Assembly: GCF_963675165.1 (NCBI RefSeq)
Contig: NC_087387.1
Coordinates: forward strand, 2,717,501-2,781,500
Origin: Halichondria panicea
Taxonomy: Eukaryota > Porifera > Demospongiae > Suberitida > Halichondriidae
DNA: 64,000 bases
Direction: 5' to 3'
The notes beneath the pieces are model-generated. The model made no database searches. It worked only from the letters and a program-made list of their open reading frames with translations, and had not been told where the DNA came from. The translations under genes and the position numbers were made by a program. Within the stretch, counting starts at the first letter, position 1, and the number at the start of each line of letters is the position of its first letter. This document shows, piece by piece, positions 1-64,000 of the stretch.

Positions 1-383
1 TATCATGCACTGTACAAACTAACTAGCTCATAGATAAAGCTGAATTAATTCTAACATTTCACTAATAACCTTCGCATTATTGGAAAAAAGCGCTTCAATT
101 TGAGTATAAAAAACCTGCAGTTGAGCATGCGCTTAAAATAAAGATACGCTTATAGTCGAGTAAGTGCTAACAATCCAGTTTCTATGGTAACATTTTAGGC
201 TTCTTTCTGCTGACTCTGCTGTGATCCTATAGTCCTACTGTTTTCAAAGCCTTGTCATACTGTTCAAATAGTTTAGGTAGTTACCGCTATAGGCTCTTCC
301 ATGTTCATGTACATACGTACCGTATCATTACCTGCTTGGTTGTGATATGTAAAACAGCCGAGGGTTAGCACTTCAGCAGTGCT
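1..383. other. AT-rich non-coding sequence, nothing recognised
   Basis: No exon with plausible splice sites, no RNA gene and no clear repeat boundary is visible on either strand. It lies downstream of the minus-strand Death-fold gene. Confidence 0.5.
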
Positions 384-543
384 CTAGTTTTCGTGGTTGA
401 AGCTCTGACCACGAATATTTTACCCTCGAATGAAGTGACCTTGCCACCTTGTGCAAGCAGCAACCACGAAAACATTATCCACGAATTGACTAAATATTGC
501 TCAACCACAAATGTTTTGCCCCCCAAAATTACCCGCTATATGG
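384..543. repeat. Degenerate copy of the palindromic TACCGTATAGCGGGTA element
   Basis: Contains the family's internal blocks 'ttttcgtggttgaagctctg', 'ccacgaatattttaccctcg' and the right end 'aaaattacccgctatatggt', also seen at 49048-49239. The left terminal repeat is missing or decayed. The 68-residue reading frame inside it is a translation of the repeat, not a gene. Confidence 0.6.
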
Positions 544-589
544 TTGTTTCACATGTAAAAATTGGTGTGCAAAGATGCATGTGTGTGTC

Positions 590-1147
590 TGCTTATTGAA
601 CGAGTGGTGCGAGCTGTGCTGTGCTAATGCCTCTCGAGTCTAAAAAAATGAGAAGAAAGTGTATATAATTATCTAGTATATTGCTATCTATTGTTCTATT
701 GTATCGTATCATTGTAGTGTTTTGTGGCTTACCAGGCCCTAAAGAAAAAGAAGTAAATTGATTCTGCCAGGATCTAGGGTTCAAAATGGATTCTCTCACA
801 CGTGAGGATGAACATTCACAGGAATAAGGGGTTGTCTGCAAGAGGTCAAGTTCACAAAATGGCTACTACAGTATAATTATATAGCTAGCTTAACAGCTCT
901 TTTCTGACTCTTGTAGCTAGCGCTTTAGTGCAAGGCTAACTTATAAGTTGAACAGAAACTTTGTGCGAACAGATGATGCTACAAAATATTCTGAAGAGAC
1001 TGCAGCAGCCCCAATTGCCCAAGCTTAAATAAGCTGTTAGTTTTCGTCGCATTGCAACCGTTGAGCAGTTACAGCTGGAAAAGACAGACAAACACACACA
1101 CACAGCCAGCTTTACCGTATCCCTCGTGCGGTTAGGCCTCGAGACAT
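590..1147. mobile_element. Diverged copy of the 550-bp CCTCGGTGG-ended element
   Basis: Shares the order of internal blocks with the copies at 5875, 11647, 13701, 17748 and 40531: a start with 'atgcctc', 'cagctctt...actcttg.agcta', 'ttgagcagttacagctg', a CA/GACA tract, then 'taccgtat.cctcg' and 'cctcgagacataa' at the end. It is much more diverged than the others, so it is probably an old insertion. Confidence 0.55.
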
Positions 1148-1275
1148 AATCACAAGTTACATTGTGCCACTCAACTTAAACACTATTAATCCTTATTACA
1201 ACCCCTAAAGGCGAGTGCAAAGAAAAACATTATTTACTGATTCAGTCCGCATCCTAGGTGATTTCCTGTGAATAT

Positions 1276-1317
1276 GAGCCATATTTTACTTCCCCCAGGG
1301 AAGTATGGAATATGGCT
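1276..1317. repeat. Short imperfect hairpin
   Basis: The arms 'agccatattttacttccc' and 'gggaagtatggaatatggct' are nearly complementary around a 3-base loop. No gene is associated with it. It may be a remnant of a foldback element. Confidence 0.5.
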
Positions 1318-1405
1318 ATATTTTTACTTCCTATAAGCACTATTCAACTTTTAAATCATATCTTGACAATTCGTATACAGCAAAATAGCAATACAGACGC
1401 AAAAA

Positions 1406-1836
1406 CAGGGTTTCATCTAGAATTTTAAGTTTGGGGGGGGAAGTTTGGGGGGGAAGTTTGAAATGGAACTGCGTGAAAATTTGAGGCCACTCCCACTTCT
1501 GGTTACCCCCCCCTATATTGTTTGTTGTTGGTGCTTAGCAATGTCAACTCTTGGTAACTATGCTGGTTTGTAATTGTCCATATAATGTATAGTGTGTATA
1601 TAGAACACTAGAAACCACATGTTCTAATTATATACAAAAGCAATGGATAGATTTGTGGTAAGACTAGATGATATGATGACCAATCATCCTCTAGCAAAGC
1701 TACATGTAGCAAAAGACCGTGTCGATCTAGATAATGTTGGGTATAGTACTCCCTCTCTCCCCCTCTCTCCCTTCCTATTTTCCCCTCTCTTTTGGGGGGG
1801 AAGCTTCCCCCCGCCCACCCACTAGATGAAACCCTG
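1406..1836. mobile_element. CAGGGTTTCATCTAG inverted-repeat element, full copy
   Basis: The left end 'cagggtttcatctag' is matched in inverted orientation by the right end 'ctagatgaaaccctg'. G-runs next to the left end face C-runs next to the right end. The interior matches the tandem copies at 9571-10085, including 'tatattgtttgttgttggtg', 'gcaatgga.agatttgtggt' and 'tagcaaaagaccgtgtc'. No transposase is encoded; the 60-residue frame starting at 1643 is repeat sequence. This copy shows the true ends of the family. Confidence 0.7.
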
Positions 1837-1963
1837 AAAAGTTTTTGTAGACTTTGTTTGTGCTATTGTCATATTGACCTGAGCTAGCTAGCAGTCTAAG
1901 CTACTTATTACATGTTCATGCATGAGGCCTGAAACACTGCAACTCAATTCTTGCTCTGTGTTT

Positions 1964-4900
1964 CTAGTCAAGGCTGTGGCTCAGAGGTAAAGGAGTACAA
2001 GTTAAGTAGTGTTGGTAGACTTGTGCAATGCAAAACGGCAGCTGCTGATATGCTGATATTGGTGGGCAGATCTGGTCAAAGTTTTACGGCAGTAGCTTGC
2101 TCTCATACCTGACAGCTTCAACTGTTCTAACTGCAGCAGAAGTGGCTGTGAGAGTAAGCTCGACTGTCTCCATTGATGTTCAAATGACTGTTTTGCTATT
2201 TTTGCAGTAAATAAATCAGCTGTTGTACACCCTCGGCATTGGTTGTTTATAAGCCGTAGTTAACTAGTCATATATATAATTATACCCTTAGACTATAGAA
2301 CTACAATTACATGTATATAATAAAGCGGCGGTCAATAATTACGCATACTCACTTCAGTGAAAAATGATTTAGATTCGGCATCATATCCAATTCCTGAGTC
2401 GGATGGAACATAGTCGTTGAATTTTTCTGCTGGCTGCATCACAGCATGAGCACGTTCCATTGCCTTAGAAATGTCATCTGCATGCCGATTATAAACATGC
2501 ATTACTTTTATATCTGGGTGATCGTCATCTCTCTCGTCATCAGAGCTGTAATTTTCATGTGATTCCTATAGAAATCCGAAGAAGTAAGCTATCATATACT
2601 TGTATAGTTACATATGAAACTATATTTTCTGACCTGATTCAATTTTGATGCAGAGAATTCGTAATTCCCGCAAAGTAACCACACAATTTTAAGTTCGTTG
2701 AGAGCAGTTTCTTGCTCCAATGAAAGTGGAAAGATAGATTCTTGAATAAATAATGGAGCTTGGAATGTGAGTTCATAGCAACCTTGTTCAACAGCACACA
2801 GGCGCAAAACCCCATTGTGTGAAATATTGAATATATCACAAAGCTTATCCTTAAGAATAATTAATTGGTCAGCCGTACAATCGTCGTAACTTTTATCAAG
2901 CTTCACAATAATGGTACAATCATCATCATTGAAGGAACCGAATTCAGCTGGACACTCGTACACACGACGCTCAGCATACTGTGAAAAAGCATTCTTATAT
3001 GACAACATTCTTTGCTTGTCTTCGTCTGTTCCTAACCGGCATGTAATATGCTCAATTATGTAATAGTTGAAGTACGAGCAGTAATACTTAATAATACACC
3101 ACACTTCAGTGAGATCTACAGCAGCAAATAATCTTGACTGTTGGTCTTTAAATAGCAGTTGACCGGAGTTTTTATAAACTGGTGGATAAGCTTCAAGACC
3201 GATCAAGCAAATAACTAAATGTTTTATTGGAATCCTTCTCTGTTCAAGTGAGAGGTACAAATCCGAAAAGAGACTGCTGAATTTGCAAGAAAGATTCGAT
3301 GACTGAAGGAACAACTTCGGAATAACTGCTTTAATTTCACTTTTACTCAGCTTGCTAATATGAATGCTGGGAAACGATCTTTTTAAAACATCAGGAGAAA
3401 TAGATTTTTTTTTCTGCTCTCCTGATAGAGAATCACAAATTACAGGGTGTTGGCATAAAATAATTATGAGCCTACCAATATTTTGTTCATCACATTCAAC
3501 TCTTTGGCCCGTCAACGTGAGATCTTCTGTGAAAATCAGTAACATGCAGTGCTTATTTTATCAAATGAATGCATACCGTCAGAGAGAAGGGGTCTCTTGT
3601 GTTTCCCTGTGTGAAAGAGGACACTTTTATGCAATATACATACGTGGCCATAACTTAAATTACTTGTTGACTCCATCCTGTCATCTGGAAATCTTGTTGC
3701 TTTTTTTACTTTTCCTGCAAAATGCACCAACAATAGATATAAATTATAGCCTATAAATGCACGTAAGCATTTTCTAGTTGATGAAAACCATATATAGTGT
3801 GGTAAACTGTCATGAACCTTTGTCAACCTGGTGTAAATAATAATTATACATTTATGTCATTTTGTGTTACTACGTCATATCTATATGGTATCCATAGTCT
3901 ATATGGATGATTGTCCGGTTTTACTTATTTTGTACTTCATCTGCTGTGTGCTCCATGTGCTCTTCAATCATTTGCTTTATTATTACAACTACTCGGTAGT
4001 AGGTTGCAATTAGCATTGGCAGAGCCTTTTAGCAATTTTCACGTATATATAATTATATCTGCGAGAAAAGACAATAATTATCTGAAATTGAAAAGTGATT
4101 GCACAGCTAGTTTCTTGAGCCTTGTGAATGTGTGCTATGATACATGTAGTCGAAAACGATATTATACACAGCTTTAAATTGACAACCCATTCCATCGGTG
4201 TTTTGCACGCTTACGAGGCAGATAACCTCTCACGCTCTTCTTTAACCCAGACAAATCAGATTTCCGCTAACTTTATGTGAATGAATGGGGAAGAGTATAA
4301 TTATAGGGTTGAAAGAGCATATGCACTGAAGTAACAAAAAGTTCGCAAATAAGATTGTGGGTTGGTATAGTCTTTGCATGCTCCAACTAGTTGAGGGGCT
4401 CAATCTTTGCGATCTTTACCAGTTGGGTCCAGCATTGCTTCTCGTTACACCTCTTTTTTTATGCGAGACACCCCCTATTTGACTATCAACCTGCATGTGT
4501 TTCTATACAAGAATGACGCATTCGAATGAGGCTTTCAAAGGTTAGATCTACATATAATAATATGCATGTAGTTTTACGTGTCGTTTTTTAGGTATATATA
4601 CCGGTACATAATTTATACACATGCAATGTCACATTGCACACCCAGGTCAGTAGACAATCGTCAGTATAGACAATCTCTTAAGAAGACGTATAATTAGGTT
4701 ATACAGTTGTATCTATAGTGGTGGAGATAGTTTTATCACCCAGGGCAGACTCTACAGATGAGCCCTGCCCATCAAAACTCGAAGTAGTGCTGGTCCCAAC
4801 TGGTAAAGACCGCAAAGATTGAGCCCCTTAACTAGTTGGAGCATGCATGCAAAGACTATACCAACCCACCATTTTGTTTGCGAACTTTTTGTTAGTTCAG

Positions 4901-6747
4901 CACATGCTCTTTCAACCCTACTCTTCCCCATTTTTCACAAAATGTTTTTGCACTTGTTCACTGCATTATAAATGTAGAATTATATATACCGCCGATTATG
5001 TTAGATAATTAATACTGAAAGTACATGCACAAGAGAATAATAAAGTATACGCAAGACTAATTATGGAGATCGAGTTAACTTTTATAAGTGGTCCTGGAGT
5101 TTTTGTTTTTCAATAGAGACCTTAATGACGTCTTGTGCCTATTCTAATGGGCTTTCCTTTTATCTTGTTCATGTCCTTTTTGGTATTTGAATGGCGCAAT
5201 CGTACTTATCACCATTTTTTGACAAATATTGTTTGTACACTTTTTTCTTCACAGGTACCAACATACACTTATCTATGGTGCTAGCTAGATCAAATAATCT
5301 GCAGTAGGTGGCATTGCCACCTTATAAAAAAGAAAGTTGCTACAACTAGCTGTACTGGATTTTTATTTAATGCACTGTTACACCTTAAGCTTACACTTTT
5401 CAACAGATAGTCAATGCTAAGCTGCACTGTTACACCTTAAGCTTACACTTTTCAACAGATAGTTGTTTGAGCCCTTTCTCGGTATAGACAAATAGTTAGA
5501 TAAGTGATACTAGACAGGCTAGATCTAAATAGAAACAGGTTCTATTCCGCTATATGCAATTGAAATACTGTAGCTAAACTATAGCAAGCATTCATGCAAA
5601 TTGACTTCACTATTGCTGTGCCAACTATTCTTAGATAGAGAGCAAAGTGAGTACAAAATGGCTGCAGGAGCACAAAGTACAGTGATGGAGGCCCTGGGTG
5701 GGGCTCACATAAACAAAGAGAGGAAATGTTAAACAATAGTGAGGCTAAATACTAGAGTCCAAAAGTACAACTTAACAGCAGCAAATTATGGTTTGAATTG
5801 TAGTAAATATTACGTAATAAAGTATAACATGTATGCACCAACAATAGTCTTATTACTGCTAAGCTAATGAAAGCACCACGGGTGCTGATGCCTCGGTGGA
5901 GGTGCCAAAGCTACATAACGTAAAGCTACTAATAGCTAGCTTTTATACACACATTTTATCATTGAACATTTTTAATTTTGCTGCATGCAGAATCCAGAAT
6001 CACAGGGAAACTCAAAGAGTAGGTAATGATCGCCATGATTGTTGTTAAAAACGATCAATGCCAAAAGTTCAAGTCTAAAATTAATGGCTGTAAGTCAGCA
6101 GAGCCTTGCAGCTCTCTTCTCACTCTTGCAGCTACAGTACCAATAGCTAGCGTTCTAGTGCAGAGCTAACTACTAAGTAGAGTAGCAACACTCGGTGAAC
6201 AAGTTTTGCTACGGACTCTTCTGAAAAGGCTGCAATGGCAATCCAAGTAAGCAAAACTAGGCATAACTCGAGAACGAAGCTTTATTTTGCAAATCTACAA
6301 ATACCAAGCCAAGAAAACATGACTAGAAGCCTATAGAAACTCTTACTTGCACTTCACTGATCCTTGAGCAGCTGAAACAGTCTACACACACACGCACAAA
6401 CACACTACCGTATACCTCGCTTGCGCATGCGCACCGAGGCATAAATATGTAACACTTAGCCTGACCTTTTATCCAGTCTTCAATCTCCACAGCTACGTTG
6501 TTACGTGCCACAGTTGGACATCTAAGACACTCACACAGCATCCTCCAGGTAAGACTGGGAGTAGCTTGTAGACGATGAGCCAACATCTCTTGGAGGCAGT
6601 CGTCATGGCGCTCTCGATTAAGTGATTTTACACACGTTAATGTTTCTAAATCAATATTTAGTGACAATCTAATATCTTCCCACTTTGAGCGAGCATTATA
6701 AAGATTTGACTTGATATCAGATAAATCATCACAGTTCAGCTCAGCAT
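1964..6747 (-). CDS. Death-fold domain protein with conserved C-terminal module, 5' end not found
   Basis: Exons in transcript order: 6466-6747, 2634-3526, 2353-2565, then two tentative short exons, 2109-2145 and 1964-2052 (stop). All junctions are GT-AG and reading phase is kept throughout. The first exon encodes a Death-like six-helix domain: 'WEDIRLSLNIDLETL' near its start and 'VEIEDWIKG' at its end. The large exon carries the same unnamed module as the gene at 14526-17081: 'VEQGCYELTFQAPLF' followed by 'IFPLSLEQETALNEL' matches 'VQDGCLEIVIAMPVHF' and 'LFPLQAKVHNALKDV' there. The intron between the Death exon and the module is phase 1 in both genes. The 2353-2565 exon is acidic and lacks a recognisable domain. 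The family role is presumably Death-fold adaptor signalling (inference). A starting exon upstream of 6747 was not found, so the protein is incomplete here. The 2.9-kb intron holds two large mobile elements. The last two exons are the least certain part. Confidence 0.65.
4285..4931. mobile_element. Foldback element with about 150-bp terminal inverted repeats
   Basis: The left arm begins 'atggggaagagtataatt' and contains 'gggttggtatagtctttgca' and 'ttgaggggctcaatctttgc'. The right arm contains 'gcaaagattgagcccctt' and 'aaagactataccaaccca' and ends 'ctactcttccccat'. The middle (about 4460-4770) is unrelated AT-rich DNA without a gene. It lies in the large intron of the minus-strand Death-fold gene. 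Confidence 0.75.
5371..5463. repeat. 52-bp direct tandem duplication
   Basis: The block 'tgcactgttacaccttaagc' plus 'ttacacttttcaacagatag' occurs at 5371 and again at 5423. No function is evident. Confidence 0.75.
5875..6443. mobile_element. 550-bp CCTCGGTGG-ended element
   Basis: Starts 'taatgaaagcaccacgggtg' with 'tgatgcctcggtgg' and ends 'gcgcatgcgcaccgaggcat'; the terminal 'atgcctcggtg' and 'caccgaggcat' are inverted copies. It sits only about 20 bp from the splice donor (6465) of the Death-domain exon, so it lies in the intron immediately after that exon. No protein is encoded. Confidence 0.75.
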
Positions 6748-7228
6748 CTGAAGGGGTGAAAAAAATGATTGATGCTTTATTCAGACTGTGAGTAAACTGT
6801 TTCCACACTCGACAGTACTGAATTTATTAGTGGATCTAGACATGCATATCTTGCTAGCTAGATTCTCTCTCCACCTAACCTGTATGTATGCGAAACATAG
6901 CTGAATGAATATGATTATAATCATAAGTGGGCGGAAACCCAAAGCTCAGTACAGTTACATGCTGCAAGAGTCAATTGTGCGGCTCTAACTTGACTTGGCA
7001 TGTTCTGGCTCAAGGCTGGCTTGTCTACTACTAACCTATTCATTAATCTCAGCATTGCCTTCAACACTCATCTGATTCAGCTGCAACATTTTTGGAGCAA
7101 AACCTATCATAGCAATGGTTCCCAACCCTTCACACATGTACAGGGTTGGGCTCCGCCCAATTAAGCTAGATCTAGATGACAGTGTTCATATCTTAGACTT
7201 GCCGTCACTGCTGCACGGCGAACAGTAC
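6748..7228. other. Non-coding stretch upstream of the Death-domain exon
   Basis: The acceptor for the Death-domain exon lies here, with a pyrimidine tract ending in cag at 6748-6750. At least one upstream exon is expected on the minus strand in this region or beyond, but none could be identified with confidence. Confidence 0.4.
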
Positions 7229-7341
7229 ACTGGTCAAACTCCGTGTAGAATCTTGTGTTGCACAGTCAGTATATTAGATAAGATTCTAAGTGGCTGTGGT
7301 TTTTGACGTCAGTCTACTGCACGATACTTAGAATTTAGCTG
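7229..7341. repeat. Dispersed repeat also present in the RING/B-box cluster
   Basis: Reads 'tggtcaaactccgtgtagaa', 'ttgtgttgcacagtcag' and 'taagtggctgtggttt'. The same blocks in the same order occur at about 52870-52995 and 60030-60140, where they follow truncated RING gene starts. It is therefore a mobile or dispersed repeat and not gene sequence. Confidence 0.65.
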
Positions 7342-7621
7342 ACTACAGCCAGAGTTTCTAGTGCTATGTCACTATCACGATAATATTGTGGTAACCACAT
7401 GCGGTCTAGCCACTTGAGTTGCCACAAATATCTTGGCAAACGTTGCACAAGTCTCTACACCAGTCTCTTTGTCGCATGCAAAGAGTGCTGGCTTGTGAGT
7501 ATATTAATCTCTACTGTCTGTCATCTGTTACATTCCCTTCAAACAGAACACTAATAAAAAATCTGGTTTTAGGTCGCTAGATACGGACAACAGCATTTAT
7601 CTTGATGTTTTGACAACAACA

Positions 7622-7936
7622 TACCGTACTTATTCGATTTAAGGCAACACTTAAAAATAATTACGAAGCTAGAGGTTATTTCTTTTGGAGGTTGAAAATT
7701 TATGTTGAAATCCTAGTGTCGAGGGTTGTATCTAATTGGAGGTTACTCTACTATCCTCGAAGGCCGCTTAACTTACATGGTTCTAGCGGCCTGGAATCAA
7801 GGCTATGGTTTGACCTCTATTTAGGGTGCAACATAAACAAAACAACACAGCAGTCGCTACTTTTAGAGGTCAGAAAATCACCGGGTGTCACATATTTGGA
7901 ATTAATTGGAGGGTTGCCTTAAAAATAAGTACGGTA
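7622..7936. mobile_element. TACCGTACTTATT inverted-repeat MITE
   Basis: The ends 'taccgtacttatt' and 'aataagtacggta' are perfect inverted repeats. A TA pair at each edge fits the TA target preference of Tc1/mariner-type elements (inference). The 76-residue frame at 7692-7922 is internal repeat sequence. Confidence 0.7.
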
Positions 7937-8210
7937 TATCAACAACATATATAGTACCTACGGATAGGCTCAAGACTCACTCATTTTTTGGGCAAGTTGA
8001 CTTCGAAAGTCCTGGTCTCCTATAATTAATTCCATGATCAGTCTTAATAATCTCAGACTCTCAATGGCTATCAGTATCAGCTATGAGGCCGAGGCCGAGT
8101 GCACGATGATCACTGCACTGTACTAATGATGGTTAGTTCAATCTCTGTAGTATAGAACAGGGAAAGCTCTGATGGAGATGGAAACCACCCCTAAAGTCTT
8201 GTTTTGGACT

Positions 8211-8262
8211 AGAGACCACGCCTTTTCAACTTACTAAAAGCATGCTAAAAGGCGTGGTCTCC
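8211..8262. repeat. Short inverted repeat (hairpin)
   Basis: 'gagaccacgcctttt' and 'aaaaggcgtggtctc' face each other across about 20 bp. It may be a minimal foldback element. Confidence 0.6.
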
Positions 8263-8384
8263 AGTGTGTTGGAGCAATGTAACAAACCACCATAATAATT
8301 ATAGCAAGGGCACGTTGGACTAATAGTGAGTTTCATGCCCTCTTCTCTTATACGCCCTTGACCATAGTTATTCCATATCTATCT

Positions 8385-8478
8385 ATGGTTATTCAAACAA
8401 GAAAAAGGAAAGACGAGGCTGCTACAGTAGCTAATAAGCGATTAGATTTTAGAGAATGGAAGTCTAATCCAGATCTCG
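8385..8478 (+). CDS. Candidate first coding exon of an unidentified gene
   Basis: An ATG opens a 31-codon basic, hydrophilic stretch starting 'MVIQTRKRKDEAATVANKRL' and ending at a good donor, G|gtaagtaa, in phase 1. The sequence is less repetitive than its surroundings and has coding-like codon use. No matching acceptor exon was found before 14.5 kb, and the Death-fold gene there has its own ATG with an in-frame stop just upstream. It could be a genuine exon of a gene whose remaining exons I cannot see, or chance. No family recognised. Confidence 0.3.
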
Positions 8479-8669
8479 GTAAGTAATATTTTTTATTGAG
8501 GCACGAGGTTCGTACGTACATGAGGTGCATATCTGTAGATGTAATCATAATTATGTGCACATAGAATACTATAAATTACATTATCTATGATGTGCATATC
8601 AAAACCTTAACGAATACGATATGTACGTACTAGCTACTGTGTACGTGCAGCGCATGTAGTCTCAAATTC

Positions 8670-8845
8670 CGGCCGGTGTCATAAAAATTGCCCCCCCCCC
8701 ATGTTTACACTCTACCAGAGCCTAGAATTTTAAAATTTTGGGCCCCCCGGCCTAGAATGTTAACAGTATAGGCCCCTCAGGGGTCCATTCTGTTCAAATT
8801 CCAGGCCCCCCACCGTGAGATTAGGCCCCCTCTTATCTGGCGCTG
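8670..8845. repeat. C/G-run repeat, possibly the left part of a nested element
   Basis: Begins 'ccggccggtgtcataaaaat' and contains repeated 'cctagaatgttaa' and 'aggcccc' blocks. An inverted counterpart lies at 10090-10200, with 'aggcctacaattttaaga' and 'cttttatggcaccgg'. The two may be the ends of one element into which the sequence between was inserted. Confidence 0.4.
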
Positions 8846-9273
8846 CGGTCGCTCTGCACGATAATATAAATGAACAAAGTCAAAGGGAGTGCTATATGTT
8901 GTGTGTGCTATATAGTAAGGTTAGCTCTCAGAATAATAGTAAGGAGAGTGTATAAAAGAGTAGCAAAGATGTTCACTATTATTACCAAAGAAAATTTAAT
9001 TACCTTTCAAGTTACTCATGCTTTATATACCTAAGAGTTAAATGCTTTGATGCAGTGAATGAGAACTGCATGTGCAATGTTGATCTGCCTGCAAGCACAA
9101 TCACCCATGCTAGTTACCTAGGATGTTGCGCATAGCTATCGCTATATTTTTGTAGATCTTGTCATTGCAACTTCGTGCTTTGTGCTGCAATTGCATGAGG
9201 TGAGGTCTGGAATGACATGGTGCAGTGTGATGGATATATGACAAGTCGTACTACTTGCAATGTGTGTGTGTGA

Positions 9274-9486
9274 GGAGAGCTCCTATAGTTGGACGTGGCC
9301 CGACCGTCCCTGACGGGGGTCAGGTTGCAAGCCTATGGGATTTGTTCTGCGCCACTATAGTGGTGCCCTATCAGATTGCAGCATTTTTCACGTACTTGAT
9401 TACACTTCAGCAGAACAAATCCCAGATAAGCTTGTGACCCGACCTCCCGTCAGGGACGGTCGGGCCACGCCCAACTAGAGAGCTCC
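9274..9486. mobile_element. Foldback MITE with GGCCCGACCGTCCCTGACGG arms
   Basis: The left arm 'gtggcccgaccgtccctgac' and right arm 'gtcagggacggtcgggccac' are inverted copies, flanked by 'gagctcc' near each end. A second pair of facing blocks, 'gggatttgttctg' and 'cagaacaaatccc', lies further inside. It is related in layout to the element at 57605-57945. Confidence 0.75.
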
Positions 9487-9555
9487 ATTCAGCAACTGGC
9501 ACTGCATAGACTGTATGTAAAATAGCTGGTTTTTCTGTTGGAGAATGCACACACT

Positions 9556-9963
9556 CATGTATGTAGTCTCAGGGTTTCATCTAGGATTTGAAGTTTGGGA
9601 GGGAAGTTTGAAAAAAAACTGTGCGCACCAGCATGAAAAATGTGAGGCCACGCCCACTTCCGGTCACCACACCCCCTATATTGTTTGTTGTTGGTGCCTA
9701 TTAGCGATGTACTCCTGGCAATGTGTATTGACAGGCAACTCCATATAACTTGGTATGCTCATGTATGTAGTCTCAGGGTTTCATCTAGGATTTGAAGTTT
9801 GGGAGGGAAGTTTGAAAAAAAACTGTGCGCACCAGCATGAAAAATGTGAGGCCACGCCCACTTCCGGTCACCACACCCCCTATATTGTTTGTTGTTGGTG
9901 CCTATTAGCGATGTACTCCTGGCAATGTGTATTGACAGGCAACTCCATATAACTTGGTATGCT
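9556..9963. repeat. Two tandem 204-bp copies of the CAGGGTTTCATCTAG element interior
   Basis: The block from 'catgtatgtagtctcagggt' to 'ccatataacttggtatgct' is repeated with no obvious change at a period of 204 bp. It corresponds to the left part of the element at 1406-1836, and the remainder of that element continues once at 9964-10085. The two identical 65-residue frames here are repeat translations. The near identity means a recent duplication. Confidence 0.8.
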
Positions 9964-10089
9964 GGTTTGAAATTGTGGACCATATCTATAGAACACTGTA
10001 GAAACCACAAAAGCAATGGACAGATTTGTGGTAACCAAGCATCCTCTAGCAAAGCTACACGTAGCAAAAGACCGTGTCTAGATAATGTT

Positions 10090-10200
10090 TTATTTAGTTT
10101 TTTTGGCGAGGCCTACAATTTTAAGAGGGGCCTATAATGTTAAAAATCTAGGCCCGGGGGGGCCCAATCTCATGGGGTTCTAAACTTTTATGGCACCGGT
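10090..10200. repeat. C/G-run repeat, possibly the right part of a nested element
   Basis: An inverted relative of 8670-8845; see that entry. It ends 'cttttatggcaccggtt'. Confidence 0.4.
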
Positions 10201-10206
10201 TCTCAT

Positions 10207-10777
10207 TACTGTGGAACCTCCATTAACGACCACCTCCAAAGAGCAACCACACGCTATATAACGGCCAAGAGCTCAGGTCCGGATTGAAACTACAATGACT
10301 TCAATGTAAAGCAACCTTTCAGGAGTGACCACCTCTCTACTCCGTATAACGAGCAGCTTTCTAGTCCCCCAACCAGCTTTAGCAATGGTCCCAGAACGGA
10401 CAGCCACACCCAGAATTAGCAGAAAATTATTGCTGAGATTTTGCACAATCATGAAAACCTAGCTGTAGCTTGTCCCTACAGCCTTTTCAAAGCTTGCATG
10501 AGCTAAAGAAGCAGTTAGCAAAGCTCCAAGACTCATTTGCAGCAAGAAATGACTCATAGAGCGTACATAGCTGGCAATCGAAACCTCCCAAGGAAGACCA
10601 CCTCTGCTGTTCCCCAATGGTGTCCGTTTTATGGACATTCCACTGTAGTAGCGTGGGAGGGAGAGAACCGTCAGGTTACTCTCGGCATACTTTTCTGTTG
10701 TCCGTTTTATGGACGTTCCACTGTAGTAGCGTGGGAGGGAGAGAACCGTCGGGTTACTCTCGGCATACTTTTCTGTC
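10207..10777. repeat. TACTGTGGAACCT element with a 78-bp tandem repeat at its right end
   Basis: The left end 'tactgtggaacctccatta' is loosely matched by 'acattccactgtagta' near 10640. From 10622 a 78-bp unit ('gtccgttttatgga...' to '...catacttttctgtt') occurs twice, differing at a few bases. The 73- to 86-residue frames here, with a repeated VAWEGEN block, are translations of this tandem repeat. Confidence 0.55.
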
Positions 10778-10884
10778 CTTGGACAGAATGTTGGTAGAGC
10801 ATATTCATTGGAGCCTTACCCACAAGAATGTAAGATAGCTTCTAAGAATACAGTGAGCATTAAATTGTGGGTTAATATCCACGT

Positions 10885-10950
10885 GGTTAACAGGATGACC
10901 CAGAGTAACCAGATGGTTCTCTCCTTCCCACGCTACTAATGAGGACCGGC
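10885..10950. repeat. Inverted fragment of the 10.6-kb tandem repeat
   Basis: Read on the minus strand it gives 'gtagcgtgggaaggagagaa' followed by 'ccatctggttactctgg'. That is the same order as 'gtagcgtgggagggagagaa' and 'ccgtcaggttactctcgg' at 10650-10685. Confidence 0.6.
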
Positions 10951-11515
10951 TGGAATTCGAAACTAGTCTTGCTTGATGGGTGGGGCTAGAGAGACTAATG
11001 TGCATGCACGCCCATAATAATTACGGGCCATAGACAACTACCTATACCGTAATTGCAGTGCTCAAAACTGGTGTACAAATAAAACAAGAAAAAAACAATT
11101 TGGCACTTTAATTAATAGCGTTAGAATGTAGTTAACCGTTCCATGAGGCTATAATGGTAGTGAGTCCAAACAAAAAATCTACTCTTAAGCTACAGTGTCT
11201 GTAATATATGACCATCAGAAAGAGCTCACTTTCAGACAAAATGATATATGCAACACTTTTACCTTCAAATTTGACTTCAGGGCAGGTAGCGTTACTAGCG
11301 TACCCACTTTTCAATTTTGGGAGGCGTGGCACATTCTGATTATGGATTCAAATTAACAATTATGTTACGGAAATTGTCATAGCTTTAATATGGCACCTAC
11401 AAACATGCAGCAAAAGCTGAAGTGAAGCTAAACTATGTACATCGTAGTTTGAACTTGAAAAAGAATACTTAGCCAGTAAAAAGAGCATACTTTTAGTCTA
11501 GCTAGTGATAATACA
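10951..11515. other. Intergenic sequence, no gene recognised
   Basis: Only a short minus-strand frame of about 66 codons occurs, without splice support or recognisable motifs. Confidence 0.5.
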
Positions 11516-11640
11516 ATGAAAGCACCGCGGGTGCTGATTCCTCGGTGGAGTGCCAAAACTACATAACAAAATTTTTTGCATAAAAAGATTACACAAGGCA
11601 GAATCCAGAATGAGTGAGTGGGTAATGGTCGACCATGTGC
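11516..11640. mobile_element. Partial copy of the 550-bp CCTCGGTGG-ended element (left end only)
   Basis: Starts 'atgaaagcaccgcgggtgct' with 'tcctcggtgg' and stops after about 120 bp, just before a full copy in the same orientation begins at 11647. The pair may be a truncated tandem duplication. Confidence 0.65.
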
Positions 11641-11646
11641 TATATC

Positions 11647-12126
11647 AATGAAATCACCGCGAGTGTTGATGCCTCGGTGGAGGTGCCAAAGCTACATAAC
11701 ATAAAACTACTGCTTTTATACACGTACACACATTGATTATAATTATCACGATGAACATGTTTAATTTTGCTGCAAATAGTGGGTAATGATCAACCATGAT
11801 TGTTGTTAAAAACGATCGATGCCAAAAGTTCAAGTCTAAAATTAATGGCTGCAAGTCAGCAGAGCCTTGCAGCTCTCTGCTCAGTCTTGCAGCTACCAAT
11901 AGCTAGCGTTCTAGTGCAAAGCTAACTACTAAGTAGAGTAGTAACACTCGGTGAACAAGTTTTGCTACGGAGGCTGCAATGGCATTCCAAGTAAGCAAAA
12001 AACTAGGCATAACTCGAGAACGAAGTATTATTTTGCAAATCCACGAATTAAAATCCAAGTAAACATGACTAGAAGCCTATAGAAACTCTTGCTTGCACTT
12101 GATTCATCCTTGAGCAGCTGTAGCGG

Positions 12127-12167
<41 letters not shown>

Positions 12168-12236
12168 AGACACACAAACAGACAGACACACAAACACACT
12201 ACTGTATACCTCGCTTGCGCATGCGCACCGAGGCAT
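11647..12236. mobile_element. 550-bp CCTCGGTGG-ended element, full copy
   Basis: Ends as in the copy at 5875-6443. A (CA)n and CAGA tract at about 12129-12195 takes the place of the shorter CAGA tract in other copies. The internal block 'gttgttaaaaacgatcgatg' is shared by all good copies. Confidence 0.8.
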
Positions 12237-12367
12237 AAAAACTCCAATTGAGCATCAAGTATATTTTGGAGGTGTTTTTGGCCCCAGGGGCAGATCCAGA
12301 GTTTGGTGTTCAGGACCCACCAGGGAGATTGGGGGGGATTAGATTGTCATAGACTTGATTCTGGTGC

Positions 12368-12562
12368 TGTATAGCGGGTAATTTTCGTGGGGAAAATATT
12401 CGTTATTTTCGTGAGCTGGCTGACCTCCACGAAATTTTAACGTAGGTGTGGCTTACTGGAACGTAGAAATGCAGGCAGGCAACGAGACTAAATTACTCAC
12501 GAAAACCACCGTTTCTCGAGTTAACGAATTTTTTACCCCATGAAAATTACCCGCTATACGGT
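12368..12562. mobile_element. TACCGTATAGCGGGTA palindromic MITE
   Basis: Left 'tatagcgggtaattttcgtg' and right 'atgaaaattacccgctatac' plus 'ggta' are inverted. The inner blocks 'ttaacgtaggtgtggctta' and 'cgaaaaccaccgtttctcga' are shared with 47800-48010. It has no coding capacity. Confidence 0.75.
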
Positions 12563-12825
12563 ATTCAATGTGAGAAACAGATACAAAACAAAACATTCTA
12601 TCTAGTCTGTGCTTTAGTTGTCGTGGACAGTAGACTAAGTATTTAAAGAGCTATACCTCCATTTGATCACCAGGACTTCAAATTTGTCCACAAGAAGTGT
12701 CCTCTGGAATCGTGAATTACACCAGTCGGTTTTGTCCATATACCATGTCTCACAAACGTATAAAAATAATTTAAGCCATAGAGATCAAAGTGCCAATATA
12801 TATACATGCCATAATGATAATTACA

Positions 12826-13150
12826 GTAGACCTCGTTAATCCGACTACCCTTGGGATAGCGAAGTGGCCGCATTTCAGAAAATAACTGGGGATAAAAAAC
12901 GACCCTACCTCGGAATCTAATGACTAATTTTGCGGTTCTGTCTCTAGGATAATTAATTATTATGCTCCAAAACGTCATATCTGGCCATGCATAATAAACA
13001 TAGTTTCAGGTAGCCAGAACTGGCCAGTATACAGAATAGCCATGCAGTAGCCGCATTTCAGGGCGATTTTTGTGCAGTAACATCTAGCTAGCAATCTGTG
13101 CCAACAAATGGCCGGTATATATTGAGGTGGCCGTACTTCATAGAGCCAGA
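12826..13150. repeat. Possible MITE with AGTAGACTCTCG-like ends
   Basis: The left 'acagtagacctcgttaatcc' and right 'gcgagagtctacttttaatt' are imperfect inverted repeats. The internal phrase 'tggccgcatttcag' recurs as 'gtagccgcatttcag' and 'tggccgtacttcat'. The 103-residue minus-strand frame at 12667-12978 overlaps this repeat and shows no domain. Confidence 0.45.
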
Positions 13151-13289
13151 ATGGCGAGAGTCTACTTTTAATTATAGCGCAGTTGTGGCAACCACAGTGC
13201 TTGTGTATAAACAGGGTTTTGTAGGATGTGGTTGGGTAAATCCGGTTATAATTAATTTTATTACATGTGCAAATTAATAGTTTAATTTA

Positions 13290-13385
13290 GCGATTTGGCT
13301 GAAAATCGCCAAATTAAAATTTTACGGTGAAAGCAACATCATTGCTGTAGTAGCCACGCCAAATTTATAGTTATACGGTATAGCA
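13290..13385. repeat. Repeat shared with 50040-50190
   Basis: 'tcgccaaattaaaattttac' and 'attgctgtagtagccacgcc' also occur, with small changes, at 50070-50130. It ends near 'tatacggtata', as the TACCGTATA-ended elements do. Confidence 0.5.
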
Positions 13386-13700
13386 CTGCACGTGGTTGGG
13401 TAAATCTCCTTAAGAAACGAATATCGATTTCTTCAAAGCATTATAGAGCCCAAACTGGCTTGGGTATGCATTCAATAATGAGCTTGTAGCAATAGAGCTA
13501 GAGTTTCAGCTATCGTTGCCGTCAGTTTGTTGTAAGCCAGCACTAGCTAGCTATATAGGTATCTTGGGTGGCAAAATCTGTTCATAGGAAGTTGCGGTTC
13601 TACATAGTACCCCGGTATAGGTGCAAGAGGGAAAAAATAGCTGCAAAAGCTGCTCCCAAAATTAATGAGTAGCAGTCAACTGCAAACCAGTTAATGTTTT

Positions 13701-14255
13701 AATGAAAGCACCACAGGTGCTGATGCCTCAGTGGAGATGCCAAAAGTACATAACATAAAGCTGAATTTTATACACATGATGAACATTTTTTAATTTGCAT
13801 GCTGCATGCAAACTCAAAGAGTGGATAATGATCGACCATGATTGTTGTTAAAAACGATCGATACCAAATTAAGTTCAAGTCTAGCTGCTGCCATCAGCAG
13901 AGCCTTGCAGCTCTCTTCTCACTCTTGCAGCTACCAATAGCTAGCGTTCTAGTGCAGAGCTAACTACTAAGTAGAGTAGCAACACTCGGTAAACAAGTTT
14001 GGCTACGTGCTCTTCCAAAAAGGCTGCAATGGCATTCCAAGTAAGCAAAACTAGGCATAACTCGAGAACGAAGCATTATTTTGCAAATCCACGAATTAAA
14101 ATCCAAGAAAACATGACTAGAAGCCTATAGAAACTCTTACTTGCACTTCATTGATCCTTGAGCAGCTGTAGCAGTCTACACAGACAGACAGACAGACACA
14201 CAGACACACAAACACACTACCGTATACCTCGCTTGCGCATGCGCACCGAGGCATA
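13701..14255. mobile_element. 550-bp CCTCGGTGG-ended element, full copy
   Basis: From 'aatgaaagcaccacaggtgc' to 'gcgcaccgaggcata'. A (CAGA)n tract at about 14178-14205 precedes the right end. It lies 270 bp upstream of the start codon of the Death-fold gene at 14526, so it is placed where promoter effects are possible. Confidence 0.8.
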
Positions 14256-14525
14256 ACTATCTATTAGACTCTGCGTCTCTATAAGTGTTCTGCCCATGAT
14301 ATCTCAATGAGTCTTATAACCTCTGACAGTTGTGAATTTAGTCACTGTTTTGTGTTTAGCTATACTTTTTATTACTGAGCAGACGTATAAATTAGCTATA
14401 CTGTTTAATACTGAGCAGACATAAATTTCTAGAAGCCTGAGCGTTTTACTTACTCTTTTTGGCAGTATATTGTACATTCTTATTCATGGGACATTTACAT
14501 ATAAATTATATACACAGCATAGAGG

Positions 14526-17081
14526 ATGGAAAATTTCAAGAGTGTTGGTGATCTTGTACGACATCTGAGGCTCAAGGAAGAGTTTCTTGCTACTGAGGTT
14601 ACGAAGGACGACATGCTGTCATTATCAAGAATTTTGGATGATTGGAGAACATTTGGCAGAACTGCTGGCCTTAGTGAGGCAGATATTGTTGCGATACAAA
14701 ATGATGGTGTCAGTGAGGCAGATCGACGATTCAAAACATTTGAAGCATGGCATAACAGCTGTGTGTTTTTTGCACACTACCATAAACTGTTCGAAATTCT
14801 ATTTAAAATGACGAGGTTTGACATTATTTTGAAAGTGTGTAACCTACCAAGAGATGTTTCAATTTATCTGGAGGAGGAGGAAGTGAGCTTACCGGTTACA
14901 ATTGAGTTGCTAAAACAACAGTATAATCTATCGGAGGATCAGTTTCACCAGCAGATACCAGATTATCTGTTATTTGACATAGCTGTGTGCATCCCTAAGT
15001 GGCTTAAATTTGCTGACATGCTTGGACTAAATAACAAGGACAAGCTACACATTCGCAGGGATAATAAGCTGTGTACAAATTTTATGCGCTCACAACGAGC
15101 TCTTGAGATATGGTACTGGAGAGACCCTCACAAAGCTACGTTTGGAGAGATTCTCAGTAGTTTTTTGCTCTGCCAAGATGTTGAAGTTGCTGTCAAGATT
15201 ATTGAGGAAGTTTTGCTTGGTAAGTGAAAATCTTAAATATTTGTAACCAGCCAGATTATTATTTGGGGTTTTTCCTAATCGTTGTAATTGGCTGTTTAGC
15301 TATAATTATAGTGGAGAATTTGATGGACTCCGTTTTAGATTTGGTATGGTTGAGGTTCTACATGTACACCAGCTAACCCATGCATTCGTCTGTTTACTTT
15401 ATGTTCCCTGCATGCAGTAAATCAGGAAGAACTAATAGTGTGTGGTGGTGCACAGACCGAAAAGAAGAAAATGCGTATGGTTGAACACATTAGTTCCATT
15501 AGTCGGAGAGTTCCAAAGCTAACACGTCAAGTCGATAAATTTGATGATGAAACTTTAGCTTTAAATTCTCTCAAATTAATGAAAATGGAGTTTGGCATTG
15601 TATATTCGTGCCTTAGAAGAGCTATGCAACAACGTAATGTTCTAGCATCTGATTTATTGAGCCACCTTATAGACATTGAAATGTTTGGTCCAGAAATGAG
15701 ACCACATTATACAAATACCAAAGATATAACTCTTGGTACCGCATTGTCCCTTGCTGATGATTTGCCAACCTTAGATAGTCTTTTCCATCTAATGGCTCCA
15801 TACTGCTCTTGGTTTAATCATCTCCTGGTTGAAAATATCATAAAAGTGTATTTCATAGATAGTGATGAACATTACATACATAGGATACTCTCTGTATTTA
15901 AATCAAAATTTCAAGACTACTGTAAAAACCGTCGTGTTGACGTTGATCAAGATTTTGGTCCTGTTGACAAAAGTAGGTGTACCTATGTCTGCTTTAAGAT
16001 TGATCGTGAATGGAATAACATGCGTGTTGAACACCTGCCCCACATCATTGAGAGTTTAGCCAAAGCACTTGATGTCAGAAAACAGAATCTTATTTTGTGC
16101 ACCGTCCAAGATGGCTGTCTTGAGATAGTTATAGCCATGCCTGTGCATTTCGAAAAGAAACTTTTTCCTCTTCAGGCAAAAGTTCACAATGCTTTGAAAG
16201 ACGTGGGAGTGCTGATGTGTAACCCTCATAAAAAACTTTATGTAAACGAGACGGCTCTTATGGATTTCAATGAAAGTAATGTAAATGAGACGGCTCTTGT
16301 GGATTTCAATAAAAGGAATCAGATTCTGATGAGACTGAGAAGAATAGGGGATAACTACAGTAATCAAATTCGGCATGAAATTCAGCATCAAATCAGCCAC
16401 GACCTCATGGGTCCCTACGCATTACGGCTTCCAACTACATGTTATCAATGGCAGTTATTTTCCTTAAGATATGGTGCATATGCTGCGAATATTGTTTGCT
16501 TTGCAATTCCATACCTGCTTCGACTAAACTATAGATACACTGCTGTATTTAGATGTGCTGGTGCTGTTGTTGCTTTAGCATTAGAGTATAGATCTGCTTG
16601 CTCGACAATGAGCACATCTGGTCGAGTTGATAATCTTGAGGTATTGAATCCCAAAGTTGTACGAGTTGTAAGAATGGTTGAAGTAAGCAGCAATGTTGGA
16701 ATATTGGTTGGATATGCAATGATTTACGGATTTTTACCAAGAACATTGGTCGGAAATGCAACGACAAACGTACTTAGTAGGCGTATACTCCTGACAATAC
16801 CAAGCCAAAATATATTTGGCCGATATGCAATGACAATACCAAGCAGAAATATTAATGTAATATTGGGCCGATATGCAATGACATACGCATTTAGTAGGCG
16901 TATACCAATGACTGTTGTTCTTTTACTTACTAGTGGATCTTTGTTTGGAATGGGTGCTAGATTTTGGGCCCATCTTGTTTTTTGGTATAGATTAATTTCT
17001 TTGTTTCGAAATGATATAATGGGTGCTAGATTTTGGGTCCATCTTGTTTTTTGGTATAGAGTAATTTCTCTTTTAGTTTAA
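14526..17081 (+). CDS. Death-fold domain protein with unnamed module and repetitive hydrophobic C-terminus
   Basis: Two exons, 14526-15219 and 15418-17081, with a phase-1 GT-AG intron (g|gtaagt ... gcag|ta), give 785 residues. The ATG has an in-frame TAG just upstream. Residues about 25-90 and 146-231 look like two Death-fold domains ('ILDDWRTFGRTAGLSEADI' in the first; 'WLKFADMLGLNNKDKL' and 'GEILSSFLLCQDVEVAVKII' in the second). Residues about 330-500 form a module shared with the minus-strand paralogue, with 'VQDGCLEIVIAMPVHF' followed by 'KLFPLQAKVHNALKDVGVL'. After this come a 13-residue unit repeated twice (VNETAL.DFN), two hydrophobic stretches near residues 582-625, and a tail built of near-repeats (GRYAMT; MGARFW.HLVFWYR.IS). 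Function is probably adaptor signalling (inference). The hydrophobic tail could be membrane-inserted, or it could be repeat-derived readthrough past an older stop. Confidence 0.8.
16242..16319 (+). repeat. 39-bp coding tandem repeat
   Basis: Two copies of a 39-bp unit encode VNETALMDFNESN and VNETALVDFNKRN. The broken duplicate at about 19470 has only one related unit, so the doubling seems specific to this gene. Confidence 0.8.
16950..17065 (+). repeat. 69-bp coding tandem repeat at the C-terminus
   Basis: The unit starting 'atgggtgctagattttggg' recurs 69 bp later and encodes MGARFWAHLVFWYRLIS and then MGARFWVHLVFWYRVIS. A related shorter repeat ('ggccgatatgcaatgaca') lies at about 16818-16885. 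Confidence 0.75.
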
Positions 17082-17254
17082 TTTTTCTGTCGTTCACCTT
17101 GTATTTGTAAACTTTTTAGAGTGATTATTAGTGTGCACAAAAAATATATAGACTGATAAAAAATAATTTTTATATAGATCTATCGAATATTAGATCATGT
17201 TTGCCATAAATTGCTAAAGGAAGTGTTCTATCCAACTTAGAAAATCATGTACTT

Positions 17255-17339
17255 ACTTAGCCTTGATCCCAGGCCGAGTTTCTAGTTGTTCGCCTAACCG
17301 TTATAAAAGCGAAAACTCGGCCTGGGATCGAGGCTAGTA
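17255..17339. mobile_element. Short foldback element flanked by direct repeats
   Basis: 'gatcccaggccgagttt' and 'aaactcggcctgggatc' face each other. 'cttagaaaatcatgta' occurs directly before and directly after the element (about 17237 and 17344), which looks like a long target duplication. Confidence 0.65.
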
Positions 17340-17452
17340 CTTCACTTAGAAAATCATGTAGCAAAGATTCGATAAGAACATTCAAATCTGATTGGCTAAA
17401 TACTCATGGTTGCTATGATCTAAAATGCTTAGACACTGTTTAGGAAGTTTCC

Positions 17453-17537
17453 ACATGATTTAGAAGCCCTCAGGGCTAGTAGAACCCTCACTGCGTTCGG
17501 GATACTACAACCAGCCCTTTGGGCTTCTAAATCATGT
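17453..17537. repeat. Foldback repeat (inverted arms)
   Basis: 'catgatttagaagccc' and 'gggcttctaaatcatg' are inverted copies, with 'agggctag' and 'cagccctt' facing each other inside. Confidence 0.65.
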
Positions 17538-17747
17538 AGACAGTGTCTAACTATTATTTATACCACACTTACGTCACCACTAATTGATCTCATTGGTCAA
17601 CAGCTGTAAGATATACTGATAAACATCCCCAGATTCTTATTTGGGGGTTTTCCTATTGTATTTAATCGTTGTGATTACATTTTTGCGTGCTACACATGTA
17701 GATTGGCTGTTTAGCTATATAGTGGAGAATTTTATGGACTCAGTTTT

Positions 17748-18481
17748 AATGAAAGCACCGCGGGTGCTGATGCCTCGGTGGAGGTGCCAAAGCTACATAA
17801 CATAAAGCTACTAATAGCTATAGCTTTTATACACACATTGATTATAAATTTTGCTGCATGCAGAATCCAGAATTACAGGGAAACTGAAAGATTAGGTAAT
17901 GATCGACCATGATTGTTGTTAAAAACGATTGATGCCAAAAGTTCAAGTCTAAAATTAATGGCTGCAAGTCAGCAGAGCCTTGCAGCTCTCTTCTCACTCT
18001 TGCAGCTACCAATAGCTAGCGTTCTAGTGCAGAGCTAACTACTAAGTAGAGTAGCAACACTCGGTGAACAAATTTTGCTACGAACTCTTCTGAAAAGGCT
18101 GCAATGGCATTCCAAGTAAGCAAAATTAGGCATAACTCGAGAACGAAGCTTTATTTTGCAAATCTACAAATACCAAGCCAAGAAAACATGACTAGAAGCC
18201 TATAGAAACTCTTACTTGCACTTCCTTGAGCAGCTGAAACAGTCTACAGACACACAAACACACTACCATATACCGAACTATAGCGGGTATATTTCGAGGG
18301 TATAAAGTTTCGCGGATTTAATTTTTCGTGGAATAGCGCCTTTAAATTTTTTGCAGCATGCATGTATGAAATATTAAATTCACGGTTCATGCCTAATCCG
18401 CGAAAACCACAAACATTTATACCCTCGAAATAATTATACCCTCTATACGATACCTCGCTTGCGCATGCGCACCGAGGCATA
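17748..18481. mobile_element. 550-bp CCTCGGTGG-ended element containing a nested MITE
   Basis: Inserted into the duplicated intron. The unoccupied parental intron (15318-15345) shows the insertion point, between 'gactc.gtttta' and 'ggtatggtt'. Its right end is itself split by a TACCGTATA-type element (18273-18452), which sits in the 'accgtatacctcg' motif of the host element. Confidence 0.8.
18273..18452. mobile_element. TACCGTATAGCGGGTA-type palindromic MITE, nested
   Basis: Left 'ctatagcgggtatatttcga' and right 'cgaaataattataccctcta' are inverted, around inner blocks 'atgcatgtatgaaatattaa' and 'gcgaaaaccacaaacattta'. Confidence 0.7.
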
Positions 18482-18504
18482 ATGATTGGGTATGGTTCTA
18501 TATT

Positions 18505-18673
18505 TCGTATAGCGGGTATATTTTGAGGGTATAAATTTTCGTGGAATGGCGCCTTTTTTGCAGCATACATGCATGAAATATTAAATTCGCGATTATAAAT
18601 GTTTGCGGTTCATGCCTAATCTGCGAAAACCACAAACATTTTATACCCTCGAAATATACCCTCTATACGGTAG
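18505..18673. mobile_element. TACCGTATAGCGGGTA-type palindromic MITE
   Basis: A close relative of 18273-18452, only about 50 bp away in the same orientation: left 'cgtatagcgggtatattttg', right 'cgaaatataccctctatacg'. Confidence 0.7.
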
Positions 18674-20860
18674 TACTAGACCAGCTCACCCATGCATTTG
18701 TCTGTTCATTTTGTATGGTCTTTATGTTCCCTGCATGCAGTTAATCAGGAAGAACAATAGTGTGTGCATGGTGGTGCTTAGACCGAAAAGAAGAAAATTC
18801 GTATGGTTGAACACATTAGTTCCATTGATCAGAGAGTTCCAAAACCAACACGTCAAGTTCTTAAACTTGATGATGAAACTTTAGCTTTAAATTCTCTCAA
18901 GTTAATGAAAATGGAGTTTGGCATTGTATATTATTCGTGCCTTAGAAGAGCTGTGCAACAACGCAATGTTCTAGCATGAGCCATCTTAAGCCCCGTTTAC
19001 ACGAGGCCTTAGATAGTCTTTTCCATCTAATGGTTCCATCTTGGTTTAATCATCTCCTGGTTGAAAATATCATAGAAGTGTATTTCATGGATAATGATGA
19101 ACATAACATACATCGGATACTCTCTGTATTCAAATCAAAGTTTCAAGACTGTAAAAACCGTCGTGTTGACGTTGATCAGGATTTTGGTCCTGTTGACAAA
19201 AGTAGGTGTACCTATGTCTGCTTTAAGATTGATCGTGAATGGGATAACATACGTGTCGAACACCTGCCTCACATCATTAAGAGTTTAGCCGAAGCACTTG
19301 ATGCCAGAAAAGAGAATCTTATCTTATGTATACTGTTCAGGATGGCTGTCTTGAGATAGATATAGCCATGCCTATGCATTTCGAAAAGAAACTTTTCCTC
19401 TTCAGGCAAAAGTTCACAATGCTTTGAAAGAATTGGGAGTGCTGATGTCTAAGCCTCACAAACTTACTGTAAACGAGACGGCTAAACTCATTGCAAGTAG
19501 ATTGGCTTGTATACAGTGCAACAACCAAAGAGAGTAGAACTTTTGTTTTTGTGTATATCTTCTAAACTACATGTGATTGGATCAATTTGAGTGCAGGTAC
19601 TAAAAGTTCGACTATTGGCGCTGCTTCCAGTGGACCACCACCTGTTACATCATATGACATCATCATTCCAAAATGGCAGCTAGAATATGTGTACATTGGA
19701 AAATATTATGTTAGGCATGGAACTATCTTATATGTTTGAGTTAAGATCTGAAATTTGTTGTGCAAGTACTTCATTACCTTGCACATCTTTTGAGCTCCAG
19801 CGGAAGGCAGGCTGTTAGTAGGTTCTGAGATACACAGAATTTTTAGTAGCAAATGTGTTATATTGATTTTTGAGTTTGTCTAGTTAAGGTCTGATTTTTG
19901 AGGAGCATGTACTACACTTTTCATTTGTACTAACTTACAGGAGCTAGACCAGTCTCTTTTTTGCTAGAGCGGCCCTTCTTGTCAAAAATGGTGATTTTGC
20001 TCCAGCTGATAGTTTGTGTAAATGTGCATGATGGTATGTTTGGAAAAAGTGCTGTGTATGTGCATATCGTAAGTGCATGCATGCATGCTATAACAATACT
20101 GAAGTCTTTGACTACCTCATCAATAAGAATCTTCGAATTGTGCATTCACAGAAACACATTTCTGCACACAACAGCATTTTAAAGCCACTCGAATTTTAAA
20201 GCCACTCGAACATAATTGCAGAGATCCACAAAATTAGGTTGGAACAACAGTATTTCACTTAGCGTGTGCCAATGGAAACACATACAAGCCTCCAATAATA
20301 TTCATCTGATGGAGTATTGGGCATTGGTCGTTGCACACCCCCTTCATATAATTATATATAATACGGCTGCTTTATAAAAGACATCTGCACAATCGAGTGC
20401 ATAAACAATGTGATCCTGCATGATCATATCTTCAGTTTCAATGGTGACAGTAGTATACCAATTATGTTATTTCGTGGCTTCAAGGTTTCATTGAGAATCA
20501 ATTACTGTACCCGAAAATATTAATTTTATGATACTACTGAAAAGTGATACATAAGTGCCTTGAGATATATAGAGTATATCTCAGCCAATACCACAGACAC
20601 ACAGCTGCATTTAATTATTGTTATGAGTATATAGATCTGCTTGCACTGCATCTGGTCGAGTTGTAAGTGAATGGGAATAGTTGAAGTAAGCTAGCAGCAA
20701 TCTTGAAATTAATATTGGTCGGATGTGCAAGTGTACCAATTAATGCCAGTTCTTTTACTTTAGATGATCTTTGCTTGCATCTTTTTTGGGGGCATAGAAT
20801 AGTTTTCGTATCAGTTTATATATATGCCGTCGTTCACTTTGTATGAATTCATTTTTTTCC

Positions 20861-21479
20861 AGTAACAACATTTTTAATGTGGCTGTGCATGCATGTTAAA
20901 TTCATGCCATATATAAACTTTCTATAGATCTATACACCATTTCGTATTACAAATAATTATGGCTCATGATATAATAATTATTTTAAACTCATGAGTGAAG
21001 TATTATAGGTTACAGCATAATACTTAAGTTTAGTTGTGGATTCAATAATTAATATGAATTCGACAGACCCAATTAGATCAATTATGACCGTGGACCGTTC
21101 GTGGTGTGCACAAAAACAGACTGTATATAGATAAGTGCTTCATTTGATTTGAAATAAAAATGATTATCATGAATAAAACTAACACAAAACAGACACCTAG
21201 ATCAACATGTATGGAGAATGAAGTAGTTGTCCAAACAAGTGGTAACATAAAAACAGAATATTTTTGCAAGACAAGCTTGATGCATGATGTGGTGTGCCCG
21301 GATATACGGCACATAAGTGCTCAATGTAATTGCAATTGATTTGTAAAAAAATTTGCTTAGTGAATGAAACAACTGTACTAGCATAATTATGTACACAAAA
21401 CTCGGTTATTAAGAACACCCCTAAAACATAGTTGCAGGGATGACAACGAAAATCGACAAAACATACAATGATGAACACT
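20861..21479. other. Non-coding sequence between the pseudogene and the semaphorin 3' end
   Basis: AT-rich. Several short minus-strand frames of 64-93 codons overlap here, downstream of the semaphorin stop codon. They show no domain and probably include its 3' UTR. Confidence 0.5.
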
Positions 21480-24400
21480 TTAACATTGAGAGCACCCTGT
21501 TTCAGCGTCTGGTACTTTAACGAATTCCTGCTGTGTGCTGAATCTCAGTGTTGGTGATATCACAGGTAAAGTAGTTTTAGAGTACTTTGAATGTTTGGAG
21601 GCATCTATTGATGGTGCTCTTGCTAGTATGTTGGGACCGTAAGCAGTTCTTTGCCAATTGTTGATCGGCTCTTCTGCTCTTAAATTTGATTTTAGATTGG
21701 GATCAGATCTGATTTGTGGTGTAACCGAGCTGTAGCGTGGAGGATCATTTGGCGATTTGTCGAAAGAAAAAGTGCTGGCTGTTTTCTTGTATGGAGGTGT
21801 GGGAGGAGGCACGTGTACTGGAACAGGGCCAGCCACATGACTGCCACTGGATTCGTGAATGGAGGGGTAGGTAGCAGAGAATTTGGAATCACATCCAGAT
21901 GATGATTTTGACTGATGAACATCTGTGTACTCATTAGGACGAACATTGTTGTTCTTCATGTATTCATCGGGCTTCGGTATGCTGGCTGAAGAGACGCCAC
22001 TGGTCTTACGGCTATCTCGATTTGTAAAGCCTAAGTAAAAGAGCACAGATACTGAACAATTGGATATATTACCGTTGTAGACCACGAAAAATGAGTGCGC
22101 TACATTTGACGATACAGGTAACTGTACTCGTTAAACGGTATACTTTTAAACTATACACGTGTGTCAATATAATTTGTGAAGGTACTGAAATGCATGCACC
22201 AGACAGAAAATAGAGAGGATCGATGTAATTAAAACACTCACTCTTTCTTTCGTTCCCATGATCCTCTAGATCGTGTCTCCTTCGTCTATGCCTTCGATCA
22301 TGACGGAGAACGTTCGATCGTCGGAAAAAGAAGGCTGTGACGAGCATGCCCACAAATACTCCAATCACAAATCCAACAACAGCCCCCACAATTGTCCAAG
22401 TGTGGTCCTTCAGAGGTGTCGAGTTGGAGGTCTCTATTCCACCAATGCTCGGAGTATCTGTGAGAAAGGGCAGTTATGCTTATGCGTTCCATTGGGGTGC
22501 TCTTTAGCTTAAGCTTCAGATATTATTGTAAAAATGATGACTTGATTATGAGAGTTTTCACAGTATATAGAATTCTTTTGTTACAGAAAGGTATTACATT
22601 GCATGTTCACACAACATACCTGGTGCAGATGTAGGAGCGGATGTGGTAGAAGTGGACTCTGTAGTAGTGCTCTGTACACACCCAATAGTGGTAGGCATCT
22701 GTGTGGAAGGCTGTGTTGTGACCACCTCATCACAGGTACTTGGGCAGTATGTTGTGTTCCCACTAGTGACGTCTTGAATGGAGTCCATGCTAGCATCGAA
22801 AACGGACACACAAGTATCAGATGGCGTATCATAAGCACAGAACGGATCCCTAGCAGCCACACACGAACAGCAGTCGGTATAAGCACTGCAGTTGGCCACG
22901 GAGAGGCCATAGACACCGTTGTTAGTGGTGAGGTAGATGTGTCCCTCCTCACTCAGTTGCATCTCAGAGATGTGGGTGGGTCGGCCTAGCACCTCGGAAT
23001 GGATCACGTGATATTCTTGACCTTGTGAGAGAGAGGCCTTCAAGACTACTAGCTCATCTGCAGCGGACAAAAATATCTGGTTAGCAGTACTGTAGATGTG
23101 AGGCTATACATGATTGTACATGTAGGATATACATGGACGTATGGCTGAGTATACTAACCTGATGAGTGAGCGGCAACAAATACGATGTCATTAGTCCTGT
23201 TGTCGAGAGCTGTAACTTGTGATACCACAATCTTGTCAAACAGGTACTTCTCACTGGTCAAAAGTGGGCGTGGTCCGTTAGACGAAGTGACCGTCTCTTT
23301 CATCAGCTGAATATCACGGGAATCTTCTAAGCTTCGGCTCCCAGGCTCACACTGTTGCATTAGAGAGTGTGTTGATAAGAGTGGTGTACATACACTAGTA
23401 CATAGTGACATGTGCACGCAGCTTGGCAGTACGTGCCCAAAGGAGGCACAATATTATTTTGGAACAGATTGATGACATTCAAGTAATTTTGCTTGACCGA
23501 TTGGTGAGAATTGCATTTAAATGCATGGCTGTGATAGTTAGATAAGTAGATCTATACTCACGGTGAATGGCTGGTAGTTGCTTTCAGTCACCCATTGTTG
23601 AGAAACATGTTTGAGATAGTCTCCGTTGTACACAGTGGCTATGTTGTTGTTGTCCTCTTGGGTATTAAACGTGAACACACAGACAGCTGACCCTATGGGA
23701 CCATTCCTGCATAATAGAGTAGGACAGCATTAATAATTATATAATTATGTATGAGTAACCAGACTACATGCACAAAAATGTTTAAAACGCACATAAATCT
23801 GGGTCATGCAACTCCACATACAGCAGTAAATATTTCACTGAGTCTAACCTTGCTGAGTTGAACACAGCAAAGAGCTGCTCTTCTGATCCTACAACTCCTT
23901 CAGAGGAGCCACTTGGAACAAAGAATGTGTCTTGAATCTCATTGTAATGGAATGGAATATCACTCGATGTCCCTGTTCCAGACGTGCAGCTAATCCTTGC
24001 TTTGATGAATGTGGTAAAGATGTTAAGGTTGAAGACACCAAGTTCACTAGAGCCAGTGTCATTCTGTGAGAGAGATGGAGATTAGGTGCATGGGTGGAAA
24101 GACAAACCTCACAAGCAATGAGTGAGGGAAAAATATACTCATAAATTATAACTACAGTATTATTGCCTTTAGCTAACCCCCCATCACTTTCACACTCAAT
24201 TAGTACAAAACGGAGTACTCACCTTGCAGACTCTTGCAACTCTTGAATACACAACCTGTTTAGTGTAAGAAATAGATATTCTCTGTCAAATTAGTCAAAC
24301 TAGTCACACTATAGTCAAACTAAAATGTCGGCAGACATCATTATAATTTTGGATACATTGACATTATAGACCTAAAAATCTATTCTGCTAAATTTTCTAA

Positions 24401-27400
24401 ACCACTGTTGTAGTCGTGCAAACAATTCTTGTTTATCCGACAGTTAAGCAGACAATCCAAAGGTATAAAGCTCCTTGATTACATAGTTGATCAACGTACT
24501 ACAGTAGCCTAGGTATAGATTGTATACGTATTTATAATTATGCACAAACATTATTACCGTCTCCTGTGCTTCTATGGCCTCCTCTCGAAAGAACACATAG
24601 ATGTAGTCTCCAATCTCGTGCATGGACACGAATGTAGGGGCTGTATAGAATAGGAAACATGATCCCAACTGCTTGCGCTCAGCTATTACAAGCTACTATT
24701 GTATACAAAGTATACTTTTTGAGACTCACAATTGTAGAACCAGTTTGGGTTTGAAGGTAGTGTTGTCACGGCAACTTGACCGGTGTATGGACTGTCGGAC
24801 ATGCTGATCTTGTACTCGTCACCTTGGCTGTTAATAGGCGTGGCACTTACAAGTCGTCCAGAACCTGTGCACAGAGGAGAGGGTTAATGCGACGATAATG
24901 GATTTGCATGTCTCAGCATTTCTGTTTACCGTATTACTAGATGTGAAAAAAAACCTTTGTGAATGAGCCAACATTTGACTCTTTGCAATTTAACTTTCGG
25001 ATTTTGACCAAGGATCGTGATGTCATACAAGTACCAGTATGGATTTTTGCAATGATTATTTTTACGAAGTGATCAACACGTGTAAAATTCGCTTGCTTAA
25101 GTTCGATGCTTGCAAGACATTCTAGTGAAGTAGTGGTATTTGGTATTTAGAGTGACGGTACCGATCGAGTGACAGATGGCTACTTTAATTCAATTTTAAA
25201 CTGTGGGAGGGTTTACATAGTAATTCCTTGTTGAGATTGTAACAGTATACCAACATGCTCGTGCAGTTACGGGCTAAAGAAACAGCTATCTATAATAGGT
25301 ATCTATAGGTAAGAAGTGCACAGTCACATTGAGAAGTCTGCAGCTTGCTTTTAGAGCATGCAAATGAAAATTCCAATGTAAAGCGACCAATTTGTACTTC
25401 TATCTGCATATTTAAGTTGCCAAATGTTATTGCAAAGCAGAATTAAAAGCGGTACTGAGGGTTCAATGAGGCCCACTGCATGATATTTATGTTGTTACTA
25501 CGCCAGCTAACGCTTTCACAGTATGTAAGCTATGCTGCATGTGTATACATGCATGCAGTGTCTGTCTGTGTAATAGCGAAAAATCTACAGCACTAAAAAA
25601 TTTTTATTACAGTGTACAATACAAAGCTTGAGAGTGAGTAATCTGATCAGTCCAGCGGCTAATTGGTTATTCCTTATTAATTGAAATACCGTACAGTTGC
25701 ATCTGGACAAACACAGCTGGTGTCTGAATCGCTCTCTGGAGAAAATGGGAATATACGCCTCCAAATGGAACTCGAGTCGCTGATGTAACCAGCAACCAGA
25801 AACAACAAGCGTGTGTATGGTCATGGTGATCTTCATTGTGCCCAAATATTTTGTTGAAAACATGGAAGGCCACACAAGGATATTATTGGTGTCAGTAATG
25901 CAACAGATTCTACGGACAGAACACACACACAATGATATCATAAAATTACTATCCCTATGAGAATAGCTAGGGAGTGTATGGTCAATGCACTTGATAATCG
26001 CACCGACACTCTAGCTATCCGAAATGGAACTTAAGCACACGAGTATCATGCATGGGTGCAGTTGTTGTCAACAATAATCACAACGATACTTTAGCTAGCC
26101 GAAACGGAACTCAAACACACGTCGAGTATCATGCATGGGTGCAGTCAACAACAGCACTTGTGCGCAACTATTCAATCAATCAAACATAGTTAGACCATTG
26201 CTTATGTTGGCTTCTATTGACACACATCTGTTTACAAGTTGATAATCTAGTTAATTGAAGCACGGTAAAGCTACATGTAATTCATTTGTGCAGCAAAAAC
26301 CCCTTGTTTCTATAATACAATAGTTTTATTACGTGGTTAAAATGAACTTACTTATCAACATTGATCTAGCTCCCGTGTTGTACTTGTAAGGGATGAATCC
26401 AACTCCACTAAGAAAACTGAGCACTTCCAAAGTTTGACGCTGGGGAAGGAGAGAGAGATGAACTACCGCCATTGCATCAATTCTTTAGCCACAGTAGCAT
26501 ATTTCACAACGCATTATATTCTTTAATTTGCAATCATCGCGTAATTACACATGCAACCACCCTGTACAGTTTGTAGACCATGCACTAGAGAACTTCAAAA
26601 ACGCTGCTGAGTATCTTGTCTAATTAATGAATATATTCAAATCAATGTTATGGTCAGGTACTCACGTGTCTATACTCGCACTGTGGTGAGAGTGCATTGG
26701 AGCCACAGAACAACACTGTGTCAGCGATGGGATACATCGTGCCATTTCTGCTGCTAATATTGTACGAGCCAGACGAAAGAGTCAGCACGTTAGGATAGTT
26801 CTGACAGTTCTCCTGTAAGGGTGTGAGAGGGTGAAGGTTGGTTGGTCGGTACAGTAAAGAGTTATGTAATGATGAGATAATTATGAGATAATGCAATGGA
26901 TCGTAAAATGTATGCTAGCTAAAAATCTATACATTCACTTACCACTGGTTCAAACAGTTCGTCAGTACAGCGGGCTGTACCAGCAGAATTGGGCTCTGCA
27001 CTAAGCACCTGCAGGTATTAAACAGCTGGTCGTTAACCCGCTTAGTCAACCACAACACCACAGCTCAATAATGGGCCAATAGAAAGGTGAACAATAAACG
27101 GATTTGCTGGTTTTGCAATAGGATTTCAATTTGACCACAGAAACATGTGGTTAACCAAGAATCCCTATCACCTAAACAATCATCACATACCCTGAAAGGA
27201 TGTGCCTGTGCTGACTTGATCTAATCCGACCAGCTGTTTCTGACTAGCTATTGTGTATACACATTCAGCTGCAATCATTCTCACGATCGACTCTACATTC
27301 CTAAGTACACCTGTTCGTAATTGCATGTTACTCTCTATTGAATAATTATTTGTAAAAGAGCTTCAAATCAGTGCAGCATCCATGCATGTAGTCGTATTGA

Positions 27401-28838
27401 ATTTTAGTGTGTAAATTATGCTCAAAGCCAATCTCTCTAAACCTTGCATTCTTGGTCTAGACTTCGAGTTCTTAACCATCCTAATTTGCTGAATTAGGTG
27501 ATTGGTCGGTTTACACAGCAGGTGCCCGCAACAACCTTGGCTCCACAGGTGCTTAGCATGACACAACAGCAACACGTACCATCTAATTAGTCGCCCAGTA
27601 GGTCTGTCAAAACGTTTGAATATTTTCTCTATTATAAGTGATACGCAATGCTTAGATCAGGTGACTAGAATCATACACTTATCCTAGTAGAGCAATAAAT
27701 TGAGAATCCTTTTAGCAAGGAATGCTTTCAAGCCACTCCCAACATACTAATTTCTATTGGCATAAAACTACTGAAGTAGTGGCCCTTTATTCAATTACCC
27801 ATGTCCACCTCAACAGAGTGAGAGCCACAAACTTCTTGTCAATCAGCAATTCTCATTACCTTAACAATTGACCAAATACTCATCTTTTTCCAAGAACACT
27901 CTCAAGATGGAACACGCTAACATTGTTTTATACTCGTAGAGTTCATCGTTCAATCAATTCGAAAGGTAGCTCAATGCAGTTAGTTTTGTCTTGTCCTTTA
28001 TAATGGACGTAGCTCATAGGTTAAGGTCACAGATGACTAATAATGGCTTCTTTCTGTTGTACCTTAATTTGCTTCACTTGTACAGTATAAAAATGGACAG
28101 TTAAAAAATTTGTTTAACATACAAATATCTTAATTGCCCTTTCTGATGCAGAGTATGGCAATAAAAACTACAGCCCATAAACATACATTTTTCAATTCTC
28201 ATGTAGGTAAACAACTCACATTGAACTGTTCTTTGAGATTGGTAGAAAGATGACAGATGGAGTTTCTGCGGAGGAAAAATGGGTTATTAAGACACGGAGA
28301 CAATTATTACCAATGTGCCAAATTCACCGAGTGCATACACCATGAAACCATTTGATCTAAGGAAGGCGACAAGACTGATTTGTTAAGTGATAAAGACAGT
28401 GGGCGAGGGTGATTCAGTCAATTAGTCCGTAAAATGAACGCTTGGAAGTCTTGGCAACTGGGGCGTGTGCTTATAATTACTGTACTAACATGAGAGTACA
28501 AAGTACTAAGATGAAAAGTTAATTATGCATGAGCCAATTAACTCACTTTGCTGCCACGATGAGAACATTGTGCTCGGAGTCTATGATCAAACGACCTGAG
28601 AAAAAAACAGATCGAATTAAAAGGAATAAGTATGACGGTTTGCTTGCATGATTAAACTACAAGAAATACATTTATAAGCTTGTGGGGACAAACACATTGT
28701 TGTGAAGACATGACAACCAGCATACGTACTTGGGAGTGCCACATTAGTGCTTGAAGCATTCCAGAAGTCAAAACACTCGACCGCATTTAGAGACAATAGG
28801 CCTAAAATGTATAACCTGATGATCATCACCCCCCTCAT
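21480..28838 (-). CDS. Transmembrane semaphorin (Sema, PSI, TM, cytoplasmic tail)
   Basis: Fifteen exons in transcript order: 28730-28838, 28547-28595, 28220-28265, 26943-27008, 26666-26812, 26352-26439, 24730-24864, 24558-24640, 24223-24255, 23849-24063, 23562-23706, 23159-23351, 22620-23057, 22242-22457, 21480-22030. Phases agree at every GT-AG junction and give 837 residues. Residues 1-20 are a signal peptide (MRGVMIIRLYILGLLSL). The Sema domain runs from about 35 to 485 with family hallmarks 'CQNYPNVL', 'IGDYIYVFFREEAIE', 'YSRVARVCK', 'GSAVCVF' and 'FDKIVVSQVTALD'. A PSI domain starts near 494 ('DCCSCVAARDPFCAYD'). A Thr/Ser-rich stalk, a membrane segment at about 603-629 (GAVVGFVIGVFVGMLV) and a basic then proline-rich tail (PVHVPPPTPPYKK) follow. 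Semaphorins bind plexins at the cell surface. The layout is that of invertebrate class 1 and vertebrate class 6. The start codon is the one that gives a signal peptide; the open frame continues upstream. Confidence 0.93.
26010..26150. repeat. Imperfect tandem duplication in a semaphorin intron
   Basis: 'gagtatcatgcatgggtgca' occurs twice about 60 bp apart, preceded each time by 'tagcta.ccgaaa.ggaact'. It lies in the largest semaphorin intron (24865-26351), which otherwise holds no exon that I can see. Confidence 0.65.
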
Positions 28839-31715
28839 AATGCCCTGAGGGAAAAACACGATACATTTGTGAAATTCACTTGTACAATACAAATGTTTAC
28901 AACAAATTTTAACCACAAGCAAAACCACACGTAAACAAAACAAGACAAGGTATGGACCCAGCTTGGAATGTTTTCCCTTGCCAAAAACAATCATGTAAAG
29001 TCTACCAACCATTGAAATTGGGCAGGTTGCATGACAATAATTATTGAAGCAAACTCTTCAGCTGGATCATTTGTATAAATATACCCAGTATTTGAATTTC
29101 GAATGATCTTTTAAATTATGATCATAAATTCCTATCAGCTCAAATTTCAAGTCTAATTCAAGCAGGGAACGATAATATGAGTTCGGCTGTACACGAACAG
29201 GTGAAGCCGGCCACCCATTGAGTTCAAGGGACATGGTGACAATGTCATCATGGCACACACAGTGATCACATATCCTCATGCAAATGAGCCTATTTCCCCA
29301 AGGAACTAACTATAGCATTTTAGTCTCATAATTATAGTCTTAGGTTACACGTTGTTGTGGGAGGGTATATACGTACACATGCATAGAAGGTTGAAAGGGT
29401 GTCATTATAGGCGTGTACATATATAGCCTCTATAATGACACCCTAGGCTTATGTTTACTGAGACTAATTCAATTACACTTAAAAAGCTGAACCAGTACAC
29501 AAGCAATCAAGCATTGCTATGACAACTAATGTCCAATTAAGCTCTTCAAATGCAACTAATAATCAATTGTTGGGACTTGACGGGCAGTAGCTAGATGTGG
29601 GTGGGTAATGGATATGTAGAGAAGTGTGGGGTAGAGCAGAGGTCCATTCACTTCACAGTGGGTCACAAAAGAAGTGATGTTTTAGTACAAGAGAACGGGG
29701 TTGTATATTTGGCACACATGCACACACACTGACCCCCCCACTACTAAATTGGATTAGTACCCATACCGTAAATATACCCCACTTGGAGTCTGTATCATAG
29801 CAATTGGTGGGCATAAACTCATTTGCCTTGAGGGCACACTGATTTATACTACATCTACACTAGCTGTTGGCAGGGCTCGCTAAACACCAGGAAGGATGGT
29901 AAAAGGGATCACATAGTGCACAGGAAGGAAAGAATTACACAACCGTATGATAATTATTGTGGTTGTATGTTGAATTGATGTGGATCAGGATGTCTGCTAT
30001 TTGAAAGTCACTGAATTTGGCTGGAAGAACCAGCAGTAAAATGAGCTCAATTACTAGCTATTAGATCTCGATCCAAGTGCTACCTTATTACACTGCAGGG
30101 AACACAAAGACCAATTGCGGCTGCTAAATGGAGTGTATTGGCTACCTCCTATACAAAACATTGTCCTTATCTAATAGCTAACCTATTCTTAACCTGCAGT
30201 AGATGTATGTAGCAGATAAACCAAAGGGAAACGTTGGACCCTAGAATCATCCTCTAGCTTTATCCTGGTTATTAAAACAACTAACAAAAAAGGATTATTA
30301 TTGAAGGATGGAAGATAGCATGTCAATCTAACTTAATTGCAATTTAAAGACGTCACACACAAACAACGAATTAACTCAATGCAGTATCCAATGAAGGCTG
30401 GCAGTAGTCTTTCTTTGAGCTCATTGTGTGATAATTATTACTTACTCAATAGCTAGCCAACTAGACAGCTAGTATAAGGTTAGGCCAAGATATGCAGGAC
30501 GCCATGGAGTCAACAAACTTGTTTATCCTAGTCGATGAAAGGCTTGCAAGTGTGAACCAATACTATTCTTTAAGAAACTGTAAACGAGAGAAAATGTGCG
30601 CCTTATTCTCTTCACCATGTGTCAAAATTAATGAGTCTAAGTGACATTACCATGGAATTCACCTACATGGAATTCACCTACATGTATCCACACTATACAC
30701 TATTGAGAACACCTGCAAGCTAGTATAATATTATACATGCATTAATTAAGTATAAACAGGTGATCCTTCTCAAAGACCTAAGAGGATGTTGAATACTTTA
30801 GATGTACCGATGTACGTACTAAATGACATCAGTGTTTGATTTTTACTCATACCCTCTACACAGGATTTACAAGCAGGGTGTGGTAGGTGCAAGAGTTGGT
30901 GTTAGCCACACCATGCACAACGTACTAATTTATAGTAATTGCAACTGAGCATTAAAACCTCCCTAGCAACTGTCCGATATTGTTCAGATAATTATACTAA
31001 CTCACGCCATTAATTGCTAAATAGCTGGAGTGCATTGTTCTATCTATACCGTCCCTCCATGTATAATTCCTCACTCAAGCAGCTAATGAAAACAAAAAAT
31101 GTACTTAATTCTCAATTAGTGTGTAGATATAATTATATCCACAGCTGAGATGTTCATTTTTGTACAATGCTTACATAGTTAATTCGACTCATGGATAAAG
31201 AGGGCTCACTCAATACATTCTATGCAAGGCAACCTGGGCACAGCATGCAGAATTCCTTCAAGTCATTGTTTGCTATCAATGAACTTCGAATCCATTGTAT
31301 GCAGTATAATATGAAGTGTAGCTGATCTAACAAGTGCTGCATGGTATTAGTATATAGATATCACACAGCTATGTTGGAACAGTACACAAGATGGGGTTAC
31401 CAGAGCAAACATGAACAGTGGATAAATTATCCATTTATGTTTCAACTATAATTATTATGGAAACCACATTGTAATACCCTGCAAAATCATACTCATCTCA
31501 TGCAAACTCACTTGTTATAGATCTGTACTTAAAAGTTTTACACTGCACTGAGGAGAAACACAACTTTGCAGAGCTCTGGCTAGCACTGAACAATTTACCG
31601 CGTTCTCCCTCATTTTATAATTATGTAACAATATTCATAACATACATCATATGGCTCAGATAGCAATTAAAATTCCTGTATATATGGCTTCAAAATGTTG
31701 GAACTATCTATGGTC
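28839..31715. other. Intergenic region between semaphorin 5' end and POLE 3' end
   Basis: Semaphorin transcription runs leftwards from here, so its promoter should lie in the right-hand neighbourhood of 28839. POLE transcription ends here. No exon is supported. The only structured feature is a short hairpin at 29397-29447. Short minus-strand frames at 29067-29279 lack motifs. Confidence 0.55.
29397..29447. repeat. Short inverted repeat (hairpin)
   Basis: 'agggtgtcattataggc' and 'gcctctataatgacaccct' face each other across a short TA-rich loop, upstream of the semaphorin start. Confidence 0.65.
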
Positions 31716-34700
31716 TCAATGTTCGTTCATTTCTAAGATCCAAGTGACAGTCTCATCCAGAATATTCAATGAGTAGAATCTGCAGTTGATAAAAGGATGG
31801 CCACAATGATAAGAATAATAGAATAACTGTTCGAATCAATGAAAAGTCAGTAGTGTACCATCCAACACCATCAACTCACTATTAGCTACAACAGCTATTA
31901 TACTATTCGATGCAGCTTTTTTGAAATAGGTGCACGATAATCAATGACACAGCAACTATGACATAAGCCCTAAGATTTAACTGCTCTTGAACTTGTCCCC
32001 CTGCCCCACCTTCACCTTCCAATGTTGTAAGCTTGCAAGCTTGCTTAGTGCACAGTTACTCAAATGTGTAGCAAGTTGCATGCCCTAAGATTTAACTGCT
32101 CTCTGAGCCACTAGAACTTGTTCCTGCCCCACCCTCACCTTCCAATGTTCCTGAATGTGGTCATCTGCTCAATGAATGATTCCTGTTGCTGTGTCTCAGT
32201 GAACTGACCGGCACACGTGCAATAACTCGCCATATTCCCTTCTTTCACCTGCAAGGGGACAACAAACAGCGTTTAACTTTGTTGTTCAATGTACACATTT
32301 TTTCACTTGTAGTCTTAATTCTTAATTATATTAGTACATGGAAGACATAATAGAGGGGTTACAGACAATAGCCCTAGGCAAAACAAACATAAAATGGCTT
32401 TCTCTGTACAAAACCAAATTTGATTATAGGCTACGCTTCATTTCCCAGGTAACCGGCTTGACCTAATCTCAACACAGCCCTATATGCCCCTTTCTGTTTC
32501 TTAGCTATAGCTAATGCCAAATAGGGTAAAAGGACAACTTATTATCATGCTATAAACAGAGGTGATATCATACACACACTGAAAACCTAAGCGTGTCCAA
32601 GGATGTAAAATTATTCCCAGAGTAGGAAATGGCTATAGGGGCACATGTGACCACTACTTTTCTGACCACGCAAACACCACCTACACAGAGTGGGTGAACA
32701 GCTGTAGCTATACTGATTATAATCTCATGCATGACCAGCTGACTTGAATCCAAAAAAATAGTATAAACTGAACATACATAATTATGTACATATAAGCTGA
32801 TAATTACGTACACGTCCACATTAAATTTTCGGTCAAGCCATATTTACAAATAGGACGCTAATGCGCCAAACAAACATCATGTGGGATAGATAGCACTTAC
32901 AACAGTTTCAGATAAGTGAGTCTAGATACGAATTTATAGTGGTATTACGGCCCATCCCTAATTAACAAATTCACAGACAATACACTCAGAACGGTGGAAA
33001 GGGTTAAATAAACTGTGACTCACGACCAACCCATTGCATTTCTGGTGTTGAGATCACCCCGGTCATGGAAATACTTCGGCAACCAATGATAACCATGATC
33101 AAAGTAGATAAGAGTCTTATCTACTGTTGCCGTGATGAGATGTCACAATTGATAGACTAAAATAATGTACTCAAAGCACACGCCTCATAAACTCACTTCA
33201 AACAAACTAAAGTGAATAGACGTAAAAGTAAATTCCCACTAGAAATCCTATATTTTTCAGTTCCATGATTACCATCTGGTATTGAATTGGGTGAGTTTGA
33301 GAAGAATACACATCTTAAAAACACTAGATACTCCATAACTGAGATAGTGTGAGCCAGACTTGTCACAGACATTCATACACCCACTACACTGCATTCTATA
33401 AATTAATTGCTGTTTTACTATTATGCCACGTGAAAAAAAATACATTGGTACTTAATTATAGTATACAAAATCATGTAGAACCCTTCGTAAAATGGCAATT
33501 TTAAAAATCAACAAACTATAGTCAACCACCCACCACTGCTATTCAGCAAGGCTAAGAAGCTGGATATAGTTACATGTATGCATTAAGACCACCATTGAAT
33601 CACCCTGGGAGAGTGCACACTAAAGCACACAGTGTGTGGGCTACTGGTAGAGCTGGTAAACAGATCGAACACACACAAAATTAGTGGTCCTACCCGTATA
33701 TACATGTCGGTGTAATGTGGCATAACATTTGATTACAGGGAAATTTACATAGTACAGCAGGTTCATATTATTGCCATAAATGAAGCCAAACACAGAATTA
33801 GGCATTGACCTTTTCTACCTTTGATGATCGTGCATGTGATAATGTACAAATGGAAAGAGGGCGTACATGTACATGCATGTGTAACGAGGCTCATATAACA
33901 ACAGTGTGTACTCACCCCACGACATTTTGTGCAGACCAGGTCTTGCAGGACGAAGGACATAGATCTCTTCTGCACCGTGTCTAGTAGGCTCTGTTCTATC
34001 AGGTCTCTGTTGTACGGGGTGCCGCAGTGGGAGCAGCACCACTCCATCCTGTGAGTGAGTGAGGGAGTGCATTGTACGTATATGTACACACTAGTAGGCA
34101 TGCATGTGCATTCATTTGGGTATGATACTGCATGTGTGGTATTCACAATGCATACTACATGAAGGCTGGTATTGAGATAATTATTATGGGATAAGGGTAT
34201 TAAAATATGTTGGAGAATAGGTAGTGGTGCATGTATGTCGTATTAACGTACGTACGTACTAAACAAAGGAAAGCTGGCATTGAGATAAATGGGATAATAA
34301 GGCTATGTGTTGAGGAATAGGTGGTGCGTGTACTGATGTGCTTCGTACACAGCAATGCACACTGCATTCTAACCCCTAATGTGTACCTGTCCAGCTCCTC
34401 ATTATATGCAATCTTGGAGTCTCTACACAGATCCAGATCTCGGCAATTATTACAGTCATCGCAGATCACCTGTAATCAATCCGTACACATGCTTAATATG
34501 AAGCAGTGTTAATTAAACAAGACACAGGTTATGGCTACACAGGAAAGCAAACAAACATGTTCGGTCCTTCAGATAACAGTAACTCTATCACAAGCCGTGA
34601 CCACGTATAAGGTAATGCAAGGGTATTAATGGAATGGGTACGAGCGGAATTATCACCACAAACATTCACGGATGTGACCACGGAATGCAATACACTTAAA

Positions 34701-37700
34701 TGAAACCGTGGTTTATCTAAGCTAAGATCTTGTAGATTAGTTATAAATGGGTGTCTTAAGAAATTCCAAACAATAAAAAGTTTAATTGCCATTCATTAGT
34801 GATAGTAAAGGAAACTTCCTCTTTGTTACCCTACATGTGTACAAGCCCACGTTTGATTACTTAAGGTAAGATCAACAGTCTGAGAATTTCACATGACATA
34901 GGTTACGGTACTGTATAGTAATTAAGCCCCAATAGTCATGTAGGTGCGTACCTCGGGGAGTACAAAGGATCGACATGGGTCTTGAAACTTAGCCTCGGGG
35001 GAGAACTCTCTGATACCAATCAGCTTCAGTAAGTCACGTCTATGGGGACGAGATGCAATCAATCGTAACCAGGGTGATTATTGAATTACAGACTGCACAG
35101 CTAGGTGAAGCAATTAAGATACGTGTGTAACAATTAGCCGAAGAGACCATGCATGACTAATTTGTCACGATTGGAGTAGCCCACGATAGGAACACATGTG
35201 ATTTGGTCTATTACCACATGGCATATTTCCATACAGTAAGCCCTAATTGTGTACTCCTCTCTCATTGTTTATACTAAACTAAACATAATTATACTGACAA
35301 TCTAGCTGCGGTAACATGTACATGTACATTATACATGTGTACATGCATGTAGACATAATTCGTGAGGTTATTATGACCAGCATATTGTGTACACTGTTGG
35401 CTAACAATGAACATCACTATATGCGCCAATAATAACCAGGCGGTACAACCAGGCGGTACACCCAGATATCCCGTACCAAGGTGCTAGAAATTAATGCACG
35501 ATACATAATAAACTAATGCTATTGATGCGAGCGACTTTCATCTCACATTGTATACTGCACAATTTGTTCGGCTTTATTCAAGAACTGCACAATTTGGCAC
35601 TAAAATAATCAAAGCAATAAGTTAATTGCTATCGCATAACGTTTTTGGAGCACCTAAATTAGCCAAAAAGCATAATTTTATACTGCGCGCATATACTTAA
35701 TATAGCATTATATATTTATACATTTGTTGTATTACACATAGCCATTACTATATGCATTTACCTGTACGTAAGTACAGTGGATTGTAGTGCACTTGCAACA
35801 GAGAATTGCCAAACAGCAAAACCACAATTTAGATTGTTAGATATGAATAATATTATCATTAATCAGGGCCAAAACTGAAAGGGGAAATTAGTTATTTCGG
35901 TCACTTCTGATTCTACAAAATGAATAATTCTAGCACATATCTGAGAAGAGAACCTAATCTACCAAAAAGGGAAAGTTGGGGCGTCGCCCGGTTTCTGTGA
36001 AACTTCGTTTCACAGAAACCGGGCGACGCCCCAACTTGATTATGTACTTGACAGGAGTATGATGCATTCAAAAGTTAGGGAAATTACTTATTGATTTGTA
36101 AAGAAATGAAGAAAAGTCCCCCAAGAGGGAATCGAACCCACACCTTATCTATCATATGATCTACGGAGGCACCACCCTAACCACTAAGCCACTCCCAGAT
36201 ATATTTATAAGCCTATACAGATACAGGTTTAGGGTTTTAGGCTATTAGTAATAAAATATTATTGTGGTTTTGCTGTTAGGCAATTCTCTGTTGCAAGTGC
36301 ACTGCAATCCACTGTAAGGGCGCATAGACCTAAGGTGACATTGTACACGTGAGTATAACGTCTGATCCTAATGGACAAAACTTGAAGAATCAATGGGATT
36401 TAGAAGCTAAAGGGATAGCTGCAGTATCCCAAGGACTGACTACATGTACATATCACCAATGTGAACTATACATGTTTGTTGCAAAATTACCAAGTAGATA
36501 TATGTACGTATGCTTTGAAGTGTGGGAAAACCGACAAAAACAAAACATGTGATACATGTATGTGGGGGAAATATGCGAATATAAAACAGCTGTAATGAAG
36601 GAGGTCACTGACCACAACTATAGCTTGCTAAAAACACAACAGACACCAGGCTACGGCTACATGTTCGTACATGTACATAGGGGGGTTAGAGATGGATGAT
36701 GTCACATTGTGGGAAAGATCAGGTTGCAGCTAGGGCATACTAAAGGAAGTCTGACCATGACACTTGGAATTAGAGAGATTCCACTTGAGTGTGTTTAACA
36801 GGGAAACGAGCTACAATGTATAGTTCTCGGTAACCATAATTATAAGTTGCTTGAGGATAAGTACTCCAAGAACCCATAATTAAAGAAAGAGAGCTAGAGT
36901 ATCCAACACGTAGTATATATACATGTATGTATTACCGTGCATCAGATGTATGCGGAAAATAACGCGACTTTCTGTCTGAAACACGTGATCAATAATGACA
37001 ATTTTGGCAAGAATTTATTGCTGCCTCGAAGCAAGTAGCGGCTCCAGGCACTCGGATTGGTCGGTTAACAAAGGAAGTCACGTTACTTTCCGCATACATA
37101 ATAATTATGATCCACGGTATAATTATACTGCAATCAACACCCTCTCTCTCCCTATCGTTTATTACAGCTTGAAGTGATGTAATGTTGCTACATACATGTA
37201 GTCCCCAAAAGTGGGATCAGATAATGTGTATTCGGATTCTATGGCTATTAGTCCCCCTCACATTACATAGAAAAATGTATGGCAGCTGGTCTCGCTGCTT
37301 TAGAGTAGTATCGACATGATTATGTACAAATCAGCCTCGTAGTAAATTAATCCGTTTAACATTCTCCCCTATGTATAATAAGTTTTAAACTGTTTTGTAA
37401 CTCGCTATAATTACACGAAAAACCAGTCTACGGAGATCTTTCAGTGACTCCAACAAAATAATGATAACCACAAAACCACATTCTCATGTACTGACTACAT
37501 ACATGTACCTTAACTTTGCCACTTGATGTCTTGTGCTAGAGTCCAGAGCCAGCACCTGAGTAGGCGTGGGAAATGAAGAGTGTACACATAGTGAGGCAAA
37601 AGCATATTAGTAATTACATCCAATTATTAACCTAGAAATCTACATCTGTCTAATTCGATCAATCACTTCACTGAGATATGGAATCCACAGATGTTAATAT

Positions 37701-40372
37701 TCTTTTGGACAGCGTTTTAATTTTACATGTCTGCCCATTTGTTCCCAATCATTGTTTCCCACACTAGTATAAACAAGATGCATATTGACCCACAGCTAGT
37801 GTAGTAAATACATACATGTAGCTACATTTCAATTGAAAGTAGCATAGGGTTAATGTTCTAGTGTGGATACTGACCGTCCATGCACCCACCAATACTGTAA
37901 ATGACTAGCCTCAAGCTTCTCAACATATTGTGGATTCTAATTTGCTTCCTAGCACCATAACCAATATCCAGCACATCCTAAGGATGTAGTGTGTAAGGGA
38001 AAGGACCTAGGCAGGCAGGCCCATGTCATACTCATAGTAGAGTACGTAAGGTGTTGTTTTCTAGAAATTTAGAGGAAAATAGACTGGTGTCATTTTCTAG
38101 AACTTTAGAGAAAAATAGACTGGTGTCGAGGCTAGAACTTGGCACGTACATGTACAACGCACCTTGCAGATGGATTTGACGAACTCGAGTGCTGGGTTGT
38201 GAAGGTGTAGATGTGAGCCAGGGAGGAGGGGAAACAAGTCGTCACTACCGCCTTTCTTACTCTCTCCACTGCCCAGAGTCTGGTGGATTTTCTGAGTTAT
38301 CCTGTGGATGCAATAAGGCGGCTAACTGACTGTGCAGCATACGTACACACACACAAATGATTGTACATGTGCATGTAGATAAATTAACTTCCTATATAAA
38401 ACATATATGTAAATGTACATGGGTAAAAAGGCAAGTACAATTAAGTCATGTATACAATTTAGGAACACAAAAACAGAACTTGCACTTAACCCTGAGTCAA
38501 CTAAAAGCCAAAAATTTTGCATAAACTCTCTGCACTTACTGTAAGCTCTTTGATTGCACACCACAGTTAATTAGTAAGTTGTTAGCTGTTAGTCTACATT
38601 TCCCCACCCTACGAACAATGTACATGCAGTGTACGCAGTGTACACCCTCTAGATCTACCAGAAATCACAATCCATTGCCACAATTTGGACACAAGTATAA
38701 TTTGGAAACAAATTGAGAATGGGACTGCATGGCCACAAATACAAATACATGTACGTACTGTTAAACACGTAATCTACTCATAAACTCACGTGAAGAGTTT
38801 ATCAGTGAGTTCACTCTCGATCCTCTGCTGAGCAAAAGAGACGGAGCTGGCAGTGAGGGTGGGGTCGGGCACAAACTGAGTCTGGCTGCTCAGAGGTGGC
38901 CTTTTCTTGACGGGGGTAGCCATACCGGGGGTACGAGCTGCGCGCTCATCCTCGGCATGGACATACAGGTCTCGAACATGACTGGCCACAAGCACCTGAA
39001 AAATAAGAATAGTTAGACCCTGTTTTGGAGGTGTCTACGGCATTTACATGTAGATCGAATTAAGCCTGATGTAAATATAGTACTGTGAACAGAGTAAGAG
39101 ATACAATACGGTGATACTATATATGTGCTTCCCAATGCAGTACTGAAGCATTGCTAAAAAGTACTACTACTACAACAGTGTAGATACTAGTTTTAGTTAT
39201 TAGTTTTTGTTGTTAAAACGATCTATGCCAAAAAATTTAAGTCTAAAATTAATTCAATTACCAAGGGATAACCTTTGTGGTAAGGATCACCAACCTACAA
39301 ACCATCAAATACCACTGAGAACAGCTTTGTGGGAATGCACTATTAAAAGCAGCATAATCTGAGCTTAATTGTTTCAAAACATGTACAATTGAGTTCGTTT
39401 CAGGTGGAAATCATGGTCTCCGTCTCTTATTTATTACAACCCGTCCCAATCTATCTAGGTTTATCCATGGTGGATATACATACATGTAGTAAACATAAAC
39501 CTGCAGGTGCACTTACTCTGAACCAGTCCTGACAGGACCCAGCCTCAGGGAGGTACTTGCAAATGTTCCAGTTCATGTCCAGTTGGATACCTTTACCATC
39601 AACCACACCCTCTGACTCGACCTCCTCACTATCCATGTCTTCATCACTGTTCTCTTCGTCGTTTGGTGCCTCCTCTGGATCTCGGTACACCTCCAGCAAT
39701 GAGCGAGGCAGCTTCACCTTCACACCTCCGTAGTTCTCCTGAATGAAGGAAAGAGAAAGATATTGTTAGCACATATGTAGGGCATGCAGAAGGTGTTCGT
39801 AGCAAAGTAGTAGAATTGTATTGTAGTTCCTACAACAGTCTAACCTTTTAGCTTGGCAAGGGTACATGTAGGTATTTCCCAACGTACTGGGTGCAGATGA
39901 GTGCAAGTAACTACATCGTATAAATACATTAATTGGTAGGGCAGAAATTACGAACATGGGCACTCAAAATGTTTGCCAAATTTGTGCTGTGTATGTCTTT
40001 AATAGCAGCACAGTACTTAACAGTCGAGCTCACCTGATCCATCCAGAAGAGATAGCTCCAGCAGGTGGTGGGCTCAATCTGGATACTGTGGAAGAGGTCA
40101 CGTGACCGGATGCTCCCCAGTATGAACTCGATGTATGCACTAGCGTCCTCCACACACTTCTTTTTGGTACACACGACAATCTTACTGAAGTCGGCATACA
40201 CAATGGTGGAGCCAAGACGTTTGAACTCCCCGATGAGTTGCATGAACAGCTTTTTCATCAGCTTGTGGACGATTCGACAGAGAGCAGGCTCATACATAAG
40301 GGAAGTGGGGGAACGGAGCCAGCTGTGAACGTGTGCATGAGTGGGGTAGGTTAATTGTGATATCTTTTTAAG

Positions 40373-40446
<74 letters not shown>

Positions 40447-43400
40447 GCATCACAAGAGTAGTACCACTCTTGTGATGCATATGTATATGTAACATACTAG
40501 ATTACAGTCATAAACACAAACATTTTTCTAATGAAAGCACCACAGGTGCTGATGCCTCGGTGGAGATGCCAAAGCTACATAACATAAAGCTACTAATACA
40601 CATGATGAACATTTTTTAATTTGCATGCTGCATGCAAACTCAAAGAGTGGGTAATGATCGACCATGATTGTTGTTAAAAACGATCGATGCCAAAGTTTAA
40701 GTATAAAATTAATGGCTGCCATCAGCAGCGCCTTGCAGCTCTCTTCTCACTCTTGCAACTACCAATAGCTAGCGTTTTAGTGCAGAGCTAACTACTAAGT
40801 AGAGTAGCAACATTCGGTAAACAAGTTTGGCTACGTGCTCTTCCGAAAAGGCTGCAATGGCACTCCAAGTAAGCAAAACTAGGCATAACTCAAGAACGAA
40901 GCATTATTTTTCAAATCCTCGAATAAAAATCCAAGAATACATGACTAGAAGCCTATAGACTTGCACTTCATTCATCCTTGAGCAGCTGTAGCAGTCTACA
41001 CAGACAGACAGACAGACAGACAGACACACACACACACTACCGTATACCTTGCTTGCGCATGCACACCGAGGCATAATAAAGGGTAATTGCCGGTAACTCA
41101 TTAAGTTATTAATTCAATCATGTATGTACTACGATAAAAACGTTTTCTGGTATCGATAAGACCACCCACCGATAAGACCACCCACCGATAAAAATGCTGT
41201 AGTTGTAGGTCAGCGTAATGGTTGTGGTGTGTGGAGACCTCGTTGAGCCAGGTGTGCACTAATCCCCTGAGCACTTTGAAGGCACTAGAACAGAGTGCAG
41301 CTTCATCGTACACAGTCAGGGATGCCGCACCAGTACCCTCCATTAACTCCTCAAGGGATGCCTGCATGTGTGTGAGAGATGGGGATGGGGTGTAGGATAT
41401 ATGATCATTATGTACTGGACTAAATGGTTCTACTGTGGGCCTGGGTTATGCAGCATAAGAGAATGCCATGTAAATCGTCAATACTACATGTACTCTTAGA
41501 TATCATAATCCCCAAGGCTTTGTGGTCAGTGCAGAATATTACATTCAGTGCCATATATGCTGCATATTGCATATTGCAACAACATAGCAACAGGATATAA
41601 TACGCATAAAAATATGCACTGCACATCTGAGTATTTGTTTACTCCGAGAATAACTCAAAATAAACATGCAAGGTACCTATTAGGCTTCGTTGACAGAAGT
41701 GATTTCTAGAAAGAGATAGCAATAGGTGATCAGACATGAGGTTACTGTTTCAAATCGGTGTGCTACTATTGACACTACAGAGAGGGACATCTACAGGTAG
41801 GTATTACAATAACAAAGTGACTGTGAAATTTTACTGCTTTTTAGATAGTTGTCTTCGTGAAGATTGGGGTAAAATAAGATTGACTGGTCCAAGAAGCATA
41901 AAAAACGAGGGAGCTGTTCAACTATGTCTTCGAACAAACAGGAATGAATATCTCTGGTTCTACATAGCCACTCAAGACGGTTGGACAAATAATCGCACAG
42001 CAACAAATTTAGCCTGTAGAGAACTGGGCATGAGTTACACTGGTAAGCTACAGATATACACTGGGAACACAGGATGAATTATCATTACATGTACATTGAC
42101 CATTGTTCACTATAATTTTGAGTAAACAGATGTCACAGTGGGCACCGTACAACTAATGGAAGACGCTGTGACAGTAACAGTAGAAATTAATTGTAACAAT
42201 GAGGCTGAGAAGTTTATAGACTGTTTACCCAGTTTGATAGACATATCCGGGAGGAATCAAGTTGCTGGACTGATTTGCAGTACGTTTCCTGTGTTCCAAA
42301 ATATTATACTAAGTGTCATTTATTCTATAGACTGCATAGAAGGAGCTCTAAGAATGGTGGATGGCTCCAGCTACAATGAAGGACGAGTGGAGGTGTGCTC
42401 CAATGGTCGCTGGGGTACAGTGTGTGGTGATGGATGGACAGAGAGAGAAGCTGCTCTAGTGTGCAGTAGACTGGGGTACCCAACTCTAAGTAAGGCAATG
42501 GTTGTACGCTGTATATTTATCTTCTTATTTAACACGTAGATGCTACAATCAGCAACTTTGGAGAGGGTAGTGGTCCATTGTACGATATTACCTGTCGAAA
42601 CACGGAAAGTGATGACCATGAATGTACACCCATAATAACATCTGCTCCATCAAGATGCAGTCACTCAATGGATGTTGGAGTGAGGTGCCTTCCTTTTATT
42701 GATGTTTGTCCAGTTCCAGTCAACGAAATAATTGTCACAGTAACAGCTTACGATTGTCAGCAACTTCCAACACCAACACCAACACCTACGTCAACGATTG
42801 CAAAGTGTACCCCAATGAGTACTGTCAGTGAACAAGGTAGCAATGTCAATGAGATGACTACTAACGACAGGCAATCGATGATAGTTACCGAAACCCCACA
42901 ACCAAATAATGGAGCCACTACAGATAGCAGTATCAAGAACACTAGTGGGACATTAGGAGCACTCATTGGTCTATTGGCAGCTGCTCTAGTGGTTGTTGTT
43001 GCTGGATGGATTGTGTCGTGTGTTTACTTTCAGCAGAAAATAAACAAGTAAGCTCTAAATGCAAGCCTATAATGATCACTGAAAGCTAAGAAAGAATAAC
43101 ATAACTATAATAAAAGATATTGCACACTCTCGCAGGAAATACAAAGGCCACACCCACACAGCACCTGCCTCTATGATTGACCCCACCCTCCAACTCAACA
43201 ACCCAGCATATGGTGTTAGCACCACTGCCCCACACACCATGTACAGCTCTCACGGACCCTCCTATGAAGTCGTCGGCGCTAACGAGAGGGTGGGGCACAG
43301 CTATGATGTCATCAGCCGTAGGAGTTTGTCTATACCACACCCACATACCACACCCCCTGCATCCAACGAGGAGTACAGTACACTAAACACCAGCAGAGAG

Positions 43401-46400
43401 AATAATTATCACATATTAGAGAGCAATGGAGATGGTGAATATTCAATGGTCGGACAAAGTGACCCTCAAGATTACGAGGTGCCCGCCCCTCCCCCCCAAG
43501 GTGAAGAGTACTCTACACTGAAGCATTGATAGCCCACGTGACTTAACAAGACACAGTGACACTCAAGTATATTATAAGCATTGTAATCACTAAATGAACA
43601 CACAGTATATATACATGGATGTATACGCAGTTGTTGTAAGATAAACTTTATCTCTTGTTCAATAACTTGACAACTGATAAGTCAATGTGAGTACCAGTAA
43701 ATATACTGTACAACATGGACCCAAACAAAGTAACCAATGGGAAGGCAGTGAATTCAACCCCCCCCCTCTTAGACCGACACTTACAACTATAGACATCTAT
43801 AATTTGACTCTAACCAATGCTACAATTTACTGTATCAAAGCATTGCATATACAATGTATAAAGCCACTCCGAATGAGACTGTAGTTCCTGTCAGAAATTG
43901 CTGTAAATTAGATGCGGGCAGGAATAATGAAATCATTATAAAAGTGCTGCACTAGTACTTCAGATCCATAAATTCTTTTAGAATACGATTACAAGTCACA
44001 AACGATGCAATCTGATTGGTCACTGATACGTCCGTTATTTCTCATAGAGACCTGCCAGACATCCAGAGGTCTTCTACGGAGGTCTATATTAATTTGGTTA
44101 GCTATACATGTAGCTGCGCAAAACACTTCATGAATACGTCAGCGGCCCGTTTTGCTGAAAGGGCCTGGGGAGAACCTGGTCATGTAGAGTGTGTTCCTAT
44201 AAAAGCAACGATTTGAAGTATTGTGTGGGGGTGGGATCTGGTCTCAAAAGATCACTTTGCCCAATATGCCATATATGTACTGGCACTGCATTTCCTTTGA
44301 TATCAGACATCAAAAGTACATACTACATATTGCACATAGCAACAACGGAATATAATACGCATAATAATATGCACTGCATGTCTGAATATTAATTTTGTTT
44401 ACTCTGAGAATAACATAGGAAAACTATATAAAGCGCCTTCAGTGGTTGATACGCCCTTGTGCATGGTTTTATTGACAGAATCAACATAAACAATTAACAA
44501 CATCTTGCATGTTAATGACATTTCATTGTCCACGCACGTGATGTTGTCGTACCTCCTCCTTTGCATAATTCCTACACTTTTGCAGAAATAAAATGAAAAG
44601 TGTAGGAAACTGCTACCATTAATTTTAGACTTAAATTTTTTGGCATAGATCGTTTTAACAACAAAAACTAATAACTAAAACTAGTATCTACAAACTTGCT
44701 CGATGTATCTACAAGCTGACGGCTAGCTGCAACTCGATCACCAACATTTACCTTCGTGTCGCCCTACCCATTCTTTTGTATAAGTTTTGTTCAACATTTC
44801 CTGGCCTACCGGGCGTTTGATGCGTGGGTGGAAACACTATACCGTAACCTTAAGTGTATCCCATATAAGGAACGCACAGTACTCAACACTTTCATTTATG
44901 TGATGAAAAGATTCTGCAAACTCCAGTATTAGGCTTCGTTGACAGAAGTGATTTCTAGAAGAGATAGCAATAAGTGATCAGACATGAGGCTACTGTTTCA
45001 AATCAGTGTGCTACTATTGACACTACAGAGAGGGACATCAACAGGTAGGTACTACAATAACAAAGTGACTGTAACAATTGTATATTGTATATTGCTTTAC
45101 AGAGAGCTGTCTTCCTGAAGATCACGATAAAATAAGATTGATCGGTCCAAGAAGCATAAAAAACGAGGGAGCTGTTCAACTGTGCCTTCAAACAACCGAT
45201 AACGAATATTTCTGGTTCTACATAGCCACTCAAGATGGTTGGACAAATAATCTCACAGCAGCAAATTTAGCCTGTAGAGAACTGGGCACAAGTTACACTG
45301 GTAAGCTACAGATATACACTAGGAACATATATAGGATGCATAGCTTTGGTTCGTCCAGAGTATCATTACATTGACAATTTGCCCATTGTTCACTATAATA
45401 CTTTTTCAGATGTCACAATGGGCACTGTACAGCTAATGGCAAACGCTGAGACTGTAACAGAAAAAATTAATTGTAACAATGAGGCTGAGAAGTTTACAGA
45501 CTGTTTACCCAGTTCGATATACATATCCGGGAGTAATCGAGTTGCTGGACTGATTTGTAGTACGTTTTCTGCTTTCCAAAATGTCCCTTATATCTATTGT
45601 ATAATTGTATAGACTGCACAGAAGGATCCCTAAGACTGGTAGATGGCTCCAGCTACAATGAAGGACGAGTGGAGGTGTGCTCCAATGGTCGCTGGGGTAC
45701 AGTGTGCAATGATGGATGGACAGAGAGAGAAGCTGCTCTAGTGTGCAGTAGACTGGGGTACCCAACTCTAAGTAAGGCAATGGTTGTACGCTGTATATTT
45801 AACACTCTATCCTCATATATAGATGCCACTCTTAGCAACTTTGGAGAGGGTAGTGGTCCATTGTGTGATATCACCTGTCCAAGTACGGGAAGTAACGATC
45901 AGGAATGTATACTAATAATAACATCTGCTCCATCAAGATGCAATCACTTAATGGATGTTGGAGTGAGGTGTCTTCCTTTTACTGATGCTTGTGCAGTTTC
46001 AGTCAACGAAATAATTGTCACAGTAACAGCTCAGCAACCTCCAACACCAACACTAAAACCTATGTCAACGATTGCAAAGTGTATCCTAACAAGTACTGAA
46101 CAAGATGGCAATGTCAATAAGATAATTACTAACAACAAGCAACCAATAACAGTTACCGAAACCCCACAACCAAATAATGGAGCTTCCACAGAGAGCAGTA
46201 TCAAGAGCACTATTGTGACATTAGGAGCACTCATTGGTCTATTAGCAGTTGCTCTAGTGGTTGTTGTCACTGGATGGATTGGAACGTGTGTTTACTTACA
46301 GCGAAAAATGAACAAGTAAGTCTAAATGCAAGCCTTAATGATAATAGTGAACTGATAGCTAAGAAAGAAGAAAGCTAAGAAAGAATAACATACAAAAGAT

Positions 46401-49400
46401 ATTGCACACTCTCACAGGAAATGCAAAGGCCACACCCACACAGCGTCTACCTCTACGAGTGACCCCATCAACAACCCAGTGTATAATGGTAGCACCATTG
46501 TCCCACACACCATGTACAGCTCTCATGGACCCTCCTATGAGGTCATTGACACTATCGAGGGGGTTGGGCACAGCTATGACGTCATCAGCCGTAGGGGTTT
46601 GTCTATACCACATCCACATACAACCCCTCCTGCATTCAACGAAGAGTACAGTACGCTAGACACCAGCAGAGAGAATTATTATCACACACTAGAAAGCAAT
46701 ACTGGAGATAGTGAATATTCAACGATTGGACAGAGTGACCCCCACAATGACAGATCTGACCCCAGAGATTACCAGGGGGAAGAGTACTCTACACTAAAGC
46801 ATTGATAACCTACGTGACTCAACAAGACACACTCAAATATAAACAGTAAAATATTGCATACAGTGCCTTTTTTTACGTGACTTTATTAGCTAGTCAAATG
46901 TTTGTAATCACTAAATAAACAAGCATTGAATGTACTTTCAAACACCACACTACACTTTAACTTTGTTCCCCTTCACACAGACTCTCCTCAGTCTCCTAAT
47001 GTCCTGCACAATGTCATAGTGACACACACACACAAGAGAGTGTAGACTTCCATTTCAATAACTCGATGACTCTGATATGTCAATGTGAGTACCACTATAG
47101 CACTGTACAACATGGACCCAAACAAAGCAACCAATGGGAAGCCATGCAGTGACTCCCCATGCTGATATGTCAATATGAGTACCACCAGGAGCCCATAAGA
47201 GAAGGAGCGGCTGACTACGGGGATCACATCTCGTAAGTGGTTATGACCGCATTTCCATATATGCAGAGTCACTTAAGTGGTTGAAACCCTACACGTGTTA
47301 TACGCAATACAGGGCTGCAGTTTGCAAGCACTTAGTCGCTTCCAAACAAGGAAGTGCGGTTTCACCGGCAATTACGAGATGTGATCCCCGAGTGTACGTT
47401 GAAGTTAGCCGCTCCTTCTCTTATGGGCTCCTGGTACCACTATAGCAATGTACAACATGGACCCAAACAAAGCAACCAATGGGAAGCCATGCAGTGACTC
47501 CCCTCTTAGGTACCGACGTTCACAGCTAAAGACAAGGATTCAGAAACACCGTAACTTAACACTAGTTAACCTTTTAACTAGATACAGCCAGACAATGCTG
47601 CTACAAAGTACTTTTACTATCAGTATCAAAACACTACATAAGGCCACTCTAAACGAGACTGTATAGTTCCTATCAGAGGCTGCTCTAAATTAGATTCGGG
47701 TGGGAGCATTATGAAATCAATATAAAAGTGCTGCACTAGTACTTCAGATCACTGAATTTGCTTAGAAAACGCTTATTACAAACAGTGTAATCTGATTAGC
47801 GTATAGCGGGTAATTTTCGTGGGGTAAAATATTCGTTATTTTCGTGGACAAGCTGACCTCCATGAAATTTTAACGTAGGCGTGGCTTACCGGAACGTGGG
47901 AATGCAGTGCAGCTAGGCAACAAGACTAAATGAAATTTTTACTCACGAAAACCACTGTTTCTCGAGTTCAACAAAAATTTGTATCCCACGAAACTTACCC
48001 GCTATACGGTAGTCACTGAGAGGTCCGTTATTTAATTCTCATAGAGATACATACACATACACAGTGCCGTATAAAGGTAATTTTTGTTGGTGCACATTTA
48101 CTGCCCATTTAATGTTTCGTATTGTACAGCTTAGGATAGTTACGTTGAACGTACGTATATAGCGGTAGAATAATTTCGTATTTTGTATGATGCTCTACAA
48201 TATGAAACATACGAAAATTCCACCATACGAAAATAACTCAGTTTATACTAATACGGTATCATTAAATACGTAGCTTTATCATTCACTAGTCACACAATGC
48301 ACCTACCTGTGGGACCCAGTCAAAACTGACAGTGCTAGCAGCTCCGCCCTCATAGTCGTTGATGTGAGGAGACTGCAGTACAGTGTTGACTGCCAGGTTG
48401 TCAAGAGAGAGCTCTATGCAGCAGGTGGGATACGCCCCTGGGTTATTGATCTCAATGCTCCGGCCTTCTTCGTTGTCCATACACAGCCGCTGATCATCGC
48501 CCTCTTGACCTGGGGGGGGAAGTTTGATCACACAGTCTTAATCTTTATCAATCTACTTATATATATATAATCTACTTATAATCTACTTCACCCAAATGGT
48601 TCTTTTTTGCAGTACTGTACTTATCATGGTTTATTGGGTTGGCTGTTGATTTTCACCGTCTTGAAGCAAGGAAATTTCCAACTTGCACCTATCAATCACC
48701 CCTTTAAAAATTGGAAATCATCCCCTTAATATTTGAAACTCACATGTGCCTGCTTATCCTATCACGAATGTAGCCACTATAATCTTACATTGACAATTAA
48801 GGATCGGATATTATAACGCACCTCCAAGATCAGGATTGTCCGATGGGGAGACCCAGAGGATGTGGTTGTGTCTAGTCAGGTGACGAGAGTAAAATACGTC
48901 CGAAACGAAGAGGGAGAAGTTTGAGGGGAGGTTGCCAATGGGAATGTGGGCATAGCGAGCCTGGTAGAGCTGATTCTGCATGCATGGAGAGAACATGAAC
49001 AGACTGAGGAAAACAGTTGAGAAAACAGGAGTGTATACGCTTGTGCCTACCGTATAGCGGGTAATTTTCGGGGACAAAATATTCGTGGTTCAGCAATATT
49101 GAGACATTTCGTGGGCGTGGTTGCTGTTTGCACTACAGGTAAAGGTAGGCAAGGTCGCTTCATTCATGGGTAAAATATTCGTGGTCAGATCTTCAACCAC
49201 AAAAACTTTGCCGCACGAAAATTACCCGCTATACCGTATATGAAAGCACACACTTAAAACCTATACTACCAGATGTACTTTCTGATCAAAACACTCTCAC
49301 CTACCCACATGGACAACACATGTACACACATCATGGGCACACACGTACCCCAACTAATAGTGGGTATAGATTTCCAACACACTGCAAAAGGCAGCCCTCC

Positions 49401-49566
49401 CACACCCATCCACCTGTGCATACATCTACATGTACAATGTATCATGCACACACACCTGTATCCATATGGGTAGGTTGAGGAACTGCTCCACCATAGAGCG
49501 AGAAGCAGCCCTCTGCCAGTCCAGAGTGGGGTATTGGTTGTCTGAGTCAAGACTTTTGATGCACAC
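31716..49566 (-). CDS. POLE: DNA polymerase epsilon catalytic subunit, C-terminal 674 residues (5' part not in window)
   Basis: Fourteen exons in transcript order: 49456-49566, 48822-48975, 48307-48509, 41186-41361, 40034-40322, 39517-39738, 38790-38995, 38163-38301, 37509-37555, 34952-35039, 34387-34469, 33916-34048, 32139-32248, 31716-31779 (stop). Every junction is GT-AG and phases agree. Recognisable POLE segments include '[17 protein letters not shown]', '[20 protein letters not shown]', '[20 protein letters not shown]', '[20 protein letters not shown]' and the two C-terminal zinc sites: CysA ([15 protein letters not shown] ... WCCSHC) and CysB (DLVCTKCRG ... YCTC). This is the non-catalytic half that holds the inactive polymerase fold and binds the other Pol epsilon subunits and the replicative helicase. 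The N-terminal exonuclease/polymerase half (roughly 1,600 residues in other animals) is not seen up to 64 kb. Two SRCR genes lie on the other strand in the 41362-48306 intron. Confidence 0.93.
31969..32156. repeat. 114-bp tandem duplication spanning a POLE splice donor
   Basis: 'ctaagatttaactgctct' occurs at about 31969 and 32083, each followed by 'gccccacc.tcaccttccaatgtt'. The right copy contains the donor of the penultimate POLE exon (32139); the left copy is a decoy donor inside the intron. Confidence 0.7.
35973..36037. repeat. Perfect hairpin, 31-bp arms with a 3-base loop
   Basis: From 'aagttggggcgtcgcccgg' through the loop 'ttc' to 'ccgggcgacgccccaactt'. The two arms are exact inverted copies and much richer in G+C than the surroundings. 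Confidence 0.9.
36115..36197 (-). ncRNA. tRNA-like sequence with A and B boxes (probably a tRNA-derived SINE head or tRNA pseudogene)
   Basis: On the minus strand an A box 'tggcttagtgg' (36181-36191) and a B box 'ggttcgattcc' (36128-36138) are at tRNA-like spacing. The T-arm is largely paired and 'ctttt' follows, fitting RNA polymerase III termination. The expected 5' and 3' acceptor-stem strands do not pair ('gggagtg' against 'ttggggg'), and no convincing anticodon arm forms. A working tRNA is therefore unlikely. Confidence 0.6.
38055..38128. repeat. 37-bp tandem repeat in a POLE intron
   Basis: 'ttttctagaa.tttagag.a' followed by 'aaatagactggtgtc' occurs twice in a row just downstream of a POLE donor (38163). 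Confidence 0.65.
39181..39253. repeat. Inverted-repeat partner of 44617-44690
   Basis: About 73 bp from 'tagatactagttttagttat' to 'aagtctaaaattaat' occur in reverse orientation at 44617-44690 with no obvious mismatch. The inner block 'gttgttaaaacgatctatgc' resembles the interior of the 550-bp CCTCGGTGG-ended family. Confidence 0.8.
40379..40445. repeat. (TG)n microsatellite
   Basis: An uninterrupted run of more than 30 TG units. On the POLE strand it is a CA tract about 55-120 bases upstream of the acceptor of the 40034-40322 exon. Confidence 0.95.
40531..41075. mobile_element. 550-bp CCTCGGTGG-ended element, full copy in a POLE intron
   Basis: Runs from 'atgaaagcaccacaggtgct' to 'gcacaccgaggcata', with a (CAGA)n tract at 41001-41025. 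The inner blocks match the copy at 13701-14255 most closely (both have 'gctacgtgctcttcc'). Confidence 0.8.
41166..41200 (-). repeat. Duplicated splice donor at a POLE exon
   Basis: 'ccacccaccgataagac' is repeated in tandem with a 15-bp period. On the minus strand this gives two consecutive copies of 'tatcg|gtgggt'. The upstream copy (exon edge 41186) keeps the conserved HFYRWLRSP junction; use of the second would add five codons. Confidence 0.75.
41560..41735 (+). promoter_or_regulatory. Shared 5' flank of the SRCR genes
   Basis: The 57 bp before the ATG ('attaggcttcgttgacagaa' ... 'tgatcagac') are almost identical to 44928-44983 before the second SRCR gene. A distal block ('gcaacaacatagcaac' ... 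'ttgtttactccgagaataac', 41570-41654) matches 44335-44413. Conservation after duplication suggests promoter and 5' UTR, but no TATA box or initiator was identified. Confidence 0.45.
41736..43529 (+). CDS. SRCR-domain transmembrane receptor with tandem ITAM-like motifs (copy A)
   Basis: Six exons: 41736-41796, 41845-42042, 42130-42279, 42331-42489, 42540-43047, 43136-43529, all GT-AG with consistent phases, giving 489 residues. Exon 1 is a signal peptide ([19 protein letters not shown]). Exons 2-3 encode an atypical SRCR domain ('[19 protein letters not shown]'). Exons 4-5 encode a typical one ('[19 protein letters not shown]' and 'VCSRLGYPT', ending 'DVGVRC'). A Thr/Pro-rich stalk, a membrane segment near 327-352 ([18 protein letters not shown]) and a 137-residue tail follow. 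The tail carries YSTL, YHIL and YSMV, each pair separated by seven residues, plus a terminal YSTL and SYEVV/SYDVI. YxxL-x7-YxxL fits the ITAM pattern that docks Syk-family kinases (family knowledge); signalling is inferred. The gene lies on the opposite strand inside a POLE intron, with a close tandem paralogue downstream. Confidence 0.9.
43600..43895. repeat. 3' flank duplicated with the SRCR gene
   Basis: 'tacaacatggacccaaacaa' and 'accaatgggaag' and the text up to 'gaatgagactgtag' recur at 47040-47675 behind copy B, so the duplicated unit extends well past the coding region. Confidence 0.7.
44414..44927. other. Insertion separating the two conserved promoter blocks of SRCR copy B
   Basis: In copy A the distal and proximal 5' blocks are about 25 bp apart; in copy B they are separated by about 515 bp. 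The extra DNA contains the 44617-44690 inverted repeat and no gene. Confidence 0.5.
44617..44690. repeat. Inverted-repeat partner of 39181-39253
   Basis: The reverse complement of that block, reading 'attaattttagacttaaatt' through to 'aactaaaactagtatcta'. It lies in the insertion upstream of SRCR copy B. Confidence 0.8.
44984..46805 (+). CDS. SRCR-domain transmembrane receptor with tandem ITAM-like motifs (copy B)
   Basis: Six exons: 44984-45044, 45103-45300, 45410-45559, 45613-45771, 45823-46315, 46418-46805, with the same intron positions and phases as copy A. The protein has 482 residues: signal peptide, atypical SRCR, typical SRCR ('[20 protein letters not shown]'), stalk, membrane segment ([18 protein letters not shown]) and tail. 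Tail tyrosines are YSTL, seven residues, YHTL, eight residues, YSTI, then a terminal YSTL; the YEVI and YDVI sites are kept too. The stalk and the stretch between YSTI and the terminal YSTL differ from copy A by small insertions and deletions (copy A has EVPAPPPQ there; copy B has [10 protein letters not shown]). The coding parts are close, so the duplication is fairly recent. It lies in the same POLE intron, on the opposite strand. An internal 515-bp insertion separates its promoter blocks. Confidence 0.9.
47040..47690. repeat. 3' flank of SRCR copy B, itself duplicated around an inserted element
   Basis: 'acaacatggacccaaacaaa' plus 'gcaaccaatgggaagccatg' occurs at 47107 and again at 47452, on both sides of the inverted-repeat element at 47185-47434. 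Confidence 0.7.
47185..47434. mobile_element. CCAGGAGCCCATAAGAGAAG inverted-repeat element
   Basis: Left 'ccaggagcccataagagaag' and 'gagcggct', right 'agccgctc' and 'cttctcttatgggctcctgg' are perfect inverted repeats. 'ggggatcacatctcgtaa' and 'ttacgagatgtgatcccc' continue the pairing further in. It is non-coding; the 94-residue minus-strand frame across it is spurious. Confidence 0.8.
47800..48010. mobile_element. TACCGTATAGCGGGTA palindromic MITE in a POLE intron
   Basis: Left 'gtatagcgggtaattttcgt', right 'aaacttacccgctatacggt'; the inner blocks are as in 12368-12562. Confidence 0.75.
48160..48256. mobile_element. Short TACGGTA-ended MITE
   Basis: 'tagcggtagaataatttcgt' faces 'cgaaaattccaccatacgaa' and 'actaatacggtat'. 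It is a different, shorter type from its neighbours. Confidence 0.5.
49048..49239. mobile_element. TACCGTATAGCGGGTA palindromic MITE in a POLE intron
   Basis: Left 'taccgtatagcgggtaattt', right 'cgaaaattacccgctatacc'. The inner part resembles the degenerate copy at 384-543. Confidence 0.75.
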
Positions 49567-49576
49567 CTGCATGGAG

Positions 49577-49893
49577 AGCAAACTCATGAAGTGAATATTG
49601 ACGGTAGGGTTTATATGAAGATAGAGCCTAATGTGTATTTTCATACTATAGAGGCCTATGTGTATGACTAAGTAATCAAGCATCTGTGTTACAGTACAGA
49701 TAGCATTAACACTTTCGAGGGGGTGGTGAACGGTTATTAACTGTTTTTCTAAAACAAATATAATTATAAATAATAGTACATGTAGTTCGCCAGGATGGAC
49801 AGTTTTATGGACAGATATTTCTCTACAATGTATACTCCGTAGAGCTTTTGTTTAGATTAGCGATTGCTTTTGTGATACGTGTTTAACAACCAT
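49577..49893. repeat. Left edge of a segmental duplication, copy 1 (POLE intron sequence)
   Basis: From 'gagagcaaactcatgaagtg' through 'tttcgagggggtggtgaacg' this matches 53331-53665 closely. It lies directly upstream of the acceptor of the first visible POLE exon, so part of a POLE intron was copied together with the following RING/B-box gene. Confidence 0.8.
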
Positions 49894-50535
49894 CAAAGTT
49901 AGCTTTCGAAATAGGTCATTTGCACTAAGGCATTAGCCCACGCAAAGAAACTTGGACCCAAAAGCAATCTATTTTTTATTTTGACAGGTTAATACATCAA
50001 TGCTCAATACCGTATTATATAACGGAAAAATTTGGCCATTTGGCAAACTTTACCAAAGATTGCCAATTAAAAACCGCCAAATTAAAGTTTACCGATGGAC
50101 GCAACGTCATTGCTGTAGTAGCCACGCTTGAGGCGTCAAATTGAAAATTCCAATTCGGTTTAAATGGCTCATTCATATAATACCGTATAGCGTGACATTT
50201 TCGAGGCAGTAAATTTCGTGGAATCGCCTCTAAATAAAGTTTGTGGGTTGACTGCTTACCGGAAGCATTCCCAGGCCACGCCTTCAATTTTTGCACGTTA
50301 TAGCAGATAATGAACAATTCGTGTAGGATGAAAACAGTGCTATACGGTACTCGCCAAATTTTCTGTTATATTGTAGTTGAGCTTTGGGGAACGTACAGAA
50401 AACGTTTTAAATGGAGGGAGGATTGTCTGTTCGTATTACATAAGGGTGGTGGCATTCGATCCCCTCTCCTGTGTTGCATTATGATTTTGTCAGTTTCTTA
50501 TTTTAGAACGGGGAAAGTTTCCACTTTGCTAGCAT
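49894..50535. repeat. About 640 bp present in copy 1 but absent from the duplicate
   Basis: In the duplicate, 'aacaaccattcatagtcggc' is continuous; here the same sequence is split between 'aacaaccat' (about 49893) and 'cattcatggtcggc' (about 50536). The extra DNA contains a repeat shared with 13290-13385 (about 50010-50185) and a MITE (50183-50346). The 145-residue frame at 50310-50747 starts in it and has no domain. Confidence 0.6.
50183..50346. mobile_element. TACCGTATAGCG-type palindromic MITE
   Basis: Left 'taccgtatagcgtgacattt', right 'gatgaaaacagtgctatacg' and 'gta'. A more diverged member of the family. Confidence 0.55.
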
Positions 50536-50802
50536 TCATGGTCGGCACACTGACTGCACGAGGGCTGTGGTGTGGGAGTAGCCCCCAGACAAATTTTAGA
50601 CGATTGGTGATTCTGCAACTAATAATCGTTCACAATAATCATGACTGTATTTCGCAATGCAATCTACATGAGGAGCATACATTCATTGTATATAGGGGGC
50701 AAACTGCAAAGTCACCGAGTACTTTATTACGCCCATGTTTGTACTAGAGTACTAATTAGGTTTCAATGTTGATACAAATTATTATCATTGTTGGCGTGGT
50801 TG

Positions 50803-50900
50803 GTTGATGTATATGTTAGCAGGAGTTTTTTTTAGTGATAGGTAGTCGTGGCTGATGTATATGTTAGCAGGAGTTTTATTAGTGATAGGTAGTCTAGTGT
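50803..50900. repeat. 48-bp tandem duplication upstream of the first RING/B-box gene
   Basis: 'gatgtatatgttagcaggag' with 'agtgataggtagtc' occurs at 50805 and 50853. It creates an upstream in-frame ATG and a hydrophobic stretch that the paralogues lack. Confidence 0.75.
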
Positions 50901-50935
50901 GTTTTGGCTTCCTTTGTTTAGGCGTGGTTGGCAAA

Positions 50936-52570
50936 ATGGCAAGCAAAGGAACTGTTAGCAGTGAGGTGGATACTACCTGTCACATCTGTTTGGAGCAGTA
51001 CAAGATCCCAAAGTTGCTGCCCTGTGGACACTCATTCTGTCTCCAGTGTCTAGTCAAGATTGATGAAGCCAACACAAAGCCTAGAGCTAGAGCTAGAGCT
51101 ATCTTCAGGCAAAGTGTCATCTGCTGTCCAGAATGTCGAACTAACCACAATATTTCGAATGGCCCTTCATCTTTGCTGACTGACTACACCATGTTGTGGG
51201 AGCTACAGACGTTGGCTTGGCGTGCTGGGTTGGATAAGAGGCGCTCTGTTTGTGGTGGGTGTCCCGATGGTCGTGGTTGCAGCAGTTTCTGTGTCGACTG
51301 CGATGATTTCTTGTGCTCAGTCTGCGTACAACCTCACAAACGAATGAAGAAGTTGGCCAAACACAAGTTGATTGATATCAAAGACCTGGCTACTGTCAAA
51401 CCAACGCCGGAGCCTACAACGTGTGCATCTCACCCGTCCCTACTGGTCAGCATGTACTGCTCTACGTGTAGTCTGCTCATCTGCACCGACTGTATTGCTT
51501 GCGCTAGCCACTCCACGCACACACTCCACACCCTCACTGCTGACATACTCAAATCCTTTGAACAAAAACTGGATGACCTTATCCAAAACACAGACAAAGC
51601 TGTATCCCAAAGAGTTCAGAGGATCGATGAAATCAACAACGTTCAAGAAACAATGAAAGAGAATCCGATCAAATTGAAAAAGGCTATCGATGAAATAGCA
51701 GACAAGTGCTTGTTAGCTGTGGAGCGGCTGAGGGACAATGCACATGCACAAGTCGACCAAAAACTGGCAACCAGCTTGGAGAAAAGTAATGAACAAAAAC
51801 AGATGATTACTGGTGAACTAAATACGCTCAAGTCTTGTGGACGGTTTGTACAGAAAACGCTTTCATGTAGCGAACCTGCTGCCAGAACAGCAATGGTTGC
51901 TAAGGCCGCTAGTGTGTTGTCAGGGGTTACAGTGACCTCTACTAAAGTTTCAGCAATCGTACCGCTTGTCATGGCTGTGAACGATATCGAATCCATGTTC
52001 CAGTCTGAAACACTAGTGTCAGAATTCAACCCATCTAAGATAAAGGTGACTGGTTGGACTCACTCTACCGTCAGAAATCAGATGGTAATACAAGTAACTA
52101 TTCCAGTGGTGCCCCCTCCAAAGCCAGAGTTCAGAGTGGAATACAGTAGCCTTCGCCGAGAACTTCCATTGAAGGTTAAGGCAGTGGACAGCAAAACTTG
52201 GAGGCTAGAGTTCACTCCGTGCTACATTGGACACCATTCTTTGAAGGTGAATCTGTTTGATGAATGCTTTTTTATTCCAGCGTCATCACAGTACATGTTT
52301 GGAAATTATGGTAATTTGATTAACATTGGAGGCTTTCTGAGAAAGGGTGATATTGTACGACCTTTGACGAAAGATAACACTGGGGATCGCAAAGTTGGAA
52401 GAATTGATGAACTACGTAATCGTCCTCGTAAAAGAGGGAGCACTGACCTTTACACGATGGATATTATGTGGAATTATGATACAGACAATTCAGTTCTAGA
52501 AGAAAACTATGAGTTTTCTTATAATTCAGGACACAGTGGTTACTTTCCTTTTGAACTTGTCCTTAGCTGA
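50936..52570 (+). CDS. RING/B-box (TRIM-like) protein with filamin-like domain, paralogue 1
   Basis: A single-exon gene of 544 residues, starting at the ATG shared by all paralogues (MASKG). RING finger: C15, C18, C30, H32, C35, C38, C64, C67 (TTCHICLEQY ... LPCGHSFCLQC ... CCPEC). B-box 1 is near 102-150 (VCGGC ... FCVDCDDFLCSVC), B-box 2 near 160-195 (CASHPSLLVSMYCSTC). A helical, probably coiled-coil stretch follows to about 330. Residues about 364-455 resemble a filamin/Ig repeat ('WRLEFTPCYIGHHSLKVN'). Residues about 460-544 are a module I cannot name ('RKGDIVRPLTKDNTGD', 'TMDIMWNYDTDNS'). RING/B-box/coiled-coil proteins are generally E3 ubiquitin ligases, with the C-terminus choosing targets (family knowledge). 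An upstream in-frame ATG at 50855 would add a hydrophobic leader, but it arises from a local tandem repeat and is not conserved. Confidence 0.88.
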   Translation: MASKGTVSSEVDTTCHICLEQYKIPKLLPCGHSFCLQCLVKIDEANTKPRARARAIFRQSVICCPECRTNHNISNGPSSLLTDYTMLWELQTLAWRAGLDKRRSVCGGCPDGRGCSSFCVDCDDFLCSVCVQPHKRMKKLAKHKLIDIKDLATVKPTPEPTTCASHPSLLVSMYCSTCSLLICTDCIACASHSTHTLHTLTADILKSFEQKLDDLIQNTDKAVSQRVQRIDEINNVQETMKENPIKLKKAIDEIADKCLLAVERLRDNAHAQVDQKLATSLEKSNEQKQMITGELNTLKSCGRFVQKTLSCSEPAARTAMVAKAASVLSGVTVTSTKVSAIVPLVMAVNDIESMFQSETLVSEFNPSKIKVTGWTHSTVRNQMVIQVTIPVVPPPKPEFRVEYSSLRRELPLKVKAVDSKTWRLEFTPCYIGHHSLKVNLFDECFFIPASSQYMFGNYGNLINIGGFLRKGDIVRPLTKDNTGDRKVGRIDELRNRPRKRGSTDLYTMDIMWNYDTDNSVLEENYEFSYNSGHSGYFPFELVLS

Positions 52571-52689
52571 ACACATTTTAGTTGAAAACATTATAATCAG
52601 TTGTTGAGTTAGGTAAGTATATGTTGTGCAACTGTATACTATTGTGTGTCAATTATCTTTCCTATACCATAAATAGATTGTTTCTTTAT

Positions 52690-52779
52690 GTATAATTATA
52701 GTTTCAGTTATTGTACGCTTTATTTGGAATGTGTGTGGGTGGGCTGTCATGTGATATGTCATATGTCGTTGTGTAAAGA
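52690..52779 (+). promoter_or_regulatory. Conserved 5' flank of the second-type RING genes (relic 1)
   Basis: 'ttattgtacgctttatttgg', 'aatgtgtgtgggtgggctgt' and 'catgtgatatg' recur at 59837-59916 and 62640-62712, each time ending at an ATG followed by 'agt.atttagagtgtcagta'. Conserved placement suggests promoter and 5' UTR. Confidence 0.45.
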
Positions 52780-52866
52780 ATGAGTGATTTAGAGTGTCAG
52801 TACTGCATACCTACTTACTGTGCAGAATGCATCAGACTCGCGAGTCTTCACATTTGCACAGAAAAA
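52780..52866 (+). pseudogene. 5' relic of a second-type RING gene
   Basis: Begins ATG agtgatttagagtgtcag, as the gene at 62713 does, but the RING has an internal deletion and the sequence switches to the dispersed repeat also seen at 7229-7341 after 'cacatttgcacagaaaa'. Nothing functional can remain. Confidence 0.7.
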
Positions 52867-53024
52867 TAGATTGGTCAAACTTCGTGTATATATACGTGAC
52901 ATACTTGTGTTGCACAGTCAGCATATTAGATATGATTCTATAAGTGGCTGTGGTTTCGTGACATTAGTTTACTGCACGTGATACTTAGATTTAGCTAAAA
53001 TTACCTACAAAAAATTATCGTGCC

Positions 53025-53326
53025 ATGTCTGATTATGCTCGAGATAATTATTACCTATTATGCTATTCAGCCTATTATCCTTTTCTATTATTCCCGCATT
53101 TTTCCTCCAATGCACAACATTGACCTCATGTCATCGCCACACAAGTGTAACATCAAACTATAAATAATGGCCACATGACTTTATCAGAATGCCAAGGAGA
53201 TAATTAACCATCAGTACTTTCATTACCATCAGGCCTACAAATGTTTATGATTTGTGTACTTCCAAAACCTGCCTATTATTGTTATAAAGGTGCCTATTAT
53301 GACAAGCATAATTCTCACCAAAAAAT
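53025..53326. mobile_element. AGATTATGCTCGAGAT element, right end missing at the duplication junction
   Basis: Matches the complete copy at 60184-60548 from 'gattatgctcgagata' onward, including 'ttttcctccaatgcacaaca' and 'agaatgccaaggagataatt'. The right end is cut at 'caccaaaaaatg', exactly where the copy of the POLE intron sequence starts. Confidence 0.65.
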
Positions 53327-53330
53327 GAGA

Positions 53331-53665
53331 GCAAAACTCATGAAGTGAATATTGACGGTAGGGTTTATATGAAGATAGAGCCTAATGTGTATCTTAATTT
53401 ACTCCGATTTTCATACTAGAGGCCTATGTGTATGACCAAGTAAAATCAAGCATCTGTGTTACAGTACAGATAGCATTAACACTTTCGAGGGGGTGGTGAA
53501 CGGTTATTAACTGTTTTCTAAAACAAATATATAATAGCAGTTGCACAGTACATGTAGCTCCCCAGGATGGACTGATATTTCTTTACAATATACTCTGTAG
53601 AGCTTGTGTTTAAATTAGCGATTGCTTTTGTGGGAGTCCCTGATACGTGCTTAACAACCATTCAT
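53331..53665. repeat. Left edge of the segmental duplication, copy 2
   Basis: A near-identical copy of 49577-49893, containing 'aatattgacggtagggttta' and 'gcattaacactttcgagggg'. Confidence 0.8.
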
Positions 53666-53796
53666 AGTCGGCACACTGACTGCGTGAGGGCTGGGGTGTG
53701 GGAGTAGCCCCCAGACAAGTTTAGACGCTTAGTGATTGATTCGGCAACTTATAATCATTACAATAATCACGACTGTACTTTGCAATGCAATCTACA

Positions 53797-54140
53797 TACC
53801 GTATAATCTGGTTATTAAGCGCATACGCCTATAGCTAAAAGAGCAGGCCTCTATGCGCCTATAATCCGGATGCGCTTATAGACGCCCATGACATTTCAAG
53901 GAAGCAAATCCATTAGCTAGCTCAATTGTTTGTTTGCAAAAGGTCTATAGTCATATCTGACAGGACAGCAGTAACACAACTACCGGTAGTGAAAGAGAGT
54001 TAACATCTATAAAGAAGTGTGGAGACCAGTTGTTGGGCAGAGAACTGTGGAAAACCATGCGCCTTCTATCCAGGCTCTAGGTCTGTTAACCAGTATGCGC
54101 CTATTACTTGATGTGCGCTTATTAACCAGATTATACGGTA
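53797..54140. mobile_element. TACCGTATAATCTGG MITE inserted upstream of RING/B-box paralogue 2
   Basis: The ends 'taccgtataatctggttatt' plus 'aagcgca' and 'tgcgctt' plus 'attaaccagattatacggta' are perfect inverted repeats, flanked by TA. The paralogous region before gene 1 (about 50660-50680) reads straight through from 'caatgcaatctacat' to 'gagcata', which is the unoccupied site. Confidence 0.85.
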
Positions 54141-54267
54141 GAGCATATCGTTATTGTTGAGGGGTCCAAGTTACCCAGTATTACGCCCATGCCCATGTTT
54201 GTACAAGAGCACTAATTTGGTTTCAATGATACATAATTGTTTTGGCTTCCTTTGTGGTTTAGGCAAA

Positions 54268-55902
54268 ATGGCAAACAAAGGAACTGTTAGCAGTGAGGTG
54301 GCTGATACTACCTGTCACATCTGTTTGGAGCAGTACAAGATTCCAAAACTGCTGCCCTGCGGGCACTCTTTCTGTCTCCAATGTCTAGTCAAGATTGATG
54401 AAGCCAACACAAAGCCTAGAGCTAGAGCTAGAGGTTATAGGCTAACTGTCATCTGCTGTCCAGAATGTCGAACTAATCACAATATTTCGAATGGCCCCTC
54501 ATCTTTGATGACTGACTACACCATGGTGTGGGAGCTACAGACATTGGCCTGGCGTGCTGGGTTGGATAAGAGGCGCTCTGTTTGTGGTGGGTGTCCCGAT
54601 GGTCGTGGTTGCAGCTGTTTCTGTGTCGACTGCGATGATTTCTTGTGCTCAGTCTGCGTACAACCTCACAAACGAATGAAGAATTTGGCCAAACACAAGT
54701 TGATTGATGTCAAAGACCTGGCTACTGTCAAACCAACGCCGGAGCCTACAACGTGTGCATATCACCCGTCCCTACTGGTCAGCATGTATTGCTCGACTTG
54801 TAGTCTGCTCATCTGCACTGACTGTATTGCTAGTACTAGCCACTCCACGCACACACTTCACACCCTCACTGCTGACATACTCAAATCTGTTGAACAAAAA
54901 CTGGATGACCTTATCCAAAACACAGACAAAGCTGTATCTCAAAGAGTTCAGAGGATCGATGAAATCAACAACGCTCAAGAAACGATGAAAGAGAATCCAA
55001 TGAAATTGAAACAAGCTATCGATGAAATAGCAGACAAGTGCTTGTTAGCTGTAGAACAGCTGAGGGCCAATGCACATGCACAAGTCGACCAAAAACTGGC
55101 AACCAGCTTGGAGAAAAGTAATGAACAAAAACAGATGATTACTGGTGAACTAAATACGCTCAAGTCTTGTATACGGTTTGTACGGAAAACGCTTTCATGC
55201 CACGAACCGGCTGCCAGAACGGCAATGGTTGCTAAGGCTGCTAGTGTGTTGTCAGGGGTTACAGTGACCTCTACTGAAGTTTCAGCAATTGTACCACTTT
55301 TTATGGCTGTAAACGATATCGAATCCATGTTCCAGTCTGAAACACTAGTGTCAGAATTCAACCCATCTAAGATAAAGGTGACTGGTTGGACTCACTCTAC
55401 CGTCAGAAATCAGATGGTAATACAAGTAACTATCCCAGTGGTGCCCCCTCCAAAGGCAGAGTTCAGAGTAGAATACAGTAGCTTTCGTCGAGAGCTTCCA
55501 TTGAAGGAGGTCAAGGCAGTGGACAGCAAAACGTGGAGGTTAGAGTTCACTCCGTGCTACATTGGATACCATTATTTGAAGGTGAAGCTGTTTGATCAAT
55601 GGTTGGATATTCCAACGTCATCACCACGCATGCATAGAACGCATGGTGATCTGATTAAAATTGGAGGCTTTCTGAGAAAGGGTGACATTGTACGACCTTT
55701 GACGAAAGATAACACTGGGGATAGCAAAGTTGGAAGAATTGGTGAACTACGTAATCGTCCTAGTAAAAGAGGGAGCGCTAACTTTTACACGATGGATATT
55801 ACGTGGAATTATGATACAGACGATTCAGTTCTAGAAGAAAACTACGAGTTTTCTTATTCAGAAGGCAGTGGTTACCTTCCTTTTGAACTTGTCTTTAGCT
55901 GA
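54268..55902 (+). CDS. RING/B-box (TRIM-like) protein with filamin-like domain, paralogue 2
   Basis: A single-exon gene of 544 residues, domain order as in paralogue 1. The start chosen is MANKG, matching the other copies; the open frame extends 38 codons upstream into non-conserved sequence. The RING ligands are all present (CHIC ... CGHSFCLQC ... CCPEC). The loop after the RING core has RARARGYRLT in place of RARARAIFRQS. The B-box 2 exit loop reads CIASTSHSTH. The filamin-like domain and tail are kept, with divergence concentrated at 'DQWLDIPTSSPRMHRTHGD', the counterpart of 'DECFFIPASSQYMFGNYGN' in paralogue 1. It arose with paralogue 1 by the segmental duplication that also copied POLE intron sequence. 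Expected role: E3 ubiquitin ligase with a filamin-like target-binding region (inference from family). Confidence 0.88.
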   Translation: MANKGTVSSEVADTTCHICLEQYKIPKLLPCGHSFCLQCLVKIDEANTKPRARARGYRLTVICCPECRTNHNISNGPSSLMTDYTMVWELQTLAWRAGLDKRRSVCGGCPDGRGCSCFCVDCDDFLCSVCVQPHKRMKNLAKHKLIDVKDLATVKPTPEPTTCAYHPSLLVSMYCSTCSLLICTDCIASTSHSTHTLHTLTADILKSVEQKLDDLIQNTDKAVSQRVQRIDEINNAQETMKENPMKLKQAIDEIADKCLLAVEQLRANAHAQVDQKLATSLEKSNEQKQMITGELNTLKSCIRFVRKTLSCHEPAARTAMVAKAASVLSGVTVTSTEVSAIVPLFMAVNDIESMFQSETLVSEFNPSKIKVTGWTHSTVRNQMVIQVTIPVVPPPKAEFRVEYSSFRRELPLKEVKAVDSKTWRLEFTPCYIGYHYLKVKLFDQWLDIPTSSPRMHRTHGDLIKIGGFLRKGDIVRPLTKDNTGDSKVGRIGELRNRPSKRGSANFYTMDITWNYDTDDSVLEENYEFSYSEGSGYLPFELVFS

Positions 55903-56034
55903 ACACACTTTAGCAGAAAACATTACAAATAATTATGTTGTTGAGTTAGGCAAGTGTGTTGTACAACTGTAATTGTTGTGTGTCAATTAACTTGTTGTAT
56001 TTGTGTGGACACAAAGTTTCTCTGTTGCATCATT

Positions 56035-56700
56035 AATGGCAAGCAAAGCAACTGTCAGCAGTGCAGTACAAGCACCCAAAGTTGCTGCCTTGTGAACACT
56101 CACTCATTGTGTCTCAATGTCTGGTCAAGATTGATGAAGCCAACACAAAGCCTAGAGGCAAACTGTCATCTGCTGTCTAGAATGTAGAACTAATCACAAT
56201 ATTTCGAATGGCCCCTCATCTTTGCTAACTGACTACACCATGTTGTCAGACTACAGACGTTGGCCTGGCACGCTGATAAGAGGCGCTCTGTGTGCGGAGA
56301 GTGTCCTGATAGTCGTGGTTGCAGCTGTTTCTGCGTCGACTGCGATGATTTCCTGTGCTCATTCTGTGTACAAGCTCACAAACAAATGAAGACTTTGGCC
56401 AAACACAAGTTGATTGTTATCAAAGACCTGGCTACTGTCAAACCAACGCCGGAGCCTACAAATGTGTGCATCTCACCCGTCCCTATACTGGTCAGCATGT
56501 ACTGCTCTACTTGTAGTCTGCTCATCTGCACTGACTGTATTGCTCGTCCAGTGGTTTTGGGGGGCACTAGCCACTCCACGCACACACTCCACACTCTCAC
56601 TGCTGACATCTCACATCATTTGAACACAAACTGGATGACCTTATCACAAAGCTATATCCCAGAGGATCGATAAAATCAACAACACGATGAAAGAGAATCT
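56035..56700 (+). pseudogene. Degenerate RING/B-box gene copy
   Basis: Starts 'atggcaagcaaagcaactgt', as paralogues 3 and 4 do. It has lost several RING cysteines through deletions (codons between 'cagtgcagtacaagcaccc' and 'ttgtgaacactcac'), contains an early TGA, and shifts frame repeatedly. The B-box part, 56260-56620, is readable ('ECPDSRGCSCFCVDCDDFLC'), then homology stops near 56700 in the coiled-coil region. Its B-box 2 loop (RPVVLGGTSHSTH) is closer to paralogue 3 than to its neighbour, paralogue 2. Confidence 0.85.
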
Positions 56701-57060
56701 GTGCCAAATTTTCGATATAGACTCGTGGGTCATCACTGTGTGTAGAGTGGCTAAAAAGTGCAGTAGTGCCATCAAAATCCGAACGATTAATACATTTTCT
56801 TCATAATTACGGTCATGCATTGTAGCTAGCTTTTTAGAGCCTTCTATTGATACGAGAGAGAAAGTTCGAAGAATCGTGGCTATGTTCGAACTAATAGTTG
56901 AGTGTTTGGCCCTGTCAATCCGCCAAGGAAGTTTTTGCTGGCCGTGAGTTCAGACTTGAATAGATAGAGTCTTACCCAGTCTATACTTAGGTACTATCAG
57001 CTTAGTGCTCTAAGCTGCTGTCCTCGAGAACAAGCATTCGAAAATAAAATGTGTTCGATA
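56701..57060. other. Spacer, no feature recognised
   Basis: No open frame of note and no repeat boundary, between the pseudogene end and the sequence shared with 60410-60650. Confidence 0.45.
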
Positions 57061-57340
57061 ATCGGTTGTTTACTGTGCTATGATTCGTACTGACCAAATC
57101 CTGCCATAATTGTTATGAAGGTGCCTATTATGCCAGTATAATAGGCACCCAAAAAATGTTCCTATTATGCGCAAAATTCAAACATAATCTACGTTGCAAC
57201 CCCTAGCTGTGTCGTACGTGGTCTTCATTATTCAAGTTGACAACTTGCATGGGTGGTGAGCATCACATGCATTCAACATCAATAAACGTTTACAATAATC
57301 ATGAACTTTGCAAAGCAAATGTTGGCATGGTTGATGCACA
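57061..57340 (+). promoter_or_regulatory. Distal 5' flank of paralogue 3, shared with paralogue 4
   Basis: 'cccctagctgtgtc', 'caagttgacaacttgcatgg' and 'gagcatcac.tgcattcaac' match 60540-60630 upstream of paralogue 4. There it is within 200 bp of the ATG; here about 700 bp of inserted DNA has moved it away. It may include promoter elements. Confidence 0.45.
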
Positions 57341-57604
57341 GTGTATGTTTCAGTGTTGTTGCTATAACCTCTATACCTGTGTTGTTAGTAATGAACATGT
57401 ATTCTGTGCTCTTTCGCTATTAAGCCATGCAAAGTCGATTGTAGTTTCTCAGTCTATTATTCCTAAAATAGCATGCGGATTGAGGCAAATTAATGGTAAT
57501 GATATTCATAGAATTTTAATTAAAAATACACCCCCAACTTCCTCAATAAGCGGAAGTGCATTTTTTCTTTTCTTTTCATTTGAGGTAACTTTTTGGAAAG
57601 CTGC

Positions 57605-57945
57605 CAAATTCTAGTTGGGCGCCGCCGCTCTCCACCGTTGCCCGGAAGGAGGTCGGGAATCAAGCCTATATCCACAGTTTTGTTTTACTGGTGGAATTCC
57701 ACCAGCTCCAATCAGATTGCAATATCTCAACACACCCACTCAACTTTACCACGTGTGAATTTTGCACACATTGGATTGACTGAGAGGCGTGGCCAACACC
57801 CACTTTAATAAATGATATTCATCGCTATTGGCATAGAATGAATGATATTCATGATACTATTGCGTAACAGGCCAGAACAAAACTGTGGATAGGCTTGATT
57901 CCCGACCTCCTTCAGGGAGGGCGGCGATGCCCGACTAGCCAAATT
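57605..57945. mobile_element. Foldback element with about 75-bp arms upstream of paralogue 3
   Basis: Left 'aaattctagttgggcgccgc' and 'aggaggtcgggaatcaagcc', right 'ggcttgattcccgacctcct' and 'gccaaattcc'. The arms also pair at 'tatccacagttttgtt' and 'aacaaaactgtggata'. The 71-residue frame at 57593-57808 is element sequence. Confidence 0.8.
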
Positions 57946-58084
57946 CCAAGCGGCGGGAGGGCCTGAGAAACTACAAATTGACTTTGCATGGCCTTATGTA
58001 GTTAGTTTATTTTGATTGGAAGCTTTGCACAATAGGTTCTATATAGAAGTGGGTGTGTTTTGGCTTCCTTTGTTTAGGCAAAAA

Positions 58085-59731
58085 ATGGCAAGCAAAGCAA
58101 CTGTTGAGCTTGAGGTGGCTGATACTACCTGTCATATCTGTTTGGAGCAGTACAAGCACCCAAAGTTGCTGCCCTGTGGACACTCATTCTGTCTCCAATG
58201 TCTGGTTAAGATTGATGAAGCCAACACAAAGCCTAGAGCTTTATTTAGGCAAACTGTCATCTGCTGCCCAGAATGTAGAACTAATCACAATATTTCAAAT
58301 GGCCCCTCATCTTTGTTGACTGACTACACTATGTTGTGGGAGGTACAAACGTTGGCCTGGCGCGCTGGGTTGGATAAGAGGCGCTCTATGTGTGGGGGGT
58401 GTCCTGATGGTCGTGGTTGCAGCTGTTTCTGTGTTGACTGCGATGATTTCCTGTGCTCATTCTGTGTACAAGCTCACAAACGAATGAAGACTTTAGCCAA
58501 ACACAAGTTGATTGATATCAAAGAACTGGCTACTGTCAAACCAACGCCGGAGCCTACAATGTGTGCATCTCACCTGTCCCTACCGGTCAGCATGTACTGC
58601 TCCACTTGTAGTCTGCTCATCTGCACTGACTGTATTGCTCGTCCAGTGGGCTTAGGGGGCAGGGGCACTAGCCACTCCACACACACACTCCACACTCTCA
58701 CTGCTGACACACTCACATCCTTTGAACACAAACTGGATGACCTTATCCAAGATATTGACAAAGCTGTATCCCAAAGAGCTCAGAGGATCGATGAAATCAA
58801 CAACGCTCAAGAAACGATGAAAGAAAATCCGATCAAATTGAAACAAGCTATTGATGAAATGGCAGATAAGTGCTTGTTAGCTGTAGAGCAACTGAGGGCC
58901 AATGCACATGCACAAGTCGACCAAAAACTGGCAACCAGCTTGGAGAAAAGTAATGAACAAAAACAGATGATTACTGGTCAACTAAATACGCTCAAGTCTT
59001 GTATACGGTTTGTACAGAAAACGCTTTCATGTCGCGAACCTGCTGCCAGAACGGCAATGGTTGCTAAGGCCGCTAGTGTGTTGACAGGGGTTACATTGGC
59101 CTCTACTGAAGTATCAGCAACTGTACCGCTTGTTATGGCTGTGAAAGATATCGAATCCATGCTCCAGTCTGAAAGACTAGTGTCAGAATTCAACTCATCC
59201 AAGATAAAGGTGACTGGTTGGACCCACTCTACCCTCAGAAATCAGATGGTAATACAAGTAACTATTCCAGTGGTGCCCCCTCCAAAGCCAGAGTTCAGAG
59301 TGGAATACAGTAGCTTACGTCGAGAGCTTCCATTGAAGGTCAAGGCAGTGGACAGCAAAACTTGGAGAATAGAGTTCACTCCGTGCTACATTGGATACCA
59401 TTATTTGAAGGTGAAGCTGTTTGATCAATGGTTGGATATTCCAACATCATTGCAGTACATGTTTAGAGATTCTGGTGATTCGATTACCATTGGAGGCGCT
59501 CTGAGAAAGGGTGATATTGTACGACCTTTAACGAAAGATAACACTGGGGATCGTCAAGTTGGAAGAATTGATAAACTAAGTATTCGTCCCAGTAAAAAAG
59601 GGAGCACTGACTTTTACAAGATGGACATTATGTGGAATTATGATACAGACAATTCAGTTCTAGAAGAAAACCACGAGTTTTCTTATTTAGGAGGTAGTAG
59701 CGGCTTTCCTTTTGAACTTGTCCTTAGCTGA
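58085..59731 (+). CDS. RING/B-box (TRIM-like) protein with filamin-like domain, paralogue 3
   Basis: A single-exon gene of 548 residues from the conserved MASKA start. The RING is complete (TTCHICLEQYKHPKLLPCGH ... CCPECRTN). The short ALFRQT loop lacks the RARARA expansion of paralogues 1 and 2. B-box 1 has FCVDCDDFLCSFC. The B-box 2 region carries a glycine-rich insertion (RPVGLGGRGTSHSTH). The coiled-coil stretch, filamin-like domain ('WRIEFTPCYIGYHYLKVK') and terminal module ('KMDIMWNYDTDNSVLEENHE') are kept. It groups with paralogue 4 by these loops. Behind it, 185 bp after the stop, lies a relic of the second gene type. Expected role as for the other copies. The start is supported by conservation from this ATG onwards and by loss of protein similarity upstream. 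Confidence 0.88.
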   Translation: MASKATVELEVADTTCHICLEQYKHPKLLPCGHSFCLQCLVKIDEANTKPRALFRQTVICCPECRTNHNISNGPSSLLTDYTMLWEVQTLAWRAGLDKRRSMCGGCPDGRGCSCFCVDCDDFLCSFCVQAHKRMKTLAKHKLIDIKELATVKPTPEPTMCASHLSLPVSMYCSTCSLLICTDCIARPVGLGGRGTSHSTHTLHTLTADTLTSFEHKLDDLIQDIDKAVSQRAQRIDEINNAQETMKENPIKLKQAIDEMADKCLLAVEQLRANAHAQVDQKLATSLEKSNEQKQMITGQLNTLKSCIRFVQKTLSCREPAARTAMVAKAASVLTGVTLASTEVSATVPLVMAVKDIESMLQSERLVSEFNSSKIKVTGWTHSTLRNQMVIQVTIPVVPPPKPEFRVEYSSLRRELPLKVKAVDSKTWRIEFTPCYIGYHYLKVKLFDQWLDIPTSLQYMFRDSGDSITIGGALRKGDIVRPLTKDNTGDRQVGRIDKLSIRPSKKGSTDFYKMDIMWNYDTDNSVLEENHEFSYLGGSSGFPFELVLS

Positions 59732-59836
59732 ACACATTTTAAAATCTGTTGTTGAGTTAGGTATATGTATGTTGTGCAACTGTATATTGTTGTGTGTCAA
59801 TTACCTTTCCTATACCATAAATAGATTGTTTCTTCA

Positions 59837-59916
59837 TGTAGTTTCAGTTATTGTACGCTGTATTTGGAATGTATGTGGGTGGGCTGTCATGTGATATGTG
59901 AAATGTCGTTGAAGGA
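59837..59916 (+). promoter_or_regulatory. Conserved 5' flank of the second-type RING genes (relic 2)
   Basis: The same blocks as 52690-52779, ending at the ATG of the relic at 59917. Confidence 0.45.
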
Positions 59917-60030
59917 ATGAGTCATTTAGAGTGTCAGTATTGCTCCACTCGGTACAGGGACCCAACATTTATTTCTGTGGACATACCTATATACTGTGCA
60001 GAATGCATCATCACATTTGCACAGAAAAGT
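59917..60030 (+). pseudogene. 5' relic of a second-type RING gene
   Basis: The first codons (MSHLECQYCSTRYRDP) match the intact gene at 62713 (MSDLECQYCSTQYRNP). The remaining RING cysteines are partly lost ('FISVDIPIYCAECI' against 'LLSCGHTYCSKCI'), and the sequence runs into the dispersed repeat shared with 7229-7341. The same truncation point in both relics means one shared ancestor. Confidence 0.75.
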
Positions 60031-60183
60031 AGATTGTTAAACTTCGTGTATACATACTTGTGTTGCACAGTCAGCTTACCAGACATGATTCTAATTAGCT
60101 ATGGTTTCGTGACGTCAGTCGCACGTGATGCTTAGATTTAGCTAAAGCAAAAAAAAATTATGCTATAGTGCTGTACGTGTCTA

Positions 60184-60548
60184 TAGGGGTTGTAGATTAT
60201 GCTCGAGATATTACCTATTATGCTATTTTTTATGCTCAAGTTAACAGCCTATTATTCCCGCATTTTTCCTCCAATGCACAACATTGACCTCATGTCATCG
60301 CCGCACAAGTGTAACATCAAACTATAAATAATGGCCACATGACTTTATCAGAATGCCAAGGAGATAATTAACCATCAGTACTTTCATTACCATCAGGCCT
60401 ACAAATGTTTATGCTATGATTCGTACTGACCTGTACTTCCAAAACCATATTATCTGTTATAAATGTGCCTATTATACCAGCATAATCCTCACCAAAAAAT
60501 GTGCCTATTGTGCTCAAAATTATGCCAGCATAATCTACCAACCCCTAG
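60184..60548. mobile_element. AGGGGTTGTAGATTATGCT inverted-repeat element
   Basis: Left 'aggggttgtagattatgct' and right 'agcataatctaccaacccct' are inverted, with small differences. Internal text is shared with 53025-53326. It lies just upstream of the shared promoter block of paralogue 4. Confidence 0.75.
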
Positions 60549-60730
60549 CTGTGTCAGTACGTACTATAGCTGGTCTTCATTACTCAAGTTGACAACTTGC
60601 ATGGGTGATGAGCATCACGTGCATTCAACATCACTAATAAATGTTTACATAATCGTGTACTTTGCGCAGTTGATGTATGTTTAGGTGTAGTGGGTGTGTT
60701 TAGGCTTCATTTGTTTAGGCAAAGAAAGTA
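60540..60730 (+). promoter_or_regulatory. Proximal 5' flank of paralogue 4
   Basis: Shares 'caagttgacaacttgcatgg' with 57230-57260 and the pyrimidine-rich 'ggcttcatttgtttaggcaa' with the sequence just before the ATG of the other paralogues. The tttgtttag|g motif could be a 5' UTR splice acceptor or a conserved initiator; neither can be settled from sequence alone. Confidence 0.4.
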
Positions 60731-62398
60731 ATGGCAAGCAAAGCAACTGTTAACAGTGAGGTGACTGATACTACCTGTCACATCTGTTTGGAGCAGTACA
60801 AGCACCCAAAGTTGCTGCCCTGTGGACACTCTTTCTGTCTCCAATGTCTGGTCAAGATTGATGAAGCCAACACAAAGCCTAGAGCTTTATTTAGGCAAAC
60901 TGTCATCTGCTGTCCAGAATGCCGAACTAATCACAATATTTCGAATGGCCCCTCGTCTTTGCTAACTGACTACACCATGTTGTGGGAGCTACAGACATTG
61001 GCCTGGCGTGCTGGGTTGGATAAGAGGCGCTCTGTTTGTGGGGGGTGCCCCGATGGTCGTGGTTGCAGCTGTTTCTGTGTTGACTGCGATGATTTCCTGT
61101 GCTCATTCTGTGTACAAGCTCACAAACGAATGAAGACTTTAGCCAAACACAAATTGATTGATGTCAAAGACCTGGCTACTGTCAAACCAACGCCGGAGCC
61201 TACAATGTGTGCATCTCACCTGTCCCTACCGGTCAGCATGTATTGCTCGACTTGTAGTCTGCTCATCTGCACTGACTGTATTGCTCGTCCAATGGGGGGA
61301 ACTAGTGCGGTGTTTGATAGCCCTCACTCCACGCACACACTCCACACCCTCACTGCTGACACACTCAAATCCTTCGAACACAAGCTGGATGACCTTATCC
61401 AAGATACTGACAAAGCTGTATCTCAAAGAGCTCAGAGGATCGATGAAATCAACAACGCTCAAGAAACGATGAAAGAGACCCCGGTCAAATTGAAAAAAGC
61501 TATCGATGAAATGGCAGATAAGTGCTTGTTAGCTGTAGAGCAGCTGAGGGCCAATGCACATGCACAAGTCGACCAAAAACTGGCAACCAGCTTGGAGAAA
61601 AGTAATGAACAAAAACAGATGATTACTGGTCAACTAAATATGCTCAAGTCTTGTATACGGTTTGTACAGAAAACGCTTTCATGTCGCGAACCTGCTGCCA
61701 GAACAGCAATGGTTGCTAAGGCCGCTAGTGTGTTGACAGGGGTTACATTGGCCCCTACTGAAGTATCAGCAATCGTACCGCTTGTTATGGCTGTGAACGA
61801 TATCGGATATATATTCCAGTTTAAAACACTGGTTTCAGAATTCAACTCATCCAAAATAAAGGTGACGGGCTGGACTCACTCTGACTCTATTCTCAGAAAT
61901 CAGATGGTAATACAAGTAACTATTCCAGCGGTGCCTCCTCCAAAGCTAGAGTTCAGAGTGGAGTACAGTAGCCTTCGTCGAGAGCTTCCATTAAAGGTCA
62001 AGGCAGTGGACAGCAAAACTTGGAGGTTAGAGTTCACTCCGTGCTACATTGGACACCATTATTTGAAGGTGAAGCTGTTTGATCAATGGTTGTGTATTCC
62101 AACGTCATCACAGTACACGTTTGAAGATTTTGAAGATTCTGGTGATCCGATTAATATTAAAGGCATGTTGAAAAAGGGTGACATTGTACGACCTCTAAAA
62201 GAGGATAGCATTGGTGATCGCAAAGTTGGAAGAATTGATGAACTAGCTATTCGTACCAGTAACTCAAGGAGCACTGAGTATTACACGATGGATATTATGT
62301 GGAATTATGATACAAACAATTCAGTTCAAGAAAAAAACCACACGTTTTCTTATTTAGTAGGTAGTAGCGGCTTTCCTTTTGAACTTGTCTTTAGCTGA
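60731..62398 (+). CDS. RING/B-box (TRIM-like) protein with filamin-like domain, paralogue 4
   Basis: A single-exon gene of 555 residues, starting MASKATVNSE; here the ATG directly opens the frame, which supports the start used for the other copies. RING, two B-boxes and coiled coil are intact. The B-box 2 exit loop is the longest of the set (RPMGGTSAVFDSPHSTH). A two-residue insertion (HSDSILRN) marks the start of the filamin-like domain. The counterpart of the variable filamin loop has an extra FEDFEDSGDP stretch. The terminal module is more diverged than in the other copies ('KKGDIVRPLKEDSIGD', 'RTSNSRSTEYYTMDIMWNY'). It is followed after 315 bp by the intact second-type gene at 62713, the only place in the window where the two-gene unit survives complete. 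Confidence 0.88.
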   Translation: MASKATVNSEVTDTTCHICLEQYKHPKLLPCGHSFCLQCLVKIDEANTKPRALFRQTVICCPECRTNHNISNGPSSLLTDYTMLWELQTLAWRAGLDKRRSVCGGCPDGRGCSCFCVDCDDFLCSFCVQAHKRMKTLAKHKLIDVKDLATVKPTPEPTMCASHLSLPVSMYCSTCSLLICTDCIARPMGGTSAVFDSPHSTHTLHTLTADTLKSFEHKLDDLIQDTDKAVSQRAQRIDEINNAQETMKETPVKLKKAIDEMADKCLLAVEQLRANAHAQVDQKLATSLEKSNEQKQMITGQLNMLKSCIRFVQKTLSCREPAARTAMVAKAASVLTGVTLAPTEVSAIVPLVMAVNDIGYIFQFKTLVSEFNSSKIKVTGWTHSDSILRNQMVIQVTIPAVPPPKLEFRVEYSSLRRELPLKVKAVDSKTWRLEFTPCYIGHHYLKVKLFDQWLCIPTSSQYTFEDFEDSGDPINIKGMLKKGDIVRPLKEDSIGDRKVGRIDELAIRTSNSRSTEYYTMDIMWNYDTNNSVQEKNHTFSYLVGSSGFPFELVFS

Positions 62399-62467
62399 AC
62401 ACATTTTAGCTGAAGCTGAACACATTACAAAATAATTTTGTTGGGTAATTAACATATTGTGCAACTG

Positions 62468-62655
62468 AACATATAAAGTACATCTCATTGTTGTGTGTCA
62501 ATTAGCATTTATACCATTCATGGATTGTTTCCTTAAGTGGTTTCATAGTTATTGTATGCTGTACATATAAAGTACATCTCATCGGTGTGTGTCCATTAGC
62601 ATTTATACAATTAATGGATTGTTTCCTTAAGTGGTTTCATAGTTATTGTATGCTG
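62468..62655. repeat. 94-bp tandem duplication between the two genes
   Basis: 'acatataaagtacatctcat' through 'tttcatagttattgtatgct' occurs twice, at 62470 and 62564. It duplicates part of the 5' flank of the second-type gene. Confidence 0.8.
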
Positions 62656-62712
62656 TATTTGGAATGTGTGTACGTGTGTGTGTCATGTGATATGTTGTTG
62701 TACAAGAGAAGA

Positions 62713-64000
62713 ATGAGTGATTTAGAGTGTCAGTATTGCTCCACTCAGTACAGGAACCCAAAGCTTCTCTCCTGTGGACATACCTACTGCTCAAAATGCA
62801 TTGAACATTTGGTAGTTACCAATGAAGTCACCACAGAGGCCCTCTATGAGACGTTGGGTTCAGAGGTCACCCTAAAGTGTCCTCAGTGTGCGTGTGAGTG
62901 TAGCAAGTGTCTGGTTACTACTGACTACACAACATTGGCAGCCATAGAAGAGCACACATGGAGATTGTGTATGGCGCACAAGAGTGCCTCGTGTGGTGTG
63001 TGTGAGGGTGTGGGACAAGTGGAGACCTTCTGTAGTACGTGTGAGTCGTTCCTATGCTCCCTATGCACAGCAGCTCATAAACGAATGAGCACTTTTACCC
63101 AACATGACCTTTCTCTCCCTGACCTATCAACTCTGACCTTTAACCCCAAGCCGAGGGCAGTATTTTGTCAGAATCATTCGAGCGTGGCTGTGAACATGTT
63201 TTGCCTGACTTGCGAGGAGCTTATCTGTAACGAGTGTATGTGTACCCCTCTACAAGGACCTGTACAGACATCACATGGGAGTCATGAGGTACACCCAATC
63301 ACAGACAAATCACTCAAACTATTCACGGACAAGATTCAACATCTCGTTACACGCGCTAAGAAACTGCAGGAGAGTTTAGATCAAGATATGTGTGTGCTTA
63401 AGTCCCAAGAGGAGAGGGTCAAAGTTCACCCTGAGAAGTTGAAGAAAGCAGTGAATGAAACGGTTGATTCGTGGATTGCAGCGATTGACAAAACGCGTCA
63501 AGAAGCACTAAATGAAATAGATGAGGACTATAGGACCACCCTGGGTCAGTGCCATGACCAGAGCCTACTGATAGCTGACAGAATGAAGAGCTTAGAGTCG
63601 GGATTAAGGTTTACAAGCAAAGCTATGGAGTGTGAGGGGAAGAGTACCAAGTATTCAATGTTGGCTCAAGCACAAAGATTGTTAGCCTCTCCAGTCAAGT
63701 ATCCTCGTTCTGTTGACACACCCACTTCCTGTTCCTTCTACCAGGTCAAGACGCCCAGACGAGAGTCGACATGTCTGAGCTTGTTAGTGAGCAGAGAGCA
63801 GGCTATGAATATCAATAGAATCCACTGTGTTGAGCTTGGGAAGAGAAGCAGTTTGGAGGTCAGCTTCAAGTACAAGCCATCTGAGCCACCTTTGTTTCGA
63901 TTGACGTACATTGGGAGAACTAAACGTTTCATGTCACTGTCTAGTTGTGTTCGTAAAGACTCTAATGTGTGGGAGGTGGTGTTTACTCCAGGCTGTATAG
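62713..64000 (+). CDS. Second-type RING/B-box (TRIM-like) protein, 3' end outside window
   Basis: An uninterrupted frame of 429 codons runs from the ATG to the window edge. RING: 'LECQYCSTQYRNPKLLSCGH', then 'TYCSKCIEHL', then 'LKCPQCACECSKC'. B-box 1 'CGVCEGVGQVETFCSTCESF' and 'LCSLCTAAHKRM'. B-box 2 'VFCQNHSSVAVNMFCLTCEE' and 'LICNECMC', then a long insert before 'SHGSHEVHPI'. A helical stretch rich in Lys, Glu and Gln follows (about 200-310). The last visible part ('VWEVVFTPGC') matches the start of the filamin-like motif WRLEFTPCY in paralogues 1-4, so the same architecture is expected. It is clearly a different subfamily from paralogues 1-4; two truncated relics of it lie behind paralogues 1 and 3. 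Confidence 0.85.
   Translation, partial: MSDLECQYCSTQYRNPKLLSCGHTYCSKCIEHLVVTNEVTTEALYETLGSEVTLKCPQCACECSKCLVTTDYTTLAAIEEHTWRLCMAHKSASCGVCEGVGQVETFCSTCESFLCSLCTAAHKRMSTFTQHDLSLPDLSTLTFNPKPRAVFCQNHSSVAVNMFCLTCEELICNECMCTPLQGPVQTSHGSHEVHPITDKSLKLFTDKIQHLVTRAKKLQESLDQDMCVLKSQEERVKVHPEKLKKAVNETVDSWIAAIDKTRQEALNEIDEDYRTTLGQCHDQSLLIADRMKSLESGLRFTSKAMECEGKSTKYSMLAQAQRLLASPVKYPRSVDTPTSCSFYQVKTPRRESTCLSLLVSREQAMNINRIHCVELGKRSSLEVSFKYKPSEPPLFRLTYIGRTKRFMSLSSCVRKDSNVWEVVFTPGCI

Follow-up and report, generated by a model that had tools for sequence, protein, structure and literature searches.

Candidate self-contained ITAM-type SRCR receptors in a clustered gene family of the sponge Halichondria panicea

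Introduction

Can a sponge scavenger receptor cysteine-rich (SRCR) receptor carry in its own cytoplasmic tail the tyrosine unit needed to recruit a Syk-type kinase? This question is raised by two neighboring genes, here called copies A and B, in a window of 64,000 nucleotides from Halichondria panicea (contig NC_087387.1, positions 2,717,501 to 2,781,500). The original prediction, made from this DNA alone, was that both encode SRCR receptors able to signal by themselves through a Syk/Src-type pathway, without a separate ITAM adaptor. We examined the gene models, the tail motifs, their paralogues and the candidate reader kinases of the same genome.

Results

Gene models of copies A and B

Exon modelling yielded six exons on the forward strand for each copy, with GT-AG boundaries at all introns, and proteins of 489 aa (A) and 482 aa (B) composed of a signal peptide (called by eye in both), an SRCR ectodomain, a single membrane segment and a tail of ~130 aa that begins with basic residues next to the membrane. 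In copy A, the signal peptide is encoded by exon 1 (41736..41796) and the two halves of a divergent N-terminal SRCR-like domain by exons 2 (41845..42042) and 3 (42130..42279), whose match to PF00530 (E 2.9e-4, 21.5 bits) lies under the Pfam cut-off of 26.1. The SRCR domain (protein residues 146-239) is divided between exon 4 (42331..42489), with its first half, and exon 5 (42540..43047), with the remainder; exon 5 also encodes a Thr/Pro-rich stalk and the membrane segment (about 42953-43027; a hydropathy peak of 19 residues from residue 330), and exon 6 (43136..43529) the cytoplasmic tail and stop codon. Copy B comprises exon 1 with the signal peptide (44984..45044), exons 2 (45103..45300) and 3 (45410..45559), exon 4 with the first SRCR half (45613..45771), exon 5 with the second half, the stalk and the membrane segment (45823..46315; membrane segment about 46212-46289), and exon 6 with the tail and stop (46418..46805). 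Whole-protein matches to PF00530 (A: E 1.4e-23, 83.5 bits; B: E 4e-22, 78.8 bits; curated cut-off 26.1) place both copies in the SRCR superfamily, and SRCR models were the only ones in Pfam to score over their cut-offs. In both, the tail exon is in phase with the membrane exon.

Tyrosine motifs and their chance expectation

The tail of A reads YSTL-x7-YHIL-x7-YSMV and that of B YSTL-x7-YHTL-x8-YSTI, and both contain a terminal YSTL, YEV(V/I) and YDVI, so that all motifs listed originally were recovered. Two patterns were used, a strict one (YxxL/I-x6-8-YxxL/I) and a relaxed one (L, I, V or M at +3 and a gap of 6-12). Two overlapping ITAM matches had been claimed for each tail; B has both, namely YSTL-x7-YHTL (46647..46691) and YHTL-x8-YSTI (46680..46727), whereas A has only one strict match, YSTL-x7-YHIL (43374..43418), because its third site, YSMV (43440..43451), ends in V and falls outside YxxL/I. 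Likewise, the claim that spacing was kept while the intervening residues changed is borne out by the first gap, which is 7 in both tails, and not by the second, which is 7 in A and 8 in B; just two of the seven first-gap residues differ between the copies. Further sites in A are the proximal pair YEVV-x9-YDVI (43263..43313), YEVP (43473..43484) and the C-terminal YSTL within EEYSTLKH (43509..43520). Six sites fit YxxPhi in each tail, with YEVP in addition in A; the distal pair is ~80 residues from the membrane, and its first tyrosine is preceded by acidic residues in both copies (NEEYSTL). The ITIM pattern [SIVL]xYxx[LIV] is absent from A and occurs once in B (SEYSTI), and no ITSM (TxYxxV/I) was found in either tail.

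Among 4,000 residue shuffles of each tail, the strict pattern arose in 1.05% (A) and 1.30% (B) and the relaxed pattern in 9.2% and 7.3%, respectively; across 29 tails of the family, the relaxed pattern arose in 1-10% of shuffles. Other open reading frames of at least 110 aa in the window (7,670 aa, non-coding frames included) contained no strict match. In the loci retrieved from the genome, frames of at least 90 aa without the YSTL tail contained five in 35,096 aa, a set that includes non-coding frames and some overlapping loci, and one of these five is another tail of the A/B family. Since the strict pattern arises in about 1% of shuffled tails, the tails of A and B would by themselves be no more than suggestive, and the main weight for the ITAM-like pair comes from the paralogues.

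A clustered tail family within one genome

Searching the genome with the tail returned 65 matches at E up to 1, of which 64 are on a single contig. The remaining match (E 0.054; L035, contig C15) looks on reading to be unrelated to the tail family. An SRCR region at C11:2.06 Mb (L040) has SRCR-/EGF-like exons and no family tail in frames of at least 55 aa, and a phage search run as a negative control gave no match. A and B are two genes among dozens in this tail family.

The strict distal pair is present in 19 of 29 tails overall. It was found in 12 of 14 tails of group I (SRCR-type) and also in 4/5 tails of group II and 3/3 of group V, two groups without a detected SRCR domain; it is absent from all seven tails of group IV (another SRCR group), all eleven of group III (short-tailed neighbors), where DNA alignment revealed no ITAM remnant, and tail VII. 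Small indels break the strict pair in three of the 22 tails of groups I, II and V (L002, L010 and L034; 2/14 in group I and 1/5 in group II), and the exact spacing is therefore not strictly kept in all copies. Thus, the expectation that relatives keep the tyrosines and their spacing holds for most tails of groups I, II and V and fails for groups III, IV and VII, these relatives being paralogues within one genome and not independent species. The relaxed proximal pair, YE(V/Q/L)(V/I)...Y..(I/L/V/M), occurs in 25/29 tails and in the most groups of any pair, with a spacing of 9 in group I. Most group IV copies keep YEQV, YSIL or YSLL, YHVV, YEVP and EEDYSTLKH. The ITIM pattern appears in 4/14 group I tails, and an ITSM in all five group II tails, as TDYDVI or TNYDVI.

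Conservation of the pair

The four key positions of the distal pair rank 4, 6, 7 and 12 in conservation among 95 scored columns (permutation p 5.5e-5; p 4.5e-5 against 47 local columns). For the eight positions that make up the two YxxPhi pairs, mean entropy is 0.23, compared with 1.19 over all 95 columns (permutation p 1.5e-5). Because tail dS between groups is estimated at ~1.5 to >3 or is not estimable, and because the +3 leucine codons vary (CTA, CTG, TTA and TTG), it is the residue and not the DNA that has been conserved. Conservation extends beyond the tyrosines and +3 positions to the E after Yp1 and the LE after Y2. Spacing alone is weak evidence, since the adjoining Yp2-to-Y1 distance is equally stable: it measures 24 in twelve tails of group I and 25 in three of group V, while in group II three tails have 23 and one has 19.

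Mixing of ectodomains and tails

With joins assigned by nearest exon, L003 and L033a are 86% identical in the ectodomain and 28% in the tail, the two genes of L032 are 86% and 30% identical, and one further gene pair shows the reverse pattern (ectodomain 49%, tail 86%). Ectodomains and tails thus appear to recombine within the array. Having similar ectodomains with differing tails in one cluster, the array can be classed by sequence as paired-receptor-like, a term that denotes a kind and not a homology family. Its partner tails are not generally ITIM-bearing: [SIVL]xYxx[LIV] occurs in two of eleven group III tails (L043 and L045) and not in tail VII.

Candidate reader proteins

Syk-, Shark-, Src-, SHP- and PLC-gamma-type proteins are encoded in the genome. 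A locus on contig C4 (L023) reads as SH2-SH2-kinase without ankyrin repeats between the SH2 domains (from the reading frames, with exon junctions guessed). Its SH2 pieces match SYK/ZAP-70 first (E 1.1e-36 and 1.8e-35), LVR is found in both SH2 domains, and the catalytic piece scores 146-150 bits with ZAP-70/SYK versus 113 for the next other kinase (one copy scored). On these features, the predicted protein belongs to the Syk family. Src-type kinases with SH3, SH2 and kinase domains by Pfam are on contig C2, and a Shark-type SH2-ankyrin...kinase is on C9. Syk homologues have been described in sponges in PMC9486129 and PMC9601881. According to PMC5978004, ITAM receptors upstream of Syk are inferred to be anciently conserved in planulozoan animals, and among invertebrates vertebrate-like Syk is restricted to those with CARD-CC/Bcl10, sponges being given type 2 paracaspases only; hence, on that account, signalling beyond Syk is not expected to follow a vertebrate-like pathway here.

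Discussion

Competing explanations

One objection is that the tail exon is not joined to the membrane exon or that the copies are decaying duplicates or pseudogenes. In several neighbors within the big cluster (L010, L011, L012, L015 and L016), the reading frame is indeed broken in the tail or close to it. Against this, A and B remain open throughout with consistent GT-AG junctions, dN/dS between them is 0.40 in the tail (0.71 in the ectodomain and stalk), and SRCR and membrane-segment similarity lies upstream of the tail in 17/17 group I loci (16 genes), making such an artefact very unlikely. It is also rather improbable that the tails are those of endocytic scavenger receptors, in which YxxPhi sites would act as AP-2 sorting signals independently of phosphorylation. 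SRCR proteins are often scavenger receptors, and all six YxxPhi sites of each tail would fit; but the acidic residues before YSTL, the conserved extra residues, the pairing and the distance from the membrane seem to exceed what AP-2 would need.

The tail may instead be a general SH2 docking surface, given the widespread proximal pair with its spacing of 9 in group I. Under this explanation, which we consider possible though on the unlikely side, there is no true ITAM: various SH2 proteins (Src, an SHP-type phosphatase, PLC-gamma or a Crk/Nck-like protein) would each recognize individual sites, and the 7-8 spacing would be inherited and not required. The number of YxxPhi sites in A and B, the YEVP of A, the wider distribution of the proximal than of the distal pair, the retention of single tyrosine sites in most group IV copies without the ITAM pair, the stability of other tail spacings and the presence of SHP- and PLC-gamma-type proteins are all consistent with it. 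However, the distal x7-8 pair has been kept in three groups that are otherwise near synonymous saturation, and the genome encodes a tandem-SH2 kinase of Syk type. Topology, tail phase, the SRCR and membrane-segment similarity ahead of the group I tails, conservation of the pair across ectodomain types and this tandem-SH2 kinase favor a self-contained ITAM-type receptor, as originally proposed, although the motif count for A had been overstated. We thus consider it somewhat probable (roughly 0.56) that A and B belong to a family of surface receptors that cross the membrane once, have an ITAM-like unit of their own, work in a Draper-like manner and form a paired-receptor-like array.

Proposed mechanism and meaning

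In such a self-contained receptor, the SRCR ectodomain would bind a ligand, with microbes, food particles or cells as the likeliest candidates, and the receptor would cluster. A Src-family kinase might then phosphorylate the tail, and the doubly phosphorylated YSTL-x7-YHxL could be held by a two-SH2 kinase of Syk or Shark type, with YEVP, YEV(V/I), YDVI and the terminal EEYSTLKH as possible extra SH2 docking sites. The output would presumably be uptake or activation. As in paired-receptor families, ectodomains are combined in this gene family both with tails of ITAM type and with tails of other types.

More tentatively, and at somewhat less than even odds, the whole array could be a paired-receptor-like immunoreceptor complex of tandem arrays with interchangeable ectodomains and shared ITAM or ITAM-less tails read by Syk. 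The ectodomain types in that reading are SRCR and at least two without a detected SRCR domain. No named sponge receptor was found for it in the literature searched. If true, the receptor end of an ITAM-Syk circuit would be present in Porifera and would either predate eumetazoan immunity or be independent of it. The mixed array by itself suggests that ITAM-type immune-receptor wiring may reach back to sponges. With concrete receptor candidates and a kinase in the same genome, what sponge Syk reads becomes a question of peptide binding, and the mixing of ectodomains and tails within one array bears on the origin of immune receptor families.

Comparison with known systems

A close analogue of the proposed role is Draper, the fly engulfment receptor that works with Shark and Src42A, which is an uptake receptor and itself carries the ITAM. 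Its ectodomain is of EMI/EGF type, whereas A and B have an SRCR ectodomain and an ITAM spacing of 7-8. Pfam revealed no EMI/EGF-like repeats above cut-off in A and B, which therefore lie outside the Draper/MEGF10 family: they would work like Draper without being members. The ITAM-like motif of CD5 departs from the consensus, unlike that of A and B, and the tails of Hydractinia Alr proteins are ITAM/ITIM-like.

CD5 and CD6, SRCR receptors of vertebrate lymphocytes, resemble A and B in the SRCR ectodomain, and CD5 also in the ITAM-like motif of its tail; PMC8158487 reports this motif, that ectodomain, membrane segment and tail are on separate exons in CD5/CD6 and that a tail-less CD5 isoform exists. 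CD5 and CD6 have three SRCR domains each (PMC8158487), compared with one over the cut-off and one divergent SRCR-like stretch in A and B. Among invertebrates, PMC11999971 describes the oyster CgIgIT2, an Ig receptor with its own ITAM in the tail, which is likewise single-chain but has five Ig domains and comes from a mollusc, and the clustered Hydractinia Alr allorecognition family of 41 members, which are likewise clustered receptors in an early animal but have Ig-superfamily ectodomains and are cnidarian. In PMC10855680, whose main text lacks the word "tyrosine" and does not treat signalling motifs, the SRCR superfamily of the sponge Amphimedon is given as 296 genes produced by massive duplication, an expansion that resembles the one seen here.

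Two tandem SRCR receptors and their tails

The window (G000:C11:2717501-2781500, in an assembly of 131 Mb and 39 contigs) holds two SRCR receptor genes in tandem on the + strand, A (41736-43529) and B (44984-46805), whose open spliced models with GT-AG junctions give 489 and 482 aa, respectively, with identical intron phases. Each has a signal peptide recognized by eye, an N-terminal stretch that resembles SRCR but is divergent (Pfam-tested in A only, where PF00530 falls below the cut-off at E 2.9e-4), a clear SRCR domain (residues 146-239), a Thr/Pro-rich stalk, a single hydrophobic segment, and a tail of ~130 aa with basic residues at its start, in agreement with the arrangement of signal peptide, SRCR ectodomain, and membrane segment originally noted for both genes. 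The motifs of the A tail and then the B tail run YEVV-x9-YDVI ... YSTL-x7-YHIL-x7-YSMV ... YEVP ... [13 protein letters not shown]-x9-YDVI ... YSTL-x7-YHTL-x8-YSTI ... EEYSTLKH. The strict pattern YxxL/I-x6-8-YxxL/I occurs once in A and twice in B; the claim of two overlapping ITAM matches per tail therefore stands for B and fails for A. Strict matches arise by chance in 1.05% (A) and 1.30% (B) of shuffled tails (4,000 shuffles each). None was found in the remaining ORFs of the window that reach 110 aa (7,670 aa, non-coding frames included), and five, one of them a related tail, were found in fetched-locus ORFs of at least 90 aa lacking a YSTL tail (35,096 aa, including non-coding frames and some overlapping loci). 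Many tails belonging to groups I, IV, or V (our labels for tail types) retain a YxxLKH end at the C-terminus ([26 protein letters not shown]), possibly a single-tyrosine (hemITAM-like) site.

On either side of A and B lies an exon of a gene on the opposite strand (39929-48537, - strand) with DUF1744 (PF08490, E 5.8e-44 and 7.1e-16), a domain known from the catalytic subunit of DNA polymerase epsilon, and because of this placement A and B appear to be nested inside one of that gene's introns. At the splice donor that follows the membrane exon (AA/GTAAG; 43046-43051 and 46314-46319), the in-frame codons are AAG-TAA, and a transcript left unspliced would therefore stop just past the membrane segment and yield a tail-less receptor; the same INK-stop is found in regions L002, L003, L032, and L033 and is absent in L013. 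Elsewhere in the window, tandem long open frames at 50846-64000 (+ strand) resemble RING/B-box (TRIM-like) proteins on reading: four have 559-586 aa, another is partial, and a last one is cut off by the window end after 498 aa. A PSI (plexin repeat) domain (22597-23103, - strand; E 1.9e-5) and, in a neighboring frame, a hydrophobic segment (22072-22473) perhaps mark a semaphorin or plexin-like receptor.

Tail groups and conservation of the tyrosine pair

Searching the genome with the tail of A gave 65 matches at E <=1 (some genes giving two), 64 of them on the same contig, C11. We tabulated 29 tails and read additional ones outside the table; the remaining unread matches are mostly copies at 6.6-6.8 Mb. 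Group I (SRCR ectodomain, full tail) has the strict distal pair in 12/14 tails, the second tyrosine being deleted in L002 and L010. Two groups have ectodomains in which no SRCR was detected: group II, short and Cys-containing, with YSTL-x8-YHVL in 4/5 (L034 is broken by an insertion), and group V, with a different ectodomain and YSTL-x8-YQIL in 3/3. The strict pair is found in 0/11 tails of group III, SRCR-type genes whose short tail ends just past YDVI (in L048 it contains an internal stop), and 0/7 of group IV (SRCR genes at 6.6-6.8 Mb, L025 to L031). Of these, two group III tails and four group IV tails (L025, L028, L030, and L031) are in the table, and the other nine and three were read in addition. 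Group VI (two genes) has a strict proximal pair, YEQI-x6-YD(I/V)I, and group VII has no pair; a relaxed proximal pair is present in 25/29 tabulated tails. These counts include L010, L011, and L012 despite frame-shifted C-terminal ends, and leave out tails with broken frames or partial sequence (L015, L016/L017, group II tails in L038 and L033 (in the latter the second one), an incomplete group IV tail where L029 starts, and incomplete group III matches at C11:5900422 and C11:5923928), among which the strict pair is seen in one frame of L016, L033, and L038 and is absent from L015 and the L029 piece. A group II tail at L033:5998-6430 carries the unit DYHVLES(T/P)NA..PTAVGG three times, multiplying the second YxxL site. 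Tail matches of equal score and opposite orientation at C11:6636587-6645154 and 6786974-6797088 suggest that a segment was duplicated in inverted orientation or that the assembly has produced this pattern.

We aligned the 22 tails from groups I, II, and V and scored the 95 columns with <=20% gaps. Invariant columns include the first proximal tyrosine (Yp1) and the E after it, the first distal tyrosine (Y1) and its S, the L at Y1+3, and the L at Y2+3 with the E after it, while Y2 is lost only in L002 and L010; Y1 and its L were scored as kept in L034, though an insertion of two residues interrupts YxxL in that tail. Conservation at the eight key positions exceeds that of random column sets (p 1.5e-5 for all columns, 4.5e-5 for 47 local columns), as does conservation at the distal four alone (p 5.5e-5). 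Although these p values ignore shared descent, conservation is still supported because synonymous sites are saturated or nearly so (between-group tail dS ~1.5 to >3, or not estimable) and the +3 leucine codons vary (CTA, CTG, TTA, and TTG). The residues of the pair thus appear clearly conserved. However, spacing taken alone is weak evidence, since indels break the 15-residue unit in 3/22 tails and stretch the gap in L006 from 7 to 8, and the Yp2-to-Y1 distance is equally stable (24 in 12 tails of group I; in group II, three tails with 23 and one with 19; and 25 in three of group V). The proposed constancy of spacing between A and B holds for the first gap (7 and 7) and not for the second (7 and 8). 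No conservation of the third tyrosine was seen outside group I in this alignment.

Exchange of ectodomains and tails

SRCR and membrane-segment similarity lies upstream of the tail at 17/17 group I loci (16 genes), and no SRCR similarity was detected within the fetched DNA at seven loci with only group II or V genes (both at E <=0.01). With each ectodomain assigned to the nearest downstream tail exon in genomic sequence, L003 and the L033 gene L033a have ectodomains 86% identical and tails 28% identical over 54 aligned residues (ITAM versus none), whereas L003 and L004 share 49% and 86%, respectively. Likewise, ectodomains and tails are 86% and 30% identical between L032 genes 1 and 2, versus 34% and 92% between genes 3 and 1. 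As judged from these comparisons, tails and ectodomains have separate histories. In the C11 array at 5.83-5.93 Mb, matches of group I (12) and group III (11) alternate (18 runs, p 0.015 by shuffling; order from the tail search, with group II, VI, VII, and partial matches excluded), a pattern that would follow if a unit of two genes had been duplicated in tandem; the pair is lost in two of these group I matches, L010 and L015. The eleven short-tailed receptors interleaved there with group I genes (L032 and L041-L049) include eight with a common new C-terminus (...ERGSHD).

Candidate readers of the tails

An SH2 domain search of the genome gave 71 matches, and five regions were fetched. L023 (C4) is read as SH2-SH2-kinase; both SH2 pieces match SYK/ZAP-70 first, and the catalytic piece scores 146-150 bits against ZAP-70/SYK, versus 113 for the next kinase of another type (one EGFR entry ranks higher only because its chain contains two kinase copies). 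The others are a Shark/HTK16-type SH2-ankyrin-SH2-kinase (L021, C9; SH2, ankyrin, and kinase pieces confirmed), an SH2-SH2-phosphatase (L022, C3; SH2 and Y_phosphatase matched), a PLC-gamma type protein (L024, C9; PI-PLC-Y matched, remainder by reading), and Src-type kinases (L039, C2; SH3, SH2, kinase). There is therefore a candidate protein for every step of an ITAM circuit, and we infer that the tails are phosphorylated and use Syk. Syk has been reported in sponges (PMC9486129, PMC9601881). The pathway below it may differ here because, according to PMC5978004, sponges have type 2 paracaspases only and vertebrate-like Syk was found solely in those invertebrates that have CARD-CC/Bcl10.

Comparison with known systems

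Among the matches listed in open-licence literature (titles and abstract openings), no SRCR receptor with an ITAM was described in sponges; the available portions of PMC10815962 and PMC9505182 hold nothing relevant to such a receptor, and "tyrosine" is absent from the main text of a sponge SRCR survey (PMC10855680). A 2007 review gives ITAM and ITIM receptors an early origin (PMC2248247), and an ITAM has been reported in an Ig receptor of oyster (PMC11999971). Single-chain ITAM-type receptors and SRCR receptors are thus already known; their combination, in a sponge and in a tail-swapping array, is absent from the literature searched and is described here from the sequence of one genome. Similar ectodomains with different tails, the mark of paired receptors, are present here, but ITIMs, expected in partner tails, occur in only 2/11 tails of group III and are absent from tail VII. 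Draper is a receptor with an ITAM of its own. Together with Shark and Src, it is the closest working analogue (PMC5978004), but its ectodomain differs from that of A and B, so the likeness is one of working and not of membership. CD5 shows that an ITAM-like motif can occur on an SRCR receptor (PMC8158487); A and B resemble it in this combination, and here too the likeness is not one of membership.
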